From a virus, in IMG/VR virus record IMGVR_UViG_3300005541_000006, positions 1 to 45,275 of that record: 45,275 bases of DNA. One strand, 5' to 3'. A model generated the notes under the pieces. That model ran no database searches, was not told where the DNA came from, and saw only the letters and a program-made list of their open reading frames with translations. The translations under genes were made by a program, and so were the position numbers. Shown piece after piece: positions 1-45,275 of this stretch (positions are counted from its first letter, which is position 1; each line of letters opens with the position of its first letter).

Positions 1-90
1 CATCGAAGAGGAACTCGCCAAGCAGGAAGCTTCGCACGCCGTCGAGCTTCAGGAACTCCGCGACCGCCTTGACATGCCCGCAAAAAAAAA
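1..90. repeat. terminal direct repeat, left copy (contig circularisation overlap)
   Basis: These 90 bases are identical to 45186-45275. The repeat lies wholly inside a coding frame that starts at 45052 and stops at 172, so joining the ends restores one intact gene. This shows a circular or circularly permuted assembly. A short exact overlap ending on an A9 run looks more like an assembler k-mer overlap than a biological terminal repeat, but read depth would be needed to tell. Confidence 0.95.
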
Positions 91-172
91 GGCAAGCGGA
101 CGCCCGTTCGCCGTGCTCCAAAAGGTCGCTGAACTGGGCGCGCAGGCGCAAAGGGTGAAAGATGCCGGGTGA
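1..172 (+). CDS. 3' part of small coiled-coil protein that spans the contig junction
   Basis: This is the C-terminal part (about 57 codons) of a 101-residue protein whose start is at 45052. The frame is open through the junction and ends at TGA 170-172. The segment is Glu/Lys/Ala/Leu-rich and helical, followed by a Lys-rich stretch encoded by an A9 run (82-90) and a basic tail. The next gene starts at 162 and overlaps by 11 bases, implying translational coupling. Function is unknown; its place between terminase and portal suggests a packaging or head-associated accessory protein, which is inference only. Confidence 0.75.
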   Translation, partial: IEEELAKQEASHAVELQELRDRLDMPAKKKASGRPFAVLQKVAELGAQAQRVKDAG

Positions 173-479
173 TGCCGATGCTCGCGTGATCGCGAATGCC
201 CAACGCCAAGCCGAACTGATGGCGCGCGGGCGCGATCTCACCAAGCCACAGCCGCCAGCCGGTTCCGACGGCGACTCGCTGCGCCGCGTTCACGGCATGG
301 AGAACATCACCGACGAGATGCTAGCTCACCAGGCGACGTTCACTTTACGGGAGCACTTGGCAGGTCAGCGCGCGGTCGTTCCTTCTGGTACGCTGGATTT
401 GACCCAGATGAGCGAGGAAGAACTTGCGGGCTTAGAGAAGGCCGCGAAGCAGCAGCGCAAAGCTAAGGAGAAACGATAA
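162..479 (+). CDS. hypothetical protein, 105 aa
   Basis: I do not recognise this protein. It is soluble and charged, with a helical N-terminus (VIANAQRQAELMARG), a Pro/Gly-rich linker and a Lys/Arg-rich C-terminal helix (ELAGLEKAAKQQRKAKEKR). It starts inside the end of the junction-spanning gene and its TAA shares a base with the ATG at 479, so it belongs to the terminase-portal operon. The family looks like the small, fast-evolving proteins that often precede phage portal genes. Confidence 0.65.
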   Translation: MPGDADARVIANAQRQAELMARGRDLTKPQPPAGSDGDSLRRVHGMENITDEMLAHQATFTLREHLAGQRAVVPSGTLDLTQMSEEELAGLEKAAKQQRKAKEKR

Positions 480-922
480 TGCCCTCAGTTCTGCAAGGCG
501 GTAAGCGTCCGATGCCAGCGCAGCCCGCAGGCTCCGTTCCCGACGAAGCGATGCCGGTGCACAGCGGGGCCGACGGCGAAGCGCGCTCAACGCTCGTTTC
601 GCACGCCGACGGCACGCACCACATCGAACATGAGGACGGCTCGACCACCGAGCACGGGCACATCGGCCACGCGCTTATGCATCTCGCTAGCAAGCACTCC
701 GACGGCGTGCACCACCATTCGCATTCGGACGGCATGGGCGGCGGCATCACCACGCATCACGCCTCACATGGCGGCGAACCGGAAGGGCCGAACGAGCACG
801 ACAACGCGGACGGCGCGGCCGAGGAAATGAAGCAGGTTCACGGCGGCGGGGAAGATGACGGCGAAGATTGGGGCGGTAAAGACGGTAAGGAAGAGACTTC
901 AGAAAAGGGGAAGGATTACTAA
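479..922 (+). CDS. histidine-rich protein, 147 aa
   Basis: About 19 of 147 residues are His, clustered at residues 40-100 in runs such as HHIEHEDG, EHGHIGHALMH and VHHHSHSDG, mixed with Asp, Glu and Gly. The C-terminus is very acidic and Gly-rich. There is no signal peptide or membrane segment. His/Asp-rich proteins of this kind recur near portal genes in environmental phages, but no role is established to my knowledge. Binding of Zn, Ni or Cu is a natural hypothesis. It is coupled to the previous gene by TAATG, and 1 base separates it from the next start at 924. Confidence 0.75.
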   Translation: MPSVLQGGKRPMPAQPAGSVPDEAMPVHSGADGEARSTLVSHADGTHHIEHEDGSTTEHGHIGHALMHLASKHSDGVHHHSHSDGMGGGITTHHASHGGEPEGPNEHDNADGAAEEMKQVHGGGEDDGEDWGGKDGKEETSEKGKDY

Positions 923-923
923 C

Positions 924-1607
924 ATGAAATCGACCATGAAGCGGCTTCTGCCGTTCTTGACCTTTGCGCTTCTGTTCACACTGCTCGGATTGAAGGTGGG
1001 CGAGATCGTCCACGAGCGGCTGGCATACGCTCAGAACCGCACACAGTTCTCGGGCATCCGCAACGCGATCACCTACGATTACGGGACGCCTGCTTCGGCG
1101 GCTCCGCCGCTGACCGTGGCAATCGGTATCGCAGCGCCGGGCACTACGTCGGTCACGCTGCTTGTGGGCTATACGGTTCTCGCGGACGGCACGCAGATTA
1201 CGCCGCTTGCGACCAACGCGCCCATCAACATCGGAGCCGGGTCGAACGTCGAAACCGTGCGGCCTACCGCTATCAGCTGCGCGACGCCGACGATTCCCAA
1301 TACCTGCGTTGTCACCGGCTGGTTCCACAACGCGCACGGGGTCGGCGATCCGGTGACCTCGGGCACCTACGGACTGATGGAAGCAGTCAACGCGGCCCAC
1401 GTTCAAGGAGGGTTGGTATCGGTTGACGGCGCGTGGACTGCGGCCGGCGGCGTTACCGGAACGATCACGGGCGGAACTCCTGCCGGGACCGGTCTTGGGT
1501 TTACGAACGTGACGGTGCTGGACTGGCGCGGTACGACCGGAGCCGTATCCTATACTTCGACGTCCAACACTTTGCTGATGACCGCGACGTCGTACCATCT
1601 GTATTGA
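924..1607 (+). CDS. membrane-anchored or exported beta-rich protein, 227 aa
   Basis: The start at 924 is chosen because it has a good SD (AAAAGGGGAAGG, 903-914) and because the open frame upstream overlaps the previous gene. Residues 1-37 form a basic N-terminus plus a long hydrophobic segment (LLPFLTFALLFTLLGL) ending in AYAQ, which reads as a Sec signal or N-terminal anchor. The rest is Thr/Gly/Val-rich, beta-strand-like, with two cysteines (ISCATPTIPNTCVV). It resembles a receptor-facing or periplasmic protein more than a head part. The function is not recognised. Confidence 0.75.
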   Translation: MKSTMKRLLPFLTFALLFTLLGLKVGEIVHERLAYAQNRTQFSGIRNAITYDYGTPASAAPPLTVAIGIAAPGTTSVTLLVGYTVLADGTQITPLATNAPINIGAGSNVETVRPTAISCATPTIPNTCVVTGWFHNAHGVGDPVTSGTYGLMEAVNAAHVQGGLVSVDGAWTAAGGVTGTITGGTPAGTGLGFTNVTVLDWRGTTGAVSYTSTSNTLLMTATSYHLY

Positions 1608-1613
1608 GGACGT

Positions 1614-1748
1614 ATGCTGTACGGCTCTATGGTTGCGCTCATCTGGCTGGGCGTGGCGTTCGCAATCTTGTTTGGCTGCGCCTTCGTTGGAATCAAAAGC
1701 GTGATGCGCAGCCTGGGACCGGATCGTGAATCAAAGGAGGATAAGTGA
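1614..1748 (+). CDS. single-TM miniprotein, 44 aa
   Basis: The frame ATG 1614 to TGA 1748 encodes a 44-residue protein with one strong hydrophobic helix (MVALIWLGVAFAILFGCAFV) followed by a charged tail. It lies 6 bases after the previous gene and overlaps the next start (GTG 1745) by 4 bases. Its last codons contain the SD of that next gene. Small inner-membrane proteins are common in phage operons; no role can be assigned. Confidence 0.55.
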   Translation: MLYGSMVALIWLGVAFAILFGCAFVGIKSVMRSLGPDRESKEDK

Positions 1749-1819
1749 AACCTTCGTATTTGCTGTGCGCGGCGTTCGTGGGAGCGATTTTCGGGCTGAT
1801 CTTGGGAGCGAGGTTCTAG
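1745..1819 (+). CDS. very small hydrophobic peptide, 24 aa
   Basis: GTG 1745 to TAG 1819 encodes 24 residues, almost all hydrophobic (YLLCAAFVGAIFGLILGARF). A near-perfect SD (AAAGGAGG, 1733-1740) sits 4 bases upstream, stronger than that of many larger genes here, which is the main argument that it is translated. The next start (GTG 1821) follows directly. It could be a membrane peptide or only a coupling element for the next gene. Confidence 0.45.
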   Translation: MKPSYLLCAAFVGAIFGLILGARF

Positions 1820-1820
1820 C

Positions 1821-2009
1821 GTGCCTTCTGTTTCGCAGGATCAGCAAATAGCGACCAGCATCGCCGAGCATGATCCGTCGAAACTCTACAAGCGCAATAA
1901 GGGGCTGCTCGGCATGAACCATCAGCAGCTTCACGATTTCGCGGCAACGCCGCGGAGCGAACTGCCGAAGAAAGCGCCGCTTTTAGGAGGTGCGGTGAAG
2001 CGTGGCTAA
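1821..2009 (+). CDS. hypothetical protein, 62 aa
   Basis: GTG start at 1821, one base after the TAG of the upstream peptide. The protein is soluble and basic at its C-terminus, with a motif (LYKRNKGLLGMNHQQLHDFA) reminiscent of small phage proteins that recur just upstream of portals. It contains TTAGGAGGTG near its 3' end (1983-1992), which serves as SD for the next gene at 2002. Function unknown. Confidence 0.6.
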   Translation: MPSVSQDQQIATSIAEHDPSKLYKRNKGLLGMNHQQLHDFAATPRSELPKKAPLLGGAVKRG

Positions 2010-2187
2010 AGACAAGTGGCTCGGCGGCGCAATCAAGCATCCGGGAATCGAAAAAACCAAAGCCGCGGCCAACGGCGTGTCGACGCATGAGCAACTGGTG
2101 AAGGACAGCCATTCGTCTAACGCAAGTGTTCGCGGCCGAGGGTTGCTGGGATTGCGGTTTCAGAAGGGCGGCGATCTTCACAAGTGA
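2002..2187 (+). CDS. conserved small phage protein, 61 aa
   Basis: GTG start at 2002 with a strong SD (TAGGAGGTG, 1984-1992). The pattern KWLGGAIKHPGIEKTKAAA followed by a helical region and RGRGLLGLRF matches a widespread type of very small phage protein with an N-terminal KHPG motif and a basic C-terminus, usually located near portal or terminase genes. The function of that family is unknown. It overlaps the flanking genes by 8 and 4 bases. Confidence 0.65.
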   Translation: MAKDKWLGGAIKHPGIEKTKAAANGVSTHEQLVKDSHSSNASVRGRGLLGLRFQKGGDLHK

Positions 2188-2453
2188 CCGCTGACGACAA
2201 GCTTCGCACGCTGGCCGCTGCGATCCAGGCCGCTGAACTCGGTATCAGCAAAGCGATTCACTGCCCGTACTGCGATACGGTGCTCGATTTCTCCCCGCCT
2301 TCGGTGCTCGATGAAGACTGGGGACCGCCGACGTGTTGCGCTGACTTCGCACTTGCTGTAATCGCGATATTGCAGCGCAAGGAGCAGAACGAGTTGAAGG
2401 ATCTCGCCGACCGCATCGGGGAAAACGTGGGCGGCGCGGCGGTGTTCAATTGA
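2184..2453 (+). CDS. small putative zinc-binding protein, 89 aa
   Basis: GTG start at 2184 overlapping the previous TGA (GTGA). It contains CPYC (residues 27-30) and a CC pair (51-52), spaced as for a single zinc site, within a mostly helical protein. No catalytic domain is visible. It lies in the run of small genes leading to the portal and is coupled to the next frame, which begins with TTG at 2450. Confidence 0.6.
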   Translation: MTADDKLRTLAAAIQAAELGISKAIHCPYCDTVLDFSPPSVLDEDWGPPTCCADFALAVIAILQRKEQNELKDLADRIGENVGGAAVFN

Positions 2454-2674
2454 AGAACTTCTCAGTTCCAGACGACGCTGATATCAATCAAGTGGAAGTC
2501 TTCATACCTCAGGGTGGATCTCCCAAGGCGGGCTCATCGAGGGTGGATTCAATCCACGACCAAATCATCGTCGCGAATCCAGGGTTTGAGCAAAAGGGCG
2601 ACGTGGGACAAGTTTACAATCGCCAAGGCAAACCCGAACCGTTTTATGGGGTTGTGTTCATAAGGAAAGCATGA
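2450..2674 (+). CDS. hypothetical protein, 74 aa (TTG start)
   Basis: TTG at 2450 overlaps the TGA of the gene before; no better start is available. The protein has alternating polar and hydrophobic residues suggestive of a small beta-rich fold (VEVFIPQGGSPKAG, FYGVVFIRKA). Its TGA overlaps the portal ATG at 2671, so it may help couple portal translation. Not recognised. Confidence 0.5.
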   Translation: MKNFSVPDDADINQVEVFIPQGGSPKAGSSRVDSIHDQIIVANPGFEQKGDVGQVYNRQGKPEPFYGVVFIRKA

Positions 2675-5013
2675 CTCCAGCCCCCGCAATCGAAGCCGAC
2701 GAGCAGGTCATCCCTGAACCTGAAGAGGACGAAGGTTACGGACCGCGCAATGAAAAGCTTCCTCCGCAGATTGAAAAAGCCATTCGCGCGGCCATCATAA
2801 AATCCCAAGGCGAAGAACGATATCTGCGCCGTCTGGAGGTGCTGCATGACCGCAAACTCCGGTTTTATGAAAGAGGCCATCAGCACATTTACGAGGGACG
2901 TGATGACTGCTTTGTGCTTGCCATACCCGGAGCGTCCTTCTACGACGCTGAAGGTAACGAGGAAGAATGGGGAGACTATATTGACGATTACCCTATCTTC
3001 CATGGCTTTGTGTGGATCATACAATCCGTCCTTACCCAAAACGGACCTGGAATAGCGTTCGAGCCCAAAGACCCCTCGAAGTCCGAAGACAACCAGGCTG
3101 CGGAAACCGCCGACGGACTGCGTAAGAACTTCGACCGCGTCAACGACATCAAGAAGACCATGCGCGAAGTGGTGCGCATGATGTGCCTATCTGGTCGGTT
3201 CGTTGTGTGGACAAAGACCGAGGAGAACGCCGCGCGCTGGGGCCGCGACGACGCAGGCAAGCCGATCAAAAACCAGACGGCCCAGGTGTTCGGGTCTCTT
3301 GAAACCAAAGTGCCGATCATGATCCAGGATCAGGCGCAGTTCCCGTACCTGATTGTCTATCGCGATCTGGACGTGCGGAATGCGAAGCAGGACCATGAGC
3401 ACATTAAAGACAAGATCAAAGCCAACGAAACCGGACTAGATGAGAATAACTACGAGCGTTTTGCCCGACTCGGCATCCTTCAGGGCGCGCGTTCGCAGTT
3501 TCAGGCTGGGGAAGCGATCAGCCACATGGTTACGGAGCTTCATGCGTGGCTACGACCATCATGTTGGTCCGACGAAGAGTTCGACGAGCCTTTCCTTGAG
3601 GGGGACGGCGAGGAAACCGTCCGTGATGCCATAGCCCGTATTTTCCAAGACAAACAAGGCGGATTCACTGGGCTCCACGCGGTCTATGTAGGCAAGACGT
3701 ATTCGCAGTCATGGCCGGAGTCGATGGACGATTGCCTGATTACTGATCATCCGTTTGCGAGTGACGGCCAGTTCAATTTGGCGATCATGGACCCTGCCGT
3801 AGTGGCCCAGGATCGTTTTAACACGCTGATGAACTACATCGCGGAGACCTTCGACTTCGGTGCGCCGTCTACGTGGGTCGTGGCTTCCAAGGTCGAGTAC
3901 GAGGCGATGCTTGAGCAGAAGGCCCAGCCTTTCGGGATTAGGCAACTTAAGCAGATGGCGACTGGAACGAACGCTGTCGCCGACAACTTCTACCGCGAGC
4001 AGAACCCCGAGATCCCCACCACCCTGAATGAAGTCATCCAGTTCCTATTTGGGGAGTACATGCAATTTGTGCTAGCTTGTCCACCTGCCATGTGGGGAGA
4101 GTCGAGCAACGACACAAAGACCGCCTCGGGGCTGGCACAATCTAAGGCTTCGGCACTTGGCCGCATGGGGCTTCCGTGGAATGTCCTGCAACGCACGTGC
4201 GCGAAGCTCTATACCCAGGTCGCGCTGGCTGCGTCAAACGACCCCGAGACGCCTGAGGAAATCATTGTTCCGGTAAAGGGCGCGCAGAATGTCACCGTGC
4301 GCGTCGATCGGCTGCGCAAAGGCCACTTCATGGCGACCCCGGACGAAGATTCAGGCTTTCCCGATTCGACCGCGGCGAAGCGCGCCACGCTGATGAACGT
4401 AGTCCAGCTTGTCGCGCAGTTCCCGCCGGCCGCGCAGCAGTTCTTCTCGGCGCCGGAGAATTGGAAGGAACTCCTGAAGCTGTTCGGAGTCAGTGAAATG
4501 GTCATTCCTGAGTCTGAAGCGCACGATAAACAGGTTGAAGAGATCGAGGAGTTACTGAACGGCGTTCCGGTGATGCCGACTCCTGAAGAGGTTGCTGCGG
4601 CCCAGCAACAAGCGGCGGCGGTAGCGCAGCAAGCCCTGGACGCGGGCATGCCGCCTCCGCCGCCGTTTGATCCGTCCTCGCTCATTCGATCGAGCGTGCC
4701 AATCAATCCCTGGGACTTCGACCAATGGCATTACGATACCTGCGTCGATTACCTCAACAGCGATGCAGCTACAATTGAGCTTAAGGTGGGACGCGCCGAT
4801 CCGGTAACCGGCGAGATGGTTCCCAACCAACGGGGAATCATGAACGTGTGGCTGCACGCCCAGGAGCACAAGAAGGCCGCGGCGCTGAAGGAGCCGGTTG
4901 TTCCGCCGCTGCCGGTGGTTGCGCCTAAGGGCGGTCCGCCCGGTAAACAGGCCGGCGCACCGCCGCTGGCTGCGTCAGCGCCCGCAGGATCGCCGGGAAC
5001 GGCAACGGTTTAA
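2671..5013 (+). CDS. portal protein, 780 aa
   Basis: The portal forms the dodecameric ring at the packaging vertex and is the nucleation point for head assembly. The length suits P22-type portals (about 725 aa). The N-terminus is acidic; a long alpha/beta core follows (GFVWIIQSVLTQNGPGIAF, VRMMCLSGRFVVWTKT, ending with the helix-rich block EYMQFVLACPPAMWGESS), then an Ala/Gln and Pro/Gly-rich tail (residues 640-780). It lies downstream of terminase across the contig junction and is followed by scaffold-like and coat genes, the P22 order. The fold was not tested, so the call rests on length, composition and synteny. Confidence 0.85.
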   Translation: MTPAPAIEADEQVIPEPEEDEGYGPRNEKLPPQIEKAIRAAIIKSQGEERYLRRLEVLHDRKLRFYERGHQHIYEGRDDCFVLAIPGASFYDAEGNEEEWGDYIDDYPIFHGFVWIIQSVLTQNGPGIAFEPKDPSKSEDNQAAETADGLRKNFDRVNDIKKTMREVVRMMCLSGRFVVWTKTEENAARWGRDDAGKPIKNQTAQVFGSLETKVPIMIQDQAQFPYLIVYRDLDVRNAKQDHEHIKDKIKANETGLDENNYERFARLGILQGARSQFQAGEAISHMVTELHAWLRPSCWSDEEFDEPFLEGDGEETVRDAIARIFQDKQGGFTGLHAVYVGKTYSQSWPESMDDCLITDHPFASDGQFNLAIMDPAVVAQDRFNTLMNYIAETFDFGAPSTWVVASKVEYEAMLEQKAQPFGIRQLKQMATGTNAVADNFYREQNPEIPTTLNEVIQFLFGEYMQFVLACPPAMWGESSNDTKTASGLAQSKASALGRMGLPWNVLQRTCAKLYTQVALAASNDPETPEEIIVPVKGAQNVTVRVDRLRKGHFMATPDEDSGFPDSTAAKRATLMNVVQLVAQFPPAAQQFFSAPENWKELLKLFGVSEMVIPESEAHDKQVEEIEELLNGVPVMPTPEEVAAAQQQAAAVAQQALDAGMPPPPPFDPSSLIRSSVPINPWDFDQWHYDTCVDYLNSDAATIELKVGRADPVTGEMVPNQRGIMNVWLHAQEHKKAAALKEPVVPPLPVVAPKGGPPGKQAGAPPLAASAPAGSPGTATV

Positions 5014-5028
5014 AGGAGAACCCCCGCA

Positions 5029-6402
5029 ATGCTTGATTTTCTTGAACTTGGCCCGCTGATGGACGAATCTGGAGGCGGTGATGGAGGCGGCGGCGTAGCG
5101 GTTGCCGACGCTTCTAGCGACTTCGGAGGCGGCGAAGCGCCTGCCGATACCGGCGGTGATACCGGCGTCGAGGTCCACGACGCTGAGTTCGTCGAACCCA
5201 GTGCGGAACTAGCCCGGGTGGAACAGCCTGGTACGGCGGTCGTCAAGGCCGGTGAGCGCGCCGTCCAGAACGGCAAGTTCACGCCTTCCGGGAAGGCCGC
5301 GATCGAAGCTCTGAAGCCGTTGTCTCCACGGCTCGCTCAGGAAGTAACGCAATCGCTGCTGGTGCGCGACTGGCTGCAGCGCGAACTTCCTGGCGGCAAG
5401 AAGGAACTCGCCACGCTCAAGGCACTCGCCGCGCAGAACGGGGGAGAGCAAGGCATCGCAGACATTAAGTTCAAGGCCGATTACCTTGAAAAGGTGGATG
5501 CTCTTTTCGAAGCTGGAGATCCGCAGTTCATTGAAACCATTACGTCTTACGAGTCTGGACGCAATGGGTTCGTGGCACTCATGGAGCCTGCACTGCGGAA
5601 GTTCGACAAGCTCGACCCCAAGCGCCTCGCTTACTACCAGGCACAGGGCGCGGTCCAGGTGCTCAGCAACGCTGGATTACCGACTATGTTCGCTACTCAG
5701 GCGGCAATTCTCAATCGGGCTTCGAAGGCTTATACCGAAGGGAATAAGGAACTTGCAGCATCGTTCCTGGCTGAGATCATCGAGAACCACAACGCTATCC
5801 TGGGAGCGATCGACATTCTGTACCAGGCGGCCAAGAACGTACCGGCCGCTCCCGGCACTCCCGCGAACCCGCAACTGGACGACCGCGCCAAGCAACTCAC
5901 CCAGCGCGAGCAGGCGCTTCAGAAGCAGGAATGGGAGACCAGCGTAGCCAATCAGAGGCGCGCTACGTTCGCCAAAGCCTGGGGAGAGCTGACCAAAGGC
6001 CGCAATCTAACCACGGACCAAGACAGTAACATCAAGGGGTTCTACGAGTTGCGCCTAACGGCCAAGATCCGGCAGTGGCAGAACCAATCCGCGCGGTTCT
6101 TTGCCAACGGAGACCGCGACGGATACTTGAAGGAGCAGTACGCTTTCTTCCAGAAGGCCATCCCGGATGCTCTGAGACAAGCGATCGCGCAAGCGCTGCC
6201 AGGTAAGCCGGGGCCGAAAGCCACCACAACTACAGCTAAGTCCAATACTTCCAACGCGGCACGTGTAACGTCTACCGGCAACGCCGTGCGGGTGGCCAAG
6301 ATGCCGCCGACAAGCGACCTGGACCCGGTGAGAACCACCGGCGACATGCTCAGCGCGAACAAGGCATACACGAAAGATGGTCGGTTGGTGCAGTGGGCTT
6401 GA
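5029..6402 (+). CDS. scaffold-like head assembly protein, 457 aa
   Basis: Position between portal and coat is that of a scaffolding protein. The first 60 residues are Gly/Asp/Glu-rich and probably disordered; the middle is strongly helical (QLTQREQALQKQEWETSVA), and the C-terminus is Thr/Ser/Lys-rich and basic, as expected for a scaffold tail that binds coat protein. SD AAAGGAGAA (5013-5021) lies 7 bases before ATG 5029. No protease domain is visible. An alternative is a minor head protein. Confidence 0.6.
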   Translation: MLDFLELGPLMDESGGGDGGGGVAVADASSDFGGGEAPADTGGDTGVEVHDAEFVEPSAELARVEQPGTAVVKAGERAVQNGKFTPSGKAAIEALKPLSPRLAQEVTQSLLVRDWLQRELPGGKKELATLKALAAQNGGEQGIADIKFKADYLEKVDALFEAGDPQFIETITSYESGRNGFVALMEPALRKFDKLDPKRLAYYQAQGAVQVLSNAGLPTMFATQAAILNRASKAYTEGNKELAASFLAEIIENHNAILGAIDILYQAAKNVPAAPGTPANPQLDDRAKQLTQREQALQKQEWETSVANQRRATFAKAWGELTKGRNLTTDQDSNIKGFYELRLTAKIRQWQNQSARFFANGDRDGYLKEQYAFFQKAIPDALRQAIAQALPGKPGPKATTTTAKSNTSNAARVTSTGNAVRVAKMPPTSDLDPVRTTGDMLSANKAYTKDGRLVQWA

Positions 6403-6411
6403 CTTTAGGTG

Positions 6412-6417
6412 TATACT
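6412..6417 (+). promoter_or_regulatory. candidate -10 box upstream of the coat gene
   Basis: TATACT matches the sigma70 -10 consensus in 5 of 6 positions. No convincing -35 lies 16-18 bases upstream (TTGACT at 6399-6404 is too close). If used, +1 would fall near 6424, exactly at the base of the large hairpin that starts at 6423, which supports it. It may need a phage activator. Confidence 0.35.
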
Positions 6418-6422
6418 AATTT

Positions 6423-6581
6423 CGTCAGGTGCTTCACGGGCGAGGGAAACCCGAAAAACCTCTAAAGCTCTGACGCTCATTCGCAGATTCGGCGCATAAA
6501 GGCGTTGGCTGCCGTCCAGCCAGTCCTGCGGGACAAACGGACACGCTTGATTCTGAACAATTCCAGTTCAGGAGACAAAGC
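6423..6581 (+). promoter_or_regulatory. structured 5' leader of the coat gene (candidate cis-acting RNA)
   Basis: The 179 bases between scaffold and coat genes hold four foldable elements. First, an outer helix CGTCAG (6423-6428) with CTGACG (6470-6475), continued by GCTT (6431-6434) with AAGC (6465-6468). Inside it, CGGG (6437-6440) can pair with CCCG (6450-6453) while GAGG (6442-6445) pairs with CCTC (6459-6462), an H-type pseudoknot arrangement. Second, TGGCTG/CAGCCA (6506-6522). Third, GTCC/GGAC closing a TGCG loop (6523-6534). Fourth, CTGAAC/GTTCAG (6553-6571), overlapping the coat SD. I cannot match it to a known RNA family. Confidence 0.55.
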
Positions 6582-7847
6582 ATGTCCATCGGCAATAATG
6601 CCTCATCGTTCGGAGCTCAGGCGGAATACATTCGTCCGAAGCTTGAAATGCTCACGCTTGTATCGAGTATTCTCTACAAGCGCATCAACGTCCGCACGGA
6701 CGTAAAGCCAGTATCCACCCGCCCGGCGCGCATCCCCTTGCAGCCCCTCTCTCAGGGCGGAATGAAGATCGGCGCATTCGACGGGCAGGATTTGGGGCTC
6801 GGATCGGCTCCGGTTGAGACGTTCGGCTCTCTTTCCTGCGTTTCACTCCTTCAGCCTTCGCAGTACACATTCCTTGCGGAGTGGGCGAACGACGAGAACG
6901 TCAAGTCCATCCAGAACTTCGTCACGCTGACCCACGAACAAGCCCCCAAGGTGTTTGCGGGGTTCATCGACTCGCTTCTGGCGCTGTCGGACGGCTCAAA
7001 CACCCTGGACTCCATCGTGGCGACCACCGGAACCAACGGGCTGATCGTCAACAATGCTAACGCCTTCCAGGACCAGCAGCCTATCGACGTGTGGTCTTCT
7101 TTGGGCGGGACCTTTGAAGGTTCCGTAGTCGTCCAGTCGGTCGACATCGCGAACAACACGATTTGGCTCACCGGTCCCTTCCCGGTAGGTTCGACCGCCG
7201 GCTGGCTCCTGCTGGCTTCAGGATCCTCGGGCCAGGCCAACTCTGGTATCTTCGGGCTTCCCTACTACAACGTCGCCGGCAACACCGGCAACTTCATGGG
7301 CATCCAGCGCTCGACGTTCCCCGGCAAGTTCTCGACGCCCAACATCAACCAGGGCGGCAAAGCTATGACGCCGGCCAGTGTCCGCGCTCTGTTCGCTCAG
7401 ATCATCCTGGCCTTGGGTGAGGAACGGGCCAACTCCTCGGAGCTGGTCTGTCATGGGAATGTGGAAGCCCAGGCCGCCTGGGAAAACATCGCCCTGAACG
7501 TCCAAAGCGTTATCTGGAACCAAGTTAAGGGCGACGAAGCTCCCGACATGCTAACCAAGTCGGCGCCCACCATGATCGCCAAGCGCGAATTCCTGGTGAA
7601 TCCCCGAGCCCAGCCCGGCCGCATCGACTTCCTGCCGCTCAAGGAGTGGTGGAGAATCGAAACCCGCAAGGAAGACTACATCGAGGTCGAAGGCCAGACG
7701 GCTTTCCCGGCTTACGGCGCTTCCGGCGGTATCGCTTCGAGCGTGCTGTTCTACCTCGCGGCGGTTCTGCAATTCGGAACCGGCCAGCCGCGCTTGAACG
7801 CATATTATTCCAACTTCGCCATACCCACGGGGTACTTCGGGCACTAA
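6582..7847 (+). CDS. major capsid (coat) protein, 421 aa
   Basis: The coat protein builds the icosahedral shell, presumably with the HK97 fold. Length is close to P22 coat (430 aa). Visible features are a polar N-terminal arm, an R-rich stretch near residue 30-50 (YKRINVRTDVKPVSTRPARIP) and a long mixed alpha/beta body with no transmembrane or enzymatic motifs. SD AGGAG (6570-6574) is 7 bases before ATG 6582. The gene follows portal and scaffold, has its own structured leader and is closed by an intrinsic terminator, consistent with the most abundant virion protein. The assignment is by context and length, without a structure search. Confidence 0.85.
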   Translation: MSIGNNASSFGAQAEYIRPKLEMLTLVSSILYKRINVRTDVKPVSTRPARIPLQPLSQGGMKIGAFDGQDLGLGSAPVETFGSLSCVSLLQPSQYTFLAEWANDENVKSIQNFVTLTHEQAPKVFAGFIDSLLALSDGSNTLDSIVATTGTNGLIVNNANAFQDQQPIDVWSSLGGTFEGSVVVQSVDIANNTIWLTGPFPVGSTAGWLLLASGSSGQANSGIFGLPYYNVAGNTGNFMGIQRSTFPGKFSTPNINQGGKAMTPASVRALFAQIILALGEERANSSELVCHGNVEAQAAWENIALNVQSVIWNQVKGDEAPDMLTKSAPTMIAKREFLVNPRAQPGRIDFLPLKEWWRIETRKEDYIEVEGQTAFPAYGASGGIASSVLFYLAAVLQFGTGQPRLNAYYSNFAIPTGYFGH

Positions 7848-7866
7848 ACGGGTCCTCCTTGACTCC

Positions 7867-7894
7867 GGGGCTGGCTCCTCCAGCCCCACTTTTT
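7867..7894 (+). terminator. intrinsic terminator after the coat gene
   Basis: Perfect 8-bp stem GGGGCTGG/CCAGCCCC with a 5-base loop, then AC and five T (7890-7894). It is the only clear Rho-independent terminator I find in the window. It lies 20 bases after the coat stop and immediately before the next ATG (7900), so downstream genes must be reached by readthrough or another promoter. Confidence 0.85.
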
Positions 7895-7899
7895 GAGAT

Positions 7900-8568
7900 A
7901 TGACCGCACTCGACCCCGCAAACTCGCTTCAGCACTTTCCGATGGCGATGGCTCGCTTCGGGCTGAACCCTTTCGGCGAGAATCGTTTTCGCATCGTCCT
8001 TGCCTCGACCCGGCGCTCGCTTGTCTTCGGAAAGTGGAACGAATCCGGCACGGAGCGCGCCAAGTACTGTTTGACCTATCCCGAGATCGGGCCGAACTGG
8101 ATTCTTGAGGAGTGGCTCGATGCTTTCGCGTTTACCGGGGTAACGCCGACGCAATGGAACGCCGATCGCCAGTTGAACATCCTGGGACCGTATCCGCACC
8201 GCGGGGAATACCTGATGTGCGGGGATTCGAGCTTCGACCCGGAGCAAACGAACATCGACAAGCTGATCCGCATGGTTCACGCCGCCGACAGGTATTCGTG
8301 GGCGGAAAAGCTCACCGCCTGCCGGAATCGCGCGACCAAGGAAGAAATCGAGAAGGCGTGCCTGCGTGAAGCGATCATCCGCGATGCATTACCGGCCTTC
8401 GGACATGCCCCGTTTTCGCAGCTATCCACAGGGCGCGGCGGCGCGCCCAAGACCAGCCCCGTACTTCGATCCGCCAATGAGCTTGGGCTACCTGTTCCAC
8501 GTGGAATCCCTGGCCAAGTAACCATTGGTGGCGGAAAAGTCATGAGGAAAAGAAAGAGAGCAGCGTAA
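7900..8568 (+). CDS. hypothetical head-region protein, 222 aa
   Basis: The start ATG 7900 follows the coat terminator; only a weak SD (GAG, 7895-7897) is present, which should keep its level well below that of the coat. The protein is mixed alpha/beta and Trp-rich (NWILEEWLDAFAFTGVTPTQWN), with a basic tail (MRKRKRAA). It resembles no enzyme I recognise. Position between coat and adaptor suggests a virion or head-completion protein. Confidence 0.7.
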   Translation: MTALDPANSLQHFPMAMARFGLNPFGENRFRIVLASTRRSLVFGKWNESGTERAKYCLTYPEIGPNWILEEWLDAFAFTGVTPTQWNADRQLNILGPYPHRGEYLMCGDSSFDPEQTNIDKLIRMVHAADRYSWAEKLTACRNRATKEEIEKACLREAIIRDALPAFGHAPFSQLSTGRGGAPKTSPVLRSANELGLPVPRGIPGQVTIGGGKVMRKRKRAA

Positions 8569-8798
8569 TGGAGATTGACGTTTTTGCGGAACTCCCCGCA
8601 ACGCCGAGCGAATTGAACGCCGTCGTTCTCGCTGCCGTTCTGAGGGAACGAGACCGCTGCGTTAGGACCATACTGCGGTTCGACGATTTCGTGTTCGAGG
8701 GACGCCACGTAGACGGCTACGGAAAGGGCAGTTACGCAATGGTAAACGAGAAACGCTCTCTCGAAAAACTAGCAGAAGAGATTCGCAAAGGAGAATAG
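8568..8798 (+). CDS. hypothetical protein, 76 aa
   Basis: Coupled to the upstream gene by TAATG. A small charged protein with two predicted helices (ELNAVVLAAVLRERDRCVRTIL and EKRSLEKLAEEIRKGE). No motif is recognised. The AAAGGAGAA sequence near its end (8786-8794) is the SD of the following gene. Confidence 0.65.
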   Translation: MEIDVFAELPATPSELNAVVLAAVLRERDRCVRTILRFDDFVFEGRHVDGYGKGSYAMVNEKRSLEKLAEEIRKGE

Positions 8799-9605
8799 AT
8801 GCCCGCACCCACAGCAGTACCCACCACCCCCGCAACGGCCCCGCAGAGCGGTTTCGTGCGCCTGTCGCAGGCACCCGAACTGATGCAGCGCCAGAAAGAC
8901 CTGAATCGCGGCAAGAAGCCAGCATACCTGCCCAATGCCGTCCGGGAAGAGTCCAAGAAACGCCAACTTTACATCTTCAACGTCGGGCCAAAGCGGCTCA
9001 CTGGGAACGGCGTTCAGATGGTGAACAACTCCATCCCTCCGTGTCCTGAGGGTGCGGACTATTCCGAGCCGGTTATCGTTCCAGGAACGCCTTTCGAGTT
9101 CTACAACAAGGAAGGAAACACGCTCGAGGTCCAGTTTCACGAAGTTCAAGAGGGCGAGGACCCAGGATTCGACTTCGCGTGCCAGTACATGAACGGTTTC
9201 ACCGACGAAAAGGGCCGGTGGAACGGGAAAATGCTGATGCCCGGAAATTCGCTTGAGAAATACGGCGTCGGTATCGCCCGGCAGTGGCCTCCGAGCAAGG
9301 ATGAAATTGCCCTGGCGCGCAAGAAGATGCTCGCGGAGTATCTAAAGATGGTCCAGGCCGCGCGGGACGCCCACGCTACCGGCCAACTCTCGAAACTCCT
9401 GGCTCAGGACGGAGAATTGTACTTTACGGCGGCCCGCGGGCTTGGTTTGAGCGCCAAAACCGAGCGCTGGATGGAGTTCGCGTCGACGCCGGAGGCTCCG
9501 AAGCCGCGCGAGACGAAACTTTGCCCAGATTGCGCCAATGACATCTTCCTGGAAGCTCGGAAATGCAGCCATTGCGGCTTTAGGTTTGACGACAAGTCCA
9601 AATAA
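8799..9605 (+). CDS. virion-region protein with C-terminal zinc ribbon, 268 aa
   Basis: The N-terminus is Pro/Ala/Thr-rich; residues 50-130 look beta-rich (RQLYIFNVGPKRLTGNGVQM, VIVPGTPFEFYNKEGNTLEV); residues 165-215 are helical. The last 30 residues carry CPDC and CSHC, a short zinc-ribbon module. Strong SD precedes ATG 8799. The context (between coat and adaptor) argues for a structural or assembly protein. A zinc ribbon on such a protein is unusual and may mediate protein or DNA contact. Not assigned to a named family. Confidence 0.7.
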   Translation: MPAPTAVPTTPATAPQSGFVRLSQAPELMQRQKDLNRGKKPAYLPNAVREESKKRQLYIFNVGPKRLTGNGVQMVNNSIPPCPEGADYSEPVIVPGTPFEFYNKEGNTLEVQFHEVQEGEDPGFDFACQYMNGFTDEKGRWNGKMLMPGNSLEKYGVGIARQWPPSKDEIALARKKMLAEYLKMVQAARDAHATGQLSKLLAQDGELYFTAARGLGLSAKTERWMEFASTPEAPKPRETKLCPDCANDIFLEARKCSHCGFRFDDKSK

Positions 9606-10477
9606 TGTCGACGCAGCCCCAATACATCTACGGCGACACCGCGAATGCGGTGCTGAATACCGCACGGTCGCGCATAGATGACCTGATCCTGAGTCCCGGA
9701 GCGTTCCCGACCGGCTCAGATCCTGGCCAGCAGCTAACGCAGGTGGGCGGCGGCAACCTTTTGGCGGAATTGAACGACGACGGCTCGCTTTGCCTTCGGA
9801 CGCAGATCATTTTCAACTCCGCCTATCGCAAGTTTCAGAAGGACTTGGGGAATTTGGGCTACCGGCTGCTGATCGGCGACAATCTGATCATTCCAGCGCT
9901 GCCCGTGAACTCGAACCCCGATCCGGCGACCCAATCGTGGCTTTCCTGGAACGGCTTCTTCGATGGAACTACTTTCCACAGCTCACCGGCGATGCCCGCC
10001 GACTTCGCAGCTCCCCTCAAGATCCGCGAGCGTCTGAATGGGACCAACTCGCTGTTTATCCCGATGCGGTGCGCGCTTGATGGGCTGCGGAACCAGTTCG
10101 TTAGAACTGTGTTCGACCGGCAGTGGGAATGGCGCGAAAACGCTCTATATCTGCCGGGAGCAACATCGATAACCGACAAGCAGTTTCGTTATACGCGGTT
10201 CCTGCCGGATCTGGTCCAGACCGTGGTTGGAAGCGTCACAACGCCCTGGTATTACCAGCTTTTACCGATTCCGCGATGTCTTTCGGCGCTTGCCTGGTAC
10301 GTGGCGATCGAGGTGGCTTTCCCGCGCGGCGACGGCGAGGGTTACGCTGGTGCGCGGGCGGAAGCGATGGGCGAGATGGAGCTTATTTTCAACGACCAAG
10401 CGCGCGCGGATCAGAGAACGAACAATCGAAGGCGACCGCGGGGCGGAAGCTCCCGGAGCCAGGATCGTGGCTATTAA
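9605..10477 (+). CDS. putative head-tail adaptor (P22 gp4-like role), 290 aa
   Basis: The frame follows coat-region genes and precedes the gp10-like protein, the place of the P22 adaptor. It has a helical N-terminus (ANAVLNTARSRIDDLILSPG), a mixed core with a run around LLPIPRCLSALAWYVAIEVA, and a strongly basic Arg-rich C-terminus (RTNNRRRPRGGSSRSQ), a feature common in podoviral adaptor or connector proteins. ATG 9605 overlaps the preceding TAA. An alternative is another head-completion protein. Confidence 0.55.
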   Translation: MSTQPQYIYGDTANAVLNTARSRIDDLILSPGAFPTGSDPGQQLTQVGGGNLLAELNDDGSLCLRTQIIFNSAYRKFQKDLGNLGYRLLIGDNLIIPALPVNSNPDPATQSWLSWNGFFDGTTFHSSPAMPADFAAPLKIRERLNGTNSLFIPMRCALDGLRNQFVRTVFDRQWEWRENALYLPGATSITDKQFRYTRFLPDLVQTVVGSVTTPWYYQLLPIPRCLSALAWYVAIEVAFPRGDGEGYAGARAEAMGEMELIFNDQARADQRTNNRRRPRGGSSRSQDRGY

Positions 10478-10489
10478 AGGAGAAATCAC

Positions 10490-10903
10490 ATGGCTGTAGC
10501 GGTGGCAATCACTTCAATCGTGGCGGCAGACCCCTCGGGCGGCAAGGATTCCACGAGAACCCGGCAGATCGTCGAAGGGACGCTGACGCTTTCCGGCAGT
10601 TACGGCGGCGCTTCGACTCACGGGGATACCGTGAACTTCGCGGGTCTGGTGAATTCCGATTATCCGCCGGTGTGGATCGAGATCCGCGAGGACGTCGGCG
10701 CCGGGAATGCGCCGCTCGGGTACAACTACACCTATAACAGCGGCACGACCCAAGCGAATGGTGTGCTGACAATCACCGGCACGGGTGCGAGTTCCGGCCA
10801 GGGCGGAACGGAAATCACAGAGAATACCGCCTACTCGAGCTTCACGCCGTCGCTCAATGGCGCGGTGCTTCGCTTCCGCGCTGCCTTCGCCAAAAACGTA
10901 TAG
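10490..10903 (+). CDS. beta-rich structural protein, 137 aa
   Basis: Thr/Gly/Ser-rich alternating sequence (IVEGTLTLSGSYGGASTHGD, GVLTITGTGASSGQGG) typical of small beta-sandwich virion proteins such as decoration or tail-surface proteins. SD AAAGGAGAA (10476-10484) lies 5 bases before ATG 10490. No enzymatic residues are visible. It pairs with the next gene, a similar-sized beta protein. Confidence 0.65.
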   Translation: MAVAVAITSIVAADPSGGKDSTRTRQIVEGTLTLSGSYGGASTHGDTVNFAGLVNSDYPPVWIEIREDVGAGNAPLGYNYTYNSGTTQANGVLTITGTGASSGQGGTEITENTAYSSFTPSLNGAVLRFRAAFAKNV

Positions 10904-10905
10904 CC

Positions 10906-11277
10906 ATGGCGAATACACTCACCATCAATGTGTCGGTTGGGTATGCCGGTAATAACGCTACGGTCGCCCTGGCGGTTCAGTCGCTTATTGCGGCCGTTAC
11001 CGGTAATGGGCTCAATTCTCTCAAGAGTTATAGCGCACCCACTGCTGATACAGCGATTCCACTGGGCAGCGTCACGGTCGCTGGAGGCGTGATGCTGATG
11101 GTGAACAATGACATGACCAATTTCGTGACCGTGAAATCGGCAGTGTCGGGCACGAAGTTGGCGAAGCTGTTTCCCGGCTACCCGGTACTCATTCCATTTG
11201 ACCCGAGCATAACGGCTCCGTCTACCCAGTCCGATACCGCGCCCTGCTCTGTCTCGTTCTGCATTTTCGACAAGTAA
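10906..11277 (+). CDS. beta-rich structural protein, 123 aa
   Basis: Begins 2 bases after the previous stop. The composition is Val/Thr/Asn/Ser-rich (TLTINVSVGYAGNNATVALA), with two cysteines near the end (CSVSFCIFDK). It may be a partner of the preceding protein on the virion surface. No specific family is recognised. Confidence 0.65.
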   Translation: MANTLTINVSVGYAGNNATVALAVQSLIAAVTGNGLNSLKSYSAPTADTAIPLGSVTVAGGVMLMVNNDMTNFVTVKSAVSGTKLAKLFPGYPVLIPFDPSITAPSTQSDTAPCSVSFCIFDK

Positions 11278-11280
11278 CCT

Positions 11281-14200
11281 ATGTTCAACGTCAAGGGAGC
11301 GGTCCAGGTCCCCCTTGAAATCTTCGGCGGGCTTGTGACCAACATGCCCGCCATGAACCTTCCGGCGGGCGTCTCCCCAGATTGCCAGGACATGGCCTTT
11401 CGCCCGGGCTCCGTGTTCAGCCGGCCGGCTCTCGCCAAGATCCTGGCAACATCGGTGGGTGTAACGACCCTGACCTACGCCAAGAGCTTCACGGACAACG
11501 CGGGAATCGTCAGAAACCTGTACCTGGATGCCACAGGGAATCTATGGGTTGAGAATCTGAACGCCTCAACCATGGTGATGCTGGCCGCAGTCACACCCGG
11601 AAGCTACGCCAAATCCATAACAGCCTTCGGACGCGAGTACATCGCATTTTCCGACGGAATCCATGGAACCGAAGTCGCACTCCAGTACGACGGGACCAAC
11701 CTGGACCGGGTGACCCAGGACGGCCCGGGCGCGCCCCCAACCGTTGGGAACCTGGTAATCCCTGCTGTGGCGATGCTTTCCGGCGGCGCGGGCCCGTCGC
11801 TTACCGTTATCAGCGCCACGACCACGAACCTGGTGGGCGGGAACTATACCCGCGTCACCATCACACTGGCCTCCGGCGGATTGGGCTTGCGGCCTGGAGA
11901 TATCGTCACCATCACCGGAAATTCCAATTCCACGCTGAACCAAACGGCTCCGCTGGCCCAAGTCGTCAGCGACACGCAAATTATCACGTACGGCTTTTAT
12001 CCGGCGTTTGAAACAGGCACCGGCGGCTCGACCAGCGCGACCAGCGCGTATTCGATCAGCCGGGCGAATAATATCGTCACAGTCAACACTGCTGTTCCGC
12101 ACGGGCTTCAGGTGGGTTACCAGGCGCAGATCAGCGGCGTGGACGCGACGGCTGTACCGGTCGCGGCAATTTCGAGCATCGTAATCAACAATGTGGACTC
12201 ACCGGGGATCGCCACGATCACCACGGCCGCGGCGCACGGGCTCGCTTCTGGAGAGAATATCGTCCTTAAGGGTATTTCGAGCATCGTGGCGGCGGCGATT
12301 TCGGCAGTCAGCAGGCAGGGTGGCATTGTAACCGTCACCACCAGCGCGGCTCATAATCTGGTTCCCGGCGCGGTGGTCAGCCTCTCGGGTGTTTCCGATG
12401 GCACGTTCAACACCACCCTGGTCATCACCAACGTCACGGATTCCACGCACTTCGTAGCGCTCCAGGCGGATTCCGATGCAACATCGAGCGGCGGAAACGT
12501 CAATCTGAGTTGGCCGATTCCCGATACTGTCGATCCGCAAGTGTTCGAGGTGCTGAACGTCCCGAGTGACACCTCTTTCCAGGTCGCGATTAACTGGTCC
12601 GATGGCACTTGGACCGATGGGCACGTTTACCTGCCGTGGGATGGGACTTACTACGTTTTTACCGTCCCGAGTCCGACGCAGTTCCAATACAAACAGAACG
12701 GCCCGGACATGCAGTCCACGGCGATCGGCACGGTTACCCCGGTGGGTCAAATCGCTCCCGGCCAGCATCAGCTGCAGGTGCTTTTCCTGACGCGCCAGGG
12801 CTACGTAACGCGCCCGAGTCCTCCGGTTCTGTGGAACGCCAACGGCGGCCAGTACGTTACGGTGAGCGATATCCCAACCGGTCCGCCGAACGTGGTGGCT
12901 CGCATTCTTGCCTTCACCGGCGCGGACGGCGCATACTTCTTCTACATCCCGGTTCCGGCTCAGGTAAACGGCCAGATCGTTTCTACGGCCACGCAGATCA
13001 ACGACAACACGACCACCAGCGCAATTCTGGACTTCGGCGACAATACGCTGTTCGCGGCCTTGGGAATTTCAATACCCGGAAACGACCTCGCGAACATGGC
13101 GATCCTGGATAGTGCCTTGGGATTTGCGTTCTACGGGGACCGGCTCATCACCTATGGGCAACGCAATTGTGTTCAGAACCTTCTGAATATGGGATTTGAC
13201 GGCGGGACGCTGCCAACTTTGCCAGGTGTTCCCACCGGATGGTCCGGGACTGGAACGGTGATGGCGGGGAACTTCAGCCAGGGCGTGTCAGTTCCTTCTC
13301 TGACACAATCGTTTTACGAGGACGCCTACGGAGCGCCCATTGCTTTAGCGAATCAGCAGTACACCGCACGCTGTTGGTCCACTATGGGCGCGACGGTGAA
13401 GATTTCGAGCGCCTCCACCGGTTTCTCGGCAACCGCTACGATCGTCGCCGGTCCGGGCGGCTGGGGGCAAGCGGACTTCAGCGCCAAAACCCCTGCGACC
13501 ATTCCGCCGGATTTGATAATCAAACTCACGGCGCCGGGGATCGTGGACGATCTGAGCCTCATCTACACGGACGATCCGTTCGTCAACAATGAGTTTTTGG
13601 GAAGCTACGTCAACAATCCCGAGGCGTTCGATAACGTCTCCGGTGTTTTTGGCGTTGAGGATACGCGCAAGATTCTGACGACGGAGATTATTCGCGGGTC
13701 CCTCTACGTACTGACGCAGGACCCCGGCGGCCGCCTCCATGTCATTCAGAACAACGGCGTAACAGAACCTGTGGGATGGTCGGTGAATGAGGTGGCGGCA
13801 AACTGCGGGGTTATGTCGCCATTCGCATCGACCGTCTCTCAGGCCGACGATGCGACGGCCGGTGGCGGCGAAGAATGGTTTGCCTGGATGAGTTTCGCGT
13901 CGGCGCGCATCTTCGGCGGCGATCAGGCTTACCCAATCTCTCAGGAGATTCAGCCTAACTGGAATTCGATCAATCCGGCGGCGTGGCTGACAACGTGGGC
14001 GTTGAATGACCCGGTAGCGAATCGCATCTACTTCGGCTTGCCAATTGGCAATGCTCCAAGCGGGGCGCTGGCGACCGCGCCGAATAAGCTCTACCACGTC
14101 GATTATCAGCAGCTCTACACGGCTTACGAAATCGCCGAGGCGAATTCGATTCACATCAGCTTCACGGGCAAGCTGACCGTGCGTGAACGTTCGCGGAAGT

Positions 14201-14655
14201 GGTGTCCCTGGAACATCCCGGCGAATGGCGCGGCGATGATCTATCGCGCCGTGGGTGGCCCGCTGACGACCGTCTTCTTCGTGGGTAACGGTTTGTATCC
14301 CGGGAAGTTGCCGGGAGGATGCGGAAACGCCTTTGCGCTCTGCGACAATAAGTTCACCGATGACTGTCTGGGCCAATTCTTTCCTTACTACACGACCTAC
14401 GCTTTTACGTCAGCGCAAGACGAACAGGGCTTGCAGCTCGGCGGCCAGAGGCATTTGTTGCAGTACCTTCAGTGGAACGCATCCGGCCAAGTAGGAAACA
14501 TCCGCGTGACGCTTTACGTCAACACGCTATCGAATCCGTGGCCGATCAAGACGGTTCAGCCGTTACTGGCCGATCCTACGCGCGATAACGAGTGGGGCGG
14601 CGGCCAGGCGAGCGGGCAGCGAGTGTTCGTGAAGTTCGAGGGGCTTCCGGCGTGA
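11281..14655 (+). CDS. large tail/stabilisation protein with tandem beta repeats, 1124 aa
   Basis: The N-terminus (GLVTNMPAMNLPAGVSPDCQ then FRPGSVFSRPAL) has the pattern of phage stabilisation proteins related in role to P22 gp10: a short strand, PxGxSPDxQ, then RPGSV.RP. At residues 190-420 there are about four copies of a beta repeat of the form T.AAHGL..G..V.L.GV, seen clearly near residues 270, 315 and 355. The C-terminal half is beta-rich and aromatic. It is far larger than gp10 (472 aa) and may combine stabilisation and tail-hub functions. Its TGA overlaps the GTG of the next gene. Confidence 0.65.
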   Translation: MFNVKGAVQVPLEIFGGLVTNMPAMNLPAGVSPDCQDMAFRPGSVFSRPALAKILATSVGVTTLTYAKSFTDNAGIVRNLYLDATGNLWVENLNASTMVMLAAVTPGSYAKSITAFGREYIAFSDGIHGTEVALQYDGTNLDRVTQDGPGAPPTVGNLVIPAVAMLSGGAGPSLTVISATTTNLVGGNYTRVTITLASGGLGLRPGDIVTITGNSNSTLNQTAPLAQVVSDTQIITYGFYPAFETGTGGSTSATSAYSISRANNIVTVNTAVPHGLQVGYQAQISGVDATAVPVAAISSIVINNVDSPGIATITTAAAHGLASGENIVLKGISSIVAAAISAVSRQGGIVTVTTSAAHNLVPGAVVSLSGVSDGTFNTTLVITNVTDSTHFVALQADSDATSSGGNVNLSWPIPDTVDPQVFEVLNVPSDTSFQVAINWSDGTWTDGHVYLPWDGTYYVFTVPSPTQFQYKQNGPDMQSTAIGTVTPVGQIAPGQHQLQVLFLTRQGYVTRPSPPVLWNANGGQYVTVSDIPTGPPNVVARILAFTGADGAYFFYIPVPAQVNGQIVSTATQINDNTTTSAILDFGDNTLFAALGISIPGNDLANMAILDSALGFAFYGDRLITYGQRNCVQNLLNMGFDGGTLPTLPGVPTGWSGTGTVMAGNFSQGVSVPSLTQSFYEDAYGAPIALANQQYTARCWSTMGATVKISSASTGFSATATIVAGPGGWGQADFSAKTPATIPPDLIIKLTAPGIVDDLSLIYTDDPFVNNEFLGSYVNNPEAFDNVSGVFGVEDTRKILTTEIIRGSLYVLTQDPGGRLHVIQNNGVTEPVGWSVNEVAANCGVMSPFASTVSQADDATAGGGEEWFAWMSFASARIFGGDQAYPISQEIQPNWNSINPAAWLTTWALNDPVANRIYFGLPIGNAPSGALATAPNKLYHVDYQQLYTAYEIAEANSIHISFTGKLTVRERSRKWCPWNIPANGAAMIYRAVGGPLTTVFFVGNGLYPGKLPGGCGNAFALCDNKFTDDCLGQFFPYYTTYAFTSAQDEQGLQLGGQRHLLQYLQWNASGQVGNIRVTLYVNTLSNPWPIKTVQPLLADPTRDNEWGGGQASGQRVFVKFEGLPA

Positions 14656-17504
14656 CCGCACCGATCATTATCGGCACACCCCCACCAACTGATCCATGGT
14701 CTGAGATTGTATCTCAGGGAGACAAGACAGCCATAGCCGGTCCTTATCTTGGCAGTAATGGGCATTTCTACCAAATAATTATAGTTTTCGACAACGCCAG
14801 CGGTCATTCCGATATCGGCGTAGCCAAGAGCACAGACGGCGGTGTCACATATTCGATTCTGGTAGCATCCGGGGCCACGACGATTGCCGCAAATAATGTC
14901 TCCGTCACCTATCGCGGATCAGGTGACGTAATCGATTGCCTTATTACGATTTCGACAGGCCCCAGCGCGTACAAACTTTCTACAGTCACGTTCAATATGT
15001 CCACGGAAGCGTTCGGGTCGCCGAACGATACTGGACTAACCCATAACGCAACCACCGGCAGCCCCATTGATTGGCTGATTGCAGTCAATGGATCGGGCGA
15101 ACAAGTTGTCGCTTATGACATTCAGAACGCTGGCGCGACGGCGGCTTCCGTTTACGCGATCCGCTATCATAGCGGATCGTGGAGTCCGGCGATTCTAGCA
15201 AGCGGCGCGACGACCTTGGCGTATCTGGACCAAGTTCTCACGGATGGCTCAGGCAACGTGCATATTCTCTGGTCCGATTGGCAAGCGGGTGGACCCGATG
15301 CAGGAGTCTTGCGGAATGCGATCTATGATTCAATTCTCACCGCCGGGGCGATCACATCGACGAATACGGCTATGGCGTCAGCGAATGCCGTCAATGATCG
15401 TGGCTATGGAGATCACGACTTCAAGCCTGGTATTTATGACGCCTCCACTGATTCTGTGGCGTGGCCCGTCGTTAAGCAGGTCCTATCTGGGGCTACCACC
15501 CTCCAGAACTCTTTTGGTGTGCTCATCGGTACGCCATCCAGCGCGCCGGTGTTCTCCTACGTAAATGCTTACTCGACGCCCAACCCAGTCAGCTATGTTA
15601 GCGGTTGGCCGTCGCTCTCTGGGAAAAGCGATGGTACCGAGTTCTCCTTAGTTTGGGCTGTGGACGGCCGGTCAAACGATCACCTGCCGAACGGACTAAC
15701 CTTGCAACGCTCTACGGCATCTACGCTCGCCGGAACTTGGAGCGCTCCCACCACATTCTACGACCCATCGGTTAATCCTCCGGTTGAAACAATCGCTTGG
15801 ATCGCGTCAGAACTGTTCTTTAATTGGTGCCGCTACGTTGGATCTTCTCAATCGTTCGCGGCGAATGTAGATATGGTGGTTTCGGGCGGATCTTCATTCA
15901 ACCCATTCGCATTCCCTCCTACAGTAACAGCGTCCACCCTCCAGCTCATCAAGCAAGTCGCTGGCGGCCCGGCTTCCCCAACGGATTTCATCGTCGCAGC
16001 GACCGGAGACACAGATTCCATTACCGGAGCCGGGACTGCGGGACCATCACCTGTCATTCCGGGAACGTATCAGCTTTCCGAATCTGGACCGGCGAACTAC
16101 ACGGGCGTATGGAATTGTGGGCCAGCGGTCATGCCGACGCCCACAAGCGTTGTGGTGCCTGCTTCTGTCAGTGCCAGTGCGCCGATCCAAGTCGGAACAG
16201 CCGAATACCGACCGCCGACTTCGGGAGTCGGGAAGTATTATTTCGAGATCGGCGCGAATCTCTACCAGGTGCTTGTGTCCGCGCAAGGCGGCTCCCCGCA
16301 AGGACTGATCGGTGTTTTCAAGCGCGCGACTTCAAACATTGGCGGATCGTGGGCGCTGATGAACGCTACAGCATCGCCGGACCAAGGCAACCAGTCCGGT
16401 TACTACAAATGCACGATTGACCCCACGGGAACGGTGATCCAGATCGCCTACCTGACCGTGGGCCAGCTCAACCTGAAGATTGCCAGCTACAACACGGTCA
16501 CGGACACATGGGGCACGCCGACAGCCGCGCTTACGGTTCCTTTGGCGCTCTCTACGTTCGCTTTCGTGCAGCGTCCTGACTTCACCTTTGTGCTAGTTGC
16601 CGGGGCCTCAGGGACGCTGTTCCCGCTGTACTACGCGCTGAACACTTCGGGCGCTTGGGGGCCGCTCACACTTCTCGCGTCGTCGAATCACATCGTGCTA
16701 GACGGTTTCCTCGACGCTTCAGGGACGATTTACATTCTGTTCAACTCGCCGACGTTCGGTTGTGCTTGTCAGCGTATCAGCCCGATCCTTCCGGCTTACT
16801 TGCTGGTATTCCCGCTGACTCCGGTGGCGAATGCGATCTCACTCACGCCCGGTGGCTATCCTTCGATCATCCAGTGGGGATCTTCGAGCTTCGCTATCGG
16901 CTTCATCGATACGGCAGGCCCAACACCCGGCGCGGCCCAGGTGTTCATCGGCCCGCTGACCGGACCGGTGTTGCCGGGCAATCTCGTTGTTCAAGCGCCC
17001 AGTGGCAGCGAAGTGCTCTCCTACGTGCGTCCGGTCCAGGGTAGCGACGGTAAACTCAACGTCTTTTATGCGGACACGGATTACACCGTACCCAAGATCC
17101 AGATTCACCAGAGCGTCTATGGAGGCTCGACATGGGGAGCGCCGACGACGTTCTATGACGCAATCACAAATCCTCCGACCAACCCGGCTACACCCGCTTC
17201 CGCTCAGGCGATCAACGCGATATCGGCAATTCAACTATCGCCGCAAGGCTGGACAGCGGCCACAGCGCTGAACACGGTAACCCCGACGTACAGCACCGGA
17301 GAATTTCTCGAGATGGGATCGGCCGGAAGCACGGCGGTCGTGTGCACTATCGTCAACACCTACAGCGGCCCGGTCGTTCCGATTCCCAGCCCGTGCGCGA
17401 ACGTGGTTCCGCAACCGTCGACCGATACGCAGTTTGAGCTGAGGCGAGTTTACGCGACGATGAAACCAGCGCCGCGCTTACCAATACGCGGAGGGTCCTC
17501 GTAA
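14652..17504 (+). CDS. tail fibre/receptor-binding protein with sialidase-like and prealbumin-like segments, 950 aa
   Basis: GTG 14652 is chosen because it overlaps the previous TGA (GTGA); an in-frame ATG at 14592 lies inside the upstream gene. The sequence is beta-rich, with repeated blade-like motifs such as AKSTDGGVTYS and WSAPTTFYDP, recalling BNR/sialidase-type beta-propellers. Residues about 427-486 form a distinct segment (LIKQVAGGPASPTDF ... LSESGPANYTGVWNC) like the prealbumin-like/SdrD_B-type modules of bacterial surface proteins. It probably contacts the host surface; the glycan or substrate cannot be told. Confidence 0.65.
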   Translation: MTAPIIIGTPPPTDPWSEIVSQGDKTAIAGPYLGSNGHFYQIIIVFDNASGHSDIGVAKSTDGGVTYSILVASGATTIAANNVSVTYRGSGDVIDCLITISTGPSAYKLSTVTFNMSTEAFGSPNDTGLTHNATTGSPIDWLIAVNGSGEQVVAYDIQNAGATAASVYAIRYHSGSWSPAILASGATTLAYLDQVLTDGSGNVHILWSDWQAGGPDAGVLRNAIYDSILTAGAITSTNTAMASANAVNDRGYGDHDFKPGIYDASTDSVAWPVVKQVLSGATTLQNSFGVLIGTPSSAPVFSYVNAYSTPNPVSYVSGWPSLSGKSDGTEFSLVWAVDGRSNDHLPNGLTLQRSTASTLAGTWSAPTTFYDPSVNPPVETIAWIASELFFNWCRYVGSSQSFAANVDMVVSGGSSFNPFAFPPTVTASTLQLIKQVAGGPASPTDFIVAATGDTDSITGAGTAGPSPVIPGTYQLSESGPANYTGVWNCGPAVMPTPTSVVVPASVSASAPIQVGTAEYRPPTSGVGKYYFEIGANLYQVLVSAQGGSPQGLIGVFKRATSNIGGSWALMNATASPDQGNQSGYYKCTIDPTGTVIQIAYLTVGQLNLKIASYNTVTDTWGTPTAALTVPLALSTFAFVQRPDFTFVLVAGASGTLFPLYYALNTSGAWGPLTLLASSNHIVLDGFLDASGTIYILFNSPTFGCACQRISPILPAYLLVFPLTPVANAISLTPGGYPSIIQWGSSSFAIGFIDTAGPTPGAAQVFIGPLTGPVLPGNLVVQAPSGSEVLSYVRPVQGSDGKLNVFYADTDYTVPKIQIHQSVYGGSTWGAPTTFYDAITNPPTNPATPASAQAINAISAIQLSPQGWTAATALNTVTPTYSTGEFLEMGSAGSTAVVCTIVNTYSGPVVPIPSPCANVVPQPSTDTQFELRRVYATMKPAPRLPIRGGSS

Positions 17505-18079
17505 TGCCCTTGTCGTTGAAGAACCTGGCATACTTCAAGAATCTTCAGTCTTGGAGCGCGGAGGCTGGTCAGAAGCTCACCGAGATGATTTCAGAGATCG
17601 CTCAAGGTGTGAATAACCAGGAACAGCAGAACAACTCGAACGCGACCGGCCAGCCGCAACCACCGCCCGCGATCAACTCACTGAACGTCACAGCATCGAA
17701 CGGCCATTTCCAAGTAGCGATTAACCATGAGGGTGCGCAGTTCTACCGTGGCATCCGCTACTTTGTTGAGCATTCCGCAACATCGCAGTTCGCGGATCCG
17801 CATATAGTGGACATGGGAACCAGCCGCAACATGAACCTGTTTCTGGGAAACTCGACGCGCTACTTCCGCGCCTACGCGAGTTATGGAAGCTCGCCGCCCG
17901 GACCGGCTGCCTACCACGGCGGCAAGCTGCAGCCGCGCCCGGTGACAGGAGGCGGGGCGGTTCCAGGGCCATCCTTCGCGCCATCGGAGGGCAGTGGCAC
18001 GGGCACGGCAGGCCAAGGCTTGAGCGGTCCCGGACCGGTTCCATTCCGCACCAAGAACGGAGCTCCGCCGGTAAGATGA
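17504..18079 (+). CDS. tail protein with fibronectin-III-like domain, 191 aa
   Basis: Residues 15-50 are helical and Gln/Asn-rich, possibly a trimeric coiled coil. Residues 57-135 have the strand pattern of an FN3-type domain (INSLNVTASNGHFQVAI, YFVEHSATSQF, RYFRAYASYGSSPPGPAAY). The last 50 residues are Gly/Pro-rich and disordered. It is coupled by TAATG to the large fibre gene and overlaps the GNAT gene by 4 bases. It is probably a fibre-associated or tail attachment protein. Confidence 0.6.
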   Translation: MPLSLKNLAYFKNLQSWSAEAGQKLTEMISEIAQGVNNQEQQNNSNATGQPQPPPAINSLNVTASNGHFQVAINHEGAQFYRGIRYFVEHSATSQFADPHIVDMGTSRNMNLFLGNSTRYFRAYASYGSSPPGPAAYHGGKLQPRPVTGGGAVPGPSFAPSEGSGTGTAGQGLSGPGPVPFRTKNGAPPVR

Positions 18080-18462
18080 TTCGCGCGCTCCAGCCTTCCG
18101 ACATCCCGAGCCTGCGGGCGATGTTCGAGCAGAGTGGTCTGGAGTACGCCTTCCCGGAACTTGGCGGCCCGCTGATGGAATCGGTGCTGGTGGTAGTCGA
18201 CCAGAACGATGCGCCGGTCGCGGCGGTCGCGGCGGAGCGTATCGTTCAGCTCTACCTGCTGGTCGATGAAACGCTTGGACCTGTGGCGAAGTTCCAAGCC
18301 ATCCGCGAGATGCACAAAAGCATGGCTACGGCATTGAGGGATAAGGGTTATAATGGCGCTGAGGCGTTCGTTCCTCCCGAACTAGAGAAAAGCTTCGGGA
18401 GGCGATTGATGCGTACTTTTGGGTGGTGCAGGAACTGGAATAGTTTCTCTAGGAGCTTCTGA
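18076..18462 (+). CDS. GNAT-fold acetyltransferase-like protein, 128 aa
   Basis: The N-terminus IRALQPSDIPSLRAMFEQSG and the strand VLVVVDQNDAPVAAVAAERI are typical of GNAT proteins; the C-terminal FGRRLMRTFGW and NW motif are shared by short phage GNAT-like proteins that sit among tail genes. The acetyl-CoA pyrophosphate loop (Q/RxxGxG/A) is not evident, so it may be a degenerate, structural member. ATG 18076 overlaps the previous stop by 4 bases. Confidence 0.6.
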   Translation: MIRALQPSDIPSLRAMFEQSGLEYAFPELGGPLMESVLVVVDQNDAPVAAVAAERIVQLYLLVDETLGPVAKFQAIREMHKSMATALRDKGYNGAEAFVPPELEKSFGRRLMRTFGWCRNWNSFSRSF

Positions 18463-18466
18463 AAAT

Positions 18467-18937
18467 ATGAGGCCAGCAGATAAGGGAGCACAGACCCGAG
18501 GGATGACATTGCTGGAACGCATCGATTTCCGCTTGATTCTAATTCCCTTCATGGAATGCTGGCTAATAGACGTAAGGCATGACAGTGATGGCTACCCTCT
18601 TATACAAGTGGGTGGGAAGACAAAGCGTGCTCATCGGGTTGTTTACGAAGAGTTCGTGAAGCCGATACCATTGGGACTCCAATTGGATCACCTTTGCCGT
18701 AACCGGGCATGTGTTAATCCTCGGCACCTTGAGCCCGTAACTGATTTAGAAAATCTGCTCCGATCACCACTTACGCCTGTCGGAAAATCAACATGCAAGC
18801 GGGGTCATCCGTTGGTGCCTAATCCGTACCCATGCCGACAGGGAACTAAATACAAGCGTATTTGCTTGGTGTGTGAACGCGCAAGGAATCGGGCTGCTGC
18901 GCTGCGGGCGAAGCAGAGGAGGGTTGCCAATGGCTAG
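18467..18937 (+). CDS. HNH endonuclease (free-standing homing type), 156 aa
   Basis: HNH nucleases cut DNA with a beta-beta-alpha-metal site. The core is present: RAHRVVYEEFV, then LQLDHLCRNRACVNPRHLEP (His-Asn-His with CxxxxC zinc-ligand pattern), followed by a second Cys group (CKRGH, CLVC). ATG 18467 has SD AGGAG at 18451-18455; ATG 18503 is an alternative. The gene sits between a GNAT-like and an ejection-protein gene, is visibly more A/T-rich than its neighbours and breaks an otherwise structural block, all signs of an inserted homing endonuclease. It overlaps the next gene by 8 bases. Confidence 0.85.
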   Translation: MRPADKGAQTRGMTLLERIDFRLILIPFMECWLIDVRHDSDGYPLIQVGGKTKRAHRVVYEEFVKPIPLGLQLDHLCRNRACVNPRHLEPVTDLENLLRSPLTPVGKSTCKRGHPLVPNPYPCRQGTKYKRICLVCERARNRAAALRAKQRRVANG

Positions 18938-19481
18938 AGGCTCTGACGCGGCTAAGACGGCGGCTACCAGCGCCCAAAACCTCTCGAACCAGTACGCCGG
19001 CAACGCTGGAGCCGGGTTCGCCACGCTCATGCCCGAGCTCGAAACCGAAGCCGCGCATCCTGCTGGGTTCAATCCCACCGATCTAGCGCGCATGGAAACC
19101 GGCGCGCAGCAGACGGCAGGAGGATCGCAGGCGGGTGCGGTCGGGCAAGGCGCATTGCTTGGCGCGCGGACCAAGAACCCCGGCGCGGCTCCCGCAGCTA
19201 TCGCGCAATCGGCGCGGCAAGCCGGCCAGAATCTCTCGAAGAACGCGCTGGGCATCCAGACCGAGAACGCCGCATTGCGCGAGAAACAGCAGCAGGCGGG
19301 GTTGCAGGGCTTGCAGGGGCTTACAGGTCTTGAAACTGGCGCGGGAATCAACGCATTGGGTGAAGTGGCTCCGAATGTGAACGCGAACACGAACGCGGAA
19401 AACGCCAGCTGGGACTGGGCTAAGGATATTTTGGACCCGACACTGCAAGCGGCCGGGGGAGCGGCTAAAGCTTTCGCTTAG
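18930..19481 (+). CDS. internal virion/ejection-type protein, 183 aa
   Basis: ATG 18930 has a strong SD (AGAGGAGG, 18915-18922); the frame extends upstream but that part lies inside the HNH gene. The protein is Ala/Gly/Gln/Asn-rich and helical, with phrases such as QTAGGSQAGAVGQGALLGAR and AALREKQQQAGLQGLQGLTG. This low-complexity helical character and the position are like P22 ejection protein gp7 (229 aa). No enzymatic motif is visible. Confidence 0.6.
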   Translation: MARGSDAAKTAATSAQNLSNQYAGNAGAGFATLMPELETEAAHPAGFNPTDLARMETGAQQTAGGSQAGAVGQGALLGARTKNPGAAPAAIAQSARQAGQNLSKNALGIQTENAALREKQQQAGLQGLQGLTGLETGAGINALGEVAPNVNANTNAENASWDWAKDILDPTLQAAGGAAKAFA

Positions 19482-21002
19482 ATGGCGCAATTCGACACAT
19501 CTCCGATTGATCCGAACGACCCGCGACTGGCTCGGCCACTCGTTCCTCCGCCAACTCTGCCCACGGCCAACGGAGCGCCCACGCAGCCCCAGGAAACGAT
19601 GCCCGTGGCTCTGCCGAAAGCCAAGAGCCCGCAGCAGACGCAGGGGCTTGCGTTCCCTCAGGTCGGCGTTCCGGGGCGCACAGCGGCTCAGGAGAAGCTT
19701 GCCAACACCCAGGAGATGGGATCGGGTATCTCGCGCATCCACAACCCGGTCCTGAAGGGACTGGCGACGGCTGGCGATATTGCCGAAGGCCTTTTCGCTC
19801 CGCGTGCGGAGCAGCTTACGCCGGGCACCGAAGGCAACCACGCGCTCCGGCTGGCGCAAGCGCAGAACGCGGTTAAGGGCGAGGAAGCGCAGCAGACGGC
19901 GCAAAGCGAAGCGGCGCTTCGGGGAGCGGAAGCGCGGCACTACAACGCAGAGTCGAGCCAGTTGGAGAATCCAGGCGAAAAACCAGCGGCTAACGAGGTC
20001 GAACTCTTCCAGAAAGATCCTGAAGCGTTCGCGCGCTATCACGATGCGGTCAAAAAAGCCGCAGCAACCAAGGAACCTCAGCTGATCCGGTCTGAAGGCG
20101 CGACTGGAAATATTATCGGGGTAATCGATCCGGAACTGAATTTTCACTCGGCCGCCGACCCGAATCTCGACCCACAATTGAAAGCGATCATGGATGCGTC
20201 ACAGGAAAAGCCACAAGCGCCGAGGATCGAGAAGGGTGAGGACGGAACCATCTACAGCGTGGACCTCGACCCGGCGACAGGAAAGCCCACGCTCACAACC
20301 CTGGTCGAAGGCAAAGGCAAGAAACCGCAGCTGAGCGCAGAAGAGCGCGGCTACATGAAGGCGGCAGGCGGGAACCCTGACGACGAGAATACATGGTCTC
20401 CGCAGATCATGCAGAAGTACGCCAATCTGAAGCGCGACAAAACCGCGGAAAGCAACATCGGGACTTGGCAGCTTGAGGAGCAGAACGGCAAAGGCGTGCT
20501 GTTCAACTCCAAGACCGGAGAAACCCGGCCAGCTCCCGAGGGTCTGGCGAAAGCTGGAACCGCTGAGAAGAACGAAGCCAAGTCCGCGCCGATGAAGGCG
20601 GCCTTGAGTTACGGGCAGAGCTACCTGGAAGGCGGGAAGTTCACGGGCCCCGGTGACGAAGCGCTTCAGGAGAAGTTCTTCGAGTTGGCGAAGCCGAGCA
20701 CCGGCTTTCGAATGACCGCTCCCCAGATGGAGATGTTGATGCAGTCCCGAGCGGCCATGGAAGGCATCGGGGCGCGGATCAAACACAACATCGACCCGAA
20801 CGCTCCGTGGTTCGGTGACGTGCAGCGCAAGAACATCGTTCAGACGATGCGCGACATTGCCAAAGCGAACAACATTGATATCGGGGAGGCCGGCGGCGGT
20901 GGTGGTGGGGGCCACGTCATAGAAATCAACGGAAAGCGTATGCAATACAAGGGTTCCGGCGACACCGCCGACATTCAGAACTATCAGGAGATTAAGAAGT
21001 AA
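19482..21002 (+). CDS. internal virion/ejection-type protein, 506 aa
   Basis: Follows the previous gene without a gap. The first 80 residues are Pro/Gln-rich; the centre is helical and charged (ALRGAEARHYNAESSQLE); near the C-terminus are a Gly7 run and the strand HVIEINGKRMQYKG. Length and place match the second P22 ejection protein (gp20, 471 aa). Function in DNA delivery is inferred from synteny only. Confidence 0.55.
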   Translation: MAQFDTSPIDPNDPRLARPLVPPPTLPTANGAPTQPQETMPVALPKAKSPQQTQGLAFPQVGVPGRTAAQEKLANTQEMGSGISRIHNPVLKGLATAGDIAEGLFAPRAEQLTPGTEGNHALRLAQAQNAVKGEEAQQTAQSEAALRGAEARHYNAESSQLENPGEKPAANEVELFQKDPEAFARYHDAVKKAAATKEPQLIRSEGATGNIIGVIDPELNFHSAADPNLDPQLKAIMDASQEKPQAPRIEKGEDGTIYSVDLDPATGKPTLTTLVEGKGKKPQLSAEERGYMKAAGGNPDDENTWSPQIMQKYANLKRDKTAESNIGTWQLEEQNGKGVLFNSKTGETRPAPEGLAKAGTAEKNEAKSAPMKAALSYGQSYLEGGKFTGPGDEALQEKFFELAKPSTGFRMTAPQMEMLMQSRAAMEGIGARIKHNIDPNAPWFGDVQRKNIVQTMRDIAKANNIDIGEAGGGGGGGHVIEINGKRMQYKGSGDTADIQNYQEIKK

Positions 21003-22304
21003 GTGGCTGACGATCTACACTTGCCCCCAGGAGCGAAGTTGGTAGACAGCGGAATGGCTCTTCCACCTGGGGCAAAACTCGTTCAGAATCAAAACGGGGG
21101 CACCCCTCCAAGCACGATGGAGCGGATCGGTAAAGCCGCTTCCCAATTCGTCGGTACGTACCTGTCCGATATGAACCCGATGAGCACGGTTCGCGCGGTC
21201 CTGCATCCATTCGATACGCTCAAGCAGTCATTCGGTCCCGGAGCCTGGGTAACGCCACAGGAAGGCGTGAAGCGCGGCGCAGAAATGCCCATCCCTGAGA
21301 TGGCTGGTCACGTCGCTGCATTGACCACCGGGGCAGCGCTTCCAGGATTAGTCGGGAAGGGCATGCGCGCGGCGGCTGAGCCAGTTGCCGAAAGCGCGAT
21401 CAATGTTAGGCCAATCGACCGCGCTATGGGTCGCCGTCCGGGAGCTGCAGTTCTGGACGAAACTACGGGCGTCCGTCCTGAAACCGTGCGTAGGCAAGCA
21501 CAGGCAAAACTAGGAGATATCAACAATCAGCTTGAGGGCGTTGTGAATCGCTCTAATGCCCCCGTTGATATCACTCCAGCGCGGGGAACACTAGGAAAAG
21601 CGGAAACTACGGCGCGAGCCCGCAATCAGGTGAAGGAAGTTGGTCAACTGGCTCCGATGCAGGAGCACCTAGCAGTGCCACAGCCGGGGTTTCAGGGCAG
21701 TGTTACGCAGCCGCCCACGCCGACGGTGCAGAAGCCATCCGCAGTGCTGGGTCCGAACGGCCAGCCCATCATGGTTACTGCTCCGGGGAACACGCCACCC
21801 CCAGTAATCTCCAGCGTTCAAACTCCACGTGGGGCGCTTAACCTGAAACGGGGATTCGGCGAGGAGTTCGTGCATAATTGGAACCCTGAAACCATGAGAG
21901 GGGCCAAAGGCACAGCGGCACAGACTTACCATTCATTGGCTGAGTCGCTGCACAATGCCGTGCCAGAGTCTGCGGAATTGGACAAGCGAGCCACAAGCCT
22001 GATACCTGTGGCGCAACGCGCGGAAGTATTGGAGCGTGCCCCTGGGACCGCCCAGCAGATCGCGCGTAAGTTGGTCGCCCCGACCGGGGCACTAGCGGGA
22101 GGAATCGGGGGCTACTACGCTGGAGGCGTGCCGGGGGCTGTTGCCGGAATGGTGGCTCCAGTGGTGCTGGGTTCTCCTACGGCTCAGATGATCGCCGCGC
22201 GTGCGCTGAACCTTGGAAGTAAGGCACTGAAGTCCAAACCGGCAGCACTTGCTGGGCGCGCAACTCCAATCATTAACGCGACACGCAGAGAAGAAGAACA
22301 ATGA
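21003..22304 (+). CDS. internal virion/ejection-type protein with membrane-active C-terminus, 433 aa
   Basis: GTG start directly after the previous TAA. The N-terminus has two copies of the motif LPPGAKLV (residues 6-13 and 20-27), typical of short phage or virulence N-terminal repeats. Residues 96-125 and 360-400 are Gly/Ala-rich hydrophobic segments (GALAGGIGGYYAGGVPGAVA) of glycine-zipper type, suited to insertion into membranes during DNA injection. Position is that of P22 gp16. The ATG of a short downstream frame overlaps its stop. Confidence 0.6.
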   Translation: MADDLHLPPGAKLVDSGMALPPGAKLVQNQNGGTPPSTMERIGKAASQFVGTYLSDMNPMSTVRAVLHPFDTLKQSFGPGAWVTPQEGVKRGAEMPIPEMAGHVAALTTGAALPGLVGKGMRAAAEPVAESAINVRPIDRAMGRRPGAAVLDETTGVRPETVRRQAQAKLGDINNQLEGVVNRSNAPVDITPARGTLGKAETTARARNQVKEVGQLAPMQEHLAVPQPGFQGSVTQPPTPTVQKPSAVLGPNGQPIMVTAPGNTPPPVISSVQTPRGALNLKRGFGEEFVHNWNPETMRGAKGTAAQTYHSLAESLHNAVPESAELDKRATSLIPVAQRAEVLERAPGTAQQIARKLVAPTGALAGGIGGYYAGGVPGAVAGMVAPVVLGSPTAQMIAARALNLGSKALKSKPAALAGRATPIINATRREEEQ

Positions 22305-22435
22305 TGAAAGCCGCCAGAAACTTCCACGTATCGCGGGGCCAATCGCGCTCGCAGATGGCCTCCCCGGCGCACAGCGCGAGGGTGGCTAAAAGACCTGAGA
22401 TCGCAATGAGTTCCAATTACGAAAGGATATCATAA
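22301..22435 (+). CDS. small basic protein, 44 aa
   Basis: ATG 22301 overlaps the TGA of the ejection-type gene (ATGA) and the frame runs to TAA 22435, one base before the next start. The peptide is Arg/Ser-rich and basic (FHVSRGQSRSQMASP). The evidence is tight packing only; no homology is recognised. It fills the gap that would otherwise separate two genes. Confidence 0.45.
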   Translation: MMKAARNFHVSRGQSRSQMASPAHSARVAKRPEIAMSSNYERIS

Positions 22436-22436
22436 T

Positions 22437-22829
22437 ATGCCTCTTTACGGAGTTGCCCAGTCCGGCTGGAATCCACCGCCGAATCAGGGCCTCAACCTCG
22501 CATCGCTTGAAGTGGGCGAGCACATCACGCTTTTCAATGGCACCGAAACGCCCTCTGTGGGGCTGAAGTCGGTCGCGTTCGCCCTCGGCATCCAAGGGGC
22601 CAATCGCGGCTCTAAGACGTTCTGGTGCTCGGGAATGACGGCTGGCTCCGTTATAGACATCCAGGCGGCGAATCAAGACGTGGACTCGGAGTATTCGAGC
22701 GTCAGCGGCGCTTTGACGCCGGATGCGAACGGGAACGTGAGCTACCCCGATGATGGACAGTCGGCATTCTACCGCGCCGTGCTCACGACCAGCACGGGCG
22801 CGATGCCCATAGTGATCGTGCAGAGGTGA
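22437..22829 (+). CDS. beta-rich structural protein, 130 aa
   Basis: SD GAAAGGA (22420-22426) lies upstream of ATG 22437. The protein is a small beta-rich domain (EHITLFNGTETPSVGLKSV, FYRAVLTTSTGAMPIVIVQR) similar in style to the proteins at 10490 and 10906. Its 3' end provides AGAGG, the SD of the first signal-peptide fibre gene. It may be a baseplate or fibre adaptor. Confidence 0.6.
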   Translation: MPLYGVAQSGWNPPPNQGLNLASLEVGEHITLFNGTETPSVGLKSVAFALGIQGANRGSKTFWCSGMTAGSVIDIQAANQDVDSEYSSVSGALTPDANGNVSYPDDGQSAFYRAVLTTSTGAMPIVIVQR

Positions 22830-22831
22830 CC

Positions 22832-24742
22832 ATGAAACTGCTGATAGCCTTCTTTCTTTCCGCCATCGCGCTGCTTGCGCAGAACACCGGCCCGTGCAGC
22901 CGTGTGACCAACAGCGCTACAAGCGCGCAGGTTCTCAGCGCGGCGAGCACCGGCCGGACGCCTCCCTGCACTTGGGTAGCCGCCGGCAGCGGCGGCGTCG
23001 GGAACGTGGTCGGGCCGGCGTCGGCCACCGACAGCGCTATCGTGCTCTACAATGGCACCACCGGCAAGCTCATTAAGAACTCGAACTGCACGGTGGATAG
23101 CACCGGCGTAGCAACGTGCCTGGGGTACAAAAGCAGCGATTCTTCGCACAGCGGAGCGGCACTGTTTGATGGGATGACTTCAGGGGGCGTGTCGATCGCG
23201 GCGGCGGACGTCGCGGGCACGGCTATCGTTTACGTGCTTCCGAGTACCAATGGAGCAGGAGGCCAGATTCTTTCCGATGGCGGCGTAACGACCTGCCCAA
23301 CACTCGCGGCTGGCTTTCCAACCGTTTGCCACCTGCTGACCTGGACCGCACCGCCTTCTTCTGGCGGTTCCGGCAACCTGCCGAATCAGACTGTCTCGGG
23401 CTGCGGGGTGGAATACACCAGCGGCTTAAATATCACGGTTGGGCTTTGCAATTACAGCATCTCTGGCGCTTCCTATACCAGCCCGATTGCCAATCTCACG
23501 TTTACGACCGCCGATCCGAGCAACCCGCGTATCGACGCCGTAATCGTGGACAACACCGGAGCGGCATCGATCTTGACCGGCACTCCCGCAGCGACTCCGC
23601 TCGATCCGGCGATTGACCCTTCGACGCAGCTTGCTCTCACGTTCATGCTCATCCCGGCGATGGGCACCGCACCGCAAGGCGTGGTATCGACCCTGCTCTA
23701 CGATGAGAACGTCGAGTGGACCTGCACACCAACCACGCATATCGTCTGTAACTCAACGAACAATCCGTACCACGGAACTTACGACATTGAAGCTACGGCG
23801 GCAGTGCTCGGGAACAACTTCACGCTGGTCAAGCCAGCATCGGGCACAGTCGATCTCTCGACGCAGAACAATCTCGTGTTCTATATTCGCTCGAAGGCTC
23901 AATGGGCCACCGGCAACGGCGGGGCGAATGCCGCGCGCTTCTTGAATATCTTCTGGCTGAACGGCGCGGCACAGGTAGGCAATACGATTGTATTGCGCGA
24001 CGGCGCTTTCGGCTTCAATAGCGCGACGACCGGAGCATATCAGCAGATCAGCATTCCCACGGGCTTGTTCCAGACCGGCAGCAATGTGGTGACCACGCTC
24101 AAGGTGCAAGTCTCGGGCAACTCGGGAAGCTCCAGCATCGGCTGGTACATAGACGAAGTGAGCCTGCAAAGCGGATTCAACCCACCCGCCGTTCCTTCGA
24201 CGCTGATGAACTTCCGGGGCACTTGGAACGGCACGACGGCGTACAACGTAAACGATACGGTCGTAGCGAGCGGCATCGGCTACGTGGCGCTCACGCAGAA
24301 CACCAACGTGGCTGTGAGCACTTCGGGGACCTGGGCGAAGCTCGCGACATCAGGCGGCACGACCAATCAGAACATCAGGACAATCGGCGCTAGCTTCGGC
24401 AGCTTCCAATCCGGGGCCACAGCGCTCAGTGCGGCGGCAACCGCCTGCGTGCCTACTTACTTCGCAGGCACGATTCAGGCTGTTGAGATTATCAGCAACG
24501 TCCCGGGCTCGGCGATTATCGACGTTCAGACCGTGGCGCATTCATCCTGGACCGGCACGGCGTCGGCCAGTTCGATTACAGCGTCGGACATCCCGGCTCT
24601 ATCGAGCGCGGCCAGCTACACGGACACTACCCTGACCGGATGGAATAAGACAATCACGGCGGGCACGGACGTCTGTTTCGTGATGACCAGCCCGACGACG
24701 GTAGCGGGATTGAGCATCACGGTAAAGGTCAGTGCAAACTGA
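22832..24742 (+). CDS. tail-fibre-like carbohydrate-binding protein with signal peptide, 636 aa
   Basis: ATG 22832 is preferred over GTG 22826 because AGAGG (22822-22826) is correctly spaced for it. The N-terminus MKLLIAFFLSAIALLAQ is a canonical Sec signal peptide. Residues 60-130 match fibre-type sequence (ATDSAIVLYNGTTGKLIKNS). Residues about 290-450 look like a jelly-roll carbohydrate-binding domain ending in SIGWYIDEVSLQSG. Residues about 460-510 have the aromatic pattern of CBM5/12 chitin-binding modules (FRGTWNGTTAYNVNDTVVA ... GYVALTQNTN). Many cysteines would suit an oxidising, extracytoplasmic location. Domain calls are by pattern. Confidence 0.7.
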   Translation: MKLLIAFFLSAIALLAQNTGPCSRVTNSATSAQVLSAASTGRTPPCTWVAAGSGGVGNVVGPASATDSAIVLYNGTTGKLIKNSNCTVDSTGVATCLGYKSSDSSHSGAALFDGMTSGGVSIAAADVAGTAIVYVLPSTNGAGGQILSDGGVTTCPTLAAGFPTVCHLLTWTAPPSSGGSGNLPNQTVSGCGVEYTSGLNITVGLCNYSISGASYTSPIANLTFTTADPSNPRIDAVIVDNTGAASILTGTPAATPLDPAIDPSTQLALTFMLIPAMGTAPQGVVSTLLYDENVEWTCTPTTHIVCNSTNNPYHGTYDIEATAAVLGNNFTLVKPASGTVDLSTQNNLVFYIRSKAQWATGNGGANAARFLNIFWLNGAAQVGNTIVLRDGAFGFNSATTGAYQQISIPTGLFQTGSNVVTTLKVQVSGNSGSSSIGWYIDEVSLQSGFNPPAVPSTLMNFRGTWNGTTAYNVNDTVVASGIGYVALTQNTNVAVSTSGTWAKLATSGGTTNQNIRTIGASFGSFQSGATALSAAATACVPTYFAGTIQAVEIISNVPGSAIIDVQTVAHSSWTGTASASSITASDIPALSSAASYTDTTLTGWNKTITAGTDVCFVMTSPTTVAGLSITVKVSAN

Positions 24743-24891
24743 TGGGACGCTTAGGACACTTCGGCAAGTGGGCACGTAGTTCTCTTGCACCTAGTTTCTT
24801 TCGGCAGAAGGGGCAGGGCGTCAAGGATTTGGGGCGACCGGCCATCTATTTGCAGCCCACTTCAAATGCCATCGGATTCTCATGCCCCTAA
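24742..24891 (+). CDS. small hypothetical protein, 49 aa
   Basis: ATG 24742 overlaps the preceding TGA (TGATG). The 49-residue product (GRLGHFGKWARSSLAPSFF...) is basic and unlike its neighbours. No SD beyond coupling is seen. The frame fills most of the 180-base gap before the next signal-peptide gene; it may be real or only a spacer. Confidence 0.35.
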   Translation: MGRLGHFGKWARSSLAPSFFRQKGQGVKDLGRPAIYLQPTSNAIGFSCP

Positions 24892-24922
24892 TTGTGGCAC
24901 AAATACCCCTCGGAGTCAACCC

Positions 24923-26344
24923 ATGAAACTACTCATCGCGGTCATCCTCTCTTGCCTCTTGTCGGCCCCATCGTTCGGTGCGTTTAACTCGACGGCCATC
25001 TGGCGCACCAGCACAGTGTCAGGCTCAGGCACTAACGGCGGCGCGTATGACCCCGGAGTCGCCTCCCCTGGCACCGATGAGAGTACCGGCGCGGGCGTTG
25101 CGATAACGGTAACCCTCGCCACGGGCACAACTGGGACCTGTTCCCCGGTATGCAGCGCCACAACTCACGGGCCGGGCAATTTTATCAACATTGCCAGCGG
25201 TTCAGGATGTACCACGGGCACCTTTGAAATTCTGAGCCAGGCTGCGGGCACGATCACGGTCGATCACTCGATGGGTAGCGCAACGGATGCCTGCGTGGGC
25301 AGGATCGGCGGCCCCTTGGCTAGCCCAGTAACCGCAGTAGGGCAGATGGTCGGAGGAAATACCGTCTGCATCAAAGCCGATGGCACCTACACTGTAAGTT
25401 CTCAGATGGTTCCACCCGCTGGAACGGTCAATGCTCCCACCACGCTCCAGGGCTACACAAGCACTTGCCCAACAAATGATGGAGGTCAGGCTACCCTCGC
25501 CTCTGGAACCACAAGTTTCTACCTAATCAATGGCCCAGCATACCAGAACATTTTCAACCTTATCTTAAACTGCGCCTCGCAAACCGGCGCGAGTGCTCTT
25601 ACGATAGCCGGGGATGAGAGCAACCTGAATAATGTACTGATAGAAAACTGCCCGGCCAATGGTTTTTACATCGCCTCTGGCAACGGCCACACGATCACGA
25701 ATTCAAGAGTGACCGGGGGAACCGGGTGCAACACCGCGTTCTATTTTTCTGGTTCGGTCGCCCTCACCGGGGTAGTGTCAGACACGAATGGCTGTCTTGG
25801 TTTTTATGTTGGCAGCGGCGTCAATTTTGTTTGTACATTTTGCATCGCGGCCAATAATACGGGAGCCACCACGGACGGCTTCCAATTCGCGAATGCGAAT
25901 GCTGTTGGCGTAGTGGTCACCAATTCGGCTTCCTATGGCAACGGGCGCGATGGTTTCCGTTTTACATCCGTCCAGGGCTTACCAGGATCTACGCTGAAGA
26001 ATAACTATGCTTATGGAAATACAGGCAAATCGTTCAATTCCTCGGCGGGTTCTGTCACCCTGAACACGATGCACGTGGATTATAATGCCTACACTTCGGG
26101 GTCACTGAACAACATAAGCGCCGGGCCGCATGACGTGACGCTCACTGGCGACCCAACCGTAGCCGGGGCCAGCCTGAACTTCAGCCTGAACGAAACAGCA
26201 GGCGCAGGAGGAGCGCTTCGGGGCACGGGCTTCCCCAATGGCTCTTTCTTCGGCAGCACGGCGTACACAACGATTGGCCCGATACAGCCGCTGGTCAACA
26301 GCACGGCTACTTTGGGCGGCGGGGCGAGCGCGTTCGTACAATGA
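24923..26344 (+). CDS. right-handed beta-helix spike-like protein with signal peptide, 473 aa
   Basis: ATG 24923 has GGAG at 24912-24915, and gives the N-terminus MKLLIAVILSCLLSAPSFG, a Sec signal almost identical at the start to that of the 22832 gene. Residues about 190-380 show the short repeated strands with Asn/Gly turns of a parallel beta-helix (NNVLIENCPANGFYIASGNG, HTITNSRVTGGTGCNTAFYF, NSASYGNGRDGFRF), as in pectate lyases and phage tailspikes. No catalytic residues can be asserted. The stop overlaps the next ATG (ATGA). Confidence 0.7.
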   Translation: MKLLIAVILSCLLSAPSFGAFNSTAIWRTSTVSGSGTNGGAYDPGVASPGTDESTGAGVAITVTLATGTTGTCSPVCSATTHGPGNFINIASGSGCTTGTFEILSQAAGTITVDHSMGSATDACVGRIGGPLASPVTAVGQMVGGNTVCIKADGTYTVSSQMVPPAGTVNAPTTLQGYTSTCPTNDGGQATLASGTTSFYLINGPAYQNIFNLILNCASQTGASALTIAGDESNLNNVLIENCPANGFYIASGNGHTITNSRVTGGTGCNTAFYFSGSVALTGVVSDTNGCLGFYVGSGVNFVCTFCIAANNTGATTDGFQFANANAVGVVVTNSASYGNGRDGFRFTSVQGLPGSTLKNNYAYGNTGKSFNSSAGSVTLNTMHVDYNAYTSGSLNNISAGPHDVTLTGDPTVAGASLNFSLNETAGAGGALRGTGFPNGSFFGSTAYTTIGPIQPLVNSTATLGGGASAFVQ

Positions 26345-26688
26345 AACACTTAATCCTACTCGCGATCTTTTCCGTGGCAGCGTGGGGCCAGTGCCCCGCA
26401 TCCGTCACCACGGCGAGCGGAACGGTGTGCTTGGTTGGCCCACAAGGCCCACAAGGACCCGCCGGACCCCCAGGGCCGCCGGGCCCGGCCGCACCCGCGT
26501 CTAATCTGCCGATCACGCTGATGCCGGATGGAAGCGTGCAGATCAAGGCGAATGTGACGATCACCGGCTCAATCACGACGGGATCTGGCAGCGCCGCGCC
26601 TACGGTCATCACGATCACGCGCACGGACGGCACGACATGCCACGTGACATTCTCGCCCACGAACTCTATGTTGTGGACATGCCCATGA
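26341..26688 (+). CDS. collagen-like secreted protein, 115 aa
   Basis: N-terminal signal peptide MKHLILLAIFSVAAWGQ is followed by a short collagen-like stretch of Gly-X-Y triplets (GPQGPQGPAGPPGPPGP, residues 33-49), which forms triple helices in phage and bacterial fibres. The C-terminal 60 residues are beta-rich with repeated Thr (VQIKANVTITGSITTGSG) and two Cys. It could trimerise and act as a fibre cap or adhesin. ATG and stop codons overlap both neighbours by 4 bases. Confidence 0.65.
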   Translation: MKHLILLAIFSVAAWGQCPASVTTASGTVCLVGPQGPQGPAGPPGPPGPAAPASNLPITLMPDGSVQIKANVTITGSITTGSGSAAPTVITITRTDGTTCHVTFSPTNSMLWTCP

Positions 26689-29600
26689 AGCGTCTTGCCA
26701 TTCTCGCCCTCTTCACCCTTGGCTTGCAGGCGCAAGTCACGATGGTTGTCCAGACCAACCCCAAGCCGAATTGGGGACCAACGCAGACATGGCGCACGGG
26801 CGCGGCCAACGGACTCGACGGAACGGCTTCGACCGGCAACACTGGCTATACGTGGTCCTGCACGGCTTACGATCCAGGCACCGGCAGCACCATCTGCCCG
26901 CTGTCGTTCTCAAGCACGACGGCATCTAAGCCGACCGTAACCGGCGTGGTGGCCGGAGACTACTCAATCCATCTCTGCGACGGCGCGGGCATGAACTGCG
27001 TCACCACGCACGTAGGCGCGGTGGACTTCGATGCAGCTACGGGCATCGTCAAGACGCACAACACCACAGCGGATAAGGTTTTTGGTCCGATGCTCGCTAT
27101 CGGGCAGAATCCGTGGAATCTAGAGGACGAACGCTCCACGACGATGATGGGCTTGCAGTGGACGCTGCTCAACACGACGCAGCCCTACAACTCGTACTCG
27201 GATTACAACCCATCGTGGGCGAACGATCAGACCGGAACGGTGAGTTGGACCTGGAATGGAAAGAACTCGACCCAGATAGGCGGCGCGGCTTGCACAACGC
27301 TTAATACCTCGATAACGGCCACCTCAACTTCGATCATCGTGACTGATGCGACCTGCCTCGATCTAAGTTCACTCCCCAGTGTTCCAACAGCAATCACCCT
27401 CCAGGCGAATGTAAATAGCGCCGTGCAGGAGCAGATTCGTATTTGCAGCACGACCGGCACGACAGGGATGCAGACGCTCGGAGTATGCTACGACGGGCGC
27501 GGACCGGTCGCAAGCGGCTCATACTATGTCGCGGCACAGTCTTGGAGTTCTGGAGCGGTCGTAGGGCAATCCCTTGTCAAGGGCAGCGGCACGAGCTTCC
27601 TGTCAACCATCTGTCCTGGCGGCGCTGGACTCGCTGGACCGGTTCCTTACTCTACAGGCACGGTCACGGTCACAGCAGGCTCCCCCACGATCACCGGAAC
27701 CAGCACGAACTGGACCACAGGCAACGGAGTTGTGGCGGGCTATGCGATCCAAGTTTACGGAACAACCGGAGGCGGAGCAACGAACTTCACCTTCATCGCC
27801 CTCATCAATACAGTTGGAAGCACCACCTCGATAACAGCCAGCCGGAACTATCCGAGCACCGCAGACAACGGAACCTTCTCTTACAAGGTCATCATTCCGT
27901 TCTATCGCTGGATCGTGAGCCACTACACCCGCGGCACGCCCTACAGCGGCGACGCTCTTATTGACTGGGGCACAACCACTTGTGAAGACGACACGCATAG
28001 CTTCGTCTCATTCGTCGGCGTCATTGGACACGATCAGGCTTCGCTGAACGGCCAAACCTTCACCGGCGAGAACTATGCCTACATGGATAATGCCAACTCG
28101 AACTATCCCGACACCTGGGGCTTTTACTGCCCCGCTTGCGCGTTCCGCGCGATGTGGTATCGGGCCGGGATTGTCCAGTATCTTCAGATGGCGAACACCG
28201 TGAGTAAGTTTTATCCGCGTTTCCCTGGATTCGGAGACGGCGGCGTGGGCGGGTACGGAGACATCCTCTACGTGGGCAGCGGGATTATCGATTCCACCGT
28301 GTCTTACATTCTCAATGGCACCCCCGCAGTAACGGACCTTCGGCCTTCTTGGAACGCGCCCACGTTTGACTCAAATCCGGCTTCCTGCAACCTTACCGAC
28401 ACCAGGTCGCAATCTTACGGTGAAGGGCTAGTATTTCTTGGCGCTCTCTACGACCCCGACACCAGCTATTGGCAACCGCTGTTCCGCAGTCGTATGGCGA
28501 CCATCAACGCCTGGGACAACATGTGCGCCGGATCCGGTGGAGGCGTCCACACCAATTCATTCGAGAATCAGCTTTATTGGAACGCAGATTATTCACAAGT
28601 GACCCTGACGAACGGCAGCACAGCGGGTACCGGCACAGGGCTTCCGTCAAGCGTTTGTAGCGGCGCGGATTCCGGCACGGTGACGGTTACGGCGGGCTCC
28701 GCGGCGGTAACGGCCACCAGCGGAACATTCACTTCCGGCGTCAATGCCATCGTGATCCAGGGCCGCTACTTCATGTTCAGCCGGACCGGCTCGACCACGG
28801 GGAACCTCGCGGCGCTGTGGCCCGGTTCGTCCGGTTCCTATTCCTACATGACCGTGAACTATAACGAAGTTGCAGCCACATCCATCATGGCGTTCGGGAA
28901 CAGCAATGATGACCCGGCTTTAGCGAATGAATACGTCTGCACCTGGAACAGCGCCACGTCGATCACGCTCGATAGAAACTTCAGCGGGAATTCGAACACC
29001 TATTACGAGTTCCAGACCAATACCGGATCGGAGGCAGCCGGTCTTACACAGCAACCCTTCATGATGGGCATAAAGGCATGGGTGACAAACCAGGCGGCTC
29101 CGCTCGATTCGACCCTGAGCCTGAACAACGGGACTATTCGCGGCAACGTAGCTACCTGGGTGGCAACTTACGGCTATGACAATCAGTCCGCCCTAAACGG
29201 CACGCAGGCGATCTACTGGGCGCGGAACTGCACGTTCTGCGAATCGGGCGGCGCTAACACCGGGTCGTTCGACTACACGACCCCTATTATGCGCGCCGGG
29301 TTCGCGGGATCGCCCAACTACACCGTCCAGGAGCAGCGGGAAATAAACCAGGAAGGCTTCAACGGCTTGGTGCAGTGGTACATCTCGAATGCAAACTCGA
29401 CCAACAAAGCAATCGTAGACTATCTTTACGGCGCGCTTTGGGGCAGCACATCGCTGGATAATTCATCCGTCAGCGCCTTCACAGATTCTTATAGCGTAGG
29501 GAATGTACCTGGCTACTTGAACCTGAGCAACGGCTATCTTGCGGCTGGCAAGTACCCTGGCTTCTTCTTCGGTATGGGCATGGCGCATGTGTGGCCGGCG

Positions 29601-29738
29601 CTCAGGCAATGCCAGGTAGTAGGCGGCGTGGTGCCTGTGGTTAGCGGCGTGGTGCAGTGTTTGGCATCGGCTTCGACCAACGGCGGAACGGTGACCTCTG
29701 GGACCGTCACTATCAGCGGAGGCGCCCAAGTACAATAG
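26685..29738 (+). CDS. very large secreted beta-rich protein, 1017 aa
   Basis: ATG 26685 overlaps the previous TGA and gives the signal peptide MKRLAILALFTLGLQAQ; an in-frame upstream ATG (26637) lies inside the gene before. Residues about 55-110 resemble an Ig/PKD-like domain (YTWSCTAYDPGTGSTICPL ... GDYSIHLCDGAG). A beta module beginning GTVTVTAGSPTITGTSTNWT (about residue 325) recurs as GTVTVTAGSAAVTATSGTFT (about residue 665). Between them is an aromatic, helical-looking block (FRAMWYRAGIVQYLQMANTV). Possibly a glycan-active spike or surface protein; no catalytic site is identified. Confidence 0.6.
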   Translation: MKRLAILALFTLGLQAQVTMVVQTNPKPNWGPTQTWRTGAANGLDGTASTGNTGYTWSCTAYDPGTGSTICPLSFSSTTASKPTVTGVVAGDYSIHLCDGAGMNCVTTHVGAVDFDAATGIVKTHNTTADKVFGPMLAIGQNPWNLEDERSTTMMGLQWTLLNTTQPYNSYSDYNPSWANDQTGTVSWTWNGKNSTQIGGAACTTLNTSITATSTSIIVTDATCLDLSSLPSVPTAITLQANVNSAVQEQIRICSTTGTTGMQTLGVCYDGRGPVASGSYYVAAQSWSSGAVVGQSLVKGSGTSFLSTICPGGAGLAGPVPYSTGTVTVTAGSPTITGTSTNWTTGNGVVAGYAIQVYGTTGGGATNFTFIALINTVGSTTSITASRNYPSTADNGTFSYKVIIPFYRWIVSHYTRGTPYSGDALIDWGTTTCEDDTHSFVSFVGVIGHDQASLNGQTFTGENYAYMDNANSNYPDTWGFYCPACAFRAMWYRAGIVQYLQMANTVSKFYPRFPGFGDGGVGGYGDILYVGSGIIDSTVSYILNGTPAVTDLRPSWNAPTFDSNPASCNLTDTRSQSYGEGLVFLGALYDPDTSYWQPLFRSRMATINAWDNMCAGSGGGVHTNSFENQLYWNADYSQVTLTNGSTAGTGTGLPSSVCSGADSGTVTVTAGSAAVTATSGTFTSGVNAIVIQGRYFMFSRTGSTTGNLAALWPGSSGSYSYMTVNYNEVAATSIMAFGNSNDDPALANEYVCTWNSATSITLDRNFSGNSNTYYEFQTNTGSEAAGLTQQPFMMGIKAWVTNQAAPLDSTLSLNNGTIRGNVATWVATYGYDNQSALNGTQAIYWARNCTFCESGGANTGSFDYTTPIMRAGFAGSPNYTVQEQREINQEGFNGLVQWYISNANSTNKAIVDYLYGALWGSTSLDNSSVSAFTDSYSVGNVPGYLNLSNGYLAAGKYPGFFFGMGMAHVWPALRQCQVVGGVVPVVSGVVQCLASASTNGGTVTSGTVTISGGAQVQ

Positions 29739-29757
29739 AATCGGAGAGAATAAGAAG

Positions 29758-30081
29758 ATGCAACTTGCCTTCGAGAATATCCATCTCGTCCTAGACATCG
29801 TAACGCCGGTCGCTCTGATCGCTGTCGCATGGGTTGGGATGACGATACGCAATTCTATTCTTACCAACAAACTTGAGGCGCAAGCCTACAACGCCAAAGT
29901 CAAAGAGGAACTGGTAGCCTCAAGCGGAGAAGTCAAAACTGCCCTGCTTGAGAATACGGCGAAATTGGTGCAAGCACAGACCGTCATCAGCGGAGAACTC
30001 TCTAAGCACGTGATGTCCGACGACATGCAGTTTAAGATGATCCAGGATGCGCTTCATCGCATCGAAAACAAGAAAGGCTGA
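29758..30081 (+). CDS. membrane-anchored coiled-coil protein, 107 aa
   Basis: SD GGAGAGAA lies at 29743-29750. One N-terminal transmembrane helix (VLDIVTPVALIAVAWVGMTI, residues 11-30) is followed by a long amphipathic helix (KLEAQAYNAKVKEELVASSG to the end). This topology suits an i-spanin, antiholin or tail-associated membrane protein. The adjacent two-TM gene supports a lysis role, but no lysin is next to this pair. Confidence 0.55.
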   Translation: MQLAFENIHLVLDIVTPVALIAVAWVGMTIRNSILTNKLEAQAYNAKVKEELVASSGEVKTALLENTAKLVQAQTVISGELSKHVMSDDMQFKMIQDALHRIENKKG

Positions 30082-30083
30082 AA

Positions 30084-30362
30084 ATGATCACCAAGAACTG
30101 GATGCCTACGCTCGCTGGCTTAATATCTGCGGCTGCGTCGTTTGTGATGTTCGCACAGTACGGCGGATTCTATACATTCCCAAAATGGGCAATGGGGCTA
30201 GCTCTGTTCGCGAATGCAGGCGGACTAGCTGGTCTCGGGATCACCGCGAAGCAATACAACACCACTGGAGGAACGGTAGGACAACCATCGACCCCAGAGG
30301 CCCTGGCAGCGGCAAACCAAGCACCAGCTATAGGGGCAAACGCCCCGGTTACTAAATCCTAA
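30084..30362 (+). CDS. putative holin, 92 aa
   Basis: Two hydrophobic helices, about residues 9-25 (TLAGLISAAASFVMFAQ) and 34-52 (KWAMGLALFANAGGLAGLG), joined by a short aromatic turn, then an Ala/Pro-rich soluble tail. This matches class II holin-like topology and the KNWMPTLAGLISAAASF pattern common in environmental phage holin-like proteins. It is the last gene of the rightward structural block and ends on the converging stop of the leftward operon (overlap of 4 bases). Confidence 0.5.
   Translation: MITKNWMPTLAGLISAAASFVMFAQYGGFYTFPKWAMGLALFANAGGLAGLGITAKQYNTTGGTVGQPSTPEALAAANQAPAIGANAPVTKS
30333..30346. terminator. weak hairpin at the convergence point
   Basis: GGGGC-AAAC-GCCCC is a perfect 5-bp hairpin near the end of the last rightward gene and just beyond the end of the leftward operon. 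There is no T tract on either strand, so intrinsic termination is doubtful; it may only slow polymerase where the two operons meet. Confidence 0.2.
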
Positions 30363-30853
30363 CGCAACTTCTCCGTGCGCCCCACTTCACGTAGGTATTC
30401 GCGCCGGCGCGCCTCCCACGGTTCCGGCACAATGGGCGGCTTGCGCGGCGGCCGCGGATACTTCCCGCGCCCATAGCGCTTGGCTTCGTTGCGGAGCGCT
30501 GCGGCGGCGAGATCATCCAGCACGCGCACGGTGCGGATGGTGGTCATAGATCCCTCCTGCTTCGCTCGATGCATTCCGGCCAGCGCTGCAGCCGCAGCCG
30601 CGCGCCTTCGTAGCACTCCCGCGCTTGGTACGCCGCCGCACGAGCATAGATGATGGCACGCGCAAGGCCCACAAGCGGCCAATTCAGCGGTGACGCTTTT
30701 CTTGCGATCTTCTGCCCTGGCGAGCTCCTGATTCATTCGCCCAAGCTGGCGGGCATGTTCTACAAACTCTTTCTCCGTGAAATCGTAACGCAAGTACTCG
30801 CTGGATTTGCGCGTTCTTAGTCTCTCGGGTACTGCCGCAGTTTCTTCCACCAT
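30359..30853 (-). CDS. hypothetical protein, 164 aa (possibly two genes in one frame)
   Basis: The open frame runs from ATG 30853 (or GTG 30850; SD AAGGAGG lies just upstream) to 30359. The N-terminal 60 residues (YLRYDFTEKEFVEHARQLGR ... EDRKKSVTAEL) look like a known type of small phage helical protein. The next 40 residues are an odd Cys-rich stretch (CGPCACHHLCSCGG) that is probably not protein. The last 62 residues start at an in-frame ATG (30547) with a strong SD (AGGAGGGAT) and may be a separate gene. See the overlapping frame at 30544-30672. Confidence 0.5.
   Translation of the reverse strand: MVEETAAVPERLRTRKSSEYLRYDFTEKEFVEHARQLGRMNQELARAEDRKKSVTAELAACGPCACHHLCSCGGVPSAGVLRRRAAAAAALAGMHRAKQEGSMTTIRTVRVLDDLAAAALRNEAKRYGRGKYPRPPRKPPIVPEPWEARRREYLREVGRTEKLR
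30544..30672 (-). CDS. possible overlapping small protein, 42 aa
   Basis: In the +1 frame relative to the 164-residue frame, GTG 30672 to TGA 30544 encodes a helical peptide (GLARAIIYARAAAYQARECY then a Trp/Arg end) that looks more protein-like than the Cys-rich translation it overlaps. Its TGA overlaps the ATG at 30547 (ATGA), the coupling used throughout this genome. There is no clear SD, so an indel relative to an ancestral longer gene is possible. Confidence 0.35.
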   Translation of the reverse strand: MGLARAIIYARAAAYQARECYEGARLRLQRWPECIERSRRDL

Positions 30854-30970
30854 TCCTCCTTGTTACCGCTGCCCGCCACCATTGGTGGTTAACCCGGCAG
30901 GCAGCGTCGAGATTCTCAGAATGCCGCATCCAGCGCATGCGGTTGCGCCTTGCTGTCTCCCCCGAGTCAG

Positions 30971-31702
30971 CTAAGATCGATTCCGGTACTCCTGGATTTC
31001 GCGAAGCTCATTCATGATGTTCCCCAAGTTGTAAGACCGCACGGCCTCATCAATCGTAGGACACCCCCACTTGTCCAGCACCGAAAAGAACGTCCCACAG
31101 CCCAAAGTATCGTAGGCGTCCCGCATAACCTGCATCAGTTCCTTGGCCCGCTCCGGTCCGACTTGGCGGGCTGCTGCACGGATTGTCTCGCGATCCAGTT
31201 GGATGCGGTTCCGCTCCACACACAGCGCCTTGTAAACAGGGATTCCGGCGTCGTGGTTTGGGATATCCGCGGGCGTTTTGAAGCCATGTTTCTCCATGAT
31301 CTGCTGGTACAAATCATCGTTCTCGGTCAAAATCCTCAGGTGGCCGCGGATCTCCTCGAATGCTTCCGCGCTGTTGAATTTCATGAACAGCTTGGATTTA
31401 GTTTTACGCGGCGAGTTATCAACCGGCGCTTCCTCTGAAGCCGCCCATTCCTGGGCGTTAAGTTCCTGCTGAAGGCCGGACAACACGCGCTCGGCAAGCG
31501 CCGCGGGTTCCTCATTCTTTTCAATGGCGACTGTGGCGATCTGGTCGAAGTGGCCGAGCTCGTATCGAGCGAGACAGGAATAGTAAGCGCCGTCATCGTG
31601 CGTCAGGCGCTTCAAGTCCGCCTTGAACTTGCGCGCCTTCTTCATCCGGTCGTAGCCGATAAGCGGGCCAGCGTCTCTGGCAATTATTCCCACGTGGGTC
31701 AT
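30971..31702 (-). CDS. hypothetical protein of the leftward replication operon, 243 aa
   Basis: A mixed helical protein with charged segments (KKARKFKADLKRLTHDDGAY, FEEIRGHLRILTENDDLYQQ) and no membrane segment. I do not recognise catalytic motifs. ATG 31702 overlaps the stop of the 65-residue gene upstream (4 bases), which follows the SSB-like gene, so a role in DNA metabolism is inferred from context. Between it and the next leftward gene, 30854-30970 holds an SD for that gene and no clear frame. Confidence 0.6.
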   Translation of the reverse strand: MTHVGIIARDAGPLIGYDRMKKARKFKADLKRLTHDDGAYYSCLARYELGHFDQIATVAIEKNEEPAALAERVLSGLQQELNAQEWAASEEAPVDNSPRKTKSKLFMKFNSAEAFEEIRGHLRILTENDDLYQQIMEKHGFKTPADIPNHDAGIPVYKALCVERNRIQLDRETIRAAARQVGPERAKELMQVMRDAYDTLGCGTFFSVLDKWGCPTIDEAVRSYNLGNIMNELREIQEYRNRS

Positions 31703-31896
31703 GCCGCCTTTTGTGATTCCTTAAACTCGGCCACGGCTTTGATCACTTGGGACTTACAGAATGCAGCCAGCGCAGCCGAGAGTTCCTCCGCTTGCGCTGG
31801 GTCTTCGCATTCCGCCTTCTGCGAACAGAAGAAGTCAGCCGACTGATAGTTCCCGAGGTTTAACTTGAAGCTGAAAGAACGAGCTATTTCCATCAT
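31699..31896 (-). CDS. small hypothetical protein, 65 aa
   Basis: SD AGGAGATTGCC lies just upstream of the paired ATGs (31896/31893). The protein begins with a beta hairpin-like piece (FSFKLNLGNYQSADFF), then helices with three Cys. Small proteins of this form often sit between SSB-like and nuclease-like genes in phages. Function unknown. Confidence 0.65.
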   Translation of the reverse strand: MMEIARSFSFKLNLGNYQSADFFCSQKAECEDPAQAEELSAALAAFCKSQVIKAVAEFKESQKAA

Positions 31897-31905
31897 GGCA
31901 ATCTC

Positions 31906-32424
31906 CTAGAAGGGCACATCATCGTCTTGCAGCTGTTCACCGGGCGCAGGCTTACTGTCCTTCGTGCGATCTTGCACGCGCATGTAATTCTCGGGCACCA
32001 TCCGAGGCATTCCCTTGCCGAGCGGCACGATCGTTTCTACGTTGGCGTAGGTGGGTCCGTTGGGCTTCTGGTAGTGGATCACATTGATCTGGCAGTTGAC
32101 GCCGATAAGTTTCTCCAGATCGAAACCCTTAAGCTCCTCGGAGGTGAACTTTCTCCCGCGCCAGTTTTCGAGATCCTTGCGCAGGTTTGCCTTCTCATTT
32201 AGGGAGACGGTGTAGAAGCCGCTGACGATGAAGCGCTTGTCTTCATTTTCCGGGTCCGTCTCGGCGATCTGCCATACGATCCGGCACTTGTGCTGTTTCG
32301 TGCCGGGCTTGAATTTATTCTCGACTTCTCCCATGTCAACGATGTCGCAGCACACCGCCGGGTGTAATCCTTCAGGGGCGGGCGTGAAATCCTTGCCGCC
32401 GCTTTCAGTCGCAATCAAAGCCAT
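31906..32424 (-). CDS. single-stranded DNA-binding-like protein, 172 aa
   Basis: Begins with ALIATESGGKDFTPAPEGLH, followed by a beta-rich OB-fold-like core (HKCRIVWQIAET, RFIVSGFYTVSLNEKANLRK, GVNCQINVIHYQKPNGPTYA) and ends in the acidic tip DDDVPF, like the C-terminal tail by which SSBs recruit partner proteins. It is therefore a likely coating protein for replication or recombination intermediates. SD AAAAGGAGAGAGATAA (32440-32425) is strong. It is the best-identified replication protein here. Confidence 0.75.
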   Translation of the reverse strand: MALIATESGGKDFTPAPEGLHPAVCCDIVDMGEVENKFKPGTKQHKCRIVWQIAETDPENEDKRFIVSGFYTVSLNEKANLRKDLENWRGRKFTSEELKGFDLEKLIGVNCQINVIHYQKPNGPTYANVETIVPLGKGMPRMVPENYMRVQDRTKDSKPAPGEQLQDDDVPF

Positions 32425-32604
32425 TTATCTCTCTCCTTTTGAAAACGCTTTAAATTTCTCGTGGTACAAATACTCCGCCGCGTGCCGCAGCGTGCGCGCG
32501 CCGTCCCATTGACGCACTATCTCGCAGACTCTAGCGAGCGCGAGGCACAACTCGCGCGGCTCGGAATGGATGGCGCGATCGTGAATCGTCCCGATGGCGC
32601 TCAT
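32425..32604 (-). CDS. small hypothetical protein, 59 aa
   Basis: ATG 32604 overlaps the stop of the 69-residue gene upstream (ATGA) and the TAA at 32425 abuts the SSB-like ATG. The product is helical and charged (ELCLALARVCEIVRQWDGAR, then HAAEYLYHEKFKAFSKGER). Its last codons form the SD for SSB, so its translation and that of SSB are probably coupled. Confidence 0.6.
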   Translation of the reverse strand: MSAIGTIHDRAIHSEPRELCLALARVCEIVRQWDGARTLRHAAEYLYHEKFKAFSKGER

Positions 32605-32810
32605 CCGTTCTCCGACGCCTTGTGCATTTCTAGAATGTCGGGGCCGGTGGGCTCGAACGTGTAATCCTCGATAGCATTCCAGACGATTTCGGCAACTTGC
32701 TTCTCTTTGCTATTCGGAGCATCCCGTGCGGGCTGAAGTCCTAACTCGCGGGCAATCTTGCGGGCGATGTAATCCGCCAATTCCCGCTGTTCGCTGACAT
32801 TGATGGTCAT
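32601..32810 (-). CDS. small hypothetical protein, 69 aa
   Basis: A helical, charged protein (QRELADYIARKIARELGLQP; EKQVAEIVWNAIEDYTFEPT). It overlaps both neighbours by 4 bases. Proteins of this size and pattern occur in early operons of many phages; no role is assigned. Confidence 0.65.
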   Translation of the reverse strand: MTINVSEQRELADYIARKIARELGLQPARDAPNSKEKQVAEIVWNAIEDYTFEPTGPDILEMHKASENG

Positions 32811-33046
32811 GCTCTATCCCTTTCTTCAACCGGGCCGTATTTGAGTTGCGTTTCGCACGGAACGCAAATGTGGGCATACTCGCGCTTGATCTTCAATGGG
32901 TAGCCGGAACCAGGGAAGTATCGTCCACCGTCGCTGCCGAGCGGAGTTCCGCATCGCTCACAACAAAGCGGCAGCGGCCCCGCGAGCGCCTTGAGCGCAT
33001 CGAGCATCCCGTCGATCTCGCGCTTGAGTTGATCTTCCGTTTCCAT
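32807..33046 (-). CDS. zinc-ribbon protein, 79 aa; first gene of the leftward operon, predicted leaderless
   Basis: ATG 33046 is chosen, not the in-frame ATG at 33064, because a good promoter (-35 33076-33081, -10 33053-33058) would start transcription at 33046 itself; the upstream ATG lies inside the promoter. The N-terminus is helical (EDQLKREIDGMLDALKAL); CERC (residues 29-32) and CVPC (61-64) form a four-Cys zinc ribbon. No SD is present, consistent with a leaderless message. It may be a regulator of the early region. Confidence 0.65.
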   Translation of the reverse strand: METEDQLKREIDGMLDALKALAGPLPLCCERCGTPLGSDGGRYFPGSGYPLKIKREYAHICVPCETQLKYGPVEERDRA

Positions 33047-33052
33047 GAACCC

Positions 33053-33081
33053 AGTATGGGGCATGAAAGATAGTTTGTCAA
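33053..33081 (-). promoter_or_regulatory. leftward early promoter
   Basis: On the minus strand: TTGACA (33081-33076, perfect -35), 17-base spacer, CATACT (33058-33053, 4 of 6 to TATAAT). Seven bases past the -10 is 33046, the A of the start codon of the zinc-ribbon gene. Confidence 0.7.
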
Positions 33082-33093
33082 ACTATTTGACAA
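33070..33093. promoter_or_regulatory. overlapping palindromes between divergent promoters (operator candidate)
   Basis: Two perfect inverted repeats overlap here: ATAGTTTG-T-CAAACTAT (33070-33086) and TTGTCAAA-CTA-TTTGACAA (33075-33093). Together they cover both -35 boxes, so one dimeric protein bound here would block or set both promoters. ACTATTT also recurs as a direct repeat (33082-33088 and 33095-33101). Confidence 0.65.
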
Positions 33094-33115
33094 GACTATT
33101 TTCTTCCCGTATGAT
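33087..33115 (+). promoter_or_regulatory. rightward early promoter
   Basis: TTGACA (33087-33092, perfect -35), 17-base spacer, TATGAT (33110-33115, 5 of 6). The predicted +1 is 33122, which is the A of the ATG of the 41-residue zinc-finger gene. Confidence 0.8.
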
Positions 33116-33121
33116 CTAGGT

Positions 33122-33247
33122 ATGCCGAAACCGAAAGTCGGGCGCCCTCCCAAGATGACACCTTGCCCGTATTGTGATAGGCCGCTAAAAAGCCGGGAGT
33201 ACCAGACCCATGTGATGCGGTGTCCGAAAAGGAAGGTAGCAGCATGA
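33122..33247 (+). CDS. AT-hook plus C2HC zinc-finger protein, 41 aa; predicted leaderless
   Basis: ATG 33122 coincides with the predicted +1; no SD exists. The first 11 residues, MPKPKVGRPPK, have the GRP core and flanking basic residues of an AT-hook minor-groove binder. Residues 15-34 form a CX2CX11HX3C zinc finger (C15, C18, H30, C34). A basic tail follows. A 41-residue protein made only of two nucleic-acid-binding elements, first in the early operon and next to a palindromic operator, is a good candidate regulator, possibly autoregulatory; this is inference. The stop overlaps the next ATG (ATGA). Confidence 0.7.
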   Translation: MPKPKVGRPPKMTPCPYCDRPLKSREYQTHVMRCPKRKVAA

Positions 33248-33846
33248 TGCGCACAATCGACCTGGAATCGCTGGTACTGAAAAGCGGTAGCCACGCCTCG
33301 TTTAGCAAGGGGGCGTGCGTGATGGAGGCTGTCGCCTACGTTGCGGGAGAGCCGTGGAGCGATCACCCGCAGTGCGCGTGTCCTGTGCTCGGAGATTTTC
33401 TCCGAAACTGGAACGATAATCTGGACGACGCTACACGCCAGCGTCTCAAGCCTTACATCCCGCGATTGGTTGGCACTAACGATGGTAATTCTGAACTGCG
33501 TTCTTGGATGTGTATGGACTGGCTGACGCGCGAATGCGGACCCGCATTCATGGACCTGACCCCTGCGCTTCGTGCCAGCGCAGCGGCATTGCGAGCATTA
33601 CCTGAGATAGTGGATAAGGCTTCGTTAGGTAGGGCGACGAAAACAATTGAAGCCGCCCGGAAGAAATCGGACGCAGCCAGGGCCGCAGCCAGGGCCGCAG
33701 CCTGGGACGCAGCCTGGGCCGCAGCCTGGGACGCATTAAAGTCAACTGTTTCTAGGCTGCAAGGCTCGGCTTTCGCGCTGCTGGACCGGATGCTGGATTT
33801 GCCGAAAGTGCCTGCGCGCGACGAAGCGCCGGCAATAGCCGAATGA
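33244..33846 (+). CDS. conserved hypothetical protein with Ala/Trp/Arg tandem repeat, 200 aa
   Basis: ATG 33244 is preferred (overlap with the previous stop; SD GGAAGG at 33231-33236). The N-terminal 120 residues have the pattern KGACVMEAVAYVAGEPWSDH and QRLKPYIPRLVGTN, a family I recognise as widespread in bacteria and phages without known function. Residues 143-163 are a 4-residue repeat (DAAR, AAAR, AAAW, DAAW, AAAW) encoded by a 12-bp tandem repeat, likely a helical rod. The last 30 residues are ordinary. Confidence 0.7.
   Translation: MMRTIDLESLVLKSGSHASFSKGACVMEAVAYVAGEPWSDHPQCACPVLGDFLRNWNDNLDDATRQRLKPYIPRLVGTNDGNSELRSWMCMDWLTRECGPAFMDLTPALRASAAALRALPEIVDKASLGRATKTIEAARKKSDAARAAARAAAWDAAWAAAWDALKSTVSRLQGSAFALLDRMLDLPKVPARDEAPAIAE
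33670..33735 (+). repeat. 12-bp tandem repeat, about 5.5 copies, in coding sequence
   Basis: Units of the form G(A/C)CGCAGCC(A/T)GG begin at 33670, 33682, 33694, 33706, 33718 and (partial) 33730. The unit is four codons, so copy-number changes keep the frame. Variants at two positions alternate Asp/Ala and Arg/Trp. Confidence 0.9.
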
Positions 33847-34190
33847 CACGCGCCACGCTCCCCGCGCTTACAGAAGCGCAAGTCACGGAAGCCGTAATTG
33901 GCTGGCTGCGATCGCGCGGCTGGCGCTGCGAGCGCGTGCAGAGCGGGCTGTACGATTCAGCTAAGCTTGGCAAGAAAGTTCGCGTGGGGATTCCCGGAAT
34001 CGCCGATTGGAACTGCTTCAAGGGGCCGCGTTACTTCAAACTCGAGTTAAAGGCGCCGGGCAAGGAGCTTTCCTCAAAGCAGGCCGAGTACTTCGCCGCT
34101 TGCAAGCGCGACAAAATGAACATTATGTTCGCAGATAGTTTTGGCTCCTTTCTGGCAAAGTTAGGGACTTATATACATGAGTATAGTTGA
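33843..34190 (+). CDS. VRR-NUC domain nuclease, 115 aa
   Basis: VRR-NUC proteins are PD-(D/E)XK-type nucleases associated with structured DNA. The motifs are visible: E-rich helix TEAQVTEAVIGWLRSRGWRC, then VGIPGIADWNCF (the Asp of the PD motif) and YFKLELKAPGKELSSKQAEY (E-x-K and the Q motif). The length (115 aa) is that of stand-alone phage VRR-NUC proteins. ATG overlaps the upstream stop. The -35 box of the next promoter overlaps its own stop codon. Confidence 0.85.
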   Translation: MTRATLPALTEAQVTEAVIGWLRSRGWRCERVQSGLYDSAKLGKKVRVGIPGIADWNCFKGPRYFKLELKAPGKELSSKQAEYFAACKRDKMNIMFADSFGSFLAKLGTYIHEYS

Positions 34191-34215
34191 CATCCTCTCT
34201 GTACTCAGCTACAAT
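34187..34215 (+). promoter_or_regulatory. second rightward promoter, leaderless geometry
   Basis: TTGACA (34187-34192), 17-base spacer, TACAAT (34210-34215, 5 of 6). Seven bases past the -10 is 34222, the A of the next ATG. The sequence ATAGTTGACA (34183-34192) also resembles the palindrome half-site at 33070-33093. Confidence 0.8.
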
Positions 34216-34221
34216 TGAAGC

Positions 34222-34398
34222 ATGGAAAACGTATACTTGATTGGTTCCGAGGATGTGTCTAGGGCTGCGCAGTCCATGCGAAGCGCCGCTGATGAGATGA
34301 ATCGGGCGGCGGCGAGCATAGACGGTTCCTTGGATCGCTTCCAGCGCTTCATGGATGACTGGCTTCAACGCCTTGAGTCTGCGATGGAGAAGGCATAA
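34222..34398 (+). CDS. small helical phage protein, 58 aa; predicted leaderless
   Basis: The N-terminus MENVYLIGSEDVSRAAQSMR and the helical remainder (SAADEMNRAAASIDGSLDRF, then a Trp-containing amphipathic end) fit a recurrent type of small phage protein of unknown function. No SD lies upstream and the predicted +1 equals the A of ATG. TAA abuts the ATG of the following gene with no gap. Confidence 0.65.
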   Translation: MENVYLIGSEDVSRAAQSMRSAADEMNRAAASIDGSLDRFQRFMDDWLQRLESAMEKA

Positions 34399-34809
34399 AT
34401 GTCCAAATCCACCATCAGTACTTTCCGACTCTTCGAGTTGTTCCCCGACAACGAGACGGCGCGGCTGTATTTGGAGGAACGGCTGTGGCCGAATGGGACG
34501 CGCTGCCCCGACTGCCAGGGCGACCGGATCACCACTTGCAAGCGTGTCGGCTTTTACCACTGCAACGCCTGTAACTTTGACTTCACCATCCGAACCGGAA
34601 CCATTTTTGAACGGTCCAAGGTCCCGCTTCACAAGTGGGTCTATGCCATGTATCTGCTTGTGACCGCTCGCAAAGGCATCAGCTCGATGCAACTGGCGAA
34701 GGAGATCGGCGTTACTCAGAAAACCGCATGGTTCATCCTGGGACGTCTGCGAGAGGCTTGCAGTTCGCCCGACAACATTCCCCTTCCGATTGCCTTCGCC
34801 GGAGCCTAG
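34399..34809 (+). CDS. IS1595-type transposase N-terminal domain (zinc ribbon plus HTH), 136 aa
   Basis: The sequence reads as the DNA-binding half of IS1595/ISXO2-type transposases: zinc ribbon with C36, C39, C55 and C58, the signature IRTGTIFERSKVPLHKWVYA, then an HTH (ISSMQLAKEIGVTQKTAWFI, residues 94-113). The DDE catalytic domain that should follow is absent; the frame ends at TAG 34809. It is exactly packed between phage genes and I see no flanking inverted repeats, so it looks like a domesticated DNA-binding protein rather than an insertion remnant. Confidence 0.75.
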   Translation: MSKSTISTFRLFELFPDNETARLYLEERLWPNGTRCPDCQGDRITTCKRVGFYHCNACNFDFTIRTGTIFERSKVPLHKWVYAMYLLVTARKGISSMQLAKEIGVTQKTAWFILGRLREACSSPDNIPLPIAFAGA

Positions 34810-34811
34810 GG

Positions 34812-34958
34812 ATGAAGCGTCCACCAGACTTAGACACGATAGCTGATGTAGTCCTTCGCTACCGCCCGCCCGAAAAGGCCAAGGCGACAAAACAGCGCGA
34901 AAAACGGAGAGCCAAACGTGCTGCAAAGAAAGACTTTCGCGCCGCGCATCCCAACTGA
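34812..34958 (+). CDS. small basic protein, 48 aa
   Basis: ATG 34812 lies 2 bases after the previous stop. The protein has a short helical N-terminus (RPPDLDTIADVVLRYRPPEK) and a very basic Lys/Arg tail (KQREKRRAKRAAKKDFR) that should bind nucleic acid or be disordered. No known family. It overlaps a GTG-started frame (34918) by 41 bases. Confidence 0.55.
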   Translation: MKRPPDLDTIADVVLRYRPPEKAKATKQREKRRAKRAAKKDFRAAHPN

Positions 34959-35079
34959 AGACGAACTCGACGAAGTTCTAGTGCGCCTGTTTTTCTCAGA
35001 TAATCCAGCATGGGTAATCATCACGGGGCTGCGATACGACCGCGATAAATGGAAGCGCGGACTACAGGGAATTGAGTGA
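34918..35079 (+). CDS. hypothetical protein, 53 aa (GTG start)
   Basis: GTG 34918 has GGAGA at 34905-34909. The product is an ordinary globular-looking sequence (PTEDELDEVLVRLFFSDNPA, then WVIITGLRYDRDKWKRG), which argues for coding even though 41 bases overlap the upstream gene in another frame. Function unknown. Confidence 0.5.
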   Translation: MLQRKTFAPRIPTEDELDEVLVRLFFSDNPAWVIITGLRYDRDKWKRGLQGIE

Positions 35080-35115
35080 ATTGCGCGGGGCTGAACGCGG
35101 CGAGGAGGGGGAAGA

Positions 35116-35367
35116 ATGCGAGTGCAATGTAGAAAGTGCCATGTGAGGTACGGACATGCGGAAACTTGCCCAAAGTATCAAGAATTTAAGGGCCACGATC
35201 CGGTTCGGTTTACTCACCAGAACGAACGTGTTTGCGATTTCGCGCGACGCGATGTAAACGCTGGAATCCACAAGCACGTGATCGAGAACGAAGGCGGCGA
35301 CCCCGGAACCGTTATATGCGTGGCCTGCGGTCGCATTTGGTTCGCTACTGTCGAGGCACTCGCATGA
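35116..35367 (+). CDS. putative zinc-binding protein, 83 aa
   Basis: Strong SD GAGGAGG (35101-35107). The protein has CRKC (residues 5-8), a further Cys at 18, and CVAC near residue 70, separated by a His-containing middle (KHVIENEGGDPGTVICVACG). It may fold around one or two zinc ions. It belongs to the set of CxxC early proteins and is coupled by ATGA to the next frame. Confidence 0.65.
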   Translation: MRVQCRKCHVRYGHAETCPKYQEFKGHDPVRFTHQNERVCDFARRDVNAGIHKHVIENEGGDPGTVICVACGRIWFATVEALA

Positions 35368-35549
35368 ACCGCGAGTTCCTGCCCGCCATGCCCGCGCCGG
35401 CGCTGCCCAAGAAGCCGCCGTGCCCGCCGTGCTGGATTTGTGGTATACTCGAGTCGTTAACAATTCGGGGGTGCGGTGCCTCACACACCCGCCCCCAGCC
35501 TTGTGAGGGGGCATCATGCAACTATCGCGCGGCGCGCGCCGCCTTCTAG
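35364..35549 (+). CDS. doubtful small Cys/Pro-rich protein, 61 aa
   Basis: ATG 35364 overlaps the previous stop (ATGA) and the frame stays open to 35549, overlapping 34 bases of the winged-helix gene. The product is Pro/Cys-rich (PKKPPCPPCWICG). The second half covers a promoter-like box and the leader hairpins at 35441-35515, so that part may be non-coding regulatory DNA that happens to be open. Low confidence. Confidence 0.3.
   Translation: MNREFLPAMPAPALPKKPPCPPCWICGILESLTIRGCGASHTRPQPCEGASCNYRAARAAF
35441..35449 (+). promoter_or_regulatory. extended -10 promoter candidate
   Basis: TGG-TATACT fits the extended -10 form (TGnTATAAT, 5 of 6 in the hexamer). No -35 match is seen, which is tolerated for extended -10 promoters. 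+1 would be near 35456, just before the hairpins at 35467-35512. Confidence 0.4.
35467..35512 (+). promoter_or_regulatory. leader with mutually exclusive hairpins covering an SD
   Basis: Hairpin A: 35467-35478 pairs with 35486-35496 (11 pairs, C35474 bulged, 7-base loop). Hairpin B: GCCCCC (35491-35496) with GGGGGC (35507-35512). The shared C-run can pair with only one partner. The G-run of hairpin B is the SD (GAGGGGG, 35505-35511) of the gene at 35516, so B hides the SD and A frees it. Confidence 0.45.
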
Positions 35550-35929
35550 AAACCCTGCGCTGGTGGTTAGGGCGCTTCGGGGCAATCTTCCCAGGACAAC
35601 GCAAACTCGCCGCGGCGCTCGGCGTGAAGGCGACCCGGACTATCCAGCGCTGGCTTGCCGAACTCGCCGAAGCGGGCCTGGTAACGTGGAAACGCCGCGG
35701 CTATCGGCGCACGAATCTCTACCAGTTATCAGAGACTTGCACTCCGAAATGTCGCATCAATGTCGCATCAGTAGTAACCCGTAGTCTGAATATCCAGAGA
35801 CGTCAAGAATCTACTCCGTTGGTGCTGTTTGTGAGAACAGTACAGCGATTCTTCGCAAAAAAGGAACCGAAACCGAGAGAGGGACTGTACGACAGGCTCA
35901 AGAGGCAGCGCTATCCGGGGTTCGTATGA
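35516..35929 (+). CDS. winged-helix DNA-binding protein, possible replication initiator, 137 aa
   Basis: Residues 1-70 form a helix-turn-helix of MarR/HTH_36 style: helices around ARRLLETLRWWLGRFG, RKLAAALGVKATRTIQRWLA (recognition helix) and the wing LVTWKRRGYRRTNLYQL. The C-terminal 65 residues are basic and less ordered. In phages such short HTH proteins just upstream of a replication protein often act as O-like initiators. SD GAGGGGG (35505-35511). ATGA-coupled to the next gene. Confidence 0.65.
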   Translation: MQLSRGARRLLETLRWWLGRFGAIFPGQRKLAAALGVKATRTIQRWLAELAEAGLVTWKRRGYRRTNLYQLSETCTPKCRINVASVVTRSLNIQRRQESTPLVLFVRTVQRFFAKKEPKPREGLYDRLKRQRYPGFV

Positions 35930-36489
35930 TCGACAAAAAGGTAGCTGCGGCGCTCGCAGACAGGTTTTCGGGGCTCGACTGGTATCCTCGCGACGGCGTT
36001 GCTCAAATCGAGCTTATCCAGGCCGTGGAATCCGCTGAGAATGAGTTTATCGGCACTTACGTTGTCACCGAATGGATCAAGTACGAAACGGAATGCCCGA
36101 AGCCGGCGGAGATTCGGCGGCTTATTCAGGTCGAGAACCAGAAGCTTGCGGAGCGGCAAGAAGAAGAACGTCAAGAGGCGCTTTCGCGTCGCGGAGCGAA
36201 CTGTCCGGATTGCCATGACTTTGGGATTGTGGAATCGATCCGCGGCGCTCCCATTGAATCGATTTGCCGTTATTGCTCTTGTGCGGCTGGTCGCCGTCGC
36301 TCAGCTCGGGAAAGGGAGGAATCTACGAAATATCCATTGGAGCAAGATGCGGAGCCGAAACCTGAAGAAGTGAACGCTGCGCGTCAGAAGATACTGAAGC
36401 TAACAGGATCAAAGGCCCAACTCGCGGCGATGTTCCGCAAAACTACGCCGACGCGCATATTCGGCGATGACTACAACGGTGAGTTTTGA
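35926..36489 (+). CDS. putative replication accessory protein with zinc finger, 187 aa
   Basis: The N-terminal half is helical (AALADRFSGLDWYPRDGVAQ ... YVVTEWIKYETECPKPAEIR), like the N-terminal region of phage P/DnaT-type proteins. A four-Cys motif follows: CPDCHDFGIVES and CRYCSC (residues 93-128). The C-terminus is charged. No Walker A motif is present, so it is not a DnaC-like ATPase. Coupling to the winged-helix gene suggests an initiator plus helper pair for recruiting the host helicase; this is inference. Confidence 0.5.
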   Translation: MIDKKVAAALADRFSGLDWYPRDGVAQIELIQAVESAENEFIGTYVVTEWIKYETECPKPAEIRRLIQVENQKLAERQEEERQEALSRRGANCPDCHDFGIVESIRGAPIESICRYCSCAAGRRRSAREREESTKYPLEQDAEPKPEEVNAARQKILKLTGSKAQLAAMFRKTTPTRIFGDDYNGEF

Positions 36490-36634
36490 TCGCCGCGATT
36501 CGATTTGCGAATGGAGGGCAGGTAGCAGGGGTACAAGTCTTCGGACTTTGCTTCATCCCGCTCAGGCAGTCGGCGGCACTGCGAAGATTGCCATGCAAGA
36601 GAGCCTGCTTTCCATTGGCGAATGGAGGACGACA

Positions 36635-36724
36635 ATGAGCGATACATCCGCTGCTCTTACGCCCCGGCTATCTTGCGCCGTTGAGGTTCAGGCGGCGATC
36701 TCAGGAGAGGAGTGCTGCGCGTGA
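36635..36724 (+). CDS. 29-aa leader-type peptide, copy 1
   Basis: ATG 36635 has SD GGAGG (36624-36628). The peptide contains LTPR near its start and ends AISGEECCA. It is related to the 29-residue peptide at 38188. The codons for SGEE (TCAGGAGAGGAG) are the SD of the following gene, and GTGA overlap couples them. The 145 bases upstream (36490-36634) have no convincing gene; the frame can extend back to ATG 36467 inside the previous gene, and GCGAATGGAGG occurs twice (36507-36517, 36618-36628). Confidence 0.5.
   Translation: MSDTSAALTPRLSCAVEVQAAISGEECCA
36693..36713 (+). repeat. 21-bp exact repeat carrying an SD, copy 1
   Basis: Identical to 38246-38266. It encodes the AISGEE end of the 29-codon peptide and supplies GGAGAGGAG as ribosome-binding site for GTG 36721. 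A second shared block, TCTTACGCCCCG, lies upstream at 36655-36666 (partner 38205-38216). Confidence 0.9.
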
Positions 36725-37197
36725 GCCGATCAGGGTACAGCGACGACATAGATCAGTGGGATCTAATCAAGTGGCGCGGCCAGGTAGCTTCTGCGATTCG
36801 CGGGCGCCGCGGGCAGGAGATGTTGCGCGACCTTCTAGCCGCACTTGATTCGATGCCCGACAAGAGTCTAACCGTCCACGAACTGGAAACGCCCGAAGGT
36901 GAAGTATGCGCCTTGGGCGCGTTGGGGAAAGCTCGGGCGCTTGATATGCAAAAAGTCGATCCCGACGAACCTGAGGACGTAGCGGCCTTATTCGGAGTAG
37001 CTCATCAACTTGTTCAGGAAATCGTTTACGAGAACGACGAATGCGGAGGATACGGAGAGACGCCAGAACATCGCTGGAAACGGATGCGGAACTGGGTCGC
37101 GGGGCAGATTCGCGACATCCCGCAGACGACAACGGACGGCGCAATCGAGCCCGCGGGACGCAACGAAAAAGGCGAATCTAAGGGGGTAACGAAATGA
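36721..37197 (+). CDS. conserved phage hypothetical protein, 158 aa
   Basis: GTG 36721 overlaps the stop of the leader peptide (GTGA), with GGAGAGGAG upstream. The pattern RRGQEMLRDLLAALDSMPDK, GEVCALGALGKARAL and YGETPEHRWKRMRNWVAGQI is that of a common actinophage/proteophage family of unknown function. It is soluble, with a charged, disordered C-terminus. ATGA at 37194 couples it to a short following frame. Confidence 0.7.
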   Translation: MSRSGYSDDIDQWDLIKWRGQVASAIRGRRGQEMLRDLLAALDSMPDKSLTVHELETPEGEVCALGALGKARALDMQKVDPDEPEDVAALFGVAHQLVQEIVYENDECGGYGETPEHRWKRMRNWVAGQIRDIPQTTTDGAIEPAGRNEKGESKGVTK

Positions 37198-37256
37198 AAA
37201 ACGAAAGGTTGGATACACCCGCTGAGGAACGAATGACATGCGACACGTTACGTTAA
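37194..37256 (+). CDS. doubtful 20-aa peptide
   Basis: ATG 37194 overlaps the previous TGA and the frame stops at TAA 37256. The product (MKNERLDTPAEERMTCDTLR) is hydrophilic. It may be only a coupling frame between the 158-residue gene and the TM miniprotein at 37238. Confidence 0.25.
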   Translation: MKNERLDTPAEERMTCDTLR

Positions 37257-37339
37257 TCCCCACTGGCTGGAGAGCGGCTGTGGGATGGGGAATGCTCTTT
37301 CTAGTAGCTGCTTTATGGGTGTTTTATGACAGATATTAA
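37238..37339 (+). CDS. single-TM miniprotein, 33 aa
   Basis: ATG 37238 to TAA 37339. After a short basic start (MRHVTLIPTGWRAAV) there is one hydrophobic helix (GWGMLFLVAALWVFYDRY). GAGG at 37223-37226 may be a distant SD. It overlaps the next gene by 14 bases. Similar tiny membrane proteins are at 1614, 1745 and 38770. Confidence 0.45.
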   Translation: MRHVTLIPTGWRAAVGWGMLFLVAALWVFYDRY

Positions 37340-37781
37340 TAAATACGCTGCTGAGAGCGTTCAGGAGTACCCCGAGATCACAGAAGAATGGCGGCAACTA
37401 AGGATGCGCGGGTTCATCGAGCAGGCTTATCGTTTCGGCCTCCAAGACGGTTCCAAAGCCCTACGAGACGAGCGAGCCGCCGATCCAGCGCCCGCAGAGG
37501 GAGCGCCGCTAGATATTTGTCCGGTTACTAGCCCGTTAACGGACGATGAGATCAGGGACGGTCCCAGGGATATCGTTGTGGCCTATCTTCAATGGCGTAT
37601 TCGACAACTAGAAGCTCCTGAGGCAGCCCCCGCACCGGCAGAGTGCCCGGTAACGCCGCAGGAGTTGCGAGATTACGCCTCCCAACTTGATTTAGGAGGA
37701 CAACCTGCATGGCTATCGCCGGAGGTTCGTGAATGGACTAGAAAGATTCGTGCTCTTGCGGACTATCTGGAGAAACGCTGA
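37326..37781 (+). CDS. hypothetical protein, 151 aa
   Basis: A charged helical protein with two Pro/Ala-rich linkers (residues 55-65 and 98-110) that divide it into three helical parts (ITEEWRQLRMRGFIEQAYRF; RDIVVAYLQWRIRQLEAPE; ELRDYASQLDLGG). The linkers resemble those of modular phage early proteins. No function recognised. TGATG-type coupling to the next gene at 37781. Confidence 0.65.
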   Translation: MTDINKYAAESVQEYPEITEEWRQLRMRGFIEQAYRFGLQDGSKALRDERAADPAPAEGAPLDICPVTSPLTDDEIRDGPRDIVVAYLQWRIRQLEAPEAAPAPAECPVTPQELRDYASQLDLGGQPAWLSPEVREWTRKIRALADYLEKR

Positions 37782-38188
37782 TGACGGAAGAACAAATAAA
37801 CCGGCTGGCTGAGTTGGAAGCGCAGGCAACACCGGGGAAGGTTCGAGTGGCGATGCATGGCTATAACGTCAAGTCCGACCTAACCGGGACGGACCACGAT
37901 GGAGATTACTACGAGAACATCTTCTCCGTGCCTTGTGGTCCCAAGGCGACTATCAAGGCTGTTGAGCAATTCGAGCACGATGCTGACTTGTATGTCGAGC
38001 TTCGCAACGCAGCCCCATCCATCATCGCGGACTTGCGGGCGTATCGAGCATTGGAGAAGGCGGCGCGGGGTGTAGCGCGCGACGTTTGCAGCTTGTTGTG
38101 CCCGTCTGAACGAATAGGTGAAGAATGGAAGCATCACCCGGAATGCGTGGCGCTCCGCGCGGCCCTGGCGGCGATAGAGGAGCATTGA
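37781..38188 (+). CDS. Ea22-like family protein, 135 aa
   Basis: The N-terminus EQINRLAELEAQATPGKVRV and the later HDADLYVELRNAAPSIIADL are the typical frame of Ea22-like phage early proteins, which occur in early regions of lambdoid and other phages and have no firm biochemical role. A Cys-containing helix follows (ARDVCSLLCPSERIGEEWKH). Its stop overlaps the ATG of the second 29-residue peptide. Confidence 0.6.
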   Translation: MTEEQINRLAELEAQATPGKVRVAMHGYNVKSDLTGTDHDGDYYENIFSVPCGPKATIKAVEQFEHDADLYVELRNAAPSIIADLRAYRALEKAARGVARDVCSLLCPSERIGEEWKHHPECVALRAALAAIEEH

Positions 38189-38277
38189 TGCTTGTTCGTT
38201 TTATTCTTACGCCCCGACCGCTGGTTTTCAAAAGCACGGCTGTCTCGGCGATCTCAGGAGAGGAGTTTTGCAAATGA
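38188..38277 (+). CDS. 29-aa leader-type peptide, copy 2
   Basis: ATG 38188 overlaps the previous TGA (TGATG). The peptide has LTPR near its start and ends SAISGEEFCK, paralogous to the peptide at 36635. Its 3' codons carry GGAGAGGAG, the SD of the next gene, and ATGA overlap couples them. The conserved ends and variable middle suggest either a conserved peptide or a conserved translation-start cassette. Confidence 0.5.
   Translation: MLVRFILTPRPLVFKSTAVSAISGEEFCK
38246..38266 (+). repeat. 21-bp exact repeat carrying an SD, copy 2
   Basis: Identical to 36693-36713; here it provides the ribosome-binding site for ATG 38274. Confidence 0.9.
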
Positions 38278-38726
38278 CGAAAGAGCATCACCGGGAGAAA
38301 GAGATTGCCCGAGAGATGGGAGATTGCGTCCACTTCCCCGGCATCCAGCACGCTGAGTGTCGCGCTGGCGTGAATATGCGGCAACTCGTCGGCGGTCCAG
38401 ACTTCGGGTGGGCAGCACGCCTGCCGTGTCTCCAAATGGACGCGGCGAAGTGCGAGGTTACGTGCCCATCACGCAAGTTCCCCACTCGCGAGGAAGCCGA
38501 GGCCGAACTTGCGGAACACGACGCCAGGATGGAAAAGTTTCTGATCTCTATGCGAGCGGCCAAGGACCATGCGAAGCAATTAGGGCTCGGTCGCGGGAAC
38601 GGTGGACAAGGTAGATTAGCCTGTCCATCCGGGTGCGGCGGTGAACTTCGCTATTCCGTCGCATCTGTTAATGGCCACATGCACGCGGCGTGCTCAACGA
38701 AGGGTTGCGTCTCATGGATGGAATGA
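38274..38726 (+). CDS. conserved phage zinc-ribbon protein, 150 aa
   Basis: ATG 38274 is chosen for its ATGA overlap and SD. The N-terminal part has CVHFPGIQHAECRAGVNMR and a Cys pair (CEVTCPSRKFPTREEAEAEL); the C-terminal part has CPSGCGGELRYSVASVNGHM and ends CVSWME. This is a pattern I recognise from many phages (CP.CGG.L.YS.A..NGH....C.T..C..WME). Its function is unknown; it probably binds two zinc ions. Confidence 0.75.
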   Translation: MTKEHHREKEIAREMGDCVHFPGIQHAECRAGVNMRQLVGGPDFGWAARLPCLQMDAAKCEVTCPSRKFPTREEAEAELAEHDARMEKFLISMRAAKDHAKQLGLGRGNGGQGRLACPSGCGGELRYSVASVNGHMHAACSTKGCVSWME

Positions 38727-38769
38727 CCCCGCAGACGGCGACCACTAATAAACGTAACGGAGGCAACCA

Positions 38770-38889
38770 ATGAGCACAGGTGAACGCCGCGATCCAGAGA
38801 TCGAGGGTCGCGTGGGTTGGTTTATTGTCGGCTTCGTTTGCGGAGCACTCTTTATGGGAGTTTTGCTGGAATGGTTGCTGGTTAGATGA
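38770..38889 (+). CDS. single-TM miniprotein, 39 aa
   Basis: SD GGAGG (38759-38763) lies 6 bases before ATG 38770. The product has a polar N-terminus and one transmembrane helix (VGWFIVGFVCGALFMGVLLE). It overlaps the next gene's ATG. The clear SD makes translation likely. Role unknown. Confidence 0.6.
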   Translation: MSTGERRDPEIEGRVGWFIVGFVCGALFMGVLLEWLLVR

Positions 38890-39143
38890 TGCCGAATAAT
38901 CCCGAGCGCCCTGAGTTGGAGAAAATGCTTGAATGTTGCGACGTCGATAGCTCTCTCCAATCGCGGCCACTAGCTAACGTAATCCGCTACGCCCTCGCAC
39001 TTGAGCAGCGTGTACTGGAGTTGGAGGCGGATCGCGAGCGGCTGGATTGGCTCTGGGATAACGGAAGGATCGATATTTCAGATGACGACGGCGCGTTGTC
39101 ACCGCGCGAAGCCATCGACGCCGCGAGAGGAGCGAAGAAATGA
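38886..39143 (+). CDS. conserved small phage protein, 85 aa
   Basis: Residues 30-60 form a coiled coil (YALALEQRVLELEADRERLD) followed by WLWDNGRIDI and ending LSPREAIDAARGAKK. The combination RLDWL ... (R)xAIDAA is a very common signature of small early phage proteins of unknown function. ATG 38886 or 38889 starts it; ATGA at 39140 couples it to the next, broken frame. Confidence 0.65.
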   Translation: MMPNNPERPELEKMLECCDVDSSLQSRPLANVIRYALALEQRVLELEADRERLDWLWDNGRIDISDDDGALSPREAIDAARGAKK

Positions 39144-39537
39144 TCCAAGTACAATCGATGACACTTTTTTGAACCGTGGACTTGTGCTCACTGCGACAAA
39201 TTCGTAGCTGCGAATGAGCCGCATGGCAAGCCAGAATGTGAAGCCCCGTATCCACGGATCACGGCGGAAATCACAACTACGCCTTGCATTAACTGCGGAA
39301 ACCTCCGCACCCAACTCGCCGCCGCGACCAAGCGTGCCGAGGGTGCTGAAGCTGCGGCGGTTAGTTTAAACAAGCAGTTAGCCACAAGCCACCAGGAGCG
39401 GGATGCGCTGAAGAAGTTGCTGTGGTCTCGCGTTCGACGACGAGCATCTTGACGCGATCACGGCAGACTGGGAAGCAATACGTGCAGCCCTCGCCGAGCC
39501 GAGCGATTCCATTCCAGAACGAAAGGTAGTAGACTGA
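39140..39537 (+). pseudogene. Cys-rich/coiled-coil gene interrupted by two +1 frame changes
   Basis: ATG 39140 reads 10 codons to TGA 39170-39172 at a T6 run. Skipping one T opens a frame (EPWTCAHCDKFVAANEPHGK ... CINCGNLRTQLAAATKRAEG, a zinc ribbon then coiled coil) that has no start codon of its own and stops at 39452. A second +1 change near 39412-39432 would continue as AFDDEHLDAITADWEAIRAA to TGA 39537, also without its own start. At the first site the P-site codon TTT can re-pair perfectly one base on, with TGA in the A site, so programmed frameshifting is possible there; the second site has no such signal. Confidence 0.6.
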
Positions 39538-39541
39538 CTGC

Positions 39542-40153
39542 ATGGCAATCGTAACTGACCAATCGACCTTCAATGCGCTGTTTTGGGCATCGCGCGACCC
39601 GCGCCTCGCCGCGCTCCAGAATCTCAAGACGCCCGCTGGCCTGCCTGACATCGGCGCGCGCATGGCACAGGCGCAGACACTCGCGTCTGCGGGCTTGGTG
39701 GTGATCGCGGGCATAGACATTGACGGCGACGATCCGTTCTTCTACATGCGTGATCTCGCCTCACTCGGGTTTGTGTGGCAAGAGGCGCTGTTCCAGCAGC
39801 CGCTGCCGACCGACAGCATCCTTGAATACCAGGACGCATCGAAGGCTTACCCGAAGTCAGTCAAGATTTCGCTGAACGATGCAGACTATCCGGCGCTTGT
39901 TCCTCCAACGCCTCCGCCTGTGGAGCAATCGCCTATCGGCGCGGCGTCCGGTCTTCCTGGCGAATATGGGATTAACGCTCAAAACTTCTACACGAACGGC
40001 GTGGCGAATTATCGGGAAGGCCAAGCCAGTACACCGTTCACTGCACCTGATGGTGAGGTGCTCTATGCCCATTGGGGACCGTCCACGCTGTTCTGGGGGT
40101 GGGCATGGTACACGGAAGCTGCACTGGCCGCGACCAAACAGGCGGGAGGGTGA
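39542..40153 (+). CDS. hypothetical protein, 203 aa
   Basis: Begins 4 bases after the end of the broken gene, with GAAAGG (39521-39526) upstream. It has a globular N-terminal half (FNALFWASRDPRLAALQNLK; GLVVIAGIDIDGDDPFFYMR), a Pro-rich linker (VPPTPPPVEQSP) and a C-terminal domain rich in aromatics (FWGWAWYTEAALAATKQAGG). Nothing enzymatic is recognised. It opens the late block that leads to lysis and terminase genes, so a virion role is plausible. Confidence 0.6.
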   Translation: MAIVTDQSTFNALFWASRDPRLAALQNLKTPAGLPDIGARMAQAQTLASAGLVVIAGIDIDGDDPFFYMRDLASLGFVWQEALFQQPLPTDSILEYQDASKAYPKSVKISLNDADYPALVPPTPPPVEQSPIGAASGLPGEYGINAQNFYTNGVANYREGQASTPFTAPDGEVLYAHWGPSTLFWGWAWYTEAALAATKQAGG

Positions 40154-40157
40154 GGCA

Positions 40158-40733
40158 ATGACGGTTGACCAAAAGAGAGCGCGCTTGCGCGAGATGAACG
40201 CCGAGATTGACCGGCAGATTGCAGCCGAAAGATCGTTTGGGCCTCGCGCTGTGTATCGCTTCGAGGGTACCCGAATCGGCGTGTTCGCAGCGTTGTTAGC
40301 GTTGATGCTGATGACCGTTGCCTGCTCCAAGCTCGCCGTGCTCCAGCAAATCGTGGACGATACCGCGCTCGCCGTGCCGATCCTCGAGGCTGCGGGCGTG
40401 CCGATTCCGCCGCAGGTGCCCGCGTACGTCGCGGCTGTCGCGAACTGCATCGGCATGCAGCCAGCGCAGCCCACCAGCGCGGAACTGCTGGCGATCTCGG
40501 AATGCTTGGCGAAGCAAATCGCGCCCACGCTGCCGCCCGGCCTGCCGCAAGCAGTCGCCAACATCGTAGCGCTGATTGTGCAGGACGTGCAGAATTATCT
40601 TAATCAAAATCCTGTGGCGATCGCCGTCGCAAAGGGCGCGAGACCAATTGTTAAGCTCAGCGCGGGCGATCTTGCCAAGTTACAGGCGATGCGGGCGAAA
40701 GCTCAAGCGACCGTAAAGGCGCTGCGGAAGTAG
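40158..40733 (+). CDS. membrane-anchored or lipoprotein-like protein, 191 aa
   Basis: ATG 40158 is chosen for its strong SD (GGGAGGGTGAGG, 40144-40155). After a charged 38-residue cytoplasmic-type segment comes a hydrophobic helix (IGVFAALLALMLMTVAC) whose end matches a lipobox (MTVAC). The remainder is helical and Pro/Ala-rich (PILEAAGVPIPPQVPAYVAA). The long charged lead is unusual for a lipoprotein, so an internal start at ATG 40305 or a type II anchor are both possible. Role unknown. Confidence 0.55.
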   Translation: MTVDQKRARLREMNAEIDRQIAAERSFGPRAVYRFEGTRIGVFAALLALMLMTVACSKLAVLQQIVDDTALAVPILEAAGVPIPPQVPAYVAAVANCIGMQPAQPTSAELLAISECLAKQIAPTLPPGLPQAVANIVALIVQDVQNYLNQNPVAIAVAKGARPIVKLSAGDLAKLQAMRAKAQATVKALRK

Positions 40734-40737
40734 GGCG

Positions 40738-41130
40738 ATGCTGACGCTGCAGCAACTTGACGGGCGATTTATTCGTTACCGAGAAGAAACCAAGGACGAA
40801 ATGTTTGCTCGCGGCGTATCGAAGCCAGCGCAGTTCTTTGAGCGCGTCAATTCACTTGGAGAGGCTCATGGTGTTCGGTTTATTTGTCCAAAGTCTTTTG
40901 TCGCTCATAATGGTCCGGTCGGGGCACATTCAGTACAGGTCTATTTCGCGGGTAGCCCTGTGCCGCCTGAAATGGGAGTGAATGAAGCAGGTGAAACGGT
41001 TCGGTGGGCTGCCAGTGGAACATCCCTGGATGATTTATCCCTTTCGCCGTCAATCCAGGAACAAGACAATGAGTGTGGTTGGCACGGATTCGTCGGAAGC
41101 AGTGGCGTCCCGCCGGGGAGCGCAAACTGA
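40738..41130 (+). CDS. DUF6527-like phage protein, 130 aa
   Basis: The C-terminal half has VRWAASGTSLDDLSLSPSIQ and CGWHGFVGSSG, the pattern (W..SG..L..L.L.PSI...C..HG.I..G.V) of a small zinc-type family that I associate with DUF6527; the middle has GVRFICPKSFVAHNGPVGAH. Family function is unknown. TGATG couples it to the next gene. Confidence 0.55.
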   Translation: MLTLQQLDGRFIRYREETKDEMFARGVSKPAQFFERVNSLGEAHGVRFICPKSFVAHNGPVGAHSVQVYFAGSPVPPEMGVNEAGETVRWAASGTSLDDLSLSPSIQEQDNECGWHGFVGSSGVPPGSAN

Positions 41131-41294
41131 TGAACGCGCTAGGGTCTATTCTTGATGCCTTGTTGAAGTGCTCCAAATGCGGCGCAAGGTGCCGTCTGAG
41201 AGATGCGATTCCCTGTATCGGCTCAGACGGCGAAGACGGCACTGGGTTTGGATGTCCCATTCCAGATTGCGGAGGATCATTACAGGATGCCTAA
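41130..41294 (+). CDS. small Cys-rich zinc-ribbon protein, 54 aa
   Basis: ATG 41130 overlaps the previous TGA. Six Cys in 54 residues (CSKCGARC at 14-21, C29, CPIPDC at 42-47) point to one or two zinc sites. The stop overlaps the start of the peptidase gene by 8 bases. Function unknown. Confidence 0.6.
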   Translation: MNALGSILDALLKCSKCGARCRLRDAIPCIGSDGEDGTGFGCPIPDCGGSLQDA

Positions 41295-42054
41295 CCGATT
41301 CTACGGCTGGCGGCGCGGACTGCCATCGCGCCGCTTCCCGCAGCTCGCGCTTACCGCATACCCCGCGTTGCCCGCCAGCGTTGATTTGACGACGCTCGGC
41401 TACCTGCCGCCCATCTGGGACCAGGGGCAGACTTCGAGCTGCACAGGACACGGCGTAACGCGCGGCATCATGTACGCACGCGCGAAGGCAGGCAAGCCGT
41501 TCGTGGACCTGTCGCGGCTGTTCCCGTACTACAATGCGAGGTTCGCCGAGGGCCAAGCCGACCAGGACAGTGGCGCTGTGATCGGCGACGTCGTGGACGC
41601 AGCGCTCAAGTACGGCGACTGCCCTTATAGCGACTTACCCACGGATCCGGCCTTGGTTGTCCAGCATCCAACGGAGGCCGCTTTCGATGACGCAGTACCA
41701 AACAAGTCCCAAACTGCGACCCGCGTGCTCGGCTCAACCGGCGCATCGCTTGAGTACCATCTGCGCCACTGCCTGGCCGTGCTGGGCGTGCCTGTGATCA
41801 TCGGCATATCGGTGTATGAGAGCTTCGAGAGCGAAGAGGTCGCCAAGACCGGCATTGTGCCGATGCCCGCGGCGGATGAGGTAATGGTCGGCGGCCACTG
41901 CGTTACCGTGGTAGGTTACGATGACGCAAGCAAGCTGCTGAAGTGCGAGAACAGCTGGGGCACAGACTGGGGGCAGGCGGGGCGCTTCCAGATCCCGTAT
42001 GCTTACGTATTCGACCCGGGCCTCGCGGACGATTTCCACGCGATCACGCTATGA
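41287..42054 (+). CDS. papain-like (C1A) cysteine peptidase, 255 aa
   Basis: All four papain-site residues are present in order and spacing: Q46 (oxyanion) and C52 (nucleophile) in IWDQGQTSSCTGHG, H204 in GGHCVTVVGYDD, and N222 in CENSWGTDWGQAGRF. There is no signal peptide and only a short N-terminal segment, so no classical inhibitory propeptide. ATG 41287 is used because the frame upstream runs through the zinc-ribbon gene. It is coupled (ATGA) to a lysin-like gene and followed by a holin-like gene, so it may act in lysis, or mature virion proteins; neither is proven. Confidence 0.85.
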   Translation: MPNRFYGWRRGLPSRRFPQLALTAYPALPASVDLTTLGYLPPIWDQGQTSSCTGHGVTRGIMYARAKAGKPFVDLSRLFPYYNARFAEGQADQDSGAVIGDVVDAALKYGDCPYSDLPTDPALVVQHPTEAAFDDAVPNKSQTATRVLGSTGASLEYHLRHCLAVLGVPVIIGISVYESFESEEVAKTGIVPMPAADEVMVGGHCVTVVGYDDASKLLKCENSWGTDWGQAGRFQIPYAYVFDPGLADDFHAITL

Positions 42055-42446
42055 ACGACCTTATTCAGCGCGTCGTCAACGCCATCTGCACACAAGAAGG
42101 GATGCCGGGCGACTACGCCAACCCCGGCAACCTCCGCGGCGCGCCCTGGCTCACGGAGCCGCTCATCCTCAATGGCTTTTGGCGCCCCAATTCGCGCGCT
42201 CAGGGCGTTGCAGGACTCGCGCACCTGGTCGCGCTGCACACCGCCGAAGGTAACACGCTCACCGACTTCATCGCGGGGCACCCCGGCGTTTATGCAGGCT
42301 TCGCGCCCGGCGGCGACAAGAACGACCCAGTAGCCTACATCGCCAATGTCAAGCAATGGGCCGCGATTCCCGACGCCGACGTGCCGCTCTTGAACTTCAT
42401 CCTGGACGCGCTGGCAGTGCCGGAAGCGCCGGAAGTGGTAACGTAA
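42051..42446 (+). CDS. lysozyme/transglycosylase-like protein, 131 aa
   Basis: The start IQRVVNAICTQEGMPGDYAN then PGNLRGAPW is the pattern of a short lysozyme-like family in phages, in which the Glu of QEG (residue 16) is the likely catalytic acid; FWRPNSRAQGVAGLAHLVAL and VAYIANVKQWAAIPDADVPL complete it. It would cleave peptidoglycan as endolysin or virion lysin. It is ATGA-coupled to the peptidase and followed by a two-TM holin candidate. Confidence 0.65.
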   Translation: MNDLIQRVVNAICTQEGMPGDYANPGNLRGAPWLTEPLILNGFWRPNSRAQGVAGLAHLVALHTAEGNTLTDFIAGHPGVYAGFAPGGDKNDPVAYIANVKQWAAIPDADVPLLNFILDALAVPEAPEVVT

Positions 42447-42463
42447 GGCAGGAGGGAATCTGA

Positions 42464-42628
42464 ATGATAGTTTACCTGCCGGTTCTGGTCGCGCTCATCG
42501 GCGTGCTGATGTACGCGCTCTGCGTCAATCCCAAGCTCGCCGAAACCGGCCGCATCATGTTTTTCTGCGGACTACTCGCGTTCCTGTTGCAAGGCGAGCA
42601 GCTTGTTAAGGTGATCAACGGACGCTAA
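42464..42628 (+). CDS. putative holin or small membrane protein, 54 aa
   Basis: Strong SD AGGAGGG (42450-42456) before ATG 42464. Two hydrophobic helices (IVYLPVLVALIGVLMYALCV, residues 2-21; and RIMFFCGLLAFLLQG, residues 30-44) separated by a short polar turn with KLAETG. Small two-TM proteins with this pattern commonly sit next to phage lysins. A TAATG overlap joins it to the small terminase gene. Confidence 0.6.
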   Translation: MIVYLPVLVALIGVLMYALCVNPKLAETGRIMFFCGLLAFLLQGEQLVKVINGR

Positions 42629-43071
42629 TGGGCCGCCCGTCCAGCTTCACGCAGGAGATCGCTGACGAAATCTGTGAGCGCTTAGCTCGGGGGGAAAGCC
42701 TTACCACTATTTGCATGGATGAAGAGCTTCCTGGTTTCCGTACTGTTTTCACATGGTTAGCTGAGAAAGCTGAATTTCAGCAGCAGTACGCGCGAGCACG
42801 TGAGATTCAAGCCGAAGCGGAATTCGAAAAGATGCTGGAGATTGCGGATACTCCCCAACTTGGCCAGAAAACCAAGACTACCGACAAAGGCCTCGAAATT
42901 ACGACCGGCGACATGACCGAACATCGCAGGCTTCAAGTTGATACTCGCAAGTGGATCTTGGCACGGATGTTCCCCAAGAAGTACGGCGATGCCACCACGT
43001 TGAAGCACGCCGATCCCGACGGGAACGCGCTCAAGGTTCAGGTTGAGGAGATCAGGGGAAACACGGAGTGA
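42628..43071 (+). CDS. terS: small terminase subunit, 147 aa
   Basis: TerS recognises packaging DNA and regulates the large subunit. The N-terminus GRPSSFTQEIADEICERLAR, GESLTTICMDEELPG and FTWLAEKAEFQQQYARAREI is the standard HTH-plus-helical-hairpin pattern of phage TerS proteins. The C-terminal part is helical then acidic. It is followed, after a 125-base gap holding a short frame, by the large subunit. Confidence 0.85.
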   Translation: MGRPSSFTQEIADEICERLARGESLTTICMDEELPGFRTVFTWLAEKAEFQQQYARAREIQAEAEFEKMLEIADTPQLGQKTKTTDKGLEITTGDMTEHRRLQVDTRKWILARMFPKKYGDATTLKHADPDGNALKVQVEEIRGNTE

Positions 43072-43190
43072 AGCGCTTCTGCGGGCTACCGCTGCGTACA
43101 GTGCGGGAGCATAACAGATACGATCTAACTTTCGGTGATTGTTTGTCAAGCGACCGCGAAAACATTGGTGATTCTCGAATCTCTACTTAA
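43068..43190 (+). CDS. possible 40-aa peptide between terminase genes
   Basis: GTG 43068 overlaps the TerS stop (GTGA), and the frame ends at TAA 43190, 6 bases before the large-terminase start. The product is basic then polar (VKRFCGLPLRTVREHNRYDL). The gap is long for this genome and the base composition is more A/T-rich here, so it may instead be a spacer or hold a packaging signal. Confidence 0.35.
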   Translation: MKRFCGLPLRTVREHNRYDLTFGDCLSSDRENIGDSRIST

Positions 43191-43196
43191 ACCAGG

Positions 43197-44915
43197 GTGA
43201 TTTTAAGACTCCAGCCTAAGCAGGCCAAACTTTATCATCTCCTGAAGGCAACCGGCCTTAGCGTGCCTACTGTCGTCGGCGCTGGTGGGGCCAAAGGCTC
43301 TGGCAAGAGCAAAGGAGCTAGGTCGATTGCGCTTCGCCTAGCTTCCGAGCTCGGCAACCAATATCCGGGAATCGTGATTACCTTGGTGCGCCGTGTGGCG
43401 TCCGATCTGCGCGATAACCACATCGAGCCAATGTTTCGCGACCATCCCGAGCTCTATCAGTATTGGCGCGCTACAGACCATGACTTGATTCTACATAACA
43501 AGGCGCGTATTATCTTTCGGTCCGTGGAACGTTCCGAGGATGTTAGAAAGCGCTTCTTGGGGGGGTTTGAATCGGCCATTATCATTGTGGACGAGGCACA
43601 GCAGTTCTCCGAAGAAGAACTTCAATGGATTCAGACCGCAGCACGCTGGACGAATGCTGAGGCAGGAATCCCGGCGGGCCTTTGCAAAACATTGCTCCTA
43701 TTCAACCCTGGCGGACCTGGATCCAAATACATCCGTCGGATCTTCTGGCTCAAGGATTACAAGAACAAGGAAAAACCGCATAACTATGCTTTCATTCACA
43801 TGTTCGGCTGGGACAATTACGAGTGGTTCCGTGGGCAGTCAAACCTAACAGAATCAGAGTTTTATCAATTGCGAGGGAATTGTGGAGAGAGCGGGTACGG
43901 GGCTGGCTACTGCTGTCGGTTCCATATCTTCATTCGTGATACCAAAGAAGGGCAGAAATATGATCAATTCCCGCAATCAATTCGCGCGGGCTATCTCATG
44001 GGATCGTTTGATGACTTCGAGGGCCAGTACTTTGCCGGTGCTTGGGGCCCGGAGTGTGTCATTTCGACACAGGCGCTCGCGCAACTGTGGCAGCCTTGGT
44101 GGACGCATTGGATGTCGACCGATTGGGGATGGGCTGGCCCGCCGCGGCCGCATTACAGCGTGAATCTGTGGTTCTCGATCGGCAAAATATCGCCTACCAT
44201 TTTACTGAAAGCGCTTGGAATACATGGGGGTAAGGACGCTGTCGGGGACCTGTTGCCGTGCGACTATCCGCTCGACGTGATTATCTGCTGGCAAGAACGC
44301 CATGCCAATCTGACACCGGAGCCTGATTTCGCGCAAACCATTGTAGATGCAACACCTTTGCACCTGCGCGAGTCGATTTCGAGGCATTTCGTGGACGGCG
44401 CTATGTTCTCGAAAGACCGACGGAGCGAGAACACGACAGCCGATCTGATGCAGCCGATACTGAGCGAAGCTGGCTTGCCGCGCATGATTCCGGCCGACAA
44501 GGACCGCATCGGCGGCTGGAGGCAGCTTTACAACGCCTTCGTGCGCACGGTGAACGCCAGGCGTCGGCCAGTAACCGAGCCGCTCGAAGGCCCGCTGCTG
44601 CTGGTAGCTGCGGATTGCGCGGAGCTCGCGCGCTCCGTGCCGCTGGTGATCTGCGATCCCGACCGGCCCGAGGACGTGCTCAAGACCGAGCAGATCGAGG
44701 ACGATTACATGGACACGCTGCGGTACGGCTACAAGTCCATGCAGGCGGCGCAGTGGGAAGCGCCGGTTGAGGTTCGGCGGCAGGAGCTTTACCAGGAGTA
44801 CGACGTTCCTAGCGAGCAGCGGACGATGAGCCAGATGACAACGCTGTCGATGAAGATGAGACTATTTGACGCAGACGAAAGAAAGCGGTATAAACGAGTG
44901 AAGCGAAGACGATGA
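43197..44915 (+). CDS. terL: large terminase subunit (packaging ATPase/nuclease), 572 aa
   Basis: Walker A GGAKGSGKS (residues 30-38) and Walker B IIIVDE (D132, E133) mark the packaging ATPase. The C-terminal RNase H-like nuclease starts at STDWGW (D309) and ends with a typical DDYMDTLRYG helix near residue 535. FDDFEGQYFAGAW (271-283) is a common TerL linker motif. GTG 43197 lacks a good SD, so yield should be low. The gene is coupled by ATGA to a 47-residue frame downstream. Confidence 0.92.
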   Translation: MILRLQPKQAKLYHLLKATGLSVPTVVGAGGAKGSGKSKGARSIALRLASELGNQYPGIVITLVRRVASDLRDNHIEPMFRDHPELYQYWRATDHDLILHNKARIIFRSVERSEDVRKRFLGGFESAIIIVDEAQQFSEEELQWIQTAARWTNAEAGIPAGLCKTLLLFNPGGPGSKYIRRIFWLKDYKNKEKPHNYAFIHMFGWDNYEWFRGQSNLTESEFYQLRGNCGESGYGAGYCCRFHIFIRDTKEGQKYDQFPQSIRAGYLMGSFDDFEGQYFAGAWGPECVISTQALAQLWQPWWTHWMSTDWGWAGPPRPHYSVNLWFSIGKISPTILLKALGIHGGKDAVGDLLPCDYPLDVIICWQERHANLTPEPDFAQTIVDATPLHLRESISRHFVDGAMFSKDRRSENTTADLMQPILSEAGLPRMIPADKDRIGGWRQLYNAFVRTVNARRRPVTEPLEGPLLLVAADCAELARSVPLVICDPDRPEDVLKTEQIEDDYMDTLRYGYKSMQAAQWEAPVEVRRQELYQEYDVPSEQRTMSQMTTLSMKMRLFDADERKRYKRVKRRR

Positions 44916-45055
44916 AGCCTCGCGTTTTCAAATCTCGGTTTGACAAAGGGGATAATCTCTGGATCGTTTCGTACTACCGGTGTCTTCCTGGTTATTTCAA
45001 GACGTGGACTGAGGCAATGGTTTACGCTTGCGCTATAAGGGCGATGCTCCCATGA
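44912..45055 (+). CDS. small hypothetical protein, 47 aa
   Basis: ATG 44912 overlaps the large-terminase stop and its own TGA overlaps the ATG at 45052. The product looks like a small beta-alpha unit (KSRFDKGDNLWIVSYYRCLP, then YFKTWTEAMVYACAIR). The pattern of an aromatic strand followed by a helix recurs in small host-like proteins, but no family is assigned. Confidence 0.5.
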   Translation: MKPRVFKSRFDKGDNLWIVSYYRCLPGYFKTWTEAMVYACAIRAMLP

Positions 45056-45275
45056 TCCGCAACTGGCTGCGCGCGTGGCTCGGGATCGAAGACGAATCGG
45101 CACGGATTCAGAAGCTTGGAGCTGCTGAAGATTTGGTCGGGATGGTTAAGGATCTTGATGAGCGTGTTGCTCGGAGACTTGCTCACATCGAAGAGGAACT
45201 CGCCAAGCAGGAAGCTTCGCACGCCGTCGAGCTTCAGGAACTCCGCGACCGCCTTGACATGCCCGCAAAAAAAAA
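45052..45275 (+). CDS. 5' part of small coiled-coil protein that spans the contig junction
   Basis: ATG 45052 to the window end; the gene continues at position 1 and stops at 172, giving 101 residues. The N-terminus (MIRNWLRAWLGIEDESARIQ) is amphipathic; the following segment (VGMVKDLDERVARRLAHIEE) is coiled coil. It overlaps the upstream stop (ATGA). Function unknown. Confidence 0.75.
   Translation, partial: MIRNWLRAWLGIEDESARIQKLGAAEDLVGMVKDLDERVARRLAHIEEELAKQEASHAVELQELRDRLDMPAKK
45186..45275. repeat. terminal direct repeat, right copy
   Basis: Identical to 1-90; see the left copy. It ends on the same A9 run. Confidence 0.95.

Follow-up and report, generated by a model that had tools for sequence, protein, structure and literature searches.

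The window analysed here, the whole stretch of 45,275 nucleotides from IMG/VR record IMGVR_UViG_3300005541_000006, is the 45-kb genome of a soil phage, with a portal gene at 2671 and a terminase gene at 43197. A cassette of four consecutive genes, referred to as f1 to f4, lies between ejection-like and lysis-like genes, and all four open with predicted signal peptides. Predicted signal-peptidase sites are marked by a slash in the following list of features.

924–1607, plus strand: fibre-like gene 924, with a 37-residue hydrophobic N-terminal extension and a close cysteine pair in its body
6582–7847, plus strand: major capsid protein, the query for finding relatives and the host
11281–14655, plus strand: long tail protein conserved in all relatives, with a nozzle-like position
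14652–17504, plus strand: gene 14652, 950 aa, lacking a signal peptide and adhesin-like by eye, with a C-terminus that is conserved in related genomes G001 and G002
18930–22304, plus strand: three consecutive cysteine-free genes (18930, 19482, 21003), ejection-protein-like by position and conservation
22832–24742, plus strand: f1, 636 aa, predicted signal peptide (LLA/QN, about A16/Q17), then a fibre body
24743–24922, plus strand: non-coding gap between f1 and f2, with no convincing promoter or terminator
24923–26344, plus strand: f2, 473 aa, predicted signal peptide (SFG/AF, G19/A20), beta-helix-like body
26341–26688, plus strand: f3, 115 aa, predicted signal peptide (AWG/QC, G16/Q17), collagen-like stretch
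26685–29738, plus strand: f4, 1017 aa, predicted signal peptide (LQA/QV, A16/Q17), body of ~1000 aa
29758–30362, plus strand: two small membrane-protein genes (29758 and 30084), holin/spanin-like by size and position, directly behind the cassette

The four cassette frames open at the coordinates of the initial annotation, and their N-termini match those quoted there. The last three genes overlap end to start, and sequences resembling ribosome-binding sites precede 22832 and 24923; for f4 the gene caller chose an in-frame ATG upstream, at 26637. Promoter and terminator scores in the gap between f1 and f2 are at background level. PHROGs and Pfam searches gave no family match for the three ejection-like genes in front of the cassette.

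The bodies of the four proteins had been described as fibre-like, beta-helical, collagen-like and large beta-rich. The f1 body contains a shared phage-fibre domain (about residues 180–455) and a tail-fibre stretch (458–510), and its tail-fibre stretches match phrog_5073 (E 2.8e-6). The beta-helix of f2 and the short Gly-X-Y stretch of f3 are recognisable through matches that stay under the cut-off (PF13229, E 4e-4, and PF01391, E 1e-3, respectively). Against PDB sequences f2 gives weak matches, among them the beta-helices of mannuronan C5-epimerases at E 1e-3. The f4 body has no family match and weak matches only in the PDB sequence search; its single homologue, L014, has a signal-peptide-like start, and a structure model built from this two-sequence alignment was useless (pLDDT 28). 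The possibility that f3 is a lipoprotein was ruled out, as the lipobox is absent.

Relatives retrieved from IMG/VR with the window capsid protein span 40–95% identity in that protein. A capsid profile run against 84,980 bacterial and archaeal genomes found eight loci, seven on Acidobacteriota contigs and the eighth on a contig labelled Bacteroidetes; four of the seven Acidobacteriota loci have large signal-peptide genes inside the virion module. Among the four tested Acidobacteriota genomes with kin of the capsid protein, three encode VKOR and all four encode DsbA-like Thioredoxin_4 proteins. On these genomic grounds, the window phage probably infects an acidobacterium with the capacity to form disulfide bonds. 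On the host contig of one prophage-like locus, the VKOR and Thioredoxin_4 matches fall within a single 569-aa reading frame, a fusion (G014:C36:367-1413).

The initial annotation had assigned Sec signal peptides to all four proteins, and our scorer agrees in each case. This scorer is a home-made tool of the von Heijne type, with a hand-entered matrix; it calls OmpA, PhoA and MalE positive and GroEL and LacY negative, and in phage P22 it flags none of 38 genes, the tailspike gp9 having no signal peptide. Among the 49 non-cassette genes called in the window it flags one, the small membrane protein at 30084. In related genomes, the scorer flags 20 of 33 cassette genes when run from the called start (23 when any nearby start is allowed) versus 6 of 314 other genes of at least 100 aa (p = 7e-19); of those six, three turn out to be cassette genes from overlapping loci. 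The homologues of f1 in L002 and L004 and those of f2 in L015, L016 and L017 likewise have predicted signal peptides. In the f2 family, identity is 34% in the signal peptide versus 62% in the mature part; L015 retains the mature start AFNSTAIW, of which L016 and L017 have a recognisable form, the signal ahead of it having changed. The first cassette gene of a sister clade behaves in the same way, with a mean identity of 27% in the signal part versus 57% in the adjoining mature domain. Fast-diverging putative signals ahead of kept mature starts are typical of cleaved signal peptides.

The proteins had also been noted to contain several cysteines each, and the predicted mature chains indeed hold 12 (f1), 12 (f2), 4 (f3) and 20 (f4), an even number in all four. 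Across the related phages, cysteine makes up 1.90% of cassette proteins versus 0.42% of the upstream virion genes, a difference seen in 13 of 13 genomes and a 4.5-fold enrichment over other virion genes. Of 41 cassette proteins, 36 have an even mature count (p = 4e-7); several of these proteins receive the same four cysteines from the N-terminal domain of the sister clade, with unrelated bodies behind it. Within the podophage family, the count is even in 26 of 27. Other genes of the same genomes split into 70 with even and 83 with odd counts (70/153 even). Cysteines also come and go in pairs inside the f1 body domain: f1 shares one pair with L002 that L004 lacks and a second pair with L004 that L002 lacks, and phage-fibre homologues of this domain that are not exported have no more than a single cysteine. 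An even cysteine count has previously served as a proxy for DsbA substrates (PMC7678975). Cysteine-rich mature parts with even counts point to folding with disulfide bonds in an oxidising compartment, and the cassette proteins are very probably exported and disulfide-bonded.

These observations weigh against reading the hydrophobic N-termini as uncleaved segments of ordinary cytoplasmic tail fibres that, for example, pack into the tail. Such a reading draws on the tail-fibre position and domains of the genes and on the fact that tail fibres are normally cytoplasmic, but the charge, the hydrophobic core and the cleavage motif are all of the signal-peptide type, the N-termini diverge faster than the mature domain and keep their physical character alone, and the enrichment and even number of cysteines indicate an oxidising compartment. 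We regard it as improbable.

The trait recurs. In about a dozen related podophages, the tailspike position behind the ejection-like genes is taken by signal-peptide genes, whose bodies are unrelated to those of the window and differ from phage to phage; one sister phage has a 91% identical capsid protein and no cassette gene in common with the window. The initial annotation had proposed to look for the same four-gene order in relatives; a fixed set of four genes was not confirmed, conservation extending to the cassette as a class and not to its individual genes. The trait nevertheless reaches beyond what that annotation had seen: the window cassette belongs to a wider group of fibre genes, very probably exported and rich in disulfides, in podophages whose hosts are probably Acidobacteriota. 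The exchange of bodies between near relatives, itself well supported, resembles that of host-range parts. Rapid turnover of this kind, together with the host-like ends of the signals (AQ/GQ) and the sister phage just mentioned, could also be expected if the cassette consisted of recently captured host genes for secreted proteins, carried as useless passengers; yet genes of the same class occupy the same position wherever the region is present in related genomes, their fibre domains are shared with virion proteins of other phages, and the sister N-terminal domain is conserved across genomes, which makes this origin very improbable.

In the sister clade, the first cassette gene encodes a predicted signal peptide, a conserved N-terminal domain of ~115 residues with four cysteines (hereafter the N-domain), and a variable, unrelated body. 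A scan with the N-domain of the sister phages returned twelve loci, two of them near-identical. In every one the domain belongs to the gene directly behind the ejection-like genes, has a signal peptide or a hydrophobic, export-like segment ahead of it, and that gene is followed by zero to four further signal-type genes. The bodies include a beta-helix in L052 (PF13229, E 4e-12, over the cut-off) and a PF12708 match at the cut-off in L041; those of L048 and L051 have no family match. In L045 (about 7917), L047 (7917) and L051 (about 7857), a second hydrophobic segment and a conserved loop, YERDWPRSTWRG, lie in frame before the spike signal. This double hydrophobic start is an unusual topology for an exported protein. 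In L041 (11955–12791) and L042 (5817–7097), a cysteine-poor fibre-like gene without a signal sits between two signal-peptide cassette genes, the one in L041 being homologous to gene 924 of the window.

A structure model of the N-domain (pLDDT 65) has its best matches among solved structures in tailspike and tail parts of P22, Sf6, Pan3 and Pam1, at Z-scores of 5.1–6.4, a range (below 8) that may reflect a common arrangement. The individual superpositions are as follows.

7ukj_C: Z 6.4, 2.8 Å over 86 residues
7sg7_C: Z 6.2, 4.1 Å over 91 residues
2vky: Z 5.9, 4.1 Å over 92 residues
2xc1_B: Z 5.1, 3.2 Å over 85 residues

A Foldseek search with the same model gave nothing significant (E > 0.1), profile–profile comparison with seven P22-type head-binding domains gave no match, and a Pfam search of the N-domain found nothing. 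The modelled fold bears a weak resemblance to the head-binding domain of P22/Sf6 tailspikes. A pattern scan of the 84,980 bacterial and archaeal genomes did not find the N-domain, and a phage partner therefore fits it better than an anchor on the host. In the window, f1 to f4 have no BLAST match to the N-domain, which was not seen in the sub-clade formed by the window, G001 and G002, the G001 contig ending before the cassette. A conserved C-terminal tag that could act as a docking signal was likewise not seen on cassette proteins. With no docking domain recognisable by sequence, f1 to f4 could be exported virion fibres or exported free proteins.

The closest parallel in known phages is the P22/Sf6-type tailspike (Lederbergvirus gp9, Sf6 gp14, APSE P36), which, like the cassette, is encoded behind the ejection genes; in APSE-2, injection protein gp16 is followed by tailspike gp9. 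P22-type tailspikes combine a conserved N-terminal domain with a variable, often beta-helical body, as does the first gene of the sister clade. The differences are equally plain: P22 gp9 and the family members compared have no signal peptide, whereas the proteins of acidobacterial phages have one, are rich in cysteine, carry a four-cysteine N-domain (in the sister clade) and do not match at the sequence level. Unlike P22-type tailspikes, the window's own cassette shows no head-binding-like domain by sequence. A literature search, run largely outside subscription papers, turned up no account of tail fibres or tailspikes with signal peptides.

The INPHARED collection of cultured phages holds no relatives of the major capsid protein, f1, f2 or the N-domain at E 1e-5 or 0.01, and four matches at E values up to 10 were dismissed as chance. 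A cassette of the same kind is nevertheless present in Tunturi_1 (PP887698), a cultured podophage isolated on Tunturiibacter psychrotolerans (PMC11924767). Its gp12 to gp17 are six consecutive virion-module genes with hydrophobic signal-like starts, four of which pass the scorer; they are annotated as hypothetical, tail spike protein or virion structural protein, and their mature cysteine counts are 20, 10, 20, 2, 1 and 32. The Tunturi_1 cassette resembles that of the window in its signal-like starts, its place in the virion module and its high, mostly even cysteine content, and differs from it in having other bodies and in lying before, not behind, the ejection-like genes. The paper describing the phage mentions neither signal peptides nor mass spectrometry (PMC11924767). 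No such signal-peptide fibres were found among the scored coding sequences of two further acidobacterial isolates, Tunturi_3 and Tunturi_4, and not all phages of Acidobacteriota therefore share the trait.

The export proposed in the initial annotation is upheld by the recurrence of the trait, by signals that diverge ahead of kept mature starts, and by the enrichment and even number of cysteines; its suggested roles in virion trapping, superinfection block and biofilm degradation found nothing in their support. Between the two fates it had envisaged, we favour virion parts matured in the periplasm over secreted adhesins, because of the gene position, the exchange of modules behind the N-domain in sister phages and the weak, though consistent, modelled match of that domain to head-binding domains of podophage tailspikes. 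Our leading interpretation, held with modest confidence, is that the cassette products are tailspike or fibre proteins that would be exported by Sec, disulfide-bonded in the periplasm and brought together with virions at lysis. We judge it somewhat probable that at least one of them attaches to virions. The fuller proposal, that this phage lineage makes its receptor-binding tailspikes outside the cytoplasm and that virions are armed when lysis mixes in the periplasmic stock, is more tentative and falls slightly short of an even chance.

The sequence of events would be the following. Late in infection, the cassette would be translated with the virion module; Sec would export its products, signal peptidase would cut them, and host enzymes of the VKOR/DsbA type would form their disulfides. 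The mature proteins may then accumulate in the periplasm until lysis breaks the cell open, upon which the first spike at least would dock on the tails of released particles, and the remaining cassette proteins could serve as additional fibres, adhesins or enzymes that act on glycans. The course as far as disulfide formation draws on the evidence given above, whereas storage and docking are inferred. Assembly of tailed phages takes place in the cytoplasm, and it is there that fibres are normally both produced and attached; for this reason the docking of exported spikes on released virions has, to our knowledge, no precedent. P22 tailspikes can join completed particles in vitro and so conclude assembly, which makes arming at lysis plausible.

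The main competing interpretation is that the products are secreted, non-virion adhesins or polysaccharide-acting enzymes, produced while infection is under way, that alter the envelope or the surroundings of the cell, where they might open glycans, mask receptors or aid spread, the receptor-binding part lying elsewhere, in the window at 14652. The evidence for export suits this interpretation equally, the accessory genes differ freely in how many there are and of what type, and the epimerase-like matches of f2, the lack of a recognisable docking domain in the window cassette and the presence of gene 14652 lend it further weight. It accounts less well for phages such as G003 and L044, whose virion module shows no fibre-like gene other than the one with the signal peptide, for the sister gene at the tailspike position with an anchor and a variable body, and for an N-domain unseen in bacterial and archaeal genomes; moreover, no motif for outer-membrane export or anchoring was seen in cassette proteins. 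Exported superinfection-exclusion proteins and the glycan enzymes of soil viruses are phage-encoded proteins with signal peptides, and usually single accessory genes, whereas the cassette is a run of fibre-like genes that in relatives stands at the tailspike position. Free secretion seems to us a possible but less likely account of the cassette.

If periplasmic maturation of virion parts is correct, a second compartment would be added to the assembly of tailed phages, which is taught as a cytoplasmic process. It would also suggest how phages of harsh, protein-degrading soils build tough adhesins, and the receptor-binding parts of many soil phages may be mistaken for proteins secreted by bacteria or for metabolic genes. 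As Tunturi_1 carries the same kind of cassette on a cultured Tunturiibacter host, ordinary proteomics can address the question.

Two further genes of the window are adhesin-like or fibre-like. Gene 14652, which was seen only in the window sub-clade (the window, G001 and G002), is a candidate for a conventional receptor-binding part. In the window (14652–17504), L018 (18051–20834) and L019 (18651–19931), the gene pairs a variable front with a conserved C-terminal end, FELRRVYATMKPAPRLP; a tail protein encoded by an acidobacterial prophage (L054, about 15853) ends in a weakly similar way. In gene 924, the hydrophobic extension and the cysteine pair are missing from the homologues in G001, G002, G008 and G005, which begin directly with the fibre-like domain; in one of these phages the capsid protein is 95% identical. 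The N-terminus of gene 924 is not scored as a signal peptide, owing to the length of the stretch that follows its hydrophobic core; it is export-like or anchor-like and may be an anchor, and the gene is possibly a natural experiment inside the window.

Elsewhere in the window, a gene at 41203–42054 matches papain-family (C1) cysteine proteases (PF00112, E 3e-8, over the cut-off). A small GNAT-like acetyltransferase gene (18076–18462) lies in the virion module between the tail and ejection-like genes, and such a gene occupies the same place in most relatives and in Tunturi_1, being annotated as an acetyltransferase in the Tunturi phages.
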